Source of the DNA: Rhododendron vialii
Lineage: Eukaryota > Streptophyta > Magnoliopsida > Ericales > Ericaceae
Assembly (NCBI RefSeq): GCF_030253575.1
Contig: NC_080566.1
Location: 10,673,501 to 10,737,500, forward strand
Direction of reading: 5' to 3'
Length of the DNA stretch: 64,000 bases
Below, one piece after another: positions 1 to 64,000 of this stretch. Both the position numbers and the translations under genes were made by a program. Under the pieces are notes generated by a model. It did not search any database and was not told the origin of the DNA. It saw only the letters and a list, made by a program, of their open reading frames with translations. The stretch's first letter is position 1. Each line of letters opens with the position of its first letter.

Positions 1-267
1 GTCTTCTTCCTGTGGAGCATTTTGTCACAGAGATGCTAATTCTTTTCCCCAACGAATTTTGGCAGCTGCTCAATTTGCAAATTGCTATATAACTCGTAGA
101 GCAATTTCTTAAGCGCAACAACCCAATGAGCAATAAAAAGAGCAATGAGCAAAGAACGACGTGCTCGAGAGTGCCTTTCGCTAGTTTTTCAAAAAGTAAC
201 AATAAATATGCAGAGACATAACAATGTTAACGCTCCACCATACCCGCCTTTGTGGCACTGCATTATT

Positions 268-1622
268 GCCTAGATTGCTATTTCCAAAGTTGAGTAAATA
301 TTTCATTGGAATTCAAGGCATTTCTATCATCATTGTTAGAATAGTTTTAGTCTTTGTCCCACACTGGATAGTTGAGTTATGTAATGAGTCACAGAGTAAT
401 ATAAATAAAGCTCTCTCGTGTGTTAGGTTTAATTAACACCCTATACACTTTTCCACCCACTCAAACAACAATCATCATCATCGAAATCTCGAACGGAAAC
501 AAAATCATGTAGCTGCCAGTACGAGAGTCAAACATCGATGACAGGTAAGCATAGATGAAGGAAACCACAGTAAAGTTTAAGGGACTGCTAAGTACCTGAA
601 AGTTTCCCCCATTTGAATCATAGATCTTAAAACATCAGCTGCCAGACCATGTTTCACATCTACCTCATGCCAATTATTCATCTCAGTAGTTCGAAAATAT
701 CAGCAAAGAAGAAAGAGTCACACAGACTTATAAACATAGAAATGTAACCAACATAGATTAGAACTACAAGTCTACAACCGTCAAGGAAGAGTACAATGAC
801 AGAATGAGTGACGGTCAAATTGTGTGAAACAATCATGTTTCCCAATACCTCCAGAATCACCTTGTGTGATTAGAACTACAGAAAAAAGACTCACCTTCTG
901 TGAAACACCAGCTCGGTCATAAAACCGCTTCGCAACCTCTAGACATATTGCATCTCTTTCACAAGCAACTAAACGGCCTGATTCAGGTAAAGAAAGGACT
1001 AAAGCAATGGCCAACGATGAGTAGCCCTGGATATAAAAAATCAGTTCACTGATAAAGACAAGCTGAAAAAGATTTCAAGAATATGACCTGTCTTCTTTGC
1101 AGAAAAAAGTTGGATGCTGAGAGAGAGAGAGAGAGAGAGACCAAAGCTAAAATCTAACATGAATGCCAAGCAGCCTCTAGAAGAAGAAGGCAAAAGATTA
1201 CTGACATTGCTGTTTTTGTCTCACTAAGTCAAGATTACTAAAATGACCTTAATTTGTAGGTAATAAATCAGATGGCATTGAGCCTATGTGTTGCCTAAAT
1301 GTATGTATTGTATATATGCACCAGCTACTAGAAAAACTACAAGCAAACAAGTACCCAAGCTTTTAAAGTTCATTCCAATTGGAAATTGATAAGAACAACT
1401 CTACCAAATATTCAGAGGTTCATGAGAAAAATGGGAACTACATAATCTCAGTATCAATCATGTATTTCATCATGAGCAGTCTGTTAATGACGTCAATTAT
1501 GAGCAATGTTTCTACTGAAAACAATAATCCTAGAACTGCCTGTCACATTGTTATAATCATGAGCAACTAAGGTGGTTTAGAATTCGGCAATTTGGACAAA
1601 AGAACACAGCCGTAAACACAAA
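268..1622 (-). repeat. Segmental duplication, copy 1 (downstream copy)
   Basis: This stretch aligns by eye with 6456-7760 in the same orientation. The shared tract includes two exons, flanking intron sequence, a GA microsatellite (near 1122 here, near 7241 there) and AATTCGGCAATT near the right edge. Roughly 150 bases at about 326-474 are extra in this copy. Similarity is high but imperfect, with scattered substitutions and small indels. Outside these limits the sequences look unrelated, so this is a duplication of about 1.3 kb placed beyond the 3' end of the methyltransferase gene. Confidence 0.85.
596..1026 (-). pseudogene. Orphan copy of methyltransferase exons 4 and 5
   Basis: Two exons of a CCoAOMT-type methyltransferase are preserved: exon 4' at 1026-895 (44 codons, beginning GYSSLAIALV and including LVACERD) and exon 5' at 663-596 (VDVKHGLAADVL...). 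Both keep AG acceptors, GT donors, phase and open frames. Exon 4' has a 6-base in-frame insertion (two residues, SL) before PESG compared with the functional copy at 7150-7025. No exons 1-3 were found between 1622 and 5460, so no complete gene can be built inside the window. The left edge cuts off whatever follows. It is most likely a duplicated gene fragment. A truncated tandem gene or use as alternative 3' exons cannot be excluded. Confidence 0.75.
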
Positions 1623-2362
1623 AGCACACAATAGTTGTGTCTTGAGTTGTGTTTTAAAGGTGTATTAGTAGGCATTGCTCTAATCCATTTCCAGTCGGTG
1701 GAAAATCATGAGCCAGAAATTGCTTGAGTTTCGAAGGATGGTTGTAGGACCAAGAGCCTTCCAAAGTTCCTCCCTTAGCTGAAGATGGTACTTCACCACT
1801 ACCAACTAAATTACTGCTAAATTAAAGAAGATAACAAAATCAAGAGAAGTGCCATGGCTACAACTAATAAACCTGCAACATGAATGAAAACATCACCAGA
1901 GACTGGATAAGAAGTGCTAAAACACACGCCAACCATACACGTGAATATCACATTTTAATATATAGAAGCTGAGGCAAAGTTGTGACATCCCCTTCATACA
2001 CAAAAGCAGCATTCACCATGCCATTTCGGGAGTCAAAACAGCCCATAACACCAGCAATTAGTCTTAAACCAACACATAACACAACCTACTAGTAGTGCCA
2101 TAAAAGGTTTGTTAGAAAAAGGTTCATTGCTCAATGATCTATGAACCACCCATAAAAGCTTTCAAAAGGGCACTACCCCATGACAAATTAACCTACATGA
2201 GCATCCATAGAAAAGACCCAAAAAAACACCCTACTCTGGGACAACCAAAAAGTAGCATAATTCTTGACCTAAGCCTAGATGTTACCAACAAAAAGTACCC
2301 TTATCGTCCAAACACCACCGCAGAAGCACTAAACCGCAACAAAACAGGCACACATTGTCGCC
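1623..2362. other. Non-coding stretch between duplication and LINE relic
   Basis: No gene-like reading frame was recognised. The part next to 2362 is probably decayed LINE sequence continuing past the ORF1 stop codon, because the frame carries on with several stops. The rest is AT-rich and shows no clear structure. Confidence 0.4.
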
Positions 2363-3355
2363 TTAGGTCTCATAAAGAATTGGGTTGCCCTTAACTGTCG
2401 AGTCTGATCTGCAGTTGTCCTTCAGGTGATTCACTCTCCCACAATTGAAACAAAACAAATGAGTCGACTCGTATGCCACCCTATACTCGTCCCCGCCCCG
2501 TTCTAGTCGGAACCCATGGCAAAGTGGCTTTCCCAGCTTGATCTCAACGCAAACACGGGCAGACCTGGCACACGTCTCCACATCAATAGTGATATCAATC
2601 CTGATAGGTTTACCAAACTTCTTGGCTATAATGTCAAGGGCTTCCTCATCGCAGTATTCAATCGGAAGCCCGGAAAGCCGGACCCACACCCTGGCAGTCG
2701 CGACTTCCTGGGCTTCCGGAGCCCTGAAATCAGGCTTCCATTTCCTCACCCCGAGGTAATGCCCCGTAACCGCCCAGGGCCCGCCACAAAAAACCTTCAT
2801 GTAGTCCTCCTTGCCTTCAAACCTAATTACAAAAAACCTAGGCCCCACGTCAATGACCTTGTAATCTTTCTCAAATGCCCATAGTTCCCCATCTTTACTA
2901 CAGAACGCTCTCCACCCCATGCTCTTTCCCAGTAAGTTGAGTATCAGCGCGCTCTCCATCCATGGCTCACGGATTTCCTCGAGGCGTTTCTGGGAAAAAG
3001 TCACGCGGGGGATTCCGTCTGCAGTAGTATCATAGGTGACATCCCCATTGGAGACGCCGCTTTTTTTAAGAGGGATGTGTTGTCTGTTGAGCAAACCCGG
3101 GTTGAAGAAGAAGAAGGGTTGTTTGGCTGCTGCTCTGATGATGTGGTGGGATGTGGAGGGTGGGAGCTTTTCTTTCAGGTGCAGCAGCTGGGCCCTAGCG
3201 TAGGTGTGTTTAGCCGAAGGAGGAGGAGAGAGTGAGGGCGGAGGAAGCTCCGGCTCCGGCGGCCGTGGGGGTGGAGTTGTTGGGTGTGGGGAGGGAACGG
3301 CAGGGGTTGGAGCAACCTGCATTTCTGGTGTTTTGGGATGATTTTTTGAACTCAT
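2363..3355 (-). mobile_element. LINE (non-LTR) retrotransposon ORF1 fragment, DUF4283 plus zinc knuckle
   Basis: A single 330-codon frame. The N-terminus is proline-rich (about residues 15-50). The middle (about 105-250) has the look of the DUF4283 domain of plant LINE ORF1 proteins, with features such as WRAFCSKDGELWAFEKDYKV and the GPWAV and ARVWVRLSGLPIEY motifs. It ends in a CCHC knuckle of the form CFNCGRVNHLKDNC. In this family ORF1 is an RNA-binding protein translated before the endonuclease/reverse-transcriptase ORF2. The frame stops 14 residues after the knuckle, and no ORF2 is visible to the left, so this is a 5' fragment, unlike the usual 5'-truncated LINE copy. Base composition is more GC-rich than its surroundings. 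A stand-alone zinc-knuckle gene of LINE origin is a less likely alternative. Confidence 0.8.
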
Positions 3356-3495
3356 TTTCGATTGAGAAAGGGAAGGCCAGGGAAAACCATTTTGCTTCGT
3401 TTGGCTTGGGAATCGGAGCTGCTCTGTTCAACGGTAACTTTGCCCGCTCTCTGTTTTTGCAGGTACTTTGCCCACTCGTAATTGTGAATGATTCA

Positions 3496-3817
3496 GAGCC
3501 CGTTCCAGAAACCTTATTGAGGAGTTATTTTGGAGCTTTGTTTCACAAAATTCAAATAAGCAGCTTATTTTCACATTTTCAAACTCAAAAATAATGTAAA
3601 TGAAAAATAATTTTTCAATTTTTTTTGCACCGTATTAAAGATCTCAATGAAATCTATCAAACAAGATTCATAGTGATAGGAAAATTATTTGCGTAAGCAC
3701 AAAATTTTTGAGCTTGAAATTATTTTTTTAAAAAATAAGTACTTATTCATCCATTTGTGGAACACACCTTATTATTAGACAAAAAATAAGTTCTTATTTC
3801 GGTTCTGGAACGGGCCC
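3496..3817. mobile_element. MITE-like element with GCCCGTTCCAGAA termini
   Basis: The left end reads GAGCCCGTTCCAGAAACC and the right end is nearly its reverse complement (GGTTCTGGAACGGGCCC), enclosing about 320 bases of AT-rich DNA. The interior (about 3600-3705) is clearly related, in reverse orientation, to 41240-41390. I could not find a clean target-site duplication. The termini and the related copy suggest a PIF/Harbinger-type MITE. Confidence 0.6.
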
Positions 3818-4410
3818 AACAAAAACCTATGCTTTTCAAAAAACAAAAAACTTGTGGAAAAGAGAGAAAAGAAAAAATTAAAAAAAATTCCCCTCCCATT
3901 GTCTGCTGACTCTGGTTTGGAGAGAGAAAGAAAAAATAAAAAAATCTGAAAAAATTTTCTTTCATTTTTCTCCTATTTTCTTTTTTTCTTTTCCTCCCAT
4001 TTTCTTCAAGTTTCAAACCGAGCATAACTACTATACATAGAGATCAAAGAACCTAATTAGAACCAAATCGCAAAACTGGTTCGATTTTGGTTTGGTTCCG
4101 GTTCCGCCCTATTAGCATTTAAACGCTTTGTCCTAAAAAGGAGCAATGCTATGGTGACCATCTCTGGTGACCACATTTTGGGCACCATATAATTTGTCAT
4201 CGACCCATCACTGTATTGGCAGAGTACATGACTAGCGTGCCATCGACCCATCACTGTATTGACAGAGTATATGACAAGTGAGTTTTGTTCTATGAATATA
4301 GTGGTGATACATGGTACCTAAAATATCCTGAGATGGTCACTTAAGCATTAGTGTTAAGGTTCACAACCTTGTATGGCCCAAAAAAGTCCTTACTGATCAA
4401 TATCTGTGGA

Positions 4411-4504
4411 ACTTGCCTGTGATACGAGCTTTGCTCTACATCACATTAATTTAGATAACTTGCCTGTGATACGAGCTTTGCTCTACATCACATTAATTTA
4501 GATA
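4411..4504. repeat. Perfect 47-bp tandem duplication
   Basis: Two consecutive copies (4411-4457 and 4458-4504) of a unit starting ACTTGCCTGTGATACGAG are identical in the bases read. It lies in non-coding DNA downstream of the methyltransferase gene. Identity implies a recent duplication or an assembly effect. Confidence 0.9.
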
Positions 4505-5459
4505 ACCAAAAGGTACAAAAATGCTTATAAAAGTAAATCCAAAGAGCCAAAAATAAAAGACCAAAAATAAAGGCCAATGGAAAGAAGCAAAACCATATAT
4601 CTAACCACCACTCATGGAAAAATCAAAATATTTTCATGATACAGTAGCTTCAAACCAAAAGTTGCCTAAAAATCCATAAAACCTCACATTGACATCATTG
4701 GTAGCAACTAGCAAGTGATTGTAACATCTTTGCACACATACAACAAAACCCCATAAACAACAGTGTATATGTGCTGCAAATTCTCGTTAAAAAGGTACAT
4801 CCACTACGATACATCTACCTGCAAATTTGCAGATGTGAAAGCTCAAACTGTTTATGGGGAGAATCCCAACAGTGCATAACAGAGCAGATGGCCATTTGTA
4901 TCCGCACTCTAATAATCCCCTTCCTTTTAAAAGGTAGGTATTAATGGACTCGATTATATGTGACACCCATAAGAAACTGCAAATACTAATGGGTACCTAA
5001 ACATATGATCCAGTTTTCCATTGTCATCCTGGTACTATCATCCTAACTGGGCTTCCGTTTTTGCAGCAAGAGAAAATGGAAGATGAGAATTCCTTCTCTT
5101 GGTTTGGTAATTCAATCAATTGGTGTCAAGTTCCACACCTGTGGATATCAACATGAAAATTCGATCAAGCTTCAAAAGTACTGCACAACAATCTAGACAT
5201 CAAATACTGACCTCAAACCTTAAACCATACCTCCCACAGGACAATGTGATATGTCGGCTAGATCTGCAAACATCATGCCAGGAAAACAAACCTCTAATCT
5301 GTTTGGAGCACACAAAAATTGAGATTGTACACTTCTGGAAAATGAATCCTTCCAAATAATTGCTCCCTGGGAAAATGCAACTCTTGATACTAGTGAAACC
5401 TAAAACTCAGATCTTAGATAGACATTTGATCAAGCTATGCCATCTGTCTTCCATCCCAA

Positions 5460-8400
5460 TCACAATTTACGACAAATAGTCATGCCATCGCCAATGGGTA
5501 CCTAAAATTGTAAGCTTATGAATTGAGTAACTTAAAGGATGTTACACTGAAAAAAGGGAGAAAATACTCATCCACCTACCATGCTGATGCTTACACGTTT
5601 GTCCTCCATCACGCTTCTGTTGAAATTTCTAATACTGAGTGTCTTTGAGTCCATTACCTACTCAAAAGTAACCAGTTAGAGTCGCACAACATGATCAATA
5701 TCTATACAGAAAGGTTCATAGAGCACATTCATTTAAATAACTCACCAATGGATTGGCAACTTTTCCATGCCACAGGACATTGTCCATCACAATAAGACCC
5801 CCAACTCTGACCTGCGTCAGGACACTGACAACAATCAGTACATCAGAAGGTACCAAAATGTCGGTAGCATTATTGTTGATCGAATCATCGAGCTGTAGAT
5901 TGCGGCCTAACCAGCTGTAGCAGCAATTCAAAGTATTCTTGATACATTCTCTTCTCAGCATCAACAAATGCAAAGTCATAACTGCATAAAAGATGTGAAA
6001 CCGTGAAATGGTACCCCGATTATAGACCTGGCAAATAACAGTAATTTCAGGTGTATTACGTACAACATGAAGAATGCACATGCTTGCAAGTCCATGACAT
6101 GCAACAAGATGAAGAGTTCCTACACAATACAATAGAACGGTAGAAACTATGTAGGAAAGGGGGCACTTTAGTCATTTTGGCAAACTCCTCCATTGGTGGT
6201 GCAGGTAGGAGCAACCTAGTCCCTAGCTTCACCCTTAGTGTAGTCGCCCTCCACCCCATAAGCAGCATTGGTATTACTGCAGGATTCTACCGTTTATCAA
6301 GATTGGTTGGGGCTCACTCAACTTGGTCTCTGCACAACTGCCAACCACTCCTTTCCAACCTTACCTGGACTGATGGAGGTGCAATTTTCAGAGAGAGATT
6401 TTTAGGTTATTATTTCGAAATTAGTAGTTTATTAGGAATTGCAATTTGAGACAAGATTGCCTAGATTGCAATTTCCAAAGTTGTATAAATGTTTCATAAG
6501 AATTTAGTGCATTTCTATCATCATCATCATCAAAAAAGAAATGAAATCATGTAGCTGCCAGTATGGGAGTCAAACATCGATGACGAGTAGGCATATATGA
6601 AGGGAAACCACAGCAAAGTTTCAGGGACTGTAACTACATATAGTTGGGCTGTATGCTATGTACCTGCAAGTTTCCCCCAATTGAATCATAGATCTTAAAA
6701 CATCAGCTGCTAGACCATGTTTCACATCTACCTAATGCCAATTATTCATCTCAGTAGTTAGAAAATATCAACAAGAAAGAGTCGAACAAAAATTTAAACA
6801 TACAAATGTAAGCCGACATAGATTAGAACACAAACTGTCAATGAAGAATATGATGACAGAAATGAGCGATGGTCATAATGTGTGAAACAAGCATGTTCAA
6901 CAATACCTCCAGACTCACCTTGTGTGCTACAATGTCAAGGATGGCTTAGCATGTTTACTAGAGAAATTTTGAGGATCTATTAACCAATAACGAAACAAGT
7001 ATTAGCAAAGAAAAAAAGACTCACCTTGTGCGAAACACCAGCTCGGTCATAATAACGTTTCGCAACCTCCAGACATACTGCATCTCTTTCACAAGCAACT
7101 AAACGGCCTGATTCAGGTAGGACTAAAGCAATGGCCAATGATGAGTAGCCCTGGAAATAAAAACCATTGCACTAATAAAGATGAGCTGCAAAAGATTTCG
7201 AGAAAATGACCTGTCTTCTTTGCCGAAAAATTTTGTATGCTGAGAGAGAGAGAGAGAGAGAGGGAATGCTAAGCTTACATCTGACATGAATGCCTAGCAG
7301 CTTCTAGAAGAAGACGGCAAAAGATTAATGACTTTGCTGTTTTGGTCTCACTAAGTGAAGATGACTAAAATGACCTTAATTTGTAAGTAATAAATCAGAG
7401 CATTGAGCCTTTGTGTTGCCCAAATATACGTATTGCATATTAATCATCAACTACTAGAAAAACTACAAGCAAACAAGTACCCAAGCTTTTAAAGTTCATT
7501 TCAATTGGAATTGATAAAACATTCTACCAAATATTATCCTCATTCCCAAAATCAGAGATTCATGAAAATGGAAACTACATAGTCCTGGTATCAATCATGT
7601 AATTCATCACGAGCAGTCTGTTTATGATGTCGATTATGAGCAGTGTTTCTACTGATAACAACAATCCAAGAACTGCCTGCCGAATTGTTATCACCATGAG
7701 CAGCTAAGGTGGTTTAGAATTCGGCAATTCAGACAAAAGAACACAGCCATAAACACAAAATGGTTGGGGGTGTTTTAGAGAATGAACGTCCCTTCTAATA
7801 GTTAGTGATGCCAAACAATTGTAGCCTCCAAGACCAAGTACCTAACAAAAGCCCCATAAATAGAAAAACCATTGACCAAACTTCTAACTCGCAGGAGTGG
7901 AGTTCCTCTAAAGAGGGGAGAACTGATAGGGAACAAGACAGGATATTCGTATTTGATACTAGAGGACATTTATCTGTGTAATTACAATTTATAAGGATAT
8001 TTAGTATATTAAGTTGTTACTCCAGGAATGACAATTAGAGAGTATTGCTTGGATATTTATCTTTATATAGTTATCATTTGAAAGATAATACTTAAGAAAC
8101 TCTATGGATATTGTTTCATTTGTTTGAATTACTTTAGGATATGGAATGAGTTTCTTTTAGCACTGGTGTGGATACCTCTACTTCTCTCTAGATGTGGATT
8201 TCTGGGGTTCCTTAGGTGTGCATTCTGAATGTCTGATCTATCTTCCTCTAATCGTCCAGCATCACTTGTCCTTTCATTACCTTCTGTCGCATTTTTATGA
8301 CACCCTAGTTTTTCACATTTAAAGAAAAAAAATGTACGCTTAACATCATTCACATGTTCCAAATCCAACAAGGAGGCTCTATAGTGTTTCTTATTTTCAT

Positions 8401-11400
8401 TAACTTCATCCAACCTATTCTTGCTATGAAATGGTTGAACATTGCTAGACTGCAAGGTCTTTTTTTGAAATTTTACCTCATCTGATTTTGGGTTATTTTG
8501 CAAAAATATCCTCTCTACATGAACACCATAGTTTTTTGTGTTTAGTTTTCCATGATAACCGATAAGGGGACCAAGCAAAACATAATACTATGACCCACGC
8601 ACGCGGGGCTGGATAAAGCAAATAACTGAGATAATTAGATTTCAAAATGCACAAATACTCACAGTATAAACACCAACTTCGATGCACTTTTCTGCCCCAA
8701 GAATCTGGACAAGCATTGCAAGTAATTGTGCTTGATCAGGGGATACCTGCCAAACAAAGAAGAAATTTCAGATTCCATTTATGATGAAAAAAGGAAGTAG
8801 TCCAACCACCAGTTCTGTGCCTTGAGTATACCAACGAATCCTTATTTTCAGCCAGGGGCGTACAAAGATGGGGACAGGTTAGTAAGGCTCGGATACCAAG
8901 TTGGTCAGGGAAGTACACAAAACACTATCCTAGAAATTTTATCCAGAACCAAATGCACCTTGGATTTATGCGAGGGTTTTGGGTGAGAACTCCTGAAGAC
9001 TGCTAAGAGATACGTCCCTATCCTTGTTGGGATAGATCATTAGTCCAAGAGTAGCATTTCATACCTTGCTCAAAGACTTCCGATGCTACACATGCTGCTA
9101 GTTGTTTTTCAAAGATGTGAGAATACCATTGGCAGCCCAAGGATTTTTGTTGAGTGTAGTCATTGAATAACTTACGTTCAACTAAAACTATTAACAAATC
9201 TTCAATAATGTGTTCATATTGACATTTTGACGAAAAAAAGGGTAAAATCATATAACTTACCAATTGTACTCAACAATCTTTTCAAGATTTTGACAAATTA
9301 TGAATTGAAAGTTCTATAGTTTAGATATATGAAAAGGAAAAATAGCTAACTAATTTCCATATATCAATTTGAATGACGAAATATGAATAAAAACTGAACT
9401 CAGTAAATAAATTATATGGAAATTCGCCACATATACAAAATGAGAGGATGGGGCATCTGTGGAGTGGACCAGTGGAATTATATTTTCTTATTCAATTTTA
9501 TAAGATGTGGGTTTTGCTCTATGGGTGTTCAAAGTAGTTTTAAGGTCCTTTTGGATAGGGTGTTCAATTAAGCTAGCTAGCTGTGTACACACACACACAC
9601 AGAGATCAGCTATCTGTAGTGTTTATTTTTGCAGGAGTTCAATTTGACTACCCTATACAATAATACAATAACTAGAGCCACCAGTGGTTTATAATATACA
9701 TGTCAACTCCAAGGGCCGTTTTTGGGGACTTCGTGGCAAAAGCTTGGGACTGATGTGGAAGATTCCAAGTACATCCCATCCACAAATTGACGGGCAGACT
9801 GAAGTAGTCAACCAGAGAACTTGCGCAAATCTCTCGCCAATGATGGTATCACAGTGCTGAGCCGCTGAACACTACTGCTGGCTTCTCTTTTATCCAAACT
9901 CTGGAAAATACTTAAAGTTGGCTTTATGGGCCGAGCCAATGTGGCAGCAGTAGCAGAGGTGGCAACGACAGCTTTGTGGGCCACTATCGCTGCTAAAATC
10001 ATGGTTTGCCTAAGGAACCACCTCAGGCTCCAGCCAGAGATCTTGTGCAGAGTTGGAAAGCTTCCCATGATTTTGTTTCATTGGAGGACGGTGAGGGTGG
10101 TGTTGTCATGAAAAATGGTGTTGGTGGTGGGGGATGGTTGTGGTTATCCACAGTAGTGACTTAAGAATGAGATGATGGCTGGTACAGATCGGTCAGCAAT
10201 TTTGGAGAAAAAAATCCAACAAATCAAAGTTAGCCTTGAAAGACTAGGAAGAAATAAAACAAAAGAACCACACAATCAAAAAAAAAAAAAAAGGAACCCT
10301 ATTCTCAAACTTAAGACGAAATGATCACCTACATATCAAAGTCTCCCAAACGTATTACATATATACAGGCTAGAAACCCGGTGTAGTGGACCGAACGAAC
10401 AAGGTCCAGTCAGCTCGGGTGGCCCAATTGCTAGATAGGCTAAACTTGGCCCAAGTATACAGACCAGACCGAATTGCAAGTCGGATACGAACTGTCTGGT
10501 CCAAACTGCACAACTCGGAGATCACACCTTATCGGGTCCGATCGGTATGACCAACATTACTAACAAATGCCAGCTTATTCATGTAACCGACTGGCTCCAC
10601 AAGTCATGCCATGACGTCAGCCAAAGCAGTGCATATTTAGATAATAATCAACTCACGTGAGCTATAACCGCCCAGCTCAATACGTCAATTGTGACGTCAG
10701 CCGAAGCAGTTACCAAGCGTGCCGAGCATGGAGGGCAAGTTTGAAGGTTCTATATAAGGAGGAGGGATAAACCCTAAGGAGGTACATCACTCACTCTAAC
10801 CCTAGAGTTTCCTACCTTTCTCCTCCCACCTGATACTTAACCATCGGAGTGCCTTACCAGTCAACTCCAGCCGGTTAGGCACCAAGTAACGGTGCGTGTT
10901 CATTGTGCAGAACGTAACCTGTGGGGAGGAGCCCTAGCCCATATCCAAATCAGAGCACCTCCTGACCTAACGTCGTTAAACAGCACACCACACCCGGATT
11001 AAAGTTACTAAAAATAGAACAGTACAGTATTTAACTTCGCCCATGACACACTTTGAGTAACTTGCACGCAGACAGTACAAAGTTTGGAGAAGGGAGAAGG
11101 ATTCTGCCTTGGGTAGGCTAACTGCAGCACGTAAACGACACGATTCCTATGATCTTTGTGCAATGCTGGGGCATGGGTTAGACGATTCTAAGTGCATGCC
11201 TCACGCATTTCGATCAATGGACCCGGGGCATCGAACCAGACCTCAGGCGAGGACCAAGGTGGAAAGTAAATGAGGGTCTGCATTTTTCTGGAAGAGCACA
11301 GGTAATGAAGTTGGTCTAGGATTGGATGTTATATTTTTTCTTTCCAGACATAGTTTTACTGATTCCATGGTTTTACTTGTTATTTGTTAAATGTTAATGT

Positions 11401-12358
11401 TCTTATATGCAGTGTTGCTATGTATAGCAGGTTTCCAAAAACTAATTGGGTACAAGAGAAAGCAAACAGCACAAGAATACCATCAACACCATACTGGTTT
11501 GATAAGGGGGGAAAAACCGCAAATAGTACAAGAAAGATGATGCAATGGAATCGGGAATACCTGCATCTGACTACCTCGCATGGTGGCAGTCTCCTCTCTG
11601 AGCTCCCGTAGAATCTGAAAAAACGTATAAGAGTCACCACCAGGCTTCCTTGGCGTGTTTGGACAAAATTATGTTACCTTTTCCTTGGCGTGTTTGGACA
11701 AAACGTAAAGTGCCAAAATCAATTACATTTTCCTTTTTAACTTTTTCAAACAGGACTAACATTTCGGGACATCTAAAATGGAATAAATGACAAACAAAAT
11801 GGGATGGAGAAGTATCCGTTTTACCCATACTCTTTTTCAACTTTGTCCATGTATGTATACTTTACTCATAATTCTGACAAAAACTACTGAACAAAATGCC
11901 ACTAAATATCAATAACACCAAAAAAAATCAATTTTTCGTCCAAACAAACACCAATTATGACGCAGTATCTCGAATCTAGAATCTATCGACCATAGGGAAA
12001 AGCAATAAGAATAGTTCACCTCCGGCTCTCTGACGTTGGTCAATAAATAATCGTACAGCCGCGGTGTAACGCTAATGACTTGTTTACTTCCGTAGTTGTC
12101 GTCACTGGCCACCGCAACCGACGCTTCAACCCCGCAGCAGAAGCTGCAGCTTCCAGGGAGACGATTCGAATTGCGTGCCCTAACTTGACGACCTCCTCTG
12201 GCGGGGGCAACTGGGGACGAGATATGGAGGAGTCTCCCTGAGGTTCTTCCGAGGAGGGCAGTTGAGTATTTGCCGCTGGGAAGGAGATTACGGCGAGACA
12301 AGTGAGGGCTGAGGATCAGCAGAGGGCTCCAACGGGGAAGAAGAGCCGAAGTAACCAT
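5460..12358 (-). CDS. Class I (CCoAOMT-like) SAM-dependent O-methyltransferase, nine exons
   Basis: Exons: 12358-12020, 11614-11561, 8746-8663, 7150-7025, 6731-6664, 5981-5912, 5811-5746, 5657-5580 and 5501-5460 (stop TGA). Every intron has GT-AG ends and phases agree, giving 308 residues. Residues 1 to about 90 are rich in Ser, Arg and Leu and resemble a plastid or mitochondrial transit peptide. The catalytic part starts near KQVISVTPRLYDYLL. The SAM-binding motif is IEVGVYTGYSS (153-163) followed by the acidic ERD (180-182). The divalent-metal ligands expected in this family are D231 (in YDFAFVDAEK), D257 and N258 (in DNVLWHG). The C-terminus is VPIGDGMTICRKL. The long N-terminus and motif series resemble the Arabidopsis At3g61990/At3g62000 group rather than the cytosolic lignin enzyme. 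These enzymes transfer methyl from SAM to hydroxyls of phenolic substrates; the actual substrate is unknown. Introns 2 and 3 are large and carry transposon relics. Confidence 0.88.
6456..7760 (-). repeat. Segmental duplication, copy 2 (inside the methyltransferase gene)
   Basis: Partner of 268-1622. It contains functional exons 4 and 5 with parts of introns 3, 4 and 5. This copy has the canonical VLPESG spacing in exon 4, suggesting it is nearer the ancestral state. The copies are separated by about 6.2 kb in direct orientation. Confidence 0.85.
7761..8662. other. Remainder of intron 3 of the methyltransferase gene
   Basis: It contains a 149-codon minus-strand frame (8129-8578) of low complexity that matches nothing I recognise and lacks splice context. 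The AT-rich stretch near 7930-8100 could be transposon-derived, but no termini were found. Confidence 0.35.
9712..9860 (+). mobile_element. Degraded Ty3/Gypsy integrase relic
   Basis: The plus-strand reading contains STSHPQIDGQTEVVNQR, matching the highly conserved HPQTDGQTE-VNR signature of plant Gypsy integrases, preceded by a decayed segment reading FWGLRGKSLGLMWKIP. Frames break on both sides. It lies in intron 2 of the methyltransferase gene, antisense to it. Confidence 0.7.
10382..10992 (+). mobile_element. Solo LTR (611 bp) with 5-bp target duplication CCCGG
   Basis: The sequence begins TGTAGTGGACC and ends CACACCACA, the TG...CA form expected of an LTR. It is flanked by CCCGG at 10377-10381 and 10993-10997. 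Inside is a promoter-like block: two TGACGTCA motifs, then TATATAAGG, then a leader-like GGAGGGATAAACCC segment, which sets the strand as plus. No internal region or second LTR adjoins, so it is a recombinant solo LTR. The Gypsy relic 0.5 kb to the left may be unrelated. It sits in intron 2 of the methyltransferase gene, antisense to it. Confidence 0.88.
10612..10760 (+). promoter_or_regulatory. LTR promoter with paired TGACGTCA boxes and TATA box
   Basis: TGACGTCA palindromes lie at 10612-10619 and 10692-10699, 80 bp apart, each followed by GCC(A/G)AAGCAGT. A TATATAAGG box starts at 10751. TGACG motifs are the classical binding sites of plant TGA-type bZIP factors. Function is inferred from motif identity and arrangement only. 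Confidence 0.6.
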
Positions 12359-15300
12359 GTGGAGAAACTGGAAAAACCACTGGGCATCTGGTGTTGCCCA
12401 TGAATTAAAGTAAGGGAGAAATTATTCAATACTGCCTCGGATAGAACTAAAATAAGATTAAATTCCTTCCGCCGCAGAAATTATGAGTTTTTTAGCACTG
12501 TGATCTGAACCACGCCTTCTGTCGCAAATTGAATAACAATTTTGATATTTGTGTCAATTTTAATATTTTATATCTTTTAATGTGAATCTTAAAAAATATA
12601 CAATATGAATTTTATTTGATAGTTTTTGATTAATTCTATCATACAAAATTTTCAAACTTATGAAAAACATTATACTCCAATATTGAAAGATATAAGTAAT
12701 GAAAAATAACATAAATTTCAAAAATTATCATTCAATTTGGTACTGAGGGAGTATTCATCTTATAGGGCCCACAGGTTAGTTTCCTCGTTTAAAAAATAAA
12801 CTTCATTGAACATCAATATGTGTATCAAAATTTAAATTTTGGTTTATAAAACGGATGGTCATATACAGTTTTAACTTGACATGATCAAATCGTCTATTTT
12901 ATAAAATAAAATTCAACTTTTGATTAATATATCAATTTTTAATCAAGTTGATTTTTTGCACGAATACACTACATTATGGGCCCTCAAGATGAATAGTTCG
13001 AATTGTAACAATAAGCGCATGATGGGATCCACAATGACACGGCGGTGAAAAACCGGCAAAAAGAATTAAATCTCATCTCAAATAATCCCAAGTAACTGGA
13101 ACTTGTGGAGGTGGGAAAAGAAGTGAAAACTACTTATTTCTTCTTCTTTTTCCCCTTTCTCTTATTTCTTCTATTTTCTCTCCAACTTTCCCTCTATTTT
13201 CTTTCTTAATTGTTTTTCCTTCCTTTCTCTTTATTTCCACAAGTTCCAAACAGGTAAAATTGAATATGATTCTGAACCACACATTGACGTGGAATTCACT
13301 TCTAAATGTGTAGGACTTATATCAATGTGTGATTCAGATTAGTGCTCAATCTCAGCCCAGAGTTGTTGAATATCTTCTCGGAAGGAAGGGGTGTAATGGG
13401 CTTTTGGGATAAAATTAATGGGCCGTATAATTAATGGTGTTTAGTGGTTAATTATCACTTGAATTATAAACTTTTAATTTACATTATTATAATTAAAATG
13501 TGTAAAAGTGCTTAGATTTTACAAATGGGTGGAGCATAAATTTATATTGAGAATCCAAAAAGATTATTCGTGTGCATGATTGTTGAATTGTGTATCATTC
13601 AACTCTTTTTTTTATATTCCATAACATAATATAGTTTGACAAGATAAATTCTATAATTAACTCTGCACACCCAAAACATGAAGAAATAAAATTGTAATTA
13701 ATTCAATATAGAAGCGACCAAAGATCAATTAAATAACCAAAGTAACCACAAGAGATTGTTCAGAGCTCCCGAAGAACCCCCACGTAATGCTCCATTGAAG
13801 AGACGGTGCTTTAAAAGCAATTAATATGGAGTAATTAGTAACCTCTAGTACAAGATGTAGAAAGAAAGGATGTGATTCCCTCTTCTTTTTCCCCACAGTT
13901 TAATAATATATATTTTTCACGCACCTCCGAGCTTCAGTATATTTGGACAACTATTTTTCTATTATTGTGTTAACCTTATTGAAACTGGATATTAAATTTA
14001 TATAATACGTTCATCAATTCTTTTGCAACATTGAGTTTCAGAAATCATGGTTGGGATCCCTTCGAGAAAGACACCAGGTACTCATACATTTTCATTCTCA
14101 AGTCTTTATTTTCTCGTGTTTTTCGATTCTGATGCGCAACAATTCCTATTATTGTGTGATCTTATGACTTAAAGCATAACATTAAAGCATAACATTTTTT
14201 TATTTGGATAATGTTCGGAATATGTGACCGCGTCGTTCCGTGTCAAAAATAAATTTATAAAAACCAAGAATTAACTTCTACTCCGTAGAATAGTGGTTAA
14301 GACCGAGTATCGTTCCAACGGGGACTGAATGGCTAAGTTACGACAAATTTGATTGATTTTTAGATTAATTCGGAAAAGTAAAGATTGATTGGTTGATTTG
14401 TTTTAAAGAGCTAATTAAACTAAAGAACAATTTAATTAAAAGATTTAGAAACGATGGAGGAAAATATCTAGGGTTTCGAATCCACCCCGACCGCGTAACA
14501 ACAATATGCATAGGTTAAGTTTATTTATTCGAATCAAATGGGATTATCGTTAGGACTTGCAAATCCTAACAATAATCGTCAAGAAAATAATTGGGTTATT
14601 AAAAGGCATAGACTATCCCATAGCACGGACCGTCTCTCAGTAGCACGGTTCGGCTACCTAACGGCACGATCCGTCTTACGAGCATAATCTATCTCAGAAC
14701 TCCAACCACAATCAATGAAAACCATTGCAAAACTAGGTATTTGAAATCTAGAATACAAATACTCAATCGATAGAACGAATTAAAATCAATTCATTCAATT
14801 GAAACGAAAAGGATTCTGAGTTTTACAATCCATCCGAAAAACAAACCAAAACCCATGCATAAAAAGAGGTTACTTGGCGCGAAGTTTCATCTTCTCCCTA
14901 GACAAAGGTTTAGCTGGCCATGGGAACGTGTACAGCTTTTTCTTCTACCATGGAATCCGTCGTACGTGAAATCGTCTCCTGTTCCGTCCTGGTTTGGGGT
15001 CGTACCAAGGAATTAATTCCGCCTGACGTCGTCCTGGAATTCTTCCGCCTGATCAGTAGCATCATATTTTATAGTTTATATTGTAGGGTTTTAACTTTTA
15101 AGTCCTAAATTACATTAAGCTCCTTTGGACTTTGGATAATAATAGATTAATTATGCAACTTTTAGACAATCTGCACTATGACCCCAAGCTTCTTTTAATC
15201 TTCTTATTACTCAATCCAATTTGCACATTTTCGCACCCATCAATCTTTGAGGCCTGCAAACACCATAAAATACTAAAACGAATCAAGTAACAGGGTAAAC

Positions 15301-15480
15301 GGATAAACAATGCGTAAATTAAAAGGAGTAAATGGGTGCTTTTCAGCACTTATCAATATGCTAATACGAGAATCGCACTTAAGCCAACCAAATAACAAGA
15401 TAAATAAGCTAAACAAATGGTGAACATATTTAAACACCTGCTAAACTCCAATTACACTTTAGTGGTCTTGAGTTAAAAAA
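12359..15480. other. AT-rich spacer upstream of the methyltransferase gene
   Basis: No gene was recognised. The methyltransferase promoter should lie just right of 12358. The stretch 12424-12755 starts and ends with TACTGCCTC and GAGGGAGTA, possibly a decayed Stowaway element. From about 14225 to 15350 the sequence has the character of a dispersed non-coding retrotransposon repeat (conserved-looking but non-coding, including a passage of related AGCACGG words), without ends I can define. Confidence 0.4.
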
Positions 15481-15495
15481 AAAAAAGAAGGGAAA

Positions 15496-15622
15496 TGATA
15501 ATGCCGAAACTGTTTTTGTTGGTGTCAAAACTCTAATGCACAAAAGGCTTGTATCATGTGCAGTGTACAAGATTTTTATGCATTAGAGTTTGACACCAAC
15601 AAAAATAATTTTGGCATTATCA
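15496..15622. mobile_element. Fold-back MITE, about 127 bp
   Basis: The left arm starts TGATAATGCCGAAACTG and the right arm ends CATTATCA. The arms are about 55-60 bp and nearly complementary, sharing GTTGGTGTCAAA and CTCTAATGCA. The whole element could fold into a hairpin. No target duplication was evident. Confidence 0.7.
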
Positions 15623-15680
15623 CTATTAAAAAAAAAACATATAGGATATAGAAGATGGAAAAGTAAAACAAAAATGATAC

Positions 15681-15946
15681 GTGTACCGAAGGTTTCGTAG
15701 GGAAATCGTACCGACCGGCCTCGCCGGGCCGTTTCCGGCCACCGGACGGCCAATCCGATCCGTCCAAAAATTCTATAAAAAAAAAACCGAGGGGGCCCAC
15801 GCGAGAATCAACGGCATCCGATGTGTGTAGGGTACTTGATCTAAACACCCTATTTTTCGTGTATACATCGGATCGGCCGTCCGGTGACTGGAGACGGTCC
15901 GGCGAGACCGATCGGTATGATTTCCCTACAAAACCTTTGGTATACA
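15681..15946. mobile_element. GC-rich fold-back element, about 266 bp
   Basis: The left arm (15681 to about 15765) and right arm (about 15870-15946) are inverted repeats that share GTAGGGAAATC and the CGGACGGCC block. It is much more GC-rich than its surroundings. Small frames over the arms are shadows of the repeat. Ends were judged by loss of arm similarity; no target duplication was found. Confidence 0.65.
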
Positions 15947-16395
15947 TAGCAGTTCTCAAAAGTAAAATAATCCTATTTCCCATATTGGATTTTGGAAACG
16001 TTTTATTATTTTTTCACTAGCTTTTTACACAACTAAACTGCTATTTTTCTCAATTAAATGTTACTATAGGATACATGAAACAATTCATAAAATTATAATC
16101 AATGGTTCATATCACTGTACTGTAAATGTATACCATTGATTACAATTTTATTAGTAACACTTTAACGTATCTTTTTCATGTCCTCTTTTCAATAACTTGG
16201 ATAAATTGTTCTTTAAAACAAATTTTCAGCACCAATCGCTCGATGCATCAATAGAATAAGTCCTCTTTTCAAAATAACTTGGATAAATTGTTCTTTAAAA
16301 CAAAATTTCAGCACCAATCGCTCGATGCATCAGTAGAATAACACCACACTTTCCTCCACGCGGAGGGGAGAGAGAGAGAGAGAGAGAGCAAAGAA

Positions 16396-19300
16396 ATGGA
16401 TATAAGGAGCTGGAGAGAAGCTTCTCGGATTGTAGCGCCGAGCAACAACTATTGCTTTTCCACGGTCTTCTCCCCACAAAACCACACTCTCTCGTCTCCA
16501 ATTCGGCCCTATCCATTTCGTCAATTCCCGACCACGTCTTGCGTTGTCCATTCCAAGAAGAGAAACGCACGTTCTGAAGCAGTTTTGAAGCCTTCCATCG
16601 TCGACGAAGTTTTACCTGACGATGAAGACGACGACCTCCTCTTTGATGAATTTGAAGATGGTAATCACTACTTTGTGAGTCTTGTCTTTGTTTATTTAAT
16701 TTTCTTTATTTCAAGAAATCTGAGAACTTCTCATTTGCTGTTTAAGTTTTGTTGGGTTTGGAATATTTATGAGGTACTGGGATTCAGATGGTCTGATTTG
16801 TTTTCCTGCAAAAGAAAAGAACAAAGAAATCATCTTCTCTATTTAATAATGAATTTATTTCTATTCTGAGATGTTAATGTAGCATGTAGTAAGCGTTAAA
16901 TCAACCGAATATTCAACCCTTTAAGGTCTTGTCAAGAGAAAGAACCGAGTTTTAGATGTATACACAGGGAAAACCGTGTGCAAGGAAAAATGCAAGCACG
17001 GCTCTGGGAGGGTTTTTTTTTTTGTTTTTTTGTTATGGAGTTTAGTTCTGTGGAATTGTACAATTAAGACGCTTGCGTCTCATATTGTGGCCTCACGTGA
17101 TGCAAAATAGTACTCCCCACAATTCTATTTAAAAAGTCCCATTTGTCCCATACAAGCTCGATCAATTGAACGTCTATAATCTCGGATTGGATTGCTTTCC
17201 TTAACAAGATAGTTTTGCTTCTCCAACTTAACTCTCCCACTGCTCTTAGAGCATCTCCAAGGGAGGTAGGTGTAAGATGTGGCGAGTTAAAGACCAAGTG
17301 CACTCCAAGAGACTCTTCGAGCTTTAAACTTTTTACTATTTCTTTGACATTAAAGGACCCACGTCGTATGAAAAGTTACTTAAACTTAACTCTGAAAGTG
17401 GCCCCGACGACCTCCAGAATGGTCTGCTTTCTCCTCACTTTTTGTTAACCCGAGTTTATGATTTCTCGGGTTTATGATTTCTGTGACTGATTTTCACTAT
17501 CTTGTATACTTCTAAATCTCTTTTTATTTAACGATACAAAATGGGTTTTCAGTCTTATTTATAAGAAGGGAGATACGACCATTTTTTATGAAAATTATTG
17601 TTCTCAGACATTATGAGGGTAAAATGATCTTATCTCATGAAGGACGAGCTATTTTGGAACAAAACCAATGGGGATTGATAGTAGACCTATGAAGCTTCCC
17701 AACACTTCAAACCATGCGGAATAGTAGTTTAGGAGTGACCTGCGGAAGCCCGTGAAGTTTGCCTGATAATGCAGAATCTTGTTCTATGAGACATAAAAGA
17801 GAGAGATCATTAATGTTGAGGAAAAGAAGTTGCCAAAGACGGGAGTTCCACCATTTCCTCACACCGTAGACAAGGTCCCGCTAAGAGAAAGTTGAAAGAG
17901 AGCATTACATTTTCTTTTTTGGAAGAGCAAGAACTTCAATAGATAGAGAACAATAAATCTTCAATACGCTCAAAAAAAAAAAAAAAAACACAAAAAACAA
18001 GATCCAAGGATTTGAACAAAGACACTTAAAAAATAAAAGCCGCCAAGAAGCTCTGGTGTTGGAAACTATCATTGCTTTCGTGGAAGTGGTGTTGAAGAAA
18101 CCCGGCATGGTCTTCGCTGTTGCTGCCTCCACCGTTGCTGAAGAAATCGGTACACATACAGTGGGATCGGATCCACCACAGATTGGTGGTGGTCGACCCA
18201 AAAGTGCAAGGGATTGGGGAGATCTCATCTCACATAGAGAGAGGGTCTTAACCTATATCCGCTAGAGGTAGAGATAGAGGGGAGGAGAGGGAGAGAGGGG
18301 GGTGGGGTAGATGGGGCGCGATGGGTTTTGATGGAAACCCCAAGATGAGGATAGTGCTCTACCCTCTTGGCTCTCTTATTCGACGTGAAATGGGGAGATA
18401 GGAGATGTATATATAGAGAGAGCTCATCTCTTGGATCCTTCGCAGTCAGGACACTGTCAGGAGGCTGGGGTGGAGTTTCTCAAATGAAACCTATTTCAGG
18501 GGCCATTTGAAAGCCTTACAGTTTTGCCTTGAAGTTCGTGGGCTGACTTGCCAAGATTTGAAATACATGGATTTTGTCATCCAAACAGCCCAAATTGATT
18601 TACAGTGTGTTTTTTCAAGTCTACGTTCCAAACGGACCTTTGTTCTTGGACAGGACCATTAAATTTGGTGTAGGTTGTTGCAGTTTGAAGATGTAGAAAC
18701 AATGCTTGTCTATGTGTAGGGAATTTGGACTTAAATGACATTCGTATGACTTTGTTCAAGTTCAATGTTAGATTCAAGTAGCACAGTCCTCCATGTTTAT
18801 TTATCTTTGGTTTTTATCAAATGTTTTTATAAGAGTCATATACCTACTAGGTCAAAGGTTATGGTAAAGACGGAATATTACCTTCCAAATGATGTTCTTT
18901 GTTTTATAGAAGGATCAGTGGAGGATAATAACTTTTTTGAGGATGAGTATTCAGTGGAAGATGCAGAACTCTCCGTAAGTGTTTTTCATTCCTTTACCAA
19001 TTTGTGTTGATTTTACAAGTTGACATTGTGCTAACTGCTAAGTGCTAACTTTTTCATCTTCTTTATTTCTTATGAAGGTTGGGGATGGCGAGGGAGGAGG
19101 TGGAATCTCTCTTGCTAGGTTAGCATGGGATAAAGAAGCATTGGCAATAGCAAAAGAGGTTGCCCTATCATTTAATGGCGAATTGCAAATATATGCCTTT
19201 AGGACATTACCAAATTCCACCATTCGAGTACGCATTGAGAGGCTCACAAACAAGTAAGCATCTATGCACTTTCAAGAGTGATTGGAGTATGCACTTCCCA

Positions 19301-21317
19301 AATTTTCTTGTTTTCAAATTCAATGGAAGGTAACTCACAACTGGAAGCTTTGGCATGCCAAATGCTGGTTCTAATAAATTTTGAAGTCGACTGGGTAAGT
19401 ATTTTGAAGAATGTGGTAAGTTCTAGAGAGGCTGTGACTTTTCTTTAATTATAATTGTCATTCAGAATTTAAATTTTTTTCCTGTAATATGATTTTATTA
19501 ATTTAACAAGTTGGTCTGTTTTTAAAATCTTTGCCCATTATTTTCTCTAACGATCATAATAGTGAATGAGTGGTCATTACCAAGCTTGATCCATGAATCC
19601 TGCATTCTGTGAGCCTGCCTGGGAGGTTGAACTGGTTATAGACCTTACCAGGCTTACTTTGCGTAACCTTTAGTAGGGGCTGAGTTTTTAAACAATCCAG
19701 GCTTTTAAATTGTTGCAACATGTGCATTATTGAATCAATAGAGATCTAGTTTTAATTTTTAGTTTCTGTTTGGTACTGTTTCTTTTATGCCCACGACCGT
19801 CTTTTGAGATTGCGCCAACCTCTCCACTTAATGTGTAGTACTTGATGGCTTGATAATCTTCAATGATGTTTTTACAGGTCCGGTTCCCCAAGTATGGCTG
19901 ATATTGAAGCTTTTACGATAGCATATAAAAAGCGGTTGGATGATGCTGAATCTATCCCTGATGTCGCTCTCGAGGTACTCCTATCTTTCTTTCCTACAGA
20001 TCCATTTATCCCAGTTACAGGTTTGACATTCAATTCCTTCTGGGTTGGGACTTGGGAGACATGTCCCTTGATATGTGCTAAGCCTAATACTAACATTAGT
20101 GGTGCATGTGGGCTGAGTATCCGCTCCACATGCAAGGTAGGGTATTCATATGCGCGGCTTAATCCCATAGGTAGTTAAGGTTGAATTGTTGCGGTTGGAA
20201 GTCAGTTTGTTCTATTGGTAATAATGCCCTATCTTGGATTCTTCCACATTTTTGAATTCCAGAGGGTGGACATTGGACCCTTAGCTAAGGGTATGGGTCC
20301 ATGCCTCCATAGGAATTGGCTTATGCCGCCAGGCACCAACTTATCTACTTGGACATAAACATTGCTAGGCTAATTTACTATCAACTATTCATATGTTGCT
20401 ACCATTTAAAAGTCTGGATTACCAATAGGACGGCTAGTATGACCCGTGGACTCAATAAATCATGAATCTAACTCCAATAAACAGATGGACTACATACTGA
20501 TAGTGTATGATCAAGTACATGCCTTGTTTAGATTAGAAAATAAGCTAAACGATGGCGGTGGACATGTCCAAATGTGGCAGATGCAGATTACATCCCAGAA
20601 TAGTCAAATTACGGCATATGAGACATCGAACAATGGTATGGGATTAAGAGCTTCAGATAGCTAGGAAAATTGTTAAAGTTGAACAGTGTGATTTATACAA
20701 AATGTAAATCATCACGACGATTAACGTAGTCAGTAATCATACAAGCGTATCCAAATAAGAAATCTCTAGATACATTGCTTGTCATAAGTTGCCCATAGTA
20801 TTGGTATGAGAGCAATGGGGGTAAGAGTATAATGTGGAAAATTAATCTCGATCAGTAATGGGTTATAAGTATATATGAAGGTGTCTCCCCAAAAGTCATG
20901 ACTTGTGGTGAAGGTTCCTCTTTTGGAAAATACGTGACTCTGCCATGCTTGCTTCTAGCAATCTCATTATTCATTGCGTCTCAAAAAAGATCTATTTCTT
21001 TTTAGGTTTCTTCACCAGGTGTTGAACGGGTTGTCCGGGTTCCCAAAGAGCTTGACAGGTTTAAGGAACGGCCTATGTATGTGAGATACGTCAGCAAGGT
21101 TGCTGAAACTGGTTCTTCGATTGAAAGTGATGGTGTTTTTAGGCTTGTGTCTTTGGATATGGAAACAAACTGTTGCACTTGGGGTTTAGCAGATGTTAAG
21201 GTTAATAAAGGAAAAGCAGGGAAAGGAAGACCACTAAGCAAAAAGCAACAAGAGTGGCGGGTAAACACACCCTTTGATTCCTTACGTTTAGTCAGGTTTC
21301 ATCCAAAAGATTTTTGA
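16396..21317 (+). CDS. Plastid-type RimP (UPF0090/DUF150) ribosome maturation factor, five exons
   Basis: Exons: 16396-16660, 18910-18974, 19078-19253, 19878-19974 and 21006-21317, with GT-AG junctions and consistent phases, giving 304 residues. The start is the first ATG after a GA-rich leader. Residues 1 to about 60 are rich in Ser, Asn, Arg and Pro and poor in acidic residues, as in chloroplast transit peptides. An acidic linker follows (DDEDDD and similar). The RimP N-domain covers about 110-200 and contains AKEVALSFNGELQIYAFR. The family signature LEVSSPGVER spans the exon 4/5 junction (about 200-209). The rest forms the C-terminal SH3-like domain. Bacterial RimP assists 30S subunit maturation, so the inferred role is small-subunit assembly in plastids. 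Intron 1 (2.25 kb) shows no coding content. Confidence 0.85.
16661..18909. other. Large intron 1 of the RimP gene
   Basis: No exon with splice support was found. Features include a poly-A run near 17970 and purine-rich DNA at 18230-18310. Short frames here have no recognisable homology. Confidence 0.5.
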
Positions 21318-22769
21318 AGGATGGTGTCTTATGTTGTGTAATTTTTCTATATTGCATCTCTGGGAGCGATATTATGTTGTTATGGAGGAAGAGAAAAGCA
21401 GTGAAGAAGGATTGAAATATAATGGTCTCCGAACTGCCGAAACAGTTGTGTCTCAACGATTTCTGATTTATGAATATCCTCTTAATTATATCCGATTAAC
21501 AAGTGCTGATGATGCACCCTGTGTAAATGAAGTTGTTTGGGGTTATTATAGTATACTATAAATCGATCGATGGTGCAAATTTTATTACTATTTTTGTTCA
21601 GTGACTGAACATCCTTTTGTGCATTACTTATGTTCCGGATTTTGAATGAAGCAAGGTAAAGAGCACATAAATTAACTCAGGTCTCTCGGCCTGCTCTCTC
21701 TCTTATGTCTTTCGGCTTTGATTTTGGGAAATGGTTCACCACATATGTTTTTGGAGGTATAGGGAGGCTGCTAATTCGGTGGTAAATTTCTGAGAGCAGT
21801 CATTTTATGCATATACTGTAAGAGGTTAGGTCTATCTTCCGTTCTCCCCATCCCTACTTGCATTGGTATGGAATTATATCGGTAATGTTTCTGTTGTATT
21901 TACGGAACATCCTTCTACTAGAAAAGGTTTTGATTGTTGGATTTAACCTCTTCTCGGCCAACTGAAGGATTAATCAAGAATAACAGCTACTGTGGGTGTT
22001 TTTCGCCTGAACTTTTTATGGCAAGCGCTGATTATTCTTAACCAGAACCTAGAAAGTATCAAATGAAGTGCATAAAAGTGCGTTTTTATGAGAAATTATT
22101 CTTGCAGATTTTGTCCAAAATCATGCTCGAGCTTTTTAGTGTTAGAGTGAAAGGAGGTTTGTCGGAAGAAATATTTCCACTCTCAATCCAAGTCTTAAAG
22201 CAGAGAGGATGAACTATTGAACTTATTTAAGAAGTCATAAATATTCCATTATCAATCCAAGTCTTAAAACAAAGAAGACAAGCCCATAAACAGAAAGAGT
22301 CTTTCTAGGGAAACCGACGGGTTGAAGCCTAATTTTGCACAGACCGTCATGCGGGGCTCACTCTAGGCCTCCATAAAAATGATCCGAGTCGTTCAATAAT
22401 TTTAAAATAAAAAATCGAGAGGGCTCAATCCAATATGTGCATGTGCTCAATCCAATCTTTTCATTTTTTAAAAATTGAAAAAAATGGAAAGATTGAATGA
22501 AATGGGAACTGGAGCATACATCCCACGCTAGATATCTATTCGACCAAACCACATGTTACTGCAATCGGTGACTTGTCCTAATTGAAATCCACACGTGACT
22601 GCAATCCACACGTGACTGCAATCGGTGGAACAACGAAAATTATTCTTAAACGCTGATCATCGAGTTCATAGAGATGGGGATTTCTTTAAAGTGGAAAATA
22701 CTGATCGTGAACATGATTAAAGGATTGCTGATATAATAGAAATAAGTGGGACTCAAACAATTACTGAGA
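21318..22769. other. RimP 3' UTR and spacer
   Basis: The first few hundred bases are probably the RimP 3' untranslated region, which I cannot delimit. Beyond it no gene or clear repeat was recognised, apart from a short duplicated phrase (CCACACGTGACTGCAATC) near 22590. Confidence 0.4.
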
Positions 22770-22771
22770 TA

Positions 22772-23032
22772 CTCCCTCCGTCTCAATTTGTTTGTCCACT
22801 TTTTGACTTTTAAGTGTCCCAAAATATTTGTCCAATATGAGTTTGACTTGTTAAAATTTTCTTAATGCCCTTTCTCTTTCAAAAAAGAATGCATTGGAGA
22901 ATGTCCACTCCCATTTAATGCTAGGAAATTGAGGGGTATTCTTGGAAAATCAAAACTCTTAAAGAGCAATCATTATGTTCCCGTAAAAAGTTGATTTTTA
23001 AAAAATGAATAAACAAATCGGAACGGAGGAGG
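22772..23032. mobile_element. Stowaway-type MITE, 261 bp
   Basis: Begins CTCCCTCCGTCTC and ends CGGAACGGAGGAG, the Tc1/mariner Stowaway signature, flanked by TA on both sides (22770-22771 and 23033-23034). It is AT-rich and non-coding. Confidence 0.85.
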
Positions 23033-23139
23033 TACTATGAATGTTGTGGCTACTCGATAGATCTAAGGTCAACAATGTTGAGAAGATAGATCTAACAAGG
23101 TCAACAATTGGCTCGCGTAGGAGCACATAGAGGTGTCAA

Positions 23140-23640
23140 ACGTGTCTGTCGTGCTGTGCCGTGCCATTTTCTTCCGTGCCAACCGTGCTTCGTATCGTGC
23201 CGTACTGTGCCCGTTTACTTCATCGTGCCATGGCGTGCCGTGCCATACCGTGCCCGTGCCGTGCCGTGGTGGGCCATTTTGCTTTGTCGGGCCGTGTCGG
23301 GCCGTGCCCTTTTTAAATCGTGTCATGTCGTGCCGTGCCCGATTAATTAATCGTGCTAGATCGTGCCATACCTTTTTTTGTCGGGTCGTGTCGTGCCGTG
23401 CCTTTTTTTGTCGGGTCGTGTTGTGTCGTGCCTTTTTTTTGTCGGGTCGTGTCGTGCCGTGCCTTTTTTTTGTCGTGTCATGCCGTGCCTTTTTTTGTCG
23501 GGTTGTGTGTGTCGTGCCGTGCCTTTTTTTGTCGGGTCGTGTGACTCGTGTCGTGCCTTTTTTGTCGGTTCGTGTCATGTCGTGCAGCCCTTAATCGTGT
23601 GTCGTGTCGTGTCGTGCCGTGTTGTGCCATCGATTTTTGT
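23140..23640 (+). repeat. Left subterminal CGTGCC array of the hAT element
   Basis: This stretch is dense in CGTGCC/CGTGTC words. From about 23361 to 23570 it shows seven units of about 31 bp, each with a T-run after GTGCC followed by GTCGGGTCGTG or a variant. Apparent frames rich in Cys-Arg-Ala-Val or Arg-His-Asp-Thr are by-products of this repeat, not genes. In other hAT elements such as Ac, short subterminal repeats bind the transposase; that role here is inferred. Confidence 0.9.
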
Positions 23641-23715
23641 ATACACATTACCAACCGGCAATTGATTTTCATCTAAAAAAAATCTTCCCATAAAACACAC
23701 ATTCCGGTGCCCAAA

Positions 23716-23944
23716 AAGCACAGATTTTTGACATTCAGTAGAAAAGCTTGGTTCTCATTCTCGACCAGATCAAAAGCTATTTGAAATGCGAGCAAAGCAT
23801 CATCCTTATTTTCAGATCGTAGAAGTTTTTTCAAGATGCTGGAAACACCCTCTGGGTCATCCAGTAACATCAGGCATTGGCAAATGGTTAAATAATCAGG
23901 AGAAGGCAACTTATGGTATAGTTTAACAAGAGAAGACGATACAC
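23716..23944 (-). pseudogene. Captured exon of 26S proteasome subunit RPN2 (PSMD1)
   Basis: Minus-strand reading from an ACACAG acceptor at 23944 gives about 76 open codons, including KLPSPDYLTICQCLMLLDD and LLRSENKDDALLAFQIAFDL, which I recognise as the N-terminal helical region of plant RPN2, a scaffold of the 19S proteasome base. The match stops after about FLLNV and the frame runs into unrelated sequence. The preserved acceptor means genomic rather than processed DNA was captured. Isolated inside the transposon, it cannot make RPN2, though antisense or chimeric transcripts are conceivable. Confidence 0.85.
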
Positions 23945-24799
23945 CTGTGTACAAGATCGGCGGAGAGTTTGGATTAGTTTATGAATAGCTCATCTCCTTC
24001 CTTCAAATTATATTTTGTTCATATCCATCAAGCAATTGGGAATAATTATCAGTTATATAACTTATATGGTGAAAAAAAGAAGGATATCTTCTTTGATATG
24101 TAAAATTGAAGTTCTCCAAATAAAAAAATTGCAGACGTACAAATTATACAATTTCACCAAACAGGAGGCAAACCTTCTATCCTACCACCTCCGTTTCCTC
24201 TCCATGGAAGACCATTCTCACTCAAAAAAACCGCATCCATACAAGTTCTAGTTCTAGATAATCAATCTGGTTCATACATGTTTGGAACACTATGGCAATG
24301 TTTCGTAACGTTGCCACTTTTCTATTTTCTGTTTTGTATTTGTTGAAATCAATTTCAACTTTTTTTTTTTTTAAGTAAAAACAGAAAACATGTTTGTATC
24401 AATTTATTTTTTTAAAAAAAAGAAGCAAACGGTGCCTGTTGTTACCATAGCGTTCTCTGCCTGTTATCCTATACTACTTTTTATAGCTTGCAATGAACGC
24501 CATATTTGCCAATTGTTGGCCTTTTTTTCAAATATTCTATAATACCAATATGCTAGTATTTTCAAATAAGATCATGGTAATTTCATTTAAGAAAAAACGA
24601 AAATGAAATATTCCATTCAACACCAACTATATTTAAACGTCAATGTGCAATATACAATTTAACCATTGAATAAAGATTCATTACATTAGCGGGGAAAACA
24701 ATTCCCCTACAAAAACTACATAAAAGAGTCTTGACTAATTAGATAATACAAATGACAAAACTTCCCCTAGTTCAAACAGTGATAGCAAGACTTCAATTT

Positions 24800-25290
24800 C
24801 AGATGTCTCTTGTAGTAGAATTGATAGCTTGGTTGGTAGACAAGCTGTTGTTACCAAGTCTGTTCTGTCTGAATCTCTGATGAGGAGGAAGTTCCAGTTT
24901 CAGCTATTTCATCTGTTTCAGAACGAGCTTTGGAAAGTGAAGGGGACGGTACTGAGTATGTTAATGTTGGCTTGGTATCTCTTCCAGCAGCAGCTTCCAA
25001 GGATAAACCTGTGGACCTGTGGTAGAACTTAGTAGGTCAAAGAGTAATGTCTCCAAAGGAAAGAAGAAAAGAAAAGAATTTCTTCAAAAAGTAGATGCTT
25101 TAGGAACAACCTCTGATCTGTATATGGCCTACAAGGGTCCAGAGGAAAAAATGAAACTGTTGCCTCTTTAGAAAGCACTACCAGTGCATCTAGTGTTGCT
25201 TTGAAGCAGGAATTTGTTTATATTACGAAGGATAACGTAAAAGAGACTGGTGCCCAAAATTTGGTGGAACGCTATGGTAGTAAGAGTTTT
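24800..25290 (+). pseudogene. Captured fragment of translation factor eIF4G
   Basis: In shifting plus-strand frames the segment encodes pieces typical of plant eIF4G: SRIDSLVGRQAVVTKS, then VSAISSVSERALESEGDG, then SKGKKKRKEFLQKVDA with TTSDLYMAYKGPEEK, then SVALKQEFV. DLYMAYKGPEEK is the most diagnostic. At least three frame changes and a stop codon show it is non-functional. It is on the strand opposite to the RPN2 fragment about 0.9 kb away. eIF4G is the large scaffold of the cap-binding complex. This piece comes from its low-complexity region ahead of the MIF4G domain. Confidence 0.82.
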
Positions 25291-27470
25291 GCTTCTACTT
25301 ATCCCCGTGTCTCTTTACAATTTCAGCACACTTCAGCAACAACTAAGGTATATCAGCAACAAAAAATATCATATTCTAGCACTTTATCTAAGCTAAAAAA
25401 TACTATTTTTTCACTAAACATCCAATCTTTCGAGATTGCAGTATTATCACATCACAACAACAAATATAAGTTGAATAACTATTTGCTTGTGAAAGTATAA
25501 TCAAATAACTAATTTAAATTTGGAGGATACCTAATCTGACCAAGCACTTTCCCCTACTCCAAAAACTGCTCATTTGATGATTCCTTAGTCTCTCAAGATC
25601 AGAGTATCCAACCTTCACATAGACGAGAAAAAAACCAAAGTCTATCCTTTGTATCGTCCAAGTCTCCTTTTCCTCACCCCCATGTCCCCTTTATCCTATT
25701 CTCTTATTTCAATGGAACAATGACAACCAAAAAGTTCAGTCACACATTACAAAATCCCAAGACAAATATCAACTAGTAAGAGTATAATGGAAGTCTGACC
25801 TCCTGGTTACTGTAGAGTTTGAGACTTACACAACCATTATTTCAAGCAAGAGGCACATCAACATTATCGTCTTATGGATCTGCTCGCCGAGAGACAAACC
25901 AAAAAAAACTATAAAGAGAGACAAACCAAAAAAAACTATAGCAGATGAACTCAGCAGAAGCAGAACCAAAGCATATAAGACTTGTGGACAAACTCCTACA
26001 ATATGGTAAGTAAAATCCTATTGCTAAGACGATCAATCTACCAAAACTACGACACAGCCTATTCACCAAAGGCAGCAAATAAGATTGTGGATAGTCATAA
26101 TGTCATTCAAAGAAAAGGTGGGCAGATTATTGTGGAATGCAGCCAGCCCCGCCCCCGTGAAGCTTGAAGTGTCTTTTTAGGCTACAAAGGGAAGTGTCTT
26201 ATGCTACAAATGGTCGTGTTTTAGGCAGCAAATGGTAGTGTTTTTTGTATCCACATGACTCTGGAAAAGCATAACATGTAAAGCGTTAGGCAGTATGAAC
26301 GTTAATCAGTAGATGGAACCATAGAAAACCCACAATAGTCTTCTTGCATTTTCTAGGCAAACAGTTAAGTCCCACTAGATCAAGCATAAGAGTAATGAGG
26401 TTATCAATTGTCATAAAACTCAACAATATGTACACAAAGAAACAAGTTTTTCATGTATTTTGAAATTCATCGTTCATCTTTGGGCACTTTGAGAGGATAG
26501 TCAACTTATTTCCCTAAAATTTTAGCAAACACTAACATCATAAGTCATAACCAAAACAATATAAAGATTAAGCCAAAAAACCAGTTAGCTAGTGAGAAAG
26601 GGCTACAGATATGAAACCAAGAGAGCACAATCAAGAAACCCCAACTAAATAATCGTAATAGAGATAATTGAAATTCTAACGATGGGTACAAGCTTCCCAA
26701 AACTTGAGCTGCAACAAGTTTCTTTCTTTCTTTTTTTCTTTTTTTGGAACTGCGGCAACAAGTTGGCATGAATCTTTTTTCCCCACTACCTTGACTATTT
26801 TCACCACTTAGTGTTCTTAAATCTTTATTCGCTTTGCCCACAACCTTGGAAGAGCTCAGTGTAAGAAATTCACAAACACAGCAGTCATCAAACTTCAATG
26901 GAAATGAAGAAACTACATAATCTAACATGCTATTGTGGCTACCTTTATATTCGTAGCTACTTGTACGTTCATTAGGCTCATCCCTCAGAACATACTCTAG
27001 CTATGCCTGTATATTCGTAGCTACTTGTACGTTTATTTGATTTGATTTTAGCGTACTTTCTAAGTTCCAACTCATGTTACTGATAGTTTCTGAGAACCAT
27101 AACGATAACCGTTTCCTATAGCAATGTCGGTAGCAGAAAACAGAAAGAGGTTTTCAACTTAATAAAAACCACATGATCAAACAGAAAGAGGTTTTCAATT
27201 ATTTGAGACACGCAGGACAGACAACTACCTGATACTTTTGAGAGGAAAAAAGGGTCATTCATGAATTGATAAGTAAAAACCACATGATCCACAGAAATTT
27301 AGTGTGAACTCAACTAGGGCTGAAAGCTGAATGGTAAAAAAAAAAACCTCAAGGTTCAATTCTAGGCAAAGTAGTTGTTGGTTATTGGAATGAATGCAGA
27401 AATATTTTGGGCAATCTCTTGCAATGCTTTTTCTGACCATTCAAAGAGAATAGAATGCAAATGGAATCGT
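25291..27470. other. Interior of the hAT element, no recognised gene
   Basis: AT-rich DNA with short duplications: a unit containing ATTCGTAGCTACTTGTACGT near 26948 and 27012, and GAAAGAGGTTTTCAA near 27144 and 27184. A minus-strand frame at 26545-26928 has an exon-like portion (LSSSKVVGKANKDLRTLSGE) that I cannot assign. It could be a third captured fragment. Confidence 0.4.
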
Positions 27471-27471
27471 C

Positions 27472-27570
27472 ATCTTAATGCTAAATGAATTTAATGAGTG
27501 AACTACATTTCAATAGTAGCATCTTAATGCTAAATGAATTTAATGAGTGAACTACATGGTTTTTATTTAA
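27472..27570. repeat. 49-bp tandem duplication in the hAT element
   Basis: Copies start at 27472 and 27521 with ATCTTAATGCTAAATGAAT. The second copy runs on to ACTACATGG before diverging. Confidence 0.85.
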
Positions 27571-27780
27571 CTCGTTGATTACATTAAGCACATGTGCCAT
27601 TTGAGACTTGAACTAAATAGTTTCTTCACTTATCTAATCTTATTTGTGCGACTCCTTTTCCCACTCCTCTTACACGTCCACACCTCTCGGGGTTTCCTTC
27701 ATTTTCTCTTTCTGAATGCTATAAATTTAGCCCTACAACAACATTCCTAAAAAAGTGTTGTAATCTAATGCTATTAAAAC

Positions 27781-28939
27781 TCACACTTCGCTTTGCCAAA
27801 AACTAGGGTTGTGTCTGTGGCTTATTCATTTCAGACTAAAAGGAGACACACACACACACCCCACACTGCCACACTGTCCAAAACGCATGCAGGCATCATC
27901 CACTTCAGTTAAGTGAAGCTAAACAGACCACAAGACATGCAATCAAATAAATAGCTAACAGACTAACAAACTAACAGGCTGGAGGGGCTAGGCCGCCACC
28001 TCAACTCAGCAAACAGAATATGCGAGGGGTTATGCCACCACCTCAGCTAAGAAATGCAATCAAATAAAAGTAACTATACTAACTAAAAATAACTCAATAT
28101 TTAGCCTGGCTTCGTTACACCTCAGGTTAGCATAAAAACAGGTTAGAGGTATCCACCAAGCTAAATACGAGCTACTAACACATAAACTACTAGAGTCTAG
28201 AGATTGAAAATGCTCCAATCCTTACTATTTCACATATTTACTTTTGGTATTCAAACAGATCAAACTGCATATGTTGTATGCACTATTTCCAATACATAAG
28301 CAGACTAAGCAGTAAGCACCATTTACTTTAATTGAGGGAATCATAAAACAACTATGGATACAAAAATAAGTAAGAAAATCCACCTTCAACATTTTGTTGG
28401 TATTAATTTGCTTCAGCCTTCACGTGGTTTGGTTCTTGGCGTCTATGGTCTACAATGTCCTACAAAATAAGAACCAGCAGCAGCAGCAGCAGAAAACAGG
28501 TATATAAAAGCCAAATGAACAAGGAAATTGAATAAGAAAATTAAATTCTGCTCAGATATTAGTTCCTTTTATCATCATAGCAGAAAAGTGAAATGGATGC
28601 AACGTTAAGTTGCCATTATGGCCTTCATAAGTTGCAACACCACTTCATAGTTCATAACAACACAACTACGGCTCAGACATTAGTGTTTTTTTATCATCAT
28701 AGCCAGAAACTGAAACGGATGCGGCAACGTTAAGTTGCCTTAAAGGCCTTCATAAGTTGCAACACAATCACACTTCGCTTTGCCAAAAACTGGGGTTATG
28801 TCTGTGGCTTATTCATTTCAGACTAAAAGGAGACACACACACACACCCCACACTGCCACACTGTCCACACACACCACAATGAATGCAGGCAACATCCACT
28901 TCAGTTAAGTGAAGCTAAACAGACCACAAGGCATGCAAC
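27781..28939. repeat. Long direct repeats downstream of the transposase
   Basis: A unit of about 165 bp (27781-27942, containing TCACACTTCGCTTTGCC, a CA run and GTTAAGTGAAGC) recurs at 28769-28939. A second unit of about 70 bp, with GCCTTCATAAGTTGC, occurs three times (near 28575, 28690 and 28985). These lie just 3' of the transposase frame and may be structured 3' or subterminal sequence of the element. Confidence 0.8.
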
Positions 28940-29174
28940 ATAACTTAGGGCCTTAGGCTCAGCATGTTAGTTAACAAAATACATCATAGCCAAAAACTGA
29001 AGCGGGGGCAACATCATGTTGCCATTTAAGGCCTTCATAAGTTGCCACAATATCCACTTCAGCCCACTTACTGAAATGAATAAGCCATACACAATGCTGA
29101 AAAGAATAAGCCACAGACACAACCCCAACAGAAAAAATGAATAATAGATTCAAACCAAATGACAGTAAGTCCCC

Positions 29175-31271
29175 CTAATCACTGTCTATATCAGAATCTG
29201 CAAAATAGCCTCTGAATTCATCTTTAGCCGAGCGTTTTTGAATTCCAAGGCGTGCATCCTCCCAATCTTTCAAACATATGAGACAATCCAAAATGTCTGG
29301 AGCAAGTCTGCTCCTCCTCTCATCCAACACTCTTTTACCTGCACTAAAAGCAGATTCGGATGCCATTGTAGACACAGGAGGGGTTAGTAGATCACGTGCC
29401 ATGATTGAAAGAATAGGATATTTATCTTCATTTTTTTTCCACCAAGCTAAGACATCAAAATCACGCCTGTCATTCACGTTAATAGATTCTAGGTCTAAAT
29501 ATTTCTCAAGTTCAATGCGTGAAGTTCCAGTGCTACTTCCTATTCCTAAATTTGAACTAACAAAATCCCAAAATTCATCATTGGTACTTGTAGAAGATGT
29601 TAAAGGAGCAGCAGTACATGAAGCATTAGAACGAAACTTAGATTCATATTTGGCATACATGATAGTCAGTAAATCATTCACATTAGCAGAAGAAGGTAAA
29701 GCGGTAATCCCCAAATTCGTACCAATCTCTCTTAAGAGCAAGCTAACACCTTGTAACTTCATCCTAGGGTCCATTACTGCAGCTAACATAAATATTGGTG
29801 GCATTTTCTCATAATATTTTCTGAATTTTCCTTCCATATCTATACAAGCATGTGCAAAATTTGGATGTTCCCTATGTTTACGAAAATTGACACTGATATT
29901 GAAAAGATGATGAAGCACAATACAAGAAGTAGGATAACGAACACCCGAACAAGCTACGGTAGCAGCATAAAACACTTTCAAAAATTTCATGAACTCAAAA
30001 CCAATTTCCCAATCAGCTATAGTTAAAGGATTACCACGACACGGTCGATACCTCTGATTAACATAAGCAGATATTGCATCACTATATTTTTGACAAGACT
30101 TTAACATAAGGTAGGTCGAATTCCAACGATTTTGAACATCAGAGTTCATATTTTTTGGTTTAAGATTGTAAAGTGATGTGCACAATTTATCAAATTCTTG
30201 TTGCCTAGATGGGGAAGTAGCAATAAAAAGCACAGCATCTCTAATTTTTTTAATCTGTGGTGCTATATGTTTCAAACCGTCTTGCACAACTAAATTAATA
30301 ACATGACATACACATCGCAAATGCAATAATTCACCAAAATAAGGAGTCATCAAATTTCTTATAAACAATGGAAGTGTAGCACTATTAGCACTATGGTTGT
30401 CAAAAGTAATGCTATAAACTCTATCAACAACTTCAAAATCCCTAAAAACACCCATAATACTTTCATAAATCTGTTCAGCATCATGAGGAAACTCCACTAA
30501 ACGGAAAGCAATAATTTTTTTTTGCAAAGTCCAACTAGAGTCTATATAATGAGCAGTCACACAAATATAACCACGATTATTTATACCAGACCACATATCA
30601 GAAGTAAAACCTATAGCACCAACAATTGCAAGTTCACTAATCAAATCTTTTTTAACTTCACTATAAGCTTTCTTCGTATCACTACGGGTTGAATTTCTAG
30701 AAACTTTAGCAAATGAAGGATTCAGACAATTTTTGACAAAATTTTCAAATCTAATATCATCACCAAAAGTAAATGGTTGTTCTGCTGCAGCTACATAAAG
30801 GGCCAGTCCATGTCTCATTTTTTCCTTTGAATAAACAAAATTACTACTATCAGATGCATCACCAATTTTATCAGCATGTTTACTTCTTAGATGTCTACCA
30901 TGTGGCCCTACATCATTATTACTTTTGCATTTATAATTTATGTCACAATAATGGCATACAGCCCTAGCTCCTATGTCTACACCATTTTCATTTTTGAAGT
31001 TTTCATTTATAGAGAAATGATTCCATACCCATGAGTGGCGTCGTGACCTTTTTGAACCACTAAGGCCTGAATTTGCAGCTGCATGAGTAGAATCTGTCGG
31101 AGTAGCAGTGGAACCTAGAGGGCCTGTTCCACTTGGACCACTTCCACCACCAACAATGTTTGAAGCAGCCTTCTCACCTACAGAACCCATACGCTGTGGT
31201 CCAATAGGGTTTCGTGGTAGTTCTTCAGAACCTAAGTGGGAGTCACGATCCTCCCCATTTTCAACATCCAT
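29175..31271 (-). CDS. hAT transposase (BED zinc finger, Ac/RICESLEEPER-like), 698 residues
   Basis: A single uninterrupted intronless frame. Residues 79-133 form a BED zinc finger (SWVWNHF, then C106-x2-C109, then H127-x4-H132), the DNA-binding part. The RNase H-like core carries TSDMW (first Asp) and SITFDNHSAN (second Asp). The LRCVCHVINLVVQDGL motif is typical of Ac-type proteins. The C-terminal hAT dimerisation domain (about 585-665) includes LDLE, then DVLAWWK, then MASESAFSAG, then RSRLAPD. These enzymes cut the element ends and catalyse cut-and-paste transposition with 8-bp target duplications, matching those flanking this element. Length is usual for the family and no stop or frameshift is seen, so it may be active. 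A domesticated host gene is less likely, given the intact terminal repeats. Confidence 0.93.
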   Translation of the reverse strand: MDVENGEDRDSHLGSEELPRNPIGPQRMGSVGEKAASNIVGGGSGPSGTGPLGSTATPTDSTHAAANSGLSGSKRSRRHSWVWNHFSINENFKNENGVDIGARAVCHYCDINYKCKSNNDVGPHGRHLRSKHADKIGDASDSSNFVYSKEKMRHGLALYVAAAEQPFTFGDDIRFENFVKNCLNPSFAKVSRNSTRSDTKKAYSEVKKDLISELAIVGAIGFTSDMWSGINNRGYICVTAHYIDSSWTLQKKIIAFRLVEFPHDAEQIYESIMGVFRDFEVVDRVYSITFDNHSANSATLPLFIRNLMTPYFGELLHLRCVCHVINLVVQDGLKHIAPQIKKIRDAVLFIATSPSRQQEFDKLCTSLYNLKPKNMNSDVQNRWNSTYLMLKSCQKYSDAISAYVNQRYRPCRGNPLTIADWEIGFEFMKFLKVFYAATVACSGVRYPTSCIVLHHLFNISVNFRKHREHPNFAHACIDMEGKFRKYYEKMPPIFMLAAVMDPRMKLQGVSLLLREIGTNLGITALPSSANVNDLLTIMYAKYESKFRSNASCTAAPLTSSTSTNDEFWDFVSSNLGIGSSTGTSRIELEKYLDLESINVNDRRDFDVLAWWKKNEDKYPILSIMARDLLTPPVSTMASESAFSAGKRVLDERRSRLAPDILDCLICLKDWEDARLGIQKRSAKDEFRGYFADSDIDSD

Positions 31272-31579
31272 CTACAAAAAAAACAATATAACAGGGGTTA
31301 TTGGGAAACACGAAAGCCCTAATTTTGTAACCCCAAATGCAATATTCAAGTAATGCAAAAATAAACTAATCCATATCAAGTATGAAGTATCAACAGACAA
31401 CGGTGCATATCTATAACAAAATCATCAGATCTGGTCAATTCTAGAATATACAAAATATCAACAGTGCATCTGTGCATGTGTGTACTAATATACGAAATTA
31501 GTGCAGGTGTGTCCCGTGTCCGTGTGTGTACAAAATCAGTTTCGACAAATTTGTCGAAAATATACTAATATACGAAATT

Positions 31580-32035
31580 ACTTAAGGTAGTAACAAAAGT
31601 GAAAAACCCTAATTTCTTGTTACTAATTTCAGAAATTAGCAACAAAAACCCTAATTACGTAACCCTAATTTCAGAAATTAGTAACAAAAGTGAAAAGCCC
31701 TAATTTGTTGTTACTAATTTCAGAAATTAGAAACAAAAACCCTAATTTCGTAAAAAAAGTGAAAAGTCCTAATTTTTTTTTACTAATTTCAGAAATTAGC
31801 AACAAAAACCCTAATTTCGTAACCCTAATTTCAGAAATTCGTAACAAAAGTGAAAAGCCCTAATTTCTTGTTACTAATTTCAGAAATTAGCAATAAAAGC
31901 CCTAATTTCGTAACCCTAATTTCAAAAATTAGTAACAATTAACAAGAGCCCTAATTTCATAACCCTAATTTCAGAAATTAGTAACAATTAACAAAAACCC
32001 TAATTTCAAAAACCAGGCTAAAACCCTATTTTCAG
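31580..32035 (-). repeat. Tandem CCCTAATTTC array in the transposase leader
   Basis: At least a dozen degenerate copies of CCCTAATTTC occur, alternating with CAGAAATTAG(T/C)AACAA, in units of roughly 40-65 bp. Many sites read AACCCTAATTTC, superficially telomere-like, but the period and spacers differ from TTTAGGG. The array lies upstream of the transposase start, within its probable 5' leader. Confidence 0.85.
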
Positions 32036-32620
32036 AAACTCTATTTACAGACTACAGTAGATAAGTGGGGACTAAAGAGGGAAGTGAGAGAGGTACCTGT
32101 GCAGCTGTGCTCAGAGAGATACGGTGACTGGAGTGAGTCGGTGAGCTCGGTACCTGAGCCTGAGGTGATGAGAGAGTTGGAGTGACAAACGTTGAGAGAC
32201 TGATGGTCACCGTCGCACCGACTCACCCTTTGAGATTTGCGAGTTGTGTCGCCAGAAAGTCGAAAACGGAGAGAAAGAGAGAGCTGTCAGGTGACCGTGG
32301 TCCGTGAGCAGCGAGACAGAGAGAGAGTGTGTGTATGTGAGTCTGAGTCTCTGAGAGAGTGAGAGAGTGAGAGACAGAGAGAGCCAGAAAGGTGAATCAC
32401 TCGGTGAATGGATCCAAAGAAATAAGGAGGCGTGTTTCCAGAATCCGAACGTTGCTCTGCACTGCTCGTGAGAGGACAGAGAGATGTTGAGAGTCTTGAG
32501 ACTTGAGACTTGAGAGAGACAAAGAGACGTTGAGATGAGAACTTGAGAGTTGAGAGGAGTCTGAGAGAGTGAGAGATCGGAGAATGACTGAATGAGATGT
32601 CTGCTAGGGCAGCATCTCAT

Positions 32621-32630
32621 TCCTTTTATA
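32621..32630 (-). promoter_or_regulatory. Candidate TATA box for the hAT transposase
   Basis: The minus strand reads TATAAAAGGA about 1.35 kb before the transposase ATG. The downstream leader is GA/CT-rich and then passes through the tandem array, so a leader intron is likely. No other strong TATA motif is closer in the expected direction. Confidence 0.4.
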
Positions 32631-32695
32631 TGATGTGTGTGATCATGTGCATACAATACACCATAATCCATATGCTCCAACATATCGAAAATTCT

Positions 32696-33505
32696 CGTAG
32701 AGTCCTATAATGCATCACTCAAGGGCCGCTTGAGCTGTTTATTGAAAATCCAAACTGTCTACTTTTTATGTGAGAGTGACTATATCATTCATGCAAAAAA
32801 TGAAGAAAATTGGCTATCGTTATATACTACATCGCACATGACAAAAAATTCCTATTAATGAATCTATGTTCCGATGAAAGGGCTTCCAAAACCCGATAGA
32901 CCCGAATTTCTGGGAGAGTGATTAAAACACCAATAACAATGAAATGAACGGTATGGATCGTCATACTTGTGTCGCAATCGTGTGGCTAGCGTACATTGGA
33001 CTATAGCGGAATACATTGGTTTAGAACTAGATAAGTTAGATGTATAGATTTAAATGGTAGCTGCAGACTTATTATTTCAAATATTCGATCTAAACCGTTA
33101 CGATTTAAGATTTTATCAAATTTTTCATCCTCCCCAAAATAGGTGATAATCGGATATCGGAGGCCATGTGATCATAACACATTCGGTGCTTCCAACGACG
33201 TAAAAGTCCTATAATGCACCACTTTAGGGCCGCCCGAGTTGTTTTTTGAAAATCAGAACTGTTTACCTTTTACGTGGGACTATTTATATCATTTGTGCAA
33301 AAAATAAAGTAAATTGGTTATCGTTATATACTCGATCGCACATAAAAAAAATCCCCTATCAATAAATCTACGTCCCGATAAAAGGGTTTCAAAAACCCGA
33401 TAGACCCGAAAATGTGCGAGAGCGATTAAAACACCAAAAACAACGAAATGAACGGTATGGATCGTCATACTTGTATTGCAATCATGTGGCTAGCGACCTA
33501 GCGTA
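32696..33505. repeat. Duplicated unit of about 300 bp in the hAT right arm
   Basis: The segment at about 32700-32995 recurs at about 33205-33500, sharing AGTCCTATAATGC, then GTTATATACT, AACCCGATAGACCCGAA and GAACGGTATGGATCGTCATA. Similarity is high but clearly diverged. It is non-coding, and its role is unknown. Confidence 0.85.
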
Positions 33506-33967
33506 CAAGAGGCCGTTTTTTAAAAATAGAATTATATAATATTAATATAATTGTTTGGATAAGTTTTCTTTTTAATTTAATTTTTAACTTTTAATATGTA
33601 GTTCACAGGAAAAAAAAATACTTTTGACTATATAAAAGCATAATATTTACTTCGAACTCAACAAAATTTGATAAAAGTTGTTTAAAACAATTAATTCTCT
33701 TATTATTAAAAATAACATTCTTACAATTAAAGTTCATTAGTACAAAAAAAACACAATGTATGAGCGATACCGATACGTTTGATTCATTTTTTTTTCTAAT
33801 GGTATAAATCGTTTTAATAATTTATTTTAGTTAAATTATGAAACTAAAAGTTTAATCTCTTAACCTCATATTAGACACATATTGACATACATTGATTTTT
33901 ATTGTTAAAAATATAGAGCCTCATTTTTAAAATTCGCTTTATGCCTCGAAAATCTCAAGATCGGCCC

Positions 33968-34700
33968 TGCGTGCCCGTGCCCGTGTCGTGCTGTGCCGTG
34001 ATTCGTGCTCCATCCCACTTCCGTGCCGTGCCCGTCTAAGACCGTGTCGTGCCGTCCCGTGCCAAGCCAACTTCCGTATCATGCCCGTGTCATTTCCCCT
34101 CACTTCCGTGCCCGAACCGTGCCACGTGCCCGTGCCGTGCCCTGTGTCTGGCTAGAACCGTGTCGTGCCGTGTCGTGACTCGTGCCCTATCCCACTTCCG
34201 TGCCGTGCCTGTCTAAGACCGTGCCGTGCCGTGCCAAGTCAACTTTCCGTGCCCGTGCCGTGTCGCGTGCCCGTGCCGTGCCGTGCCGTGCCGTGCCAAG
34301 TCAACTTTTCGTGCCCGTGCCGTGTCGCGTGCTCGTGCCGTGCCGTGCCGTGCCAAGTCAACTTTCCGTGTCCGTGCCGTGTCGCGTGCCCGTGCCGTGC
34401 CGTGCCGTGCCGTGCTGTGCTAGAACCGTGTCGTGCCATGTCGTGACTCGTGCCCCATCCCACTTCTGTGCCGTGCCAGTGCCGTGCTCGTCTAAGACCG
34501 TGTCGTGCCGTGCCGTGCCAAGTCAACTTCCGTGCCGTGCCCGTGTCGTTCCTGCTCACTTCCGTGCCCGTGCCGTGCCGCGTGCCGACTAAGACCGTGC
34601 CGTTCCCGTGTCGTGCCAGGATTATTCCATGCCCGTGCCCGTGCCGTGCCGCCTTCAAACGTGCCGTGCCGTGCCGTGCCCGTGCCGACCCGGCCCATAT
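33968..34700 (+). repeat. Right subterminal CGTGCC array of the hAT element
   Basis: Dense CGTGCC words, mostly as CGTGCCGTGCC and CGTGCCCGTGCC. A larger phrase (CCAAGTCAACTTTCCGTG with neighbours) repeats at about 34233, 34296 and 34354, and an AGAACCGTGTCGTGCC phrase recurs. The word orientation matches the left array on the same strand, so the arrays are direct, not inverted, relative to each other. Arg/Ala/Val/Pro/Cys-rich frames here are repeat artefacts. Confidence 0.9.
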
Positions 34701-34901
34701 TACACCTCTAGGAGCACACCATTTATTACTCTATTAAGCTATTATTAACCATATGAACAATAAACACAATACAGAGCTGAGATTAAAACCACTCCACCCC
34801 TAAAAACGTCTGCTCCCCCTTCTCCTCCCCTCTCACGTTCTGCTTCTGCCTGCCCCCCACCCCGTCCACTCCGACCGACGGGCCCCAACCACCGACGATC
34901 C

Positions 34902-34955
<54 letters not shown>

Positions 34956-34969
34956 GAAAGGTTGAAGAA

Positions 34970-35052
34970 ATGGAAGGGAAGGTCCAAGCACGGTCAAATT
35001 GCGAAAATCGAACCCACCACCGAAGCTCCATTGCCAAGGTCTCTCCTCCTCC

Positions 35053-35101
<49 letters not shown>

Positions 35102-36248
35102 ATTGAGCCCTAGATTCTCCATCTTAGGGTTCCAAAATTTGGGAACCCCCAAAAATTAGGGTTTGTCATACACTACGAAATTGGGAATTTTTTGCGGTCA
35201 GTTTAATTGGCTAAATTAGATGAGTTGATTGTAAAAATCACTTGTACAAGAAAGCTGAGTAATGAGAAAGGGGGCAGGAAACCCTTCTGGGGTTCTTCTG
35301 ATTTTCTTAGACTTTTTTTTTCTTCTGAAAATTAGATCTGCCCTACTTTGAATTTATATGGCAGCCACGACCTATAGACATTTTGTGAGGAGCAATTTCT
35401 TATTTATTCGCATAAACTACTTGTTATTACTTTGAAATGGCCCTATCCTAAGACCTAAGTTATTGTCATTATTCTAGGCAGAAAAAATAGAAGAATATGC
35501 ACGCATCTTAATATCTTTCATAAACTCTCTTTCGCACATTATGTCACTGATAACATGAAAATCAAGTCGAGGGTATATAGTCATTTTACTCCAATTATTG
35601 ACAACTTTAGTGATTTGCAGCTCTGTTTAGAGGGGTGTGGCATTGCACAACAAAGATCATGACTACGGCCAATAAATAGTAAAGAGAAGGTGAAGTAACT
35701 GCAGCAAGCGAAGAAGTTGTTCGGATTAAAAAAAAAAGAAAAGCGAAGAGGCTGTTTGAAGATGCTGCTAGCAAAAGAGGACATCAATTCATATGAGGAC
35801 AATTTGCACATGCAACTCTTCAAAAATGAATTATCTCAATCCATCTGGTGCGCTTATGTAATGTACTCTTGGATGTAACAAATAAGAGATCAACAGAAAA
35901 TGAATTATCTCAATTGTTGTCTAGATATCATATGGCTGTATAATGTATCTATGTTAGAGCTATGTAATGGAAGTTTACTGGAAGTTTTTTTCTCTTTTCC
36001 GAAGCCATGTATCAATAGTATGGTTTCTTCTCTTTTCTATGGACTTTAAGGTGATGTTAGCATTAGTAGTGTCATGCTACCATTAGTAATGAATGAGTGA
36101 AATATATAGATGCCCCTTTTGAATTATTGTTTGGCTTGTCACTGTTCCAATGGTGTTTGTGGATCCAGATTTTTGCTGATGTGGTTCCTGTTGTTATTTG
36201 TTGTTATTTTGTTGTACTAACTGAGACGCGAGACGTCAGGTTAGGTCC
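34970..36248 (+). other. MULE left interior, possible leader exon, no recognised gene
   Basis: Just inside the left inverted repeat an ATG at 34970 opens MEGKVQARSN..., continuing into a second CT microsatellite and stopping. It may be a leader exon of a second MULE transcript or of captured host DNA. The 35600-36060 stretch looks like a 3' UTR. Nothing here was identified. Confidence 0.35.
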
Positions 36249-36446
36249 AAAAACAGGGGATATTTTGCTGAAATTTTTCCAAAACCTACCTTTGTGAACG
36301 GACACGACACAAGGACACTAATAACTAAATATGTTGATTTTTCTAACAAAAACAGGGGATATTTTGCTGAAAATTTTCCAAAACCTACCTTTGTGAACGG
36401 ACACGACACAAGGACACTAATAACTAAATATGTTGATTTTTCTAAC
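36249..36446. repeat. 99-bp tandem duplication inside the MULE
   Basis: Copies 36249-36347 and 36348-36446 are nearly identical (AAAAACAGGGGATATTTTGC...TTCTAAC), differing at only about one base. They lie downstream of the transposase. Confidence 0.9.
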
Positions 36447-37029
36447 TTGCCACAAGCTTTAACACACTAATAACTAAACAAGCACGCGCTCTCAAATAGG
36501 CATTCTCATCAAAGAGCAGTAGCTATTATTCTATGAACATAACTGTGCGCTCTATGAACATAACAAGTATTCTATGAACAAAACTCTTTGGTGTACATAG
36601 TTTGAGTTTGATACAATAACCCACAAAACAAGTGTAATCTGCAATTTCAGTTTTAACTTCCTCAACTTTCTACACAAAAAAAACAAGTTCTCTCATTCAT
36701 CTTCTCTCTCTTATGTATACAAGTTTAAAGATTCAATATTTCTTACATTAAATTCCATCCCAAAAACTGATCCATAAAAAAAAACTCTGGTCCATTCCAT
36801 TACATTCAATTACAAACTGAAAGCACAAAAACTATATTACATTACGAAACAAAGCCAACATGCCAAAATACTTCAAGATCATTCGGAGCAATCTGAGCAT
36901 TCCTCTTGGTCACTATCTAAGCCTTTCGCTTCCTCTTCCAAGTCTATTGAATAAAATAGACAATTAAAAAAAATAAAATTAGTAAATAAGAACATCTATG
37001 TTAATAAGAAGAATAAGATTAGTAATAGA

Positions 37030-39276
37030 GTTACCTTTGCTAGTTTACTCATTGGATTTGAAGGACAATTTCTCTTATCATGTCTAAATTGAAAGCACAT
37101 GTGACACTTTCTTTTCTTCTTATTTAATGACATCTCAATACCGCTTTTCAATCTTTCGGACTATGTAGTAGCGGCTTTTCCCTTGACATCCTTCAATTGG
37201 AGACACCATAGAAACTTTTTGGATCTTCTCAAATAAAACATTAATACCTTCAATAAAAATTGTATATGCCTCATTTGATGGGGCGGCCAAACAAGCCAAT
37301 TTTGTAGCTTTATGACACATATGGCCAAGTCTTAATGCCTTGGATTCTTCTTTGCCGTCGTCATGCACCAATCCTAGGGAATCAATTATCCTAAATTTGT
37401 TGGCCTTTTGCCTCCATCGTGGAAGAATAAAATGTTTCGGTATTTCATCAATGTCTAGTCGGACAAATACTTTCAAAATGTGCGCACATAATATCCCAAC
37501 AAACTCAAATTGTTGGCATTCGCACTTACCCTCATAGGTTTGCGAATCCAATGTCACCTCGAACTTTTCAAGTTCATCATCTTTTGACTTCACTACGAAA
37601 GATTGAAAACCATTGGCACTTCTCACATTTTCAACTTTGTAGTAAAAGACTTTACTCCATTCATCCTTGAACTTGTTGAAGACATTTCTAGTATATACTT
37701 TTGCCGCATGCTTCAATAAAAATTCATGGTCATTAACAATCCGAAACTTATGTTCGGACTCAAAATCTTCATTATTTTCCCTTTTCACAATCATCTTCAA
37801 GGCTTTCTCATACTTCACCACAACTTCTTTGAGATTTGACGTGTGAGCTACAAAACCATCAAAAAATGAGTTGATGCCCTCATTATGTTCAGTAGTATTC
37901 ATACCAGCGAAAAATGTACCACAATTATAAACGGGTACCCATGATTCACGAATATCAAACAACCCTTGAAGCCATTTGTTGCTTTCTAACCCAGTTTCCT
38001 TCATCAATAACATCCATCTCTCTTCAAAATCATCTTTCTTGAATGTCCCCTTAATACATTTTTTCATATCCTTCTTGAATTTCGATCTCTTGTAGTACAC
38101 TTGTGGCAACTCTTCAATAAATTTCTTCTTAATATGCCAAAGACATAGATGATGACGAGTGTTGGGAAAAACTTTGGCAATAGCTTCTTTCATTCCCAAG
38201 TCTTGATTAGTGATGATAGAAGTTGGAGGACGTCCTCCCATAGCGTCAAGCCATGTTTGAAACAACCATACAAACGTCACCTCTGTCTCGTCTTGTAAAA
38301 GTGCACATCCATATTGTATCGACTGCATGTGATGGTTTACTCCCGTAAATGGTGCGAAAGGCATATCATACTTATTTATTCGATATGTTGTGTCAAATGT
38401 GACCACATCTCCAAAATACTGGTACGCCATGCAAGATAGAGAATCCACCCAAAAAAAATTAATTGCCCTTCCACTCTCATCACATTGAATCGCATAAAAA
38501 AATTGTGGATTATGTGCTTGTTTGGTCTTAAAGTAGTTAAGAACTGATTGTGCATCCCCGCAATCTAGGTCTCTATGCCTCACATTCCTCAAGTGATTGA
38601 AGCAGTCCCTATTATCAAAGCCAATGTACTCACCACCAAAAATTGAAGGAACTTTCGAAATTTCTATATTTTCTTTATGAAGTGCTTCAGTCAAATCCTT
38701 AACTGCTTTGGGCATGTTTCGATTTGACATCATTTTGATCCTCTTACATGGAGTCACTAGTTGGTGGTTGTGATTTTCACCGAAACCTGTTACTTTCCAT
38801 TTGCAATTCCATTTGTCATGCATAATCCGCAAATGAGCCTTGCATTCACATTTAACGGTTGAACGCCTAACTCTTTTCTTTGGTATCACTTTCTCCTCTT
38901 CACCTGTCTCATCATTCCCCTCCACGACACCCTCCTTCTGATTTTTTGCAACATACTTTCTTTCTTTTGCGCAAACAAATAGCACCTTAGTGACTTCATT
39001 TGACTAGTTTCGTCCTTTGCTTGAAGCCTGAGTACGAATCCAAAACCCATTTTCTCGACCATAACGTTCATAGTAATTCTGTGCTTCTTCAATTGTCTCA
39101 AAATACATCCCAATTGTCTGTGTTTTTAACCCTTCCACAATGTTATCTGGAGTCTCGATATCATCTACTTCGACATCATCTAAATTCACTATCTCCATTG
39201 TTGACCCTTCGGTTGCCTGCAAGAAAAAGAAAAGAAAAGAAATCCATATGCTACAAGCAGGCTGGGTAACGAGCAA
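37030..39276 (-). pseudogene. Broken MURA transposase of the MULE (FAR1/FHY3 family)
   Basis: Translation in one frame from 39276 gives a FAR1-type DNA-binding domain (YYERYGRENGFWIRTQASSKG), an in-frame TAG at 39006-39004, then an open frame to 37135. That frame continues the FAR1 domain (VLFVCAKERKY, then CECKAHLRI), then the MULE transposase core (VVTFDTTYR, SIITNQD and HHLCLWHIKKKF) and a SWIM zinc finger (CECQQFEFVGILCAH). After the 37135 stop a CCHC knuckle (CHMCFQFRHDKRNC, about 37060-37106) lies in another frame, so a C-terminal frameshift removed it. Such proteins are Mutator transposases, from which plant FAR1-related regulators descend. The flanking inverted repeats show this one belongs to a transposon. 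Stop plus frameshift make it probably inactive. Confidence 0.85.
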
Positions 39277-40079
39277 ATGGAGACTACACAGTAAGGACTT
39301 ATCTTCAAATTACTCCCAAGCAAAACTACTACTGAGCTATGATTTCATTGACCAAATCCATGAATAATTTTGAAATTAAGCATAAATAATTACCATTGGG
39401 GCGAAAAATTGAAACAAGTTCTCAATCGAAACAAGGTAGTTCAACATTGGGGCAAAAAATTGTAGAAACACATACATTCGTCTGTTAACATACCAGAAAA
39501 GCCTTTTCTTTAACAAGAAAAATACATCAACAGCAAATCTCCATGGTTTTAAAAGCATTCCATCCTTGTTATTCATAGTTTGAATTTTATTTACCAAAAA
39601 AATAAAAAACTTGCACTGTCAAAGTTATGCCTTTGCTTGACAAAACATAAGAGTTTCTAGCCAACAACATATACCTTAAAAACTATCCTCACTGTCGTCA
39701 AATCACCCACTACTGGCAATTTAGCAGATGAGTGACAATTAATTTGCCATTTTCAACATTTAATGACTAGTTTACGTGAGTTCTTCGACCTTTCCTCGAG
39801 AGAGAGATAGAGAGGAGGAGGAGGAGGAGGGAGAGCGTTACCTCGAGCGGAGAGAGAGGGTCGTCGGCGGCTGGGGCTTGTCGGTCGGAGCTCGTCGGTC
39901 GGAGTGGAGGGAGGTGGAGGGGTGGGGGGCTGGGTCGGGCAGAAGCAGAACGGGAGAGGGGAGGAGAAGGGGGCAGACGTTTTTAGGGGTGGAGTGGATT
40001 TAATCTCAGCCCTTGGCTGAGATGGGGTGTTTGTTTGGAGTATCCAAAACCGTCCCGTATATACTGTAGTTATTTATTA

Positions 40080-40440
40080 GGTGTTTGTTTGGTTAGGAGA
40101 ACACTTAAAAAAAATATTAAAAAAATATCCTAAATCTCAATCTCATAGTTTATAATTAAAATTTGATGATTTGAGTTGCTCAATGTGTTCAAAACATGAT
40201 TTTAAAAGTACCCGCGAGAAATTGGCAAAAAAAATTACTATGAAGGGCTTGATTTGAGTAGTTTTTTATTGAACTGTTCAATAAAAACTGTTTGGATGAA
40301 ACCCCTCCCGATCATTTTTTTTTACTGATTTCTCGCGTGTACCTTTAAAATCACGTTCTAATTACATTGAGTGGTTCGAATTATCGAAATTCGATTGAAA
40401 ACTTTGAGGTGTTTTTTTAGGTGTCTTCGAAACCGCCATG
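40080..40440. repeat. Imperfect fold-back region next to the MULE
   Basis: Around 40165-40235 the sequence has TGATTTTAAAAGTACCCGCGAGAAATTGGC and at about 40323-40380 its approximate inverse, with further weaker complementarity outwards. Probably an old MITE; ends not defined. The next stretch to 41182 is AT-rich. It includes a GGTTCGGTTCGG cluster at 40465 and ends like GAGCAGCCCTAC near 40647, which resembles a hAT terminus but has no partner that I found. Confidence 0.45.
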
Positions 40441-41182
40441 TTATATATAAAATAAATATCTCACGGTTCGGTTCGGTTCGGTTAATCCACGGTTTTTTAA
40501 TGGAAATCCGTGGACTAAACCACGACTCACGACTCACGATTTTCTAATTTTCAATCCGTGTCCAGATTATTAATCCATAAACAAAATTCAAAAGATACGG
40601 ATCGGTTCAGTCCTGACCGATTTCATGATTCACTGGATTTTTTGAGCAGCCCTACTATTTTGTGTAAAATTTTCAAATGTATACATTATATAAATTTATA
40701 AGTAGTACTTGCTAAAGTTCATCAACAAACAAGTTACGTTGCGGATCAAAAAAAAAACAAGTTACGTATAAAATTTTCACTATATACATATATAATTTCT
40801 ACGTGTACGATTCATAAACTTTTATACATATTCAAGTTTATTTATGAAATTCTTTTGATATACATATACTCTAAGTTCGTTATTTTAATCGTGCCAAATA
40901 CTATCATGTGCAGATCTAACTCATTTATTAAACACGGCTAAAATTAAGGCTAAGGTTCAATTGAAACCAGCCTTTATAGAGTCGAGTGTCGAAAAATTCA
41001 CAAACAAGCTCAGTTGTTTAATAGGCCTACCCTTATCCAAAGGAAGCAAGAAGGAAAGCATCTAAAATCATTTGTCAAATTATTGCCACTATTTTAGGGG
41101 CAATAATACACCAATAGCATGCTTAACATGGGAGGACAGTGCCATTTCATTACAATTTACCCTTTTAAAATAAAAGAGTCAG

Positions 41183-41422
41183 GGGGTGTTCCAACTCTAA
41201 AAAAAGAAGGTTTTGGAAAAATGAAGGTAATTTCAAGCCTAAAAATCATATGTTTATGCAAATAATTTTCTTACCAATATGGATCTTGTTTGATAGATTT
41301 CATTGAGATCTTTAATACGGTGCAAGAAAAATCAAAAAATTATTTTTCATTTTCATTATATTTGAGTTTGAAAATTGAAAAAAAAGAACTTTTTAAAAAG
41401 GAAGGCTAGTTGGAACACCACC
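41183..41422. mobile_element. PIF/Harbinger-type MITE with TCA target duplication
   Basis: Ends are GGGGGTGTTCCAACT and its near-inverse AGTTGGAACACCACC, flanked by TCA on both sides (41180-41182 and 41423-41425), the 3-bp duplication expected for Harbinger elements. The interior is homologous, inverted, to the element at 3496-3817. Confidence 0.75.
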
Positions 41423-41579
41423 TCAAAGTATTTTATTTGAGTCGTACTTCTTTTTTGGCGCAGTAAATTCGTACTTTTCATTTTATTTGACGGAAACCTA
41501 TGGGACGTGCTTTGGCGCCATTTCTTACTGGATAGTTACAATTTTCAATTATTGAATATGTCGAATCAGCAAAGTTCAA

Positions 41580-43640
41580 ATTGCGCCAAAGCACGAAGGA
41601 GATAAACAACGAGAAAATAAACCACGAAGCATCACCAAGGAGATACTCCCTCATGTGGGCATGCGCTCCGGAAATTTTCTTTTACAAAAATTGGGTGCGG
41701 CCCTTTTTCGGAAAAGCGCGGCGAAACGCTTCGATTCAGAGTCGCCATTTGGGTTTTAGCGGTGAGAGCACCCAAGGACCGAACTCGAAAACGTTTTGCC
41801 ACGTTTGTTTGATTTTGAAAAAGGCTTGTAGACTGGTCCGTCGTCACCTACGATATCTGAGGTTCGGGAGCCAGGTTACGAGAGGGGAAGGGTTTTATGG
41901 CACCCCTTCTCGCCTAATCCGGAGATCGGTCTCTACTTAGGCATTTTAATAAAACATTTGCATTTTTCTCTCCTTTGATCACTTTTTAGCCAGTTAGGGC
42001 GGGGGAACAGATAACGGGGAGCTAAAGCTGTAACAAGTTGCAGATTTATGTGGCAAAATGGTTTATGGATGACTTGATTGCAATACTAAATATAGATTGA
42101 GAACAAGCACGAAGCAAACTGGATAGCTTGAAGTACGCCGCCCTGCGGGGGTGTGAGCAGATTCTGTGTCAGCATGCACTGGCCGAGCCACTGCATGTTG
42201 ATAGAACATGCGCACGCCACACAATAACTGGCGTACTCCACTTGTTTGTTTGCTCAGTCTTTGTTCTCAACCCTCTGGGCTCTGGAAAAGGGACCAGTGC
42301 ACACCCAGGACAAACCATGCAGCTAAATAAAGCAGAAATATATATTTACAGACTGATGAGATGGCACGAAGCCATGAAAATAGACAAGAAACCCCCTAAA
42401 CAAAGCGGGGACATGAAGGGGGCCCGGATTAAGCTAAGATGCAAGAGCCAGCCACTGGATCGTGGGGCAAACCGCCGTACGCCACTTATGGATAGCTGTA
42501 CGCCACTTTGACCTTAATCCAATGCTTGGCTTTGCATCATCTGGGCTCTGGAACATGACCAGAAGGATCCCAGAGGCCCTTTTGAATAATATGAAGGAAC
42601 AAGTAGTAACTACTACAGCTAAACAGTTCTAGATACAAAAAGCAGTAAATTGATTATTATCATACAAGGGTGATTGACAGAAAGATAAAATGACATAAAC
42701 GACGATCCATGATCCCCACGCCAGTTGTGCTCGAACTGCCATGACTGGCGTACGGCATGTGGTAACGGGCGTGCGCCAGGTATCATCATCGCATACGATT
42801 GTTGTATTTTGCCAGTTCAAGGCCAGGACTAATATTGTTTACTAGCCTATGCCTTGCTGGTTCCCCTCAGGAGTCGAAAACAGAAAAGAACATAAATGTG
42901 GTATACCTTTATGTATTGAGGTTTGAAAGAGGTATTGAGCTTATGGATAGAAGATGAAGCTTAGAAGGTGGCTGTATCTCAGCAGGGTGTATGGAGGTGG
43001 GTTGCTTTCTTTTCTCTTTCAATGAAAGAAGAGAATGAGAGAGCAAGAAGGGAGGAGAAGAAAGCCTTGTGCTTCTTAAAGTGTCTAACCCCTTGCAAAT
43101 GAATGCAAGGGGGGTATTTATAGAGGAGAGATGGACTGAGATCAGTTTGGGCAAGGCCATGTTTGGCTGGTCTTGGGTGAAAATGGAGCCTCCCATGCAT
43201 TAAATGCATGGGACTAGTTGATGGGGGGTGTAGGAGAGAGAGGGAACGGGCCTGGACGATATAATCATTAGGGGCTACTGTGGCCGACGTCAGGGTGGCA
43301 CAAAAGTCTCGTCCATGTAGCTGAATAAAGTTGATTTGACTGGATTTGCCTGGCGTGCGCCACATACGGACCGGCGTGCGCCAGTTGTGGCTGAGTCAAC
43401 GGTCGATGACTGACACGTGGCAGATAACTGGCGTGCGCCCCCAAGACACTGGCGTAAGCCAGTTGGGTTTTGCTGGGGCTGTTTGGCTCTGGTTTGAAGG
43501 GTTTGAAATGGGCTTGAGAGAGGTTAGGGAAGCTCAAAGCTCAAACACATCATCGTCCTCAGACTGTTCTCGACCAAAATTATCATCGGGGCAATAAAAG
43601 ATCGACAAATAACGTTATTTGGACAGTCCAGAATGGGATG
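41580..43640. other. Probable non-coding LTR-retrotransposon-derived tract
   Basis: The 41680-41940 portion (TTTTACAAAAATTGGGTGC through TATGGCACCCCTTCTCGCC) has the GC-rich conserved-looking style of a dispersed retroelement repeat, with no intact protein. From 42120 to 43500 variants of CTGGCG(T)(G/A)CGCCA recur many times in both orientations. No LTR pair was delimited. Short frames here are not supported as genes. Confidence 0.4.
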
Positions 43641-43644
43641 TCTA

Positions 43645-43836
43645 CACCTCCGTCCCATAATATTTGTCCGGTCCGCAAAATAAGGACGTAAAAATAATAC
43701 AGTTTTTTTAACAATTTACTAGATATCGATGAGTTCTTTTAATTTATGAAAAAAAATTTAATTTTTTCTTGAGAGAAATACATTATTTTTTAGTCTCCAT
43801 TTTGCGGACCGGACAAACAATTTAGGACGGAGGGAG
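43645..43836. mobile_element. Stowaway-type MITE, 192 bp
   Basis: Begins CACCTCCGTCCCATAAT and ends TTAGGACGGAGGGAG, flanked by TA (43643-43644 and 43837-43838). Inner arms share TTTGTCCGGTCCGCAAAA and its inverse. Confidence 0.85.
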
Positions 43837-44798
43837 TAAACAAGATATCCATAACACCATAAATCTTCATAGTGGGACTGAATAATTTGAGCATATTAAA
43901 ACATATACAGGGCAAAGTCCACTTGACAGTGTCTTTCCAGATCGCATTTTACCTCCTTCCTGACCCAGCCGAATGGAGCCATCATATTCAAGGAGGAGAT
44001 AAACTACCTGCTCATCACCCCTTGACCCGAGATGAGGCGTAGCAGCAGTAATGAAGTTGAGAGAAATCAGAGGCAGAAAATAGAACATTAATCCGGCAAA
44101 ATTGAAATTAATTGCATTAATAAGTTGCTCAAGGATCAAAGGACATTTAGGTGTGAGACACACCGGTACACCATTCTGCAGCGCCCGACATTAAGTATCC
44201 TAATTGTGAGCAATTTCTAGTAGAACGAGTTGCATTATACATGATATGCTTCCACTTTGCTCTGAATTCTGGGAAAAGAAAAAGATTCACATCTTTGTTC
44301 AAAGATGAGGACAATCTACAACAACATTTCAAACCCTAGGATTCACTTCTTTGAACAAAGTCACTCAAATGATATACAATTGTAAGCCGAACTCTTACAA
44401 AACTAAAAAGTCAAATGGACTTGGTTACACATCTATATATATATATATATCAGAGTGAGTTCAGAAATCTAAGCATATTTACGAAGAACGGGACGGGGGA
44501 GGGATTTGAGGGACAGGGAGTAAGTTACTTTCCAAATAGAAAAGAGAAAACCAGGACTGGAGAATATAGGTCGTTCAACTCTACAAAGCATTGTTTGCCG
44601 TTTCTGATCACTTCCTCATTTTCCACCACAACAAAGCACAAAATCCGACTAATAGCAGCTCTAAAGCATACAAAACATACTAAAAACAGGTCAAATAGTA
44701 CAAAGTTCAGAGGAATTCAAATCCTCATAACTCTGTAGTCATCGAAAAGCACTAACTAAAACATTTCAAGATCTCTAGATTGAAAGAAAATTACTCAG

Positions 44799-45135
44799 TT
44801 AGCATTCAAAATTCTGGCAATACACACACAAACCGTCTAGCAAATTGAAAAACTCAGCATGTATACTGAGTAAAGGAATAAAATGGCGAGAGCACAATTC
44901 ACAGGGACACGACAAGCAATTGAGAGTACAGAGCGACAGATCCGAGTGAGCTTCAACTGCAGACCTGAAAGAGCAAAGAATAATAACACACATAAATGCA
45001 TATCCCTCTATATGTGTATGTACACGCACAAAGAGAGATAGACACCCAAAATTAGGGCATGAAAGAGGAATATGTTAAATTAGAAACTTACTCGGCATTG
45101 GAGGAAGCGCCAATGTATCGCCCCAATGACGCCAT
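44799..45135 (-). CDS. Possible first exons of an unrecognised gene
   Basis: The minus strand has an ATG at 45135 opening MASLGRYIGASSNAE, with a GTAAG donor after 45092. A CAG acceptor before 44964 would continue the frame (SAVEAHSDLSL...) to a stop at 44799. The result, 69 residues, is too short to be convincing, so either the second exon ends earlier or the gene is longer. Another exon-like piece, GSRGDEQVVYLLLEYDGSIRLGQEG, lies at about 43955-44040 on the same strand. I do not recognise the family. It may be a real gene of which only part was resolved. Confidence 0.25.
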
Positions 45136-46261
45136 TCCACAAAGCGCCGGTTTCCTAACTCCGTGAGACCCGTACAACAGGCTATGTGGTGCTGATGGAA
45201 TCTAGTCTGATGTGTAAAGTAGCCTATCCCCAAATTTATTTCTTGTACCCTGAAGAAGACTTGATAAACTAACTTGATTTTTTAAAAGGAGAAAGACAAA
45301 TACAGATCATCCCACAAACAACAAGAGGAAGTAAAATTACATATAAACAACGTGAGGCTCACCATCCATCCCAGATATCATCATCATCAAGGTCGTCGTT
45401 ATGACAATAAGGCTCATAGTCGGAGCTATTGATGCCCATCCAAAAAGAATACATGAATTAAACATGAAGGACAACCTCATAGAAGAACTACCCAATAATG
45501 CAAAGGACAGTAAGAAAGAATGCTGCTTACTATCCGAAACCACATCCAGATTCTCACTCTCAACAGGTATCTTTCACCCCACCCTTTGATTTCTGTTCCT
45601 CTTAAATGACGCCCAAAAGTCCGGCAACACTAAACCAGGATAGCTATATCTCCATAATACATGAAGAGTAACTGTTAATGATTGTTATACACTGTAGCAA
45701 ACTAGAGTAGGTAGTAATTCTAGTGAAGGTAACCAATGAGCTAGCTCTCTGTCCAGATCCTACGAAATTAGGAATACTTTTCAAGAGACTTAGGTTTCAA
45801 TATGTGGTGGACCAATAATTAGTTTTATATGGACCAAGCTTACTCTGCAGTCCCACCACCATGGACCAGAATGTGCGGTTTGTCCATTCTGGGACTGTCC
45901 TAGATTCCACTCTGAATCTGATGAGCTAGGTCGTCAGCGTTTTATGGCTCATGTACAAAAAAATCAAGTTAATCCGATGCTTGCAGGCACTTGATCAAAG
46001 ATGTTTTTCCTTGAAAAAAATGGACAGCCAATGTACAAACCGTGCATCAAGGTGTTTGATTAAAGCTCATGTTTTCCTACAAGTGTTTTCCCTTTCTATT
46101 GGATAAATGACCATTTTTTAAAGAGAATGGCATATTGTGGAACGAAGGAGTACTTTTTTTTCCCTTTTCTGACAAATTTATGAACATCATTTATGAAAGA
46201 GTAAATTGGCAGCTTAGGTACATCCCAAGAAGGAAACAACCAGCAGAGACATACAGAGAAT
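45136..46261. other. Spacer without recognised gene
   Basis: The proximal part would be the promoter of the possible gene to its left. Frames near 45337-45589 have no recognisable domain. Nothing else is evident. Confidence 0.35.
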
Positions 46262-47270
46262 TCATGGAGTAACAAACAACAATACCACAATAAAGCAGCA
46301 CCAAGCCAAGAAATGAAATTGAGTTAAAAAAACCATAAAAATGCTTAAGTTGAAATCAAGTCCCAAAAGTACCATCAAAAGGGCTAGAAGATGAAGTGCA
46401 GAAGAGCATATCAGCTGAAGAAACTCCACATTGTCTCCTGATCCGTCCTCCATGATTAGGAGATATGAGGGGCTGTCCAATCTATACTTCGATGGAATGC
46501 CACAAACCATTATCTCCCTCAGTGTTTCATTTTTCGGGGGGTACAGAAATAGTTTCTCTTCGTCAAATTTGTCTACCATCCTTCCTCTGTTAACATCTAC
46601 GATCTTTCCATCTAATTACAACAAAAATTTGTCTTCCGCTAACAAACACAACACATTCTTTATAGATATCCCATGATCAACAATCGTAAATTTGGTCCAC
46701 CACTCTCTTACCTCATACTTCTTCATCACCCAAACTTCAATTTTGTCACTAAACAGCCAAACAGAGACAACCCCCAAGAACCGCCATGTCATGATGCCTT
46801 ACCGTGAAAAAGATCCATCTACCATTCGTGCTAAGGAAAGTCGTGAAGAAGAGAGAAAAAAAAAAAAGGAAAAGGGATGAGATAGGCAAGAGCAGATTGA
46901 ATACATAGTCACAATGATCTAAATAAGATCCATCTCATCACCCAAACTTGGTCCACGACTCTCTATCCCATGATCAACAATCGTAAATTTGGTCCATGAC
47001 TCTCTTACCCCATACTTCTTCATCACCCAAACTTCAATTTTGTCACTAAACAGCCAAACAGAGACAACCCCCAAGAACCGCCATGTCATGATGCCTTACC
47101 GTGAAAAAGATCCATCTACCATTCATGCTAAGGAAAGTCATGAAGAAGAGAGAGAAAAAAAAAAGGAAAAGGGATGAGATAGGCAAGAGCGGATTGAATA
47201 CATAGTCACAATGATCTAAATAAGGAGGCAGATGCACTTCCCTGAAAAGTCTCATCGCACAAATCAAAAG
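46262..47270 (-). pseudogene. F-box-associated (FBA) domain pseudogene with internal duplication
   Basis: Minus-strand readings in several frames give the marks of the C-terminal domain of plant F-box proteins: DLCDETFREVHLPPYLD, then VLGGCLCLAV, then IEVWVMKKYEVRESWTKF, then the GKIVDVNRGRMVDKFDEE region and LREIMVCGIPSKY. No N-terminal F-box was found, frames shift several times and stops occur (for example after KFLL). Such proteins act as substrate receptors of SCF ubiquitin ligases; this copy cannot. A block of about 260 bp containing VLGGCLCLAV is duplicated (46667-46927 and 46964-47224). Confidence 0.75.
46667..47224. repeat. Tandem duplication of about 260 bp in the F-box pseudogene
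   Basis: Copies at 46667-46927 and 46964-47224 are nearly identical, offset by 297 bp, sharing TATCCCATGATCAACAATCG at one end and an A-rich run with GGGATGAGATAGGCAAGAGC at the other. The few differences indicate a recent event. Confidence 0.9.
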
Positions 47271-47699
47271 CAGAAAAAAAAAAAACTGTAAAGATGAACA
47301 ACAAAGCTCATGAACAAAAAACTGCTATGATGGAACAATATTTCCATTCATCGAACAGTATTCCATTGTGCATTCCCAATGAATTTAAAGAAACAACAGC
47401 AAAAGATTGATCATTGTTACACAGAATACACTGTTCCAATGTAGGCTCAGTGAACAATAAGACTAGGTCCGCATTCTGAATGAAGAAAGGGAAATTGAAT
47501 TCAATTATTATGGGGAAATTGATTTGAATTGCTACAATTATTGAATCAATTATTCAGTGGGAAAAAACAATAGCTGAAAATAATTGCTACCATTTTAAAA
47601 ATGGACGAGAAAATATAATTGCCACTGGTCAATTGCAACTAGCAAGTGGTAGGCACTAGTTGAATCAATTATTGGTTCCGTTTGTTTTGCTGGACCTAT

Positions 47700-49443
47700 T
47701 TCATTTCGCATTCTATCTTCTTGTGTGCAATTCATCATTGGTGCAGTAGATAATTCTGTATTGAGCACATAATTCACCAAACAGTGATTCATACTCTTCG
47801 GTCACTTCTCAACACCTTAATCTTTTTGGTAAGTTGATTCTCAACTTCATTCTTTATGTCCAAAGCTTCGTCCTTGCTATTAAACAAGTACACATAGCAA
47901 TATCTCGTGCTATCATCGACAAAAGTAATAAAATCTATTTACCAGTTCGTGTTTGGACATACTTTAGATCACACACACACAAAAATATGACCTGGTCAAT
48001 TTGGCTTCAACAGAAGTCTCACACTTGTGACTTCTATCCATCTGGAAAGCAGTAATGTATTCTAAGTTAATTAATTTTCGCAAAGCATCATAATTAACAT
48101 GACCTAGTCTACCATGCCACAAATGGAAGCCTCAAGCAAGTAAGCAACTGAGGATTTCATGTTATTAATACGGGGAATTACAGTCATTAAATTAAGCTTA
48201 AATAGACCATTGGTTATATATCCCTTTCCCACACACACCCTAACCTTGGTGACCGTCACTCTATCAGCTTCAAACACCACATGGAAGCCATGCTTGCTTG
48301 GCGTATCAAAGAACCGGACACCAGGTTCTTGCGAATGTTCGACATGAAACAGAACATTATTGAGAGTCAGCTCCTTTCCAGATGTCATCTTCAAGATCAC
48401 CTTTGCCTTGACCCTCCACCTCAGGGGTTGCTGAGTTCCTCATGTACAGCTTCTCGCCGTTTGTAACCGGTTCGAAGGAGGTGAACAACTTATTACAGAA
48501 GATATGGCGGGTAGCTCTAGTATCGACCCACCACTCTTGAGGGTTTGACCCCACCAAGTTCACCTCATAGACAGGCTGACATCAGAGCCATCCTCTAGTT
48601 TTACCAAATGTGTGCGTGCTTGGGTTTGCAGCCTCTGTGCAACTCTGAAGCACAATGTCCAACCTTGTCACAGTTGAAGCATTTGCCCTGAAATTGAAAA
48701 TTTGGTTTCTTGGCAACGCCTCCTTTGAGTCCCAACTTGGCCTCTTTGCCTTTCTGCTTTCTAGATTGATGTTTTTTCGTTCCCAAAGACTAGCCATGTT
48801 CCACAACATTGGCCTTGGCAGCGTAGGTGTTCCCTACCCTCATTTTAGCTATCTTATTGTCCTCCTCAATGCGGAGCCTAACAATAAGATTATTCATAAT
48901 CATAGGCTTGCGTTTGTGCTTCAAGTACAACTTGAAGTCTTTCCAACCAATGGCAACTTTTCAATCATGCATGCCAACTGGAAGGGCTCACATATCATCA
49001 TTCCTTCGGCGGAGATTTCGGGTAGGATCACTTGAAGTTCTTGGACCTAACTGATCACAGTCTTTGAGTCCACCATCTTGTAGTCCAAAAACTTGCTGAC
49101 AACAAATTTTCTTGATCCAGCATCCTCGGTTTTGTACTTTTTGTCGAGGGACTGCCACAGTTCCCTAGCTTTTAACATTATACACATTGTAAAGTGCATC
49201 GTGCAAACTGTTCAGAACGTAATTTCGGCACAAGTAGTCTGAGTCTTTCCAAATGTTATGCACAATCAGCACTTGCATGTCTTGCTCATCTTCGGCAACG
49301 ACAGAGGCATCCTCACTCAAAAACAACATCTTCTCTTGCCACCTCTTGAAATCCACACCATTGGATTTCTCGGGTTTCTCCCTGTAGTTCACAGGAACCG
49401 CACGCACCGCCATTAGCACTAGAGGATTTTGGGCCATCATCAC
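47700..49443 (-). mobile_element. Decayed Ty1/Copia element (minus copy): Gag to integrase
   Basis: From right to left: Gag ([14 protein letters not shown] and [17 protein letters not shown]), the zinc knuckle CFNCDKVGHCASEL, an aspartic protease region (PQEWWVDTRATRHIFC, where the usual DTGAT active site reads DTRAT), a GAG-pre-integrase segment (GHVNYDALRKLI in shifted frames) and the start of integrase, fading out near 47700. Many frameshifts are present. Family traits are Tnt1-like (Tork lineage). Reverse transcriptase is absent. Confidence 0.85.
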
Positions 49444-49524
49444 AGGAGTTTTTCAATTGTTGCCATTGGGGGTCCCATTGCCATTTCCATTGTGGGAAAA
49501 TAGTGCGGAAAACAATGACATAAA

Positions 49525-50700
49525 CGGTAAAAAAATAAGAATCGCAAACCGAGGAGACGAATTCACCGCCTCACCGTCCTGGAGCTTGTGTCGATGTTCG
49601 TCTCCTTGGGTGATTTAGTTTCACTAAGCTGTAGGAGCACCGCTTTCGACTTCTTGTCAAATGAATTTGTGTTTGCATTCTCTCTGTAGAAGGAACAAGA
49701 ATTTCAAAAGATGGATGGAGAAGCTTTGGTTTTTGATGTGTTTGAACCAAAGGCAGAGGCACCTCTTTTATAGTTGAAGAAGGAGCCTCTGTCATCAATA
49801 TTGTAATGAATAGGAGGAAGAGCCTCTAGCAATCAATATGGGAAATTGAATCCGAATATTCAATTCTGGAATAAAATTGATACAGTTATTAATCCAGAAT
49901 TTGAATAAAAAACGTGGGTAATAGTTATGAGGAATCAACCGCCAGCCAGCTGCGCATAATCGTGGATCCAATTGCCTAAAGGGTTGGAGCCTTTGGGGGT
50001 ACTCAAATTTTTCTAAAAGAGGGAGCAGCGCGCATGCTATGTGGGCTTTAGGCTTCGACCCATAAACCACACGCGCGTGCGCTGCAGCCTGCCCGGACTG
50101 GACCATTACCGGGTCGCGGGCCCATGGCTCGAGGTTTGTGGGACTCGGCAGGGTTTGGCTTGGCCTTGCTGGTTCTTTTTACAGCTCAGAAGTTATGGGT
50201 GTCGGATACGGGTCAAACACATTTGGCATTTGGATCCAAAGTTGTGCTCGATTGGCTGATTAAAGCTGGGTTGATTACCCAGAGTTATTACCCATGTTTT
50301 CTATTCAAATTCTGGATTAATAACTGTATCAGTTTTATTCCAGAATTGAATTTTTGGATTCAATTTTCCCTATTTATTGCTAGTGGCCTCTCCTCTATTC
50401 ATTGCAATATTGATGACAGAAGCTCCTCCTTCAACTATAAAAGGGTGCCTCTATCTTTGGTTCTGACACACCAAAAATCAGAGCTTCTCCATCCATCTTC
50501 TGAAATCCTTCTTCCTTTCAAAGAGAGAGTGCAAACACAAGTTTGTTCAACGGGTAGTCAAAGGTGATGCTTTGCACTTGACTAAAACCGATTCAACCCT
50601 GGGAGACGTACACCGAGGCCCATGTGAACTTGTGTTTGCACAAGTTCACTTGAGTGAAACACGGGCCGCGGTTTGCGATTCTTATTCCGTTACCGTTTAT
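49525..50700. repeat. Inverted pair of related Copia LTR segments
   Basis: The arm at about 49525-49975 (read on the minus strand) and the arm at about 50225-50700 (plus strand) share TATTACCCA(C/T)GTTTT, ATTCAAATTCTGGATTAATAA, GCAATATTGATGACAGA-like and GTTTGCGATTCTTATT blocks. They run outwards from a centre near 50100, towards the Gag regions of the two Copia copies, so they are best read as their 5' LTRs. The unmatched centre (about 49980-50220) is GC-rich. Exact LTR ends were not resolved. Confidence 0.6.
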
Positions 50701-51716
50701 GTTTTATTGTTCACATTCTGTAATTTATGTTCTTGTAATTGATTCCCAGAAATTAGTGAAATTGTGTTATTATTTTTCCCACTATTATAATCTTAGGACG
50801 AATTCTTTTTTGAAAAATAGTTTTTAATCTAGAAAACACTCTTCTTTTTTGTTCAGTAGCGTAACAGTATATTTGGATAAAAAAGTTCTATGAAAACCAA
50901 GACTTTTCTCTCTAATTTGTATAAAACAGAATCCTCTTTTGGTGAGTTTGGTTCATAACAGCTTAGAAACTAGCACTTTGCTTGTCTGTTGTTTGCAAGA
51001 TTAGCGTTGTGTTTGATTTCCAAGAAAAAGGAAAACGAGTAATTTGTTTCCCATCTTTACTGTTTTTATTAAGTGCTCATATTTTGTTCTTATTTGGAGT
51101 AGTCAATATTTATTCTGTGATTTCCAGGATCATTACAAGTTCTTCCTGCAACAGTAAAAGGGGAATTGTAGTAAAGACAAAATACTAGTTTTGGGATCAC
51201 AACTTGTTTTGGATCAATGGAAAGTTTTGGAATTAGTTTGCAAATAACATGCTGGCTTTGTTAGTACATGCGTACCTGTGTCGACCAATTTGTGTTTTAT
51301 AACTAGTCCGGACAAACTCATTTCCTTGATACAAAATAGTATTGTTAGTCTTTTTGGATTTATTCCACCCGACTTATTGGAAGCAATGATCAATCTATTT
51401 TGAGGAAAACGTTTTGAACATCGGACGGTTACGAATAAAGGATAATAAAGTTTCACAAGTGGTGTTTTTATAACAGTAGGTTTGGCTAATTACAAAAAAC
51501 ACGAATTTGGTATTCATGTACCATTAATAACAGTAGACTTTGATAGATAATTTGGGAAGGAAAAGTCAACATATTCTGGGGTTTTTTTTTTTCCAGATTA
51601 TTGTTCCTGGTTCTTTTCGTATATTAAGACTTTGATCACTAATTTGCGTTTGATCTTAAATTTCAGAAAAGATGTCGACTGAATCTAGAAATGGAAATGA
51701 CAACGGGACCCCCAAT
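50701..51716. other. Non-coding stretch between Copia LTR and nested MITE
   Basis: AT-rich. The piece just before 51716 (ATGGAAATGACAACGGGACC) matches the Gag leader of the minus Copia copy, so this is Copia 5' leader with extra DNA of unknown origin inserted between LTR and leader. Confidence 0.45.
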
Positions 51717-51982
51717 CTATGTAGCACCGACACTCCAAAAGGGCGCCGTGTCCACGTATTGGACACGGGGACACGTATTGGACATGCCACATGGCGTGTC
51801 CAATAATTTTTATTATTTTTTGATAGGGGGCACGGCGGGGACACGGTTAGGGGTCAAAATGTAATATTTTTAAAATTTTTGGGGGTTAATATGAAATTAT
51901 TCAAAACATTTGGGTCAAACTCTTATTATGCCTTTGAAAAAAATTTATACAGTTTGTGAAATTATTCATATACAATAGTTCA

Positions 51983-52022
<40 letters not shown>

Positions 52023-52117
52023 TATATTTATTTATACTGTGGCATATCCCCCGCCGTGTCCGTATCCCCATTTTTTTTAGAATTGTCGTATCCCGTGTCC
52101 GTGTCTGTGCTACATAG
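51717..52117. mobile_element. Non-autonomous hAT-type MITE, 401 bp, nested in Copia leader
   Basis: Starts CTATGTAGCACCGACAC and ends GTGTCTGTGCTACATAG, with an exact 8-bp target duplication CCCCCAAT at 51709-51716 and 52118-52125. Removing it joins GGGACCCCCAAT to GGCAACAAT, which matches the empty site in the minus Copia copy near 49475. The interior is AT-rich with a TA run at about 51989-52017. A sibling lies at 57109-57497. Confidence 0.92.
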
Positions 52118-52129
52118 CCCCCAATGGCA

Positions 52130-55100
52130 ACAATGGGCAAATTCTCGTGACGATGGCTTATAATCGTCCAGTGCTACCGACGGTGCGTTTGGTTGTGAAC
52201 CATAGCGAAAAACCTTAGAAATTCAATGGTGTGGATTTCAAGAGGTGGCAACAGAAGATGCTGTTTTACCTCACAACTCTTAACCTTGCGAGGTTTTTGA
52301 GTGAGGATGCCTCGGTCGTTGCCGAAGATGAGCAAGACATGCAAATGCTGATTGCACATAACACTTGGAAAGACTCGGACTACCTGTGCCGGCATTACGT
52401 TCTAAACAGCTTGAACGATGCACTTTACAATGTGTAAAATGTTAAGAGCTAGGGAACTATGAGAGTCCATCGACAAAAAGTACAGAACCGAGGATGCCGG
52501 ATCAAGAAAATTTACAGTCAGTCGGTTTTTGGACTACAAGATAGTGGACTAAAAGACTGTGATCAGTTAGGTCCAAGAACTTCAAGTGATCCTACAAGAA
52601 ATCTCCGCCGAAGGGATGATGATGATATGTGAGCCCTTCCAGGTGGCATGCATGATTGAAAAGTTGCCCCTGGTTGGAAAGACTTCAAGTTGTACTTGAA
52701 GCACAAATGCAAGCCTATGACTATGAATGAACTTATTGTTAGGCTCTGCATTGAGGAGGACAATAAGATGGCTGAAAGGAGGGTAGGGAACACCTACGCT
52801 GCCAAGGCCAATGTTGTGGAACATGACTAGTCTTCGGGAACGAAAAACCATAAATCTAGAAAGCAGAAAGGCAAAGAGGTCAAGCTGGGACTCCCGACTC
52901 AAAGGAGGCGTTGCCAAGAAACCAAATTTTCAATTTCAGGGCAAATGCTTCAACTGTGACAAGGTTGGACACTGTACTTTAGAGTGCACAAAGCCTGCAA
53001 ACCCAAGCGTGCGAGCATTTGGTAGAACTGGAAGATGGCTCTAATGTCAACTTGTCAGCCTGTCTATGAGGTGAATTTGGTGGGGTCAAACCCTCAAGAG
53101 TGGTGGATCGATACTGGAGCTACCCGCCACATCTTCTGTGATAAGAAGTTGTTCACCTCCTTCGAACCGGTTACAAATGGCAAGAAGTTGTACATGGGGA
53201 ACTCAGCAACCTCTGAGGTGGAGGGTCAAGGCAAGGTGATCTTGAAGATGACATCTGTAAAGGAGCTGACTCTTAATAATGTTTTGTTCATGCCGGACAT
53301 TCGCAAGAACCTGGCATCCAGTTCTCTGCTAAGCCAAGCAAGCATGGCTTCCGTGTGGTGTTTGAAGCGGATAGAGTGACGGTCACCAAGGCTGGGGTGT
53401 GTGTGGGAAAGGGCTATATAACCAATGGCATTTAAGCTTAATGTAATGACTGTAATTCCCTGTATTAATAACATGAAATCCTCAGTTGCTTACTTGCTTG
53501 AGTCTTCCAATTCGTGGCATGGTAGACTAGGTCATGTTAATTATGATGTTTTGCGAAGATTAATTAACTTAGACTACATTCCTGCTTTCCAAATTGATAA
53601 AAGTCACAAGTAATGAGACTGGTGTTGAAGCCAAATTGACCAGGTCTTCTTTTCTAATGGTTGAAAGAAGCACTGAGCTATTGGATTTAGTCCACACTGA
53701 GTGTGATCTAAAGTATGTCCATAAACAAACTGGCAATAAGTATTTTAATACTTTTGTCGATGATAGCACGAGATATTGGCAAGAATGAAGTGTTGGACAA
53801 ATTCATACTTTATAAGAAAGAAGTTGAGAATCAACTTAGCAAAAAGATTAAGGTATTGAGAAGTGACCGAAGTGGTGAATATGAATCACCGTTTGGGAAA
53901 TTATGTGCACAACACGGAATTATCCACCAAGCCACTGCACGTTATTCCCCTTAGCAAAATGGAATTGGTGAACGGAAAAATCGTACCTTGAAAGAAATGA
54001 TGAATGCTATGATAAGTTTTGGGTTGCCACGGAACTTGTGGGTGGATACAATTCTCTAGGCAAATTAAATACCTTGAAAGAAAGTCAATAAGACTCCTTA
54101 CGAGTGGTGGAAAGGTAGGAAGCCTACCCACAGTTACTTTCGAATGTGGGGAGTCTCGCAAAGGTAGCTGTGCCTCCACCTAATAAGGAGAAGATAGAGC
54201 CAAGGATTGTTGATTGTGTGTTTATTGGTTATGCACACAACAATACTACCTATCGATTTCTTGTGTATTAATCCGAGATACAAGATATTCACAAGAACAC
54301 TATCATGGAATCTAGGAATGTGACGTTCTTTGAACACATATTTCCATATAGATCTGTAGAGGAGTCAAGTTCCGTTAAGCAGACTTTGGAGATTGCATAT
54401 GAAAGCAATCAAGACCACTAGGAAGAAGTTGATGTTGAGCCAAGATGTAGCAAACGGGCTAGAACATCAACATCCTTTGGTTCAGACTTCCTAACATATC
54501 TGTTAGAAAGTGAGCTTTGGACATTCAAGGAAGCTATGAGCTCTCCTGAGGGTCCTTTGTGGAAGAATGTGGGGGAAGGTGTATCCCAATTGGAGTATTC
54601 TCGAATAATTGAGAGTCTAATGTACCTGATGAGTTATAGAAGGTCCGACATAGCCAATTCAGTTAGCAGACTGAATAGATACACGAGTACTCCAAGGCAT
54701 GACCACTGGAAGGTGATAGTGAGAGTACTACGCAACTTGAGGTATATTCGTGATTTGGGACTGCACTGCACCAGATACCAGTGGTAATAGGAGGGTACTG
54801 TGACGCGAACTGGATACAAATATGAAAGATTCTAAATCATAGTTGTCAAGGGCAAAAGGCGTACCCAGGCACAAAGTTTCGTTGGGCCTGAGGCGAGAGG
54901 CGCAAGCCTTTTGAAGAGAGGCGCACCTATGCGAAAAAATAATTATTTCTAAAAATAATTTTGTCATGTGTGCTTTTTTGAAAAAAACTCGCTTTTTTGT
55001 GCGGTCTTTTTTCTTTCTTTCAGAAAAACTGCTTTTTTTGAAAGAAAGCATGTTTTTTGACCGATTTGAAAGAAGCGCGCTTTTTTGCTCCTGGTCGCTT

Positions 55101-55340
55101 TTTTCTCGCCTTTGACAACTATGCTCTAAATCCACGAGTGGATATGTCTTTACACTTGGTGGTGTAGTCACCTCGCTTAGGGGTCAGCAAGGCGCTAGGG
55201 GTGCGCCTCGCCTCGCCTTGGGCCTAGGCGCGCCTTTGACAACTATGCTCTAAATCCACGAGTGGATATGTCTTTACACTTGGTGGTGCAGTTGTTTCTT
55301 GTTCTCTTAACAAATTAACGTCTCTATATATATTATACAA
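52130..55340 (+). mobile_element. Decayed Ty1/Copia element (plus copy), reverse transcriptase deleted
   Basis: In order: Gag ([16 protein letters not shown], about 52220-52435), a zinc knuckle CFNCDKVGHCTLEC (about 52945-52990), protease with intact DTGAT (WWIDTGATRHIFC, about 53102), GAG-pre-integrase (WHGRLGHVNYDVLRRLI, about 53515), integrase core fragments (NTFVDDSTR; RSDRSGEYESPF), then a jump from [13 protein letters not shown] directly to [15 protein letters not shown] at about 54560. That removes nearly all of the reverse transcriptase. RNase H continues as TSGYVFTLGG after a nested insertion. Several stops and frameshifts make it inactive. Confidence 0.87.
54839..55254. mobile_element. 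hAT-like MITE complex with AGGCG-rich ends, nested in Copia RNase H
   Basis: Begins ATAGTTGTCAAGGGC after TCTAAATC (54831-54838). An inverse end, CTTTGACAACTATGC, is followed by TCTAAATC at 55125-55132, consistent with an 8-bp duplication. The end plus flank (GACAACTATGC, TCTAAATCCACGAGTGG and on to CTTGGTGGTG) then appears again from about 55232, separated by a block rich in GCCTCGCC. Either two insertions or an end-plus-flank duplication happened here. The flank encodes the Copia RNase H SKSTSGYVFTLGG motif. Confidence 0.7.
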
Positions 55341-57108
55341 GGAAGCACGTCTTTTGCATAATTTAGTTTGCTAAGGCCAGATTGCAAACTAAGCCTATCC
55401 AGATTTAAGTGTTGCACAAACTTGATACTCATATATCCCTAGCATAGTTCTGCAATGATATTTTGTTAACCACAATATAAAGTATGTTGGCATAGTTTAA
55501 CGACAATACAAATAAAAGTACGGAATCTACTCACAGATCACCCTCTTTCAACCCCAATTTCAGCAAGTTATGATCAATGTGTCCTAAGATTTTTACTGTC
55601 TACTTTTCTTTACGTCTTAGTAATGATGTCAAGCATTATTGATTATAAAATAAGAAGTATAAAATCATGTTCAAGAATTTAGAATCACCTAGTTAAACTT
55701 CAGCCTAGAATCAATTTAATGGTGGCCTATAAGGTCATACGTTTGATCTTGCCAAGAATCAGTCCTCGCCTTTGAGCCAGAAGACGGGGGGTTTTCATCC
55801 TCATTGTGATCTAAGTTTCTCAAACCACAAATTATGAAAATAATGTATGGATTGGTACAAACAAACTGGATAAAAAAATATGGGATAAGTAGTGAAACAG
55901 TAAGTTGTGGTGAACTAACTCTAACTTCGTACCTTCATATATTCATACACCTGAGACTGGCATGGTGGACTTTCTATCCCTTCAAATGGCCATGAGGCAC
56001 ACTGAGGAGAAATGGTAATACAAATCAACAATAGGGTACAAGAACAAGGTAACACAAATGTAATTACCATCAACATTAGGGTGATCATATCAGTTAAGTA
56101 ATTAGCATGAACATCCACTAAAAATGTAGTGGGGCTTCTCAAGCCACTAAACTCCCATTCCTAATTTTTAAGAATTTTTATTTTTTTGAAATTATGAGAG
56201 AAAGGGGGAGGCGAAGTGGGGGAACTGAAGAGAGAGAGAGAGAGAGAGAGAGACATGGGGAAGTGGGGAAAGTGTGTGTCATACCTTTTTTTTGGAAAGG
56301 CAAGTGTTTGTCATAGACTCATTAAGTACTAGATTCATAAAAAAATCAAGAAGAAATCAAATATTTTCAACAAAAATCACATGTGATGCACAACGCTAAT
56401 ATGTGCACATCTGCCCGTTCGATTTTTTTAAAGAGGTTCCTTGCTCTCACACTTATTTCTGTATATTTCATGTTGTATAGTTTCAATGTATCATTTCTTA
56501 CGAAATTTCAATTTGATATAAAAAAAAAGCCGCATGGCTAGCTACTTTCTTTTTACATTTATTGGCGAGTTTCTCACAAAAAATTAGTCTACAAACTCCA
56601 CACACCTCTTGATTAGTTTCTTCCTTATTAACAACTAGCGTTGTACCCGTTCAATGCACAGGACAATAGGAAAAAATAAAATTTTTCTATCTCGCGCATC
56701 AAATGGGTACAACGCTAGTTGATAAAGTGCCACACTATTAACACATGCTTTAAATGTAAAAAATAGTCCTATAATAACACTATATATGTATAGTTGTATA
56801 TATCAGCATATAAATTAGGAATATACCTACATAACTATGGTATAATATAAGCTAGTTTTGTTATGTCTTATTTGAGCAATATATGCATAGATATCTGATA
56901 TTTATACACACACCCTATCTGTGTCCCCATTTTTAAAAACTCCCGTGTCCGTGACCATGCTACGTGGTGTAGGCTACTAAAATGAAGGTGATCTGGAGTT
57001 TTACACTTGGACAAACCCTACCCCATTCACCCATACCCATAACTCAACTCAAATCAACCCGACTGGAAATATTCACCAAATCTTAACCTACTGGCACAAC
57101 ATGTCAAC
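55341..57108. other. AT-rich spacer with small hairpin and MITE remnant
   Basis: No gene was recognised. At 56632-56721 the ends CAACTAGCGTTGTACCC and its inverse form a 90-bp hairpin. Near 56915-56975 a piece (GTGTCCCCATTTTTAAAAACTCCCGTGTCCG) resembles one end of the non-autonomous hAT family that follows. A GA microsatellite lies at 56229-56252. A minus-strand exon-like frame near 55930-56010 (QCASWPFEGIESPPCQ) is unassigned. Confidence 0.4.
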
Positions 57109-57497
57109 CTATGAAGCACCGACACCTCTAGAGGTCGAAGTATGGCAGTGTTAGACACGGGGACACGGCAAGGACACGTCACGTGGTGTGTCCTATAATT
57201 TAATTTAAATTTTTTACGGGGACACGGCTGGGGACACGGCTGGGAACACAGTAGGGGCCAAACTGTAATTTTTGAGGGACCAAACTGTAATTTTAAAAAA
57301 ATTGGGGGTCAAATTGTAATTTTTTAAAAAAAAATTGGGGCCAGATTGTAATTTGAAAAAAATTTCTGGGTGTCAAACTATAATTATAGAAATAAATAAA
57401 TATACACGTGGCGTGTCCCCATTTTTTTAGAATTCACGTGTCCCCTGTTGGTGTCTGTGTCAGCGTCGGTGTCGGTATCCGTGTCCGTGCATCATAG
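57109..57497. mobile_element. Non-autonomous hAT-type MITE, 389 bp (second copy)
   Basis: Starts CTATGAAGCACCGACAC and ends GTGTCCGTGCATCATAG, flanked by an exact 8-bp duplication ATGTCAAC (57101-57108 and 57498-57505). It shares termini and the GGGGACACG-rich subterminal style with 51717-52117. Confidence 0.92.
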
Positions 57498-59380
57498 ATG
57501 TCAACACATCAAGGAAAAGGGGATAAATTGCCCCCACCTCCACCCCCACCACACATACACCCTCCAAAAGAAAACATCAAAAGATCTTCAGCTCAAATTC
57601 TCGAGTTCCTACTGCACACAACACATAAATAGCTGGGGAAAAAAAAGAAAAAGAAACAATACTCAGGCTTGTGTTTAGTTGCAACCTTTTCCATTCTCTA
57701 TTTCTAATCTTTTACTAATTGCAATGTATCTCATCAGCAAGGCTAGTGTTTAATTTCAACCTCATTCCGTTTACTCTCTTTTCGGTTACTAAGGCTAGTG
57801 TACTCTCACAAACTATAAACTCCACCTACACACATATTTAATTAACTGTGTAACCCTAAACAAAACCAATGTCCTGTTGTGATGAAAGAGTACTTACGAA
57901 TGACAACCGGCCAAAAATCTTTTAGAGGCACCATATATTTAGTACTGCTTAAGCAACTCCACGAACTACAATTGATAAAGAAAATCATTGCGCCAACAAT
58001 CACCCCAATAGAAGCTTTCATAATATAATGGGTAAAATACCTATACAACAAAGAAAATCATAGCGCCAACAATCACCCCAATAGAAGCTTTCATAATATA
58101 ATGGGTTAAATACCTATACACCCATCCGCGGAAATGTGATTGTCTCAAAACCCCCTCCACGAATTTTCTCTAGTCGGGTGGTCGGCCACCTTCGAGCGAT
58201 TGATCGACACATAGCAATTAGTAATCGGCGATTAATTAGAGCATAGCAATTAGTCGATAGGCCCCCGCAAGCGATTTCGCCAATTAATCCTGATTTTTAG
58301 AACACTAACCATACATTTTCGGATCCATTTCTCCAAATACCCATTAGGGTTTAATTAAGATAACCTGACAAGTATGATCATCAAAATTGAAAGAAACCAC
58401 CAATCAGTAGAACCATGGAATACAACTATAGTTTGCATAAAGGGGGGGAAAAAAAAAAACTTTGTTTGAAATGCCGTTACTAACAGACTTAGAGATCGAT
58501 CATACCCACACTCGTCTGCAATCGTCGTCGGCGACACCAATGGTTGTAGTGATGAGAGAGGGATCGTAGGGTGCGAGAGGAACGAAGGGATTTGAAGGGA
58601 GAGAGAGAGAGAGAGTCCGTTTGGAATTGGGAACTCCGGAAAAACGAGTATGAGAAGAAAGAAAAATGCCTAATTTTAACTATTTTTCCAAACAAATGGT
58701 CGTCTGCATTAATGGCTGTGTGCAGAAGACGTTAATGCACAACCGTTTCCACAAAGCCCATTCCGGATCCCATTCTTTTTGGTTTCGGTTTTCAAATTCA
58801 AAACTTATGACTTAAGCGTGAAGTAAATGTAAATCGGAGTAGGATTAATTCCTAAAAACGTTGGAATAATTATAGGAGTAAATGAGTAATTCCTAAAAAC
58901 GTTGGAATAGTCTGTATTTTTTTGTAATTCTAATATGCATTTGCAGCTCTTTTACACAGCAACCGTGAACTCCCAAGAGGTATTTTGTGCTTAATAATTT
59001 TTTTGGATTATTTTTTTTTTGTCTGTTCAATTTTTTTTTTTCCCTCCGTTGTTAGTTTTGTGTAATTTTTTAGATTATTGGTTTGGTTCATCTCAACAAA
59101 AGGATTAAAAAAATTAAAGGAGAATAATTTGGGCAGAAATAATTTTTCTTCTTAACTTTCTCACAAATTATGTCAATATCTGATTGTGGTGACATACGAA
59201 TGCTACTAATATCGAAAATGTACAGCATGTGGGGCCAATTTGTAATTCAAACCAATTTTTAGTAGCCTTGCAAAAAATAAGCTCAATTAAATATGCGTAA
59301 GTGGTCAATTCAATTTTCAAGTTTCATTCATAATTCAAGATCTTGGATTCTTGATTTACTCTATAAATGATACGGCTTTC
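57498..59380. other. Spacer with possible unrecognised minus-strand exon
   Basis: A minus-strand frame at about 57890-58050 (MKASIGVIVGAMIFFIN... MVPLKDFWPVVI) ends at a GTAAGT donor and includes a membrane-like stretch, but no family is recognised. Its 5' part is duplicated: a 73-bp tandem unit at 57977-58049 and 58050-58120. The 58500-58640 region, CT/GA-rich, could be a promoter or leader on the same strand. Confidence 0.3.
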
Positions 59381-59543
59381 CTCTCTCTATCAAACAATAG
59401 TAATTGCACAATTCTCTCTCTTAAACAATAATAATTGCACAATTACTACAAATTAAATCTCACATTCAAAATTCATCTCTCTCTCTCTCTCTTAAACAAT
59501 AGTAATTGCACAATTACCACAAATTAGATCTCACATTCAAAAT

Positions 59544-59585
<42 letters not shown>

Positions 59586-59779
59586 CTTCTAGCTCTTCGC
59601 GTCTAAAGCTGACGCCCCCCGCCCCCCCCCCCCCCCCCCCCCCCCCCCGATTTTCTTTGAGACCAAACACCCTTTAAGAACGAAGACCCTCTAGATCAGT
59701 TTTGGTCATGAATCTAATCAATGACTCCTCCTCCTCTCTTTTTGTCATTTCAATCATGAAGCAAGTCTATTTCAGGCAG

Positions 59780-59822
<43 letters not shown>

Positions 59823-60060
59823 CACACACTCTCAATGACAGCCGATTCGAAACCAGATTGACTTCATTTTTTCTCAGTTTAAATAGCTATTTCGATTGCA
59901 GAGCGCCCACCGGCCACCACTGTCCAATTTGTAACCAGATTGTCTACCTTTGGGTCGAGGTTTAATTTTGCAATAATTCCCTTACCCCCCCAAAAAAAAT
60001 AAAAAATAAAAAATAAAAATAATAAAAATAAAAATAAAAATAATTATTATTATAATAACA
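59381..60060. repeat. Cluster of simple repeats (CT runs, 27-base poly-C, AT runs)
   Basis: CT microsatellites at about 59548-59580 and 59786-59819, an uninterrupted run of 27 C at 59622-59648, AAAAATAAAAAT-type repeats at 59995-60045, and a duplicated unit of about 75-80 bp with AAACAATAGTAATTGCACAATTAC (near 59412 and 59491). No gene was seen here. Confidence 0.9.
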
Positions 60061-61131
60061 ACCAAACGTTCCATATTCTCTCTTTGTGTGTGTGCTATTT
60101 TGAAATTTTGAACGACCTCTCGGTGTTACATGAACAGGTTGATACTTTGTTCACGGTTACAGTGTTGATTTGCATGTATGCTGATTATTCGATCCGCTTC
60201 TTTGGGCACGAGCATGCACTAAAAGAACTCTGTTTGAACCTAATTTAAAAATATATATTCCAGTATAAATCAGTTTCGTTGGCGGAGGTGGTCAATAATT
60301 TCGTAATTCATTTCAAAATGCATTACGTCGTGTCTTCAGACGCTTAATTAAGTCATTTTTCTAAGGGTCAATTAAAAAAATTATTTTAAAGCTAATGGCT
60401 CGTTTGGAAGCAGTCTTGTTGTGAAGGAGGATAACCCCCTGAAGACCGTGGGCCCCTCCTTATTCGCTGGTTTGGGAACCCGTTCTTCGTTTATCTCCCT
60501 CTTGTGTAAGACCCGCCAATACCCCTGCGGGGGTATTATTTATGCGCAGGTTTTGGGGTGTTATTAGTTAATACCTCCGATAAGGCCGAAATAATATTAT
60601 CTCATTCTTCATTTCAACTACAAAATAATATTATCCCCCATTTTTAATACATCATCCAAACAACTACTATTTAATCTATCATCAATAAATATCACCTCAA
60701 TGTGGGTCATCCCTTATTAACCAATATACTTACTATTTTATCCCTCATTCATAAATAATTATCCCAATCTTTATTCTGCATCCAAAATAAATAATTACCT
60801 CAATTCTTATCCCGCATCCAAACGAGCCCTAATGGACGATTTGGATTTTTCGGTCGGACCCAATGTGGGTCATACGTGCACCCACAGTCGGATAGTAGGA
60901 TTGATTGACGTATTGTACTCGGTTTTTTTTTTGATCCTCTGTTGGAGGGTTAAAACACAGAAATTAACCGTTCCAACGGTCACAACGACAAGTTCCAGGA
61001 AACCTCAAATCAATAGCCAAAGATTTTGAGGGGGTGATTTGATTTTGTTCATTGAGTGATTCATCCCCAAAAGGCTTGTTCTTAGATTTTAATCTTTTTA
61101 ATTTGAGAAAAAATATAAGTCTTTGTTGGAG
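60061..61131. other. Spacer upstream of the PPR pseudogene
   Basis: No gene was recognised. AT-rich with an inverted-repeat flavour: AACGAGCC at about 60823 and its inverse GGCTCGTTTGGA at about 60396 may mark a decayed MITE. Confidence 0.35.
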
Positions 61132-62506
61132 ATGGCCAAAAGAGCTTATTCCAGATTGCTACACAAACCAAATTCCTGTACAGTCCCACAAGAAACAAGG
61201 CACGCCCACTTATGCTCAGAACTATACTCAACTTCCGAGCACCACATACATACCCATCTTCTCAACACGTGCATCCACCAATGCAAACAAATTTTTTGTC
61301 CCGCTGGTTGTTCGACAAAATGCCCGAAAGGCTTTCAATTGCTTCGAAAATCAGTAAAGTGGTCCATTCACAAAGCTTGAAGCTTGGGATTGGATCACAA
61401 GGAAGGCTGGGTAATGCCATTGTGGATTTGTACGCCAAATGTGGCAATATTGAGTTTGCAGAAAAGGCATTCCATCGGCTAGAGAGTGTAGATTTATGTG
61501 TTTGGAACTCGATTTTATCGTTGTATTCGAGGAAGGGATTGCTTGATCAGGCTCTTTGGCATTTTGGGTCGATAGGAATTGCGGGGTGGGGCCGAACCCA
61601 TACACTTTTGCTGTTCTTTTATCTGTTTGGGGTAGATTGATGGATGCAGAGTTTGGGAAACAAGTCCATTGTAATGTTATCAAGACAGGGTTCGAGTTCA
61701 ATTCATTTTGCGAAGGTTCTCTTATTGACCTATATGCTAAACTCAATTATGTGATCGATGCTCGTAGGATTTTTTATGCTGCTGAGGAACCCGATACAGT
61801 TTCTTGGACTGCAATTATTGCTGGGTATGTTCAAGCTGGTTTGCCAGAGGAGGCAGTCAAATTGTTCGAAGATATGCAGAAACTAAGTTGTTTCCCTGAC
61901 CAGGTAGCATTTGTGACTTTCATTAGTGCCTTTTTGAAGCTAGGAAGGCTTGATGATGCTTGCCAATTGTTTGCCCAGATGCCTAACCCAAATGCTGTGG
62001 CAAGGAATGTGATGATTTCAGGGCATGCCAAGAGAGGTTGAGTGGGAAGCTATCAAATTGTTCCAAAATATGAGGAATGTTGGTGTTAGATCCACAAGAT
62101 CCACATTGGGTAGTGTTTTGAGTGCCATTGCAGGAATGGTGAATCTTGAGTATGGATTGCAGGTTCATGCACAGGCTACGAAACAAGGGTTTGATTCTAA
62201 TGTTTACGTGGGAAGTTCTCTAATTAATATGTATGCTAAATGTCAGAAAATGGAGGACGCCAAGAGAGTTTTTGGTCCTTTTGATGAGAAGAATGTTGTG
62301 TTGTGGAATGCAATGCTTGGAGGTTATCTGCAGAATGGGTATGCCGGTGAAGTCATGGAGTTATTCTTTAGTATATGAGGGTTTCGGGTTTCCATCCTGA
62401 TGAATTTACCTATACTAGCATTCTGAGTGCATGTGGTTGCTTGGAAAACTTGGGAATGGGTCAGCAACTCCATTTGTATATAATCAAGAATAATTGTGTA
62501 TCTTAA
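61132..62506 (+). pseudogene. Truncated, frameshifted PPR (PLS-type) gene, At3g09040-like
   Basis: Read across four frame changes (near 61290, 61560, 62035 and 62370), the segment encodes the first roughly 450 residues of a mitochondrial-type pentatricopeptide repeat protein. Diagnostic pieces are LGNAIVDLYAKCGNIEFAEKAF, GKQVHCNVIKTGFEFNS, DTVSWTAIIAGYVQAGLPEEAV, TRSTLGSVLSAIAG and VYVGSSLINMYAKCQKM. The order and wording recall Arabidopsis At3g09040, a protein of about 1,000 residues. The last readable repeat (FTYTSILSACGCLENLGMG) ends at a TAA at 62506, and no later repeats follow. PPR proteins bind organellar RNA for editing or processing. This copy is a pseudogene. Confidence 0.85.
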
Positions 62507-63386
62507 TTGTTGAATTGTGACTACATAAAAAAATTGGACTTTGTATTCATTCTTTTTGTATGTATCTTTTGATTATATGGAAAAATTAATCTTTCATTCA
62601 ATTACCTGATTTTTGCTTGTCGACAGATTTTCATTTATTTTTACACATAATCATGCTTAATCTTAATTTTTTTTCCTTAAGAATTTGTGCCCCCATCCTG
62701 AATATATTCTGGGTCCGCCATTGCATACAAAGGCATAATACTGGAGGAAAATCAAAAAGCAATATTGAAGAACTCACCAAGAAGAAAGCAAGCAGTTGAG
62801 TAGGGTCATGACGTAGGGAATGCCAGAGAATTGTTCAGTGGATTCGTTCATCACGATCCTCTTGAACGTAATCCTACCAACCAGTTAAGATAATAGGCAA
62901 AAGATTAGTAGTAATAGGTGCTAATGACTGTTCAAATTGGTTCACACTTTTATGGATAGATCTATTCTCTTTTAGGGGGAGTATTCAATAATTTTTTTCC
63001 GAAAATTCAGTTCCGAGCCAATTTATGCATCTCATTTAATCATCAGGGACCAATCTCACTATTTACTGAAACATTCAAGTTGGAGCCATTTTCCTTTAAA
63101 AGAAAATTCAGTTTAACCACATAATGGCTCACAAAATTATATTTGAAATCTTTTGTTAATGTGTGTTATGATTAGATTAGTAACTTCAACATTTTGCTTG
63201 TCCAAAAAAAAAAAAAAAAAACTGTGCTATTCATACAAATAATTGCATATAGATTGGGCACAGATTTTTATATGGAGTCCACTCTGGATCCCACACAAAC
63301 AATCCGAGCTGTTCATTAATTATAAATATTTTTTCTAGAGTCTTCACAAAAAATCAGTTCAATCCGATACTTATAGGTGCTCGCTT
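62507..63386. other. Spacer without recognised gene
   Basis: AT-rich, with a poly-A run at about 63205. Frames near 62617-62799 lack recognisable content. Confidence 0.4.
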
Positions 63387-63734
63387 CGTTCTTTTGGACT
63401 TAACTTAAACTTAAATCTGAAATTTGTCCTTATTTGAATTATTTTCGTATTTGTTAGTTTTGAGTCAAACTTTTGTGGGTTATTGATTCGTCTCGATGAG
63501 AGATATCGGAAAAGTAATTTTTCTTACTTTTACCCAAGTATATTTTTGCACTAAAAAATGGTTATTTCTCAAAATACTTGAGTAAAATGGTCAAAATTTT
63601 ACTTTTCCGATTCCTCTCGCCGAGACAAATCAATAACCCAAAATATTTGGCGCAAAACTAAAAAATGAGAAAAAATTTAAATAAAGACAAAATTTTCAAA
63701 TTTAAATTAAGTTTAAGTTAAGGCCAAAAGAACG
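63387..63734. mobile_element. Long fold-back MITE, 348 bp
   Basis: Left arm from CGTTCTTTTGGACTTAAC and right arm to TTAAGGCCAAAAGAACG are inverted repeats extending about 160 bp each, meeting near 63555. They share GGGTTATTGATT, CGGAAAAGTAA and TTAACTTAAACTTAA. No target duplication was found. A CCCTCT microsatellite follows at 63762-63795. Confidence 0.8.
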
Positions 63735-64000
63735 CAGAAAAAAAAAAAGTTGGATTGTTCCCCTCTCCCTCTCCCTCTCCCTCTCCCTCTCTCTTGTACT
63801 CCCTGCAATTGCTAGAAATTGTTAATCCCTTTCTAATTTGTCCCTAAATAAATGTCTGAGCTATAAATTTAGACCTCTAAAAAGATACTCCTATATTTTT
63901 TGTTAAAAAATTCTAATTTCTTTCACAAATCAAGAAATATCAATGAGTTATTTCAAATTGTGAGAAAAGTTTGAATATTTTAACAAAAAAATACATATTT

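Follow-up and report, generated by a model that had tools for sequence, protein, structure and literature searches.

The 64,000-nt window of Rhododendron vialii DNA analysed here contains a hAT element that is very probably complete, probably self-mobilising and part of a recently active, large-bodied family, which carries variable captured cargo and has probably taken pieces of RPN2 (26S proteasome subunit) at least twice. A variable cargo zone, lying between the left array and the transposase, makes up much of the extra length, and the captured host-gene and transposon DNA is an addition to what the sequence-only reading of this DNA had described. The pickup of host genes by cut-and-paste transposons is unsettled between break repair and tandem insertions. 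Relatives of the element suggest recent movement of the family and repeated copying of the proteasome gene and, since one genome holds the donor gene, captures of apparently different ages, a carrier with the transposase and a sister lacking it, the order of the steps can be worked out and put to the test.

Boundaries, layout and transposase of the element

The element occupies positions 23128..34710 (11,583 bp, base-exact): TAGAGGTGT is found at its start (23128), the reverse complement ACACCTCTA finishes at 34710, and the perfect 8-bp duplication GGAGCACA flanks it (23120-23127 and 34711-34718). The coordinates of the 11.6-kb hAT with terminal inverted repeats and a perfect GGAGCACA duplication, as delimited by the sequence-only reading, were confirmed to the base. 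The features are (positions, strand, description):

23120..23127, no strand: left target-site duplication GGAGCACA, 8 bp (window sequence scan)
23128..23136, plus: left terminal inverted repeat TAGAGGTGT (the fetched elements have an identical left end or one that differs by a single base)
23128..23627, plus: left subterminal array (23 CGTGCC and 0 GGCACG in the first 500 bp; tandem repeats)
23711..24093, minus: captured RPN2 intron and exon piece, type A (Pfam RPN2_N 4.3e-15; PDB 8amz 1.3e-28; host gene alignment)
24336..24441, no strand: filler, from the RPN2 side to the CACTA-like block
24442..27004, plus: CACTA-like repeat, internal piece with internal deletions (96-98% to the C1 copy)
24741..25236, plus: eIF4G exon piece within the CACTA-like block (91.5% to the C7 eIF4G gene)
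27297..29174, no strand: element DNA from the cargo to the transposase stop (partly common to subfamilies; local duplications)
29175..31271, minus: hAT transposase, 698 aa, open frame (Pfam, Hermes match)
32701..33495, no strand: two direct 291-bp copies (32701-32991 and 33205-33495) upstream of the transposase
33970..34697, plus: right subterminal array (58 CGTGCC and 0 GGCACG in the last 720 bp)
34702..34710, minus: right terminal inverted repeat (ACACCTCTA on the plus strand)
34711..34718, no strand: right target-site duplication GGAGCACA, 8 bp

CGTGCC is on one strand in both subterminal arrays. The 291-bp direct copies are also present in L024-L026, elements without a transposase match. 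Inside the element, neither Rfam nor tRNA scanning of the window produced a match, and the window ORFs 26545-26928 and 32207-32683 gave no Pfam match at 1e-3. Scanning the window for exact 8-bp duplications beside exact 9-bp inverted matches gave 10 pairs: the element pair, seven registers of one TATATA repeat, 48473/53164 and 51717/52117. There were 0 or 1 such pairs per shuffle in the controls (20 single-base shuffles, 500-bp blocks, 300-20,000 bp between paired ends), indicating that the end pair by itself is only moderately surprising and that copies elsewhere decide.

The transposase frame (29175-31271, minus strand) runs through 698 codons with no interruption, in agreement with the uninterrupted hAT frame reported from the sequence, and matches Pfam Dimer_Tnp_hAT (3.3e-29) and hAT-like_RNase-H (2.2e-11), as well as the solved Hermes transposase (PDB 6dww, 1.5e-18) in two stretches of the hAT core, distant in sequence. 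A zf-BED match at residues 82-132 was sub-threshold (14.8 bits, cutoff 20.6). The alignment to Hermes, an animal (house fly) element, spans the regions of the putative DDE catalytic triad. The hAT core and C-terminal dimerisation region (Pfam, Hermes match), the 8-bp duplication and the short terminal inverted repeats are all characteristic of the hAT superfamily.

Captured RPN2, eIF4G and CACTA-like DNA

The RPN2 piece is 90.6% identical to the host gene on C2 and includes intron DNA, indicating that the gene itself, not an mRNA, was the template. A genome search in which a 1,551-bp part of the RPN2 gene served as query, with all 39 candidates scored, gave one full-query match and 29 fragment sites, a count that leaves out nine weak rows (query 1470-1548, intron). 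These proteasome-gene fragments are tied to one transposon family, all 29 sites being inside it or within about 10 kb of a family end: 16 in complete elements, 7 (of 7 further fetched) with the family left array, and 6 near a family end. Small RNAs directed against RPN2 might arise from them. Three types of fragment can be distinguished, A at 12 sites, B at 15 and C at 2, which share one orientation and one zone, in an order compatible with a single long RPN2 stretch. Type A is present in eight complete elements with different target duplications.

A different RPN2 stretch (type C), 4-5 times less diverged than the type A piece of the window, is carried by L027_28 (12.1 kb). Compared to the RPN2 gene, intron substitutions were 11/149 in A (window) and 11/690 in C (L027_28; Fisher p = 4.6e-4), and exon substitutions 11/213 and 6/476, respectively; the divergence of type C was uneven (5/96 at one edge, 12/1,070 elsewhere). 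In the exon stretch common to both, 4-8 of 116 bases differ from the gene in A and 3-8 of 105-116 in B, and no common derived change was seen by eye in the short A/B overlap. A reading in which the family ancestor captured one long RPN2 stretch, long ago and only once, with different trimming in each subfamily, would agree with the common orientation, zone and order of the three types and with the similar exon divergence of A and B, which may themselves be one old capture, differently trimmed. As an account of all three types it is nevertheless unlikely: C is the less diverged in both intron and exon, although the L027_28 transposase has the longest branch of the unrooted transposase tree, and later conversion by the gene would be required, which is itself a second copying. 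Type C could be a gene conversion by the RPN2 gene, and is best read as a second copying of it. Capture of RPN2 pieces at least twice, at different times, is supported, not proven.

The CACTA-like block (24442..27004) has internal deletions, is otherwise 96-98% identical to a repeat copy on C1, and includes the eIF4G exon piece (24741..25236; 91.5% to the eIF4G gene on C7, whose ORF matches MIF4G at 1.2e-54). The CACTA label of this repeat is putative. Both fetched copies reaching the left boundary start with CACTACAACAAA; the inverted CACTACAACAAA motif was found only in the C12 copy, 5.8 kb on, past the part aligned to other copies, and the 3 bp flanking this copy mismatch (AAA/TTA). Neither CACTA end motif was found in the window element, which leaves a complete nested CACTA insertion unsupported. 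Elements of the L010/L018 lineage have other DNA in zone 24336-27296, and BLAST at 1e-5 matched none of it to the window.

Gisby and Catoni proposed tandem insertion for Pack-TYPE elements of all DNA superfamilies and, in the part of their article available to us, give CACTA and hAT examples (PMC8903248). Two family members flanking host DNA would here have moved jointly as a composite, with no break repair. The additional array in the middle of L016 (27 CGTGCC) is consistent with this mechanism, but the window cargo sits between the left array and the transposase, only 3 CGTGCC are present in the middle of the element, and the fetched stretches of the donor loci are without paired family ends (13 kb at RPN2 held one 9-bp end-motif match, and 3.5 kb at eIF4G had none), which makes tandem insertion an improbable source of the cargo.

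Family members and recent activity

The 14 transposase-bearing elements are 9.1-18.8 kb long, and the longest (18.8 kb) contains an 8.4-kb LTR retrotransposon. The extra 8.4 kb of L022_23 was rejected as cargo, being an LTR retrotransposon. The frame is open in 11 of the 14 and broken in 3. Pairing the window copy with each of the 10 other open frames gave dN/dS of 0.32-0.46 (dS 0.03-0.12); within subfamilies dN/dS ranged from 0 to 0.82, based on few changes. L010 and L011 are 99.935% identical over 9,237 bp, indicating recent activity of the family, and L013 and L014 are 99.4% identical over 9,187 bp. A decayed, immobile relic family would account for the three broken frames and is very unlikely, given the 99.9% identical copies at different sites and the open frames under constraint.

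Both ends and a perfect 8-bp duplication, different in every case, were found in 18 of 18 elements (the window element and 17 fetched ones, L026 judged by eye), a sample that is not random, since the 17 were chosen for neighbouring left- and right-end matches. The inverted repeats agree at 9/9 bp in the window copy and in 7 of the 17; left and right ends are one base apart in eight (L013-L017, L024, L025, L027_28) and two bases apart in L026, and the ends of L040 were identified by pattern match only. End-match totals should be taken as minima, since scoring covered 40 of 332 and 40 of 370 candidates; among the matches listed, left ends without a partner include C3:24389881, C1:21413514 and C10:19638786, and right ends without a partner include C8:32517162. 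Two end matches, C12:22888609 and C12:22919037, are 30 kb apart.

That the ends come from different elements, 11.6 kb being a chance bracket of nested insertions such as the CACTA-like DNA inside might suggest, is refuted by like ends paired across perfect duplications in the 17 other elements and by the nearest relative, L020_21, whose alignment takes in the ends and consists of blocks of 5,030, 3,520 and 2,430 bp at 95-99%. The sequence-only reading had proposed a search for same-ended copies with 8-bp duplications, and had named mismatched ends or nearer partners as the sign against a single element; the ends are paired in all 18 elements inspected, and its description of an unusually large hAT of a possibly recently active family agrees with the lengths and identities given above.

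Proposed mechanism and comparison with known systems

A complete hAT with captured cargo remains our preferred reading, self-mobilisation being probable from the sequence. By analogy with the hAT superfamily, both the CGTGCC arrays and the TAGAGGTGT ends would serve as binding sites for the transposase, which would excise the element and reinsert it with an 8-bp duplication. The cargo zone was filled from host genes and another transposon, most likely by capture from ectopic templates during repair of the excision break, and the cargo was then spread by transposition, as shown by the eight complete elements that have type A and different target duplications. A cargo-bearing element that lost its transposase would become a non-autonomous Pack-hAT. 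The pair L027_28 and L040 is consistent with such a step, whose direction we infer: L040 (8,574 bp) gave no transposase match and is 99.984% identical to L027_28 over 6,071 bp, but the two agree at only 98.7% in the right 2.5 kb of L040, which therefore cannot be explained simply as L027_28 with a deletion. More doubtfully, the RPN2 piece might act as a homology arm, broken ends invading the RPN2 gene after excision and copying more of it; such a ratchet would account for the renewed capture of one gene in a constant orientation and zone, and would place the origin of Pack-hATs in autonomous hATs that carry cargo.

Transposon, RPN2 and gene capture were not found combined in the literature covered by one library, and the whole word 'hAT' is absent from the available part of one review (PMC13317346). 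As far as the accessible text of its description goes, the grapevine family Hatvine-6 shares transposase and ends among copies whose remainder is variable, often matching genic intron and exon DNA, with 'variable' length and 35 copies holding >90% of the transposase, 17 of them with potentially functional frames (PMC2528002). Compared by description and not by sequence, it resembles the window family as a transposase-bearing hAT with gene cargo, so this combination was already known. Hatvine-6 differs in its 13-bp inverted repeats and 9-bp duplication (9 and 8 in the window family), and the same text is without the repeated capture of one gene, the gene-bearing transposon piece and the transposase-less sister present here (PMC2528002). 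Maize Ac/Ds, in the portion of the source available, shares the hAT superfamily, subterminal hexamer repeats and, in Ds2 and Ds-l4, gene fragments, whereas Ac is 4.6 kb with AAACGG repeats and the window family about 9-12 kb with one-strand CGTGCC arrays (PMC3260210). Pack-hAT and other Pack-TYPE elements, in the available pages, likewise have hAT ends around captured gene DNA and 8-bp duplications (PMC8903248). Captured coding DNA (the RPN2 and eIF4G pieces) lies between the ends of the window element in the same way, but Pack-TYPE elements are non-autonomous by definition and the window element keeps an open transposase frame, whereas L040 fits a Pack-hAT.

The element and its relatives

The sequence-only reading had claimed a base-exact hAT element with inverted ends and a perfect target duplication, and both were present: the element spans 23128-34710 (11,583 bp), has 9-bp inverted ends and is flanked by the perfect duplication GGAGCACA. 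Because 20 block shuffles also yielded 0 or 1 end-plus-duplication pairs per window, the pair is insufficient as proof alone; the element is proven real by relatives with paired ends and duplications. Searches of the genome (532.6 Mb, 13 contigs, the window lying on C10) with 273 bp from the left side and 300 bp from the right gave at least 40 strong matches each (best 40 of 332 left and of 370 right candidates). Pairing left and right matches on position led to 17 fetched elements (16, and one added later), and in each of these and in the window copy (18/18) left and right ends are paired across a perfect 8-bp duplication that differs from element to element (L026 by eye); having been picked for paired end matches, they are no random sample.

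Fetched elements of the hAT family
L009-L012: 9.2 kb, transposase-bearing
L013-L017: 9.1-9.6 kb, transposase-bearing
L018_19: 11.0 kb, transposase-bearing
L020_21: 11.3 kb, transposase-bearing
L022_23: 18.8 kb, transposase-bearing
L027_28: 12.1 kb, transposase-bearing
L040: 8.6 kb, without transposase match
L026: 5.7 kb, without transposase match
L024: 4.7 kb, without transposase match
L025: 4.3 kb, without transposase match

Features in and around the window element
29175-31271, minus strand: transposase frame, 698 aa
21640-21746, plus strand: Rfam snoR100 H/ACA snoRNA, ~1.4 kb off the element's left end
37135-39003, minus strand: 622-aa open frame, which we take to resemble a MULE or FAR1-type transposase
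61119-62041, plus strand: open frames, presumably resembling pentatricopeptide-repeat protein sequence

The 698-aa frame, also claimed from sequence, is open and passes the Pfam cutoff for Dimer_Tnp_hAT and hAT-like_RNase-H (profile search); it also matches Hermes transposase (sequence search) and has a sub-threshold Pfam match to the BED finger. In the window copy the first 500 bp contain 23 copies of CGTGCC and the last 720 bp contain 58, and the reverse complement of this hexamer is absent from both end regions of the 18 elements inspected, so the arrays run in the same direction at both ends. The transposase may bind these arrays, by analogy with other hAT elements such as Ac with its AAACGG repeats (PMC3260210). 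A 291-bp direct duplication (window 32701-32991 and 33205-33495) was found in all 17 fetched elements, including L024-L026, which lack a transposase match, and is perhaps needed in cis.

Signs of activity

An open frame of 690-707 aa was present in 11 of the 14 transposase-bearing elements (not L009, L020_21 or L022_23). The dN/dS of the window copy against the other ten open frames (0.32-0.46) points to constraint on the transposase; within subfamilies the values were scattered (0 to 0.82, few changes). L010 and L011, at different sites, share 99.935% identity across 9,237 bp, which together with the constrained frames upholds the proposal of a recently active family. The extra 8.4 kb of L022_23 (C2:16491515-16510266) is an LTR retrotransposon at element positions about 4429-12828; judged by its 2,604-bp LTRs (99.96% identical, TTATG at either flank by eye), it is very young.

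Host-gene and CACTA-like cargo

The original find was judged sound, and its main interest lies in what this live-looking hAT contains, namely captured cargo. In window 23711-24093 there is a match to part of the host RPN2 gene, covering intron and exon DNA. The gene itself, on C2, was recognised from successive RPN2-like open exons spanning ~6 kb (by eye, no full gene model). A 1,551-bp RPN2 query (39/39 candidates scored) gave one whole-query match and 29 fragment sites, in a DNA search that could overlook a diverged second RPN2 gene; nine weak rows at query 1470-1548, intron, were excluded from the 29.

RPN2 pieces in the genome
Type A (window copy included): 12 sites, one of them partial
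Type B: 15 sites, of which 11 have additional tandem repeats
Type C (L027_28 included): 2 sites

Sixteen fragment sites lie inside complete elements; the family's left array lay within ~1 kb in all seven further sites fetched (L046 without the exact end motif), and the last six were placed by near family end matches (furthest ~9.5 kb), not as whole elements. L027_28 carries gene positions 5222-6448 as three pieces. With exon limits placed by hand, this type C copy differs from the gene by substitutions at 11 of 690 intron bases and 6 of 476 exon bases (5 of its changes within one 96-base edge), and the window's type A copy at 11 of 149 and 11 of 213; the intron difference between these copies gave p = 4.6e-4. 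These counts are best explained by a later, second copying of RPN2 into the family, through either a fresh capture or conversion; whether types A and B stem from separate events is less clear. The family seems to have acquired one and the same host gene on more than one occasion. L040, without transposase, is 99.984% identical to L027_28 over 6,071 bp (98.7% in its right 2.5 kb), and the two make a carrier and a transposase-less sister, with loss of the transposase as the presumed direction. Another host gene, judged by similarity, is among the L027_28 cargo: a PP2A 65-kDa scaffold subunit piece at element positions about 5078-5326 (PDB 9j5i, 3.1e-21).

Window 24442-27004 is collinear, with gaps, to a repeat also on C1, C12 and C5, which we infer to be CACTA-type from CACTACAACAAA at the start of the two retrieved copies extending to the left boundary, and TTTGTTGTAGTG 5.8 kb further on in the C12 copy; the 3 bp flanking the repeat did not match between sides. 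The eIF4G exon piece inside the window block is 91.5% identical to the C7 gene. Neither CACTA end motif was found in the window element, which leaves two readings: capture of a piece, or deletion of the ends. The block is in part common to L020_21 and L022_23, and the L010/L018 lineage has different DNA across that interval. The CACTA-like family with the eIF4G piece is represented by L030/L035, L031/L036 and L037, and may itself be a Pack-CACTA.

Comparison with known systems

Pack-TYPE elements are described as non-autonomous, and tandem insertion has been suggested for their capture (PMC8903248), break repair for capture by Ds (PMC3260210). The nearest precedent found, likened by its description (PMC2528002), is grapevine Hatvine-6, in which transposase and ends are common and the remainder is variable and gene-derived.
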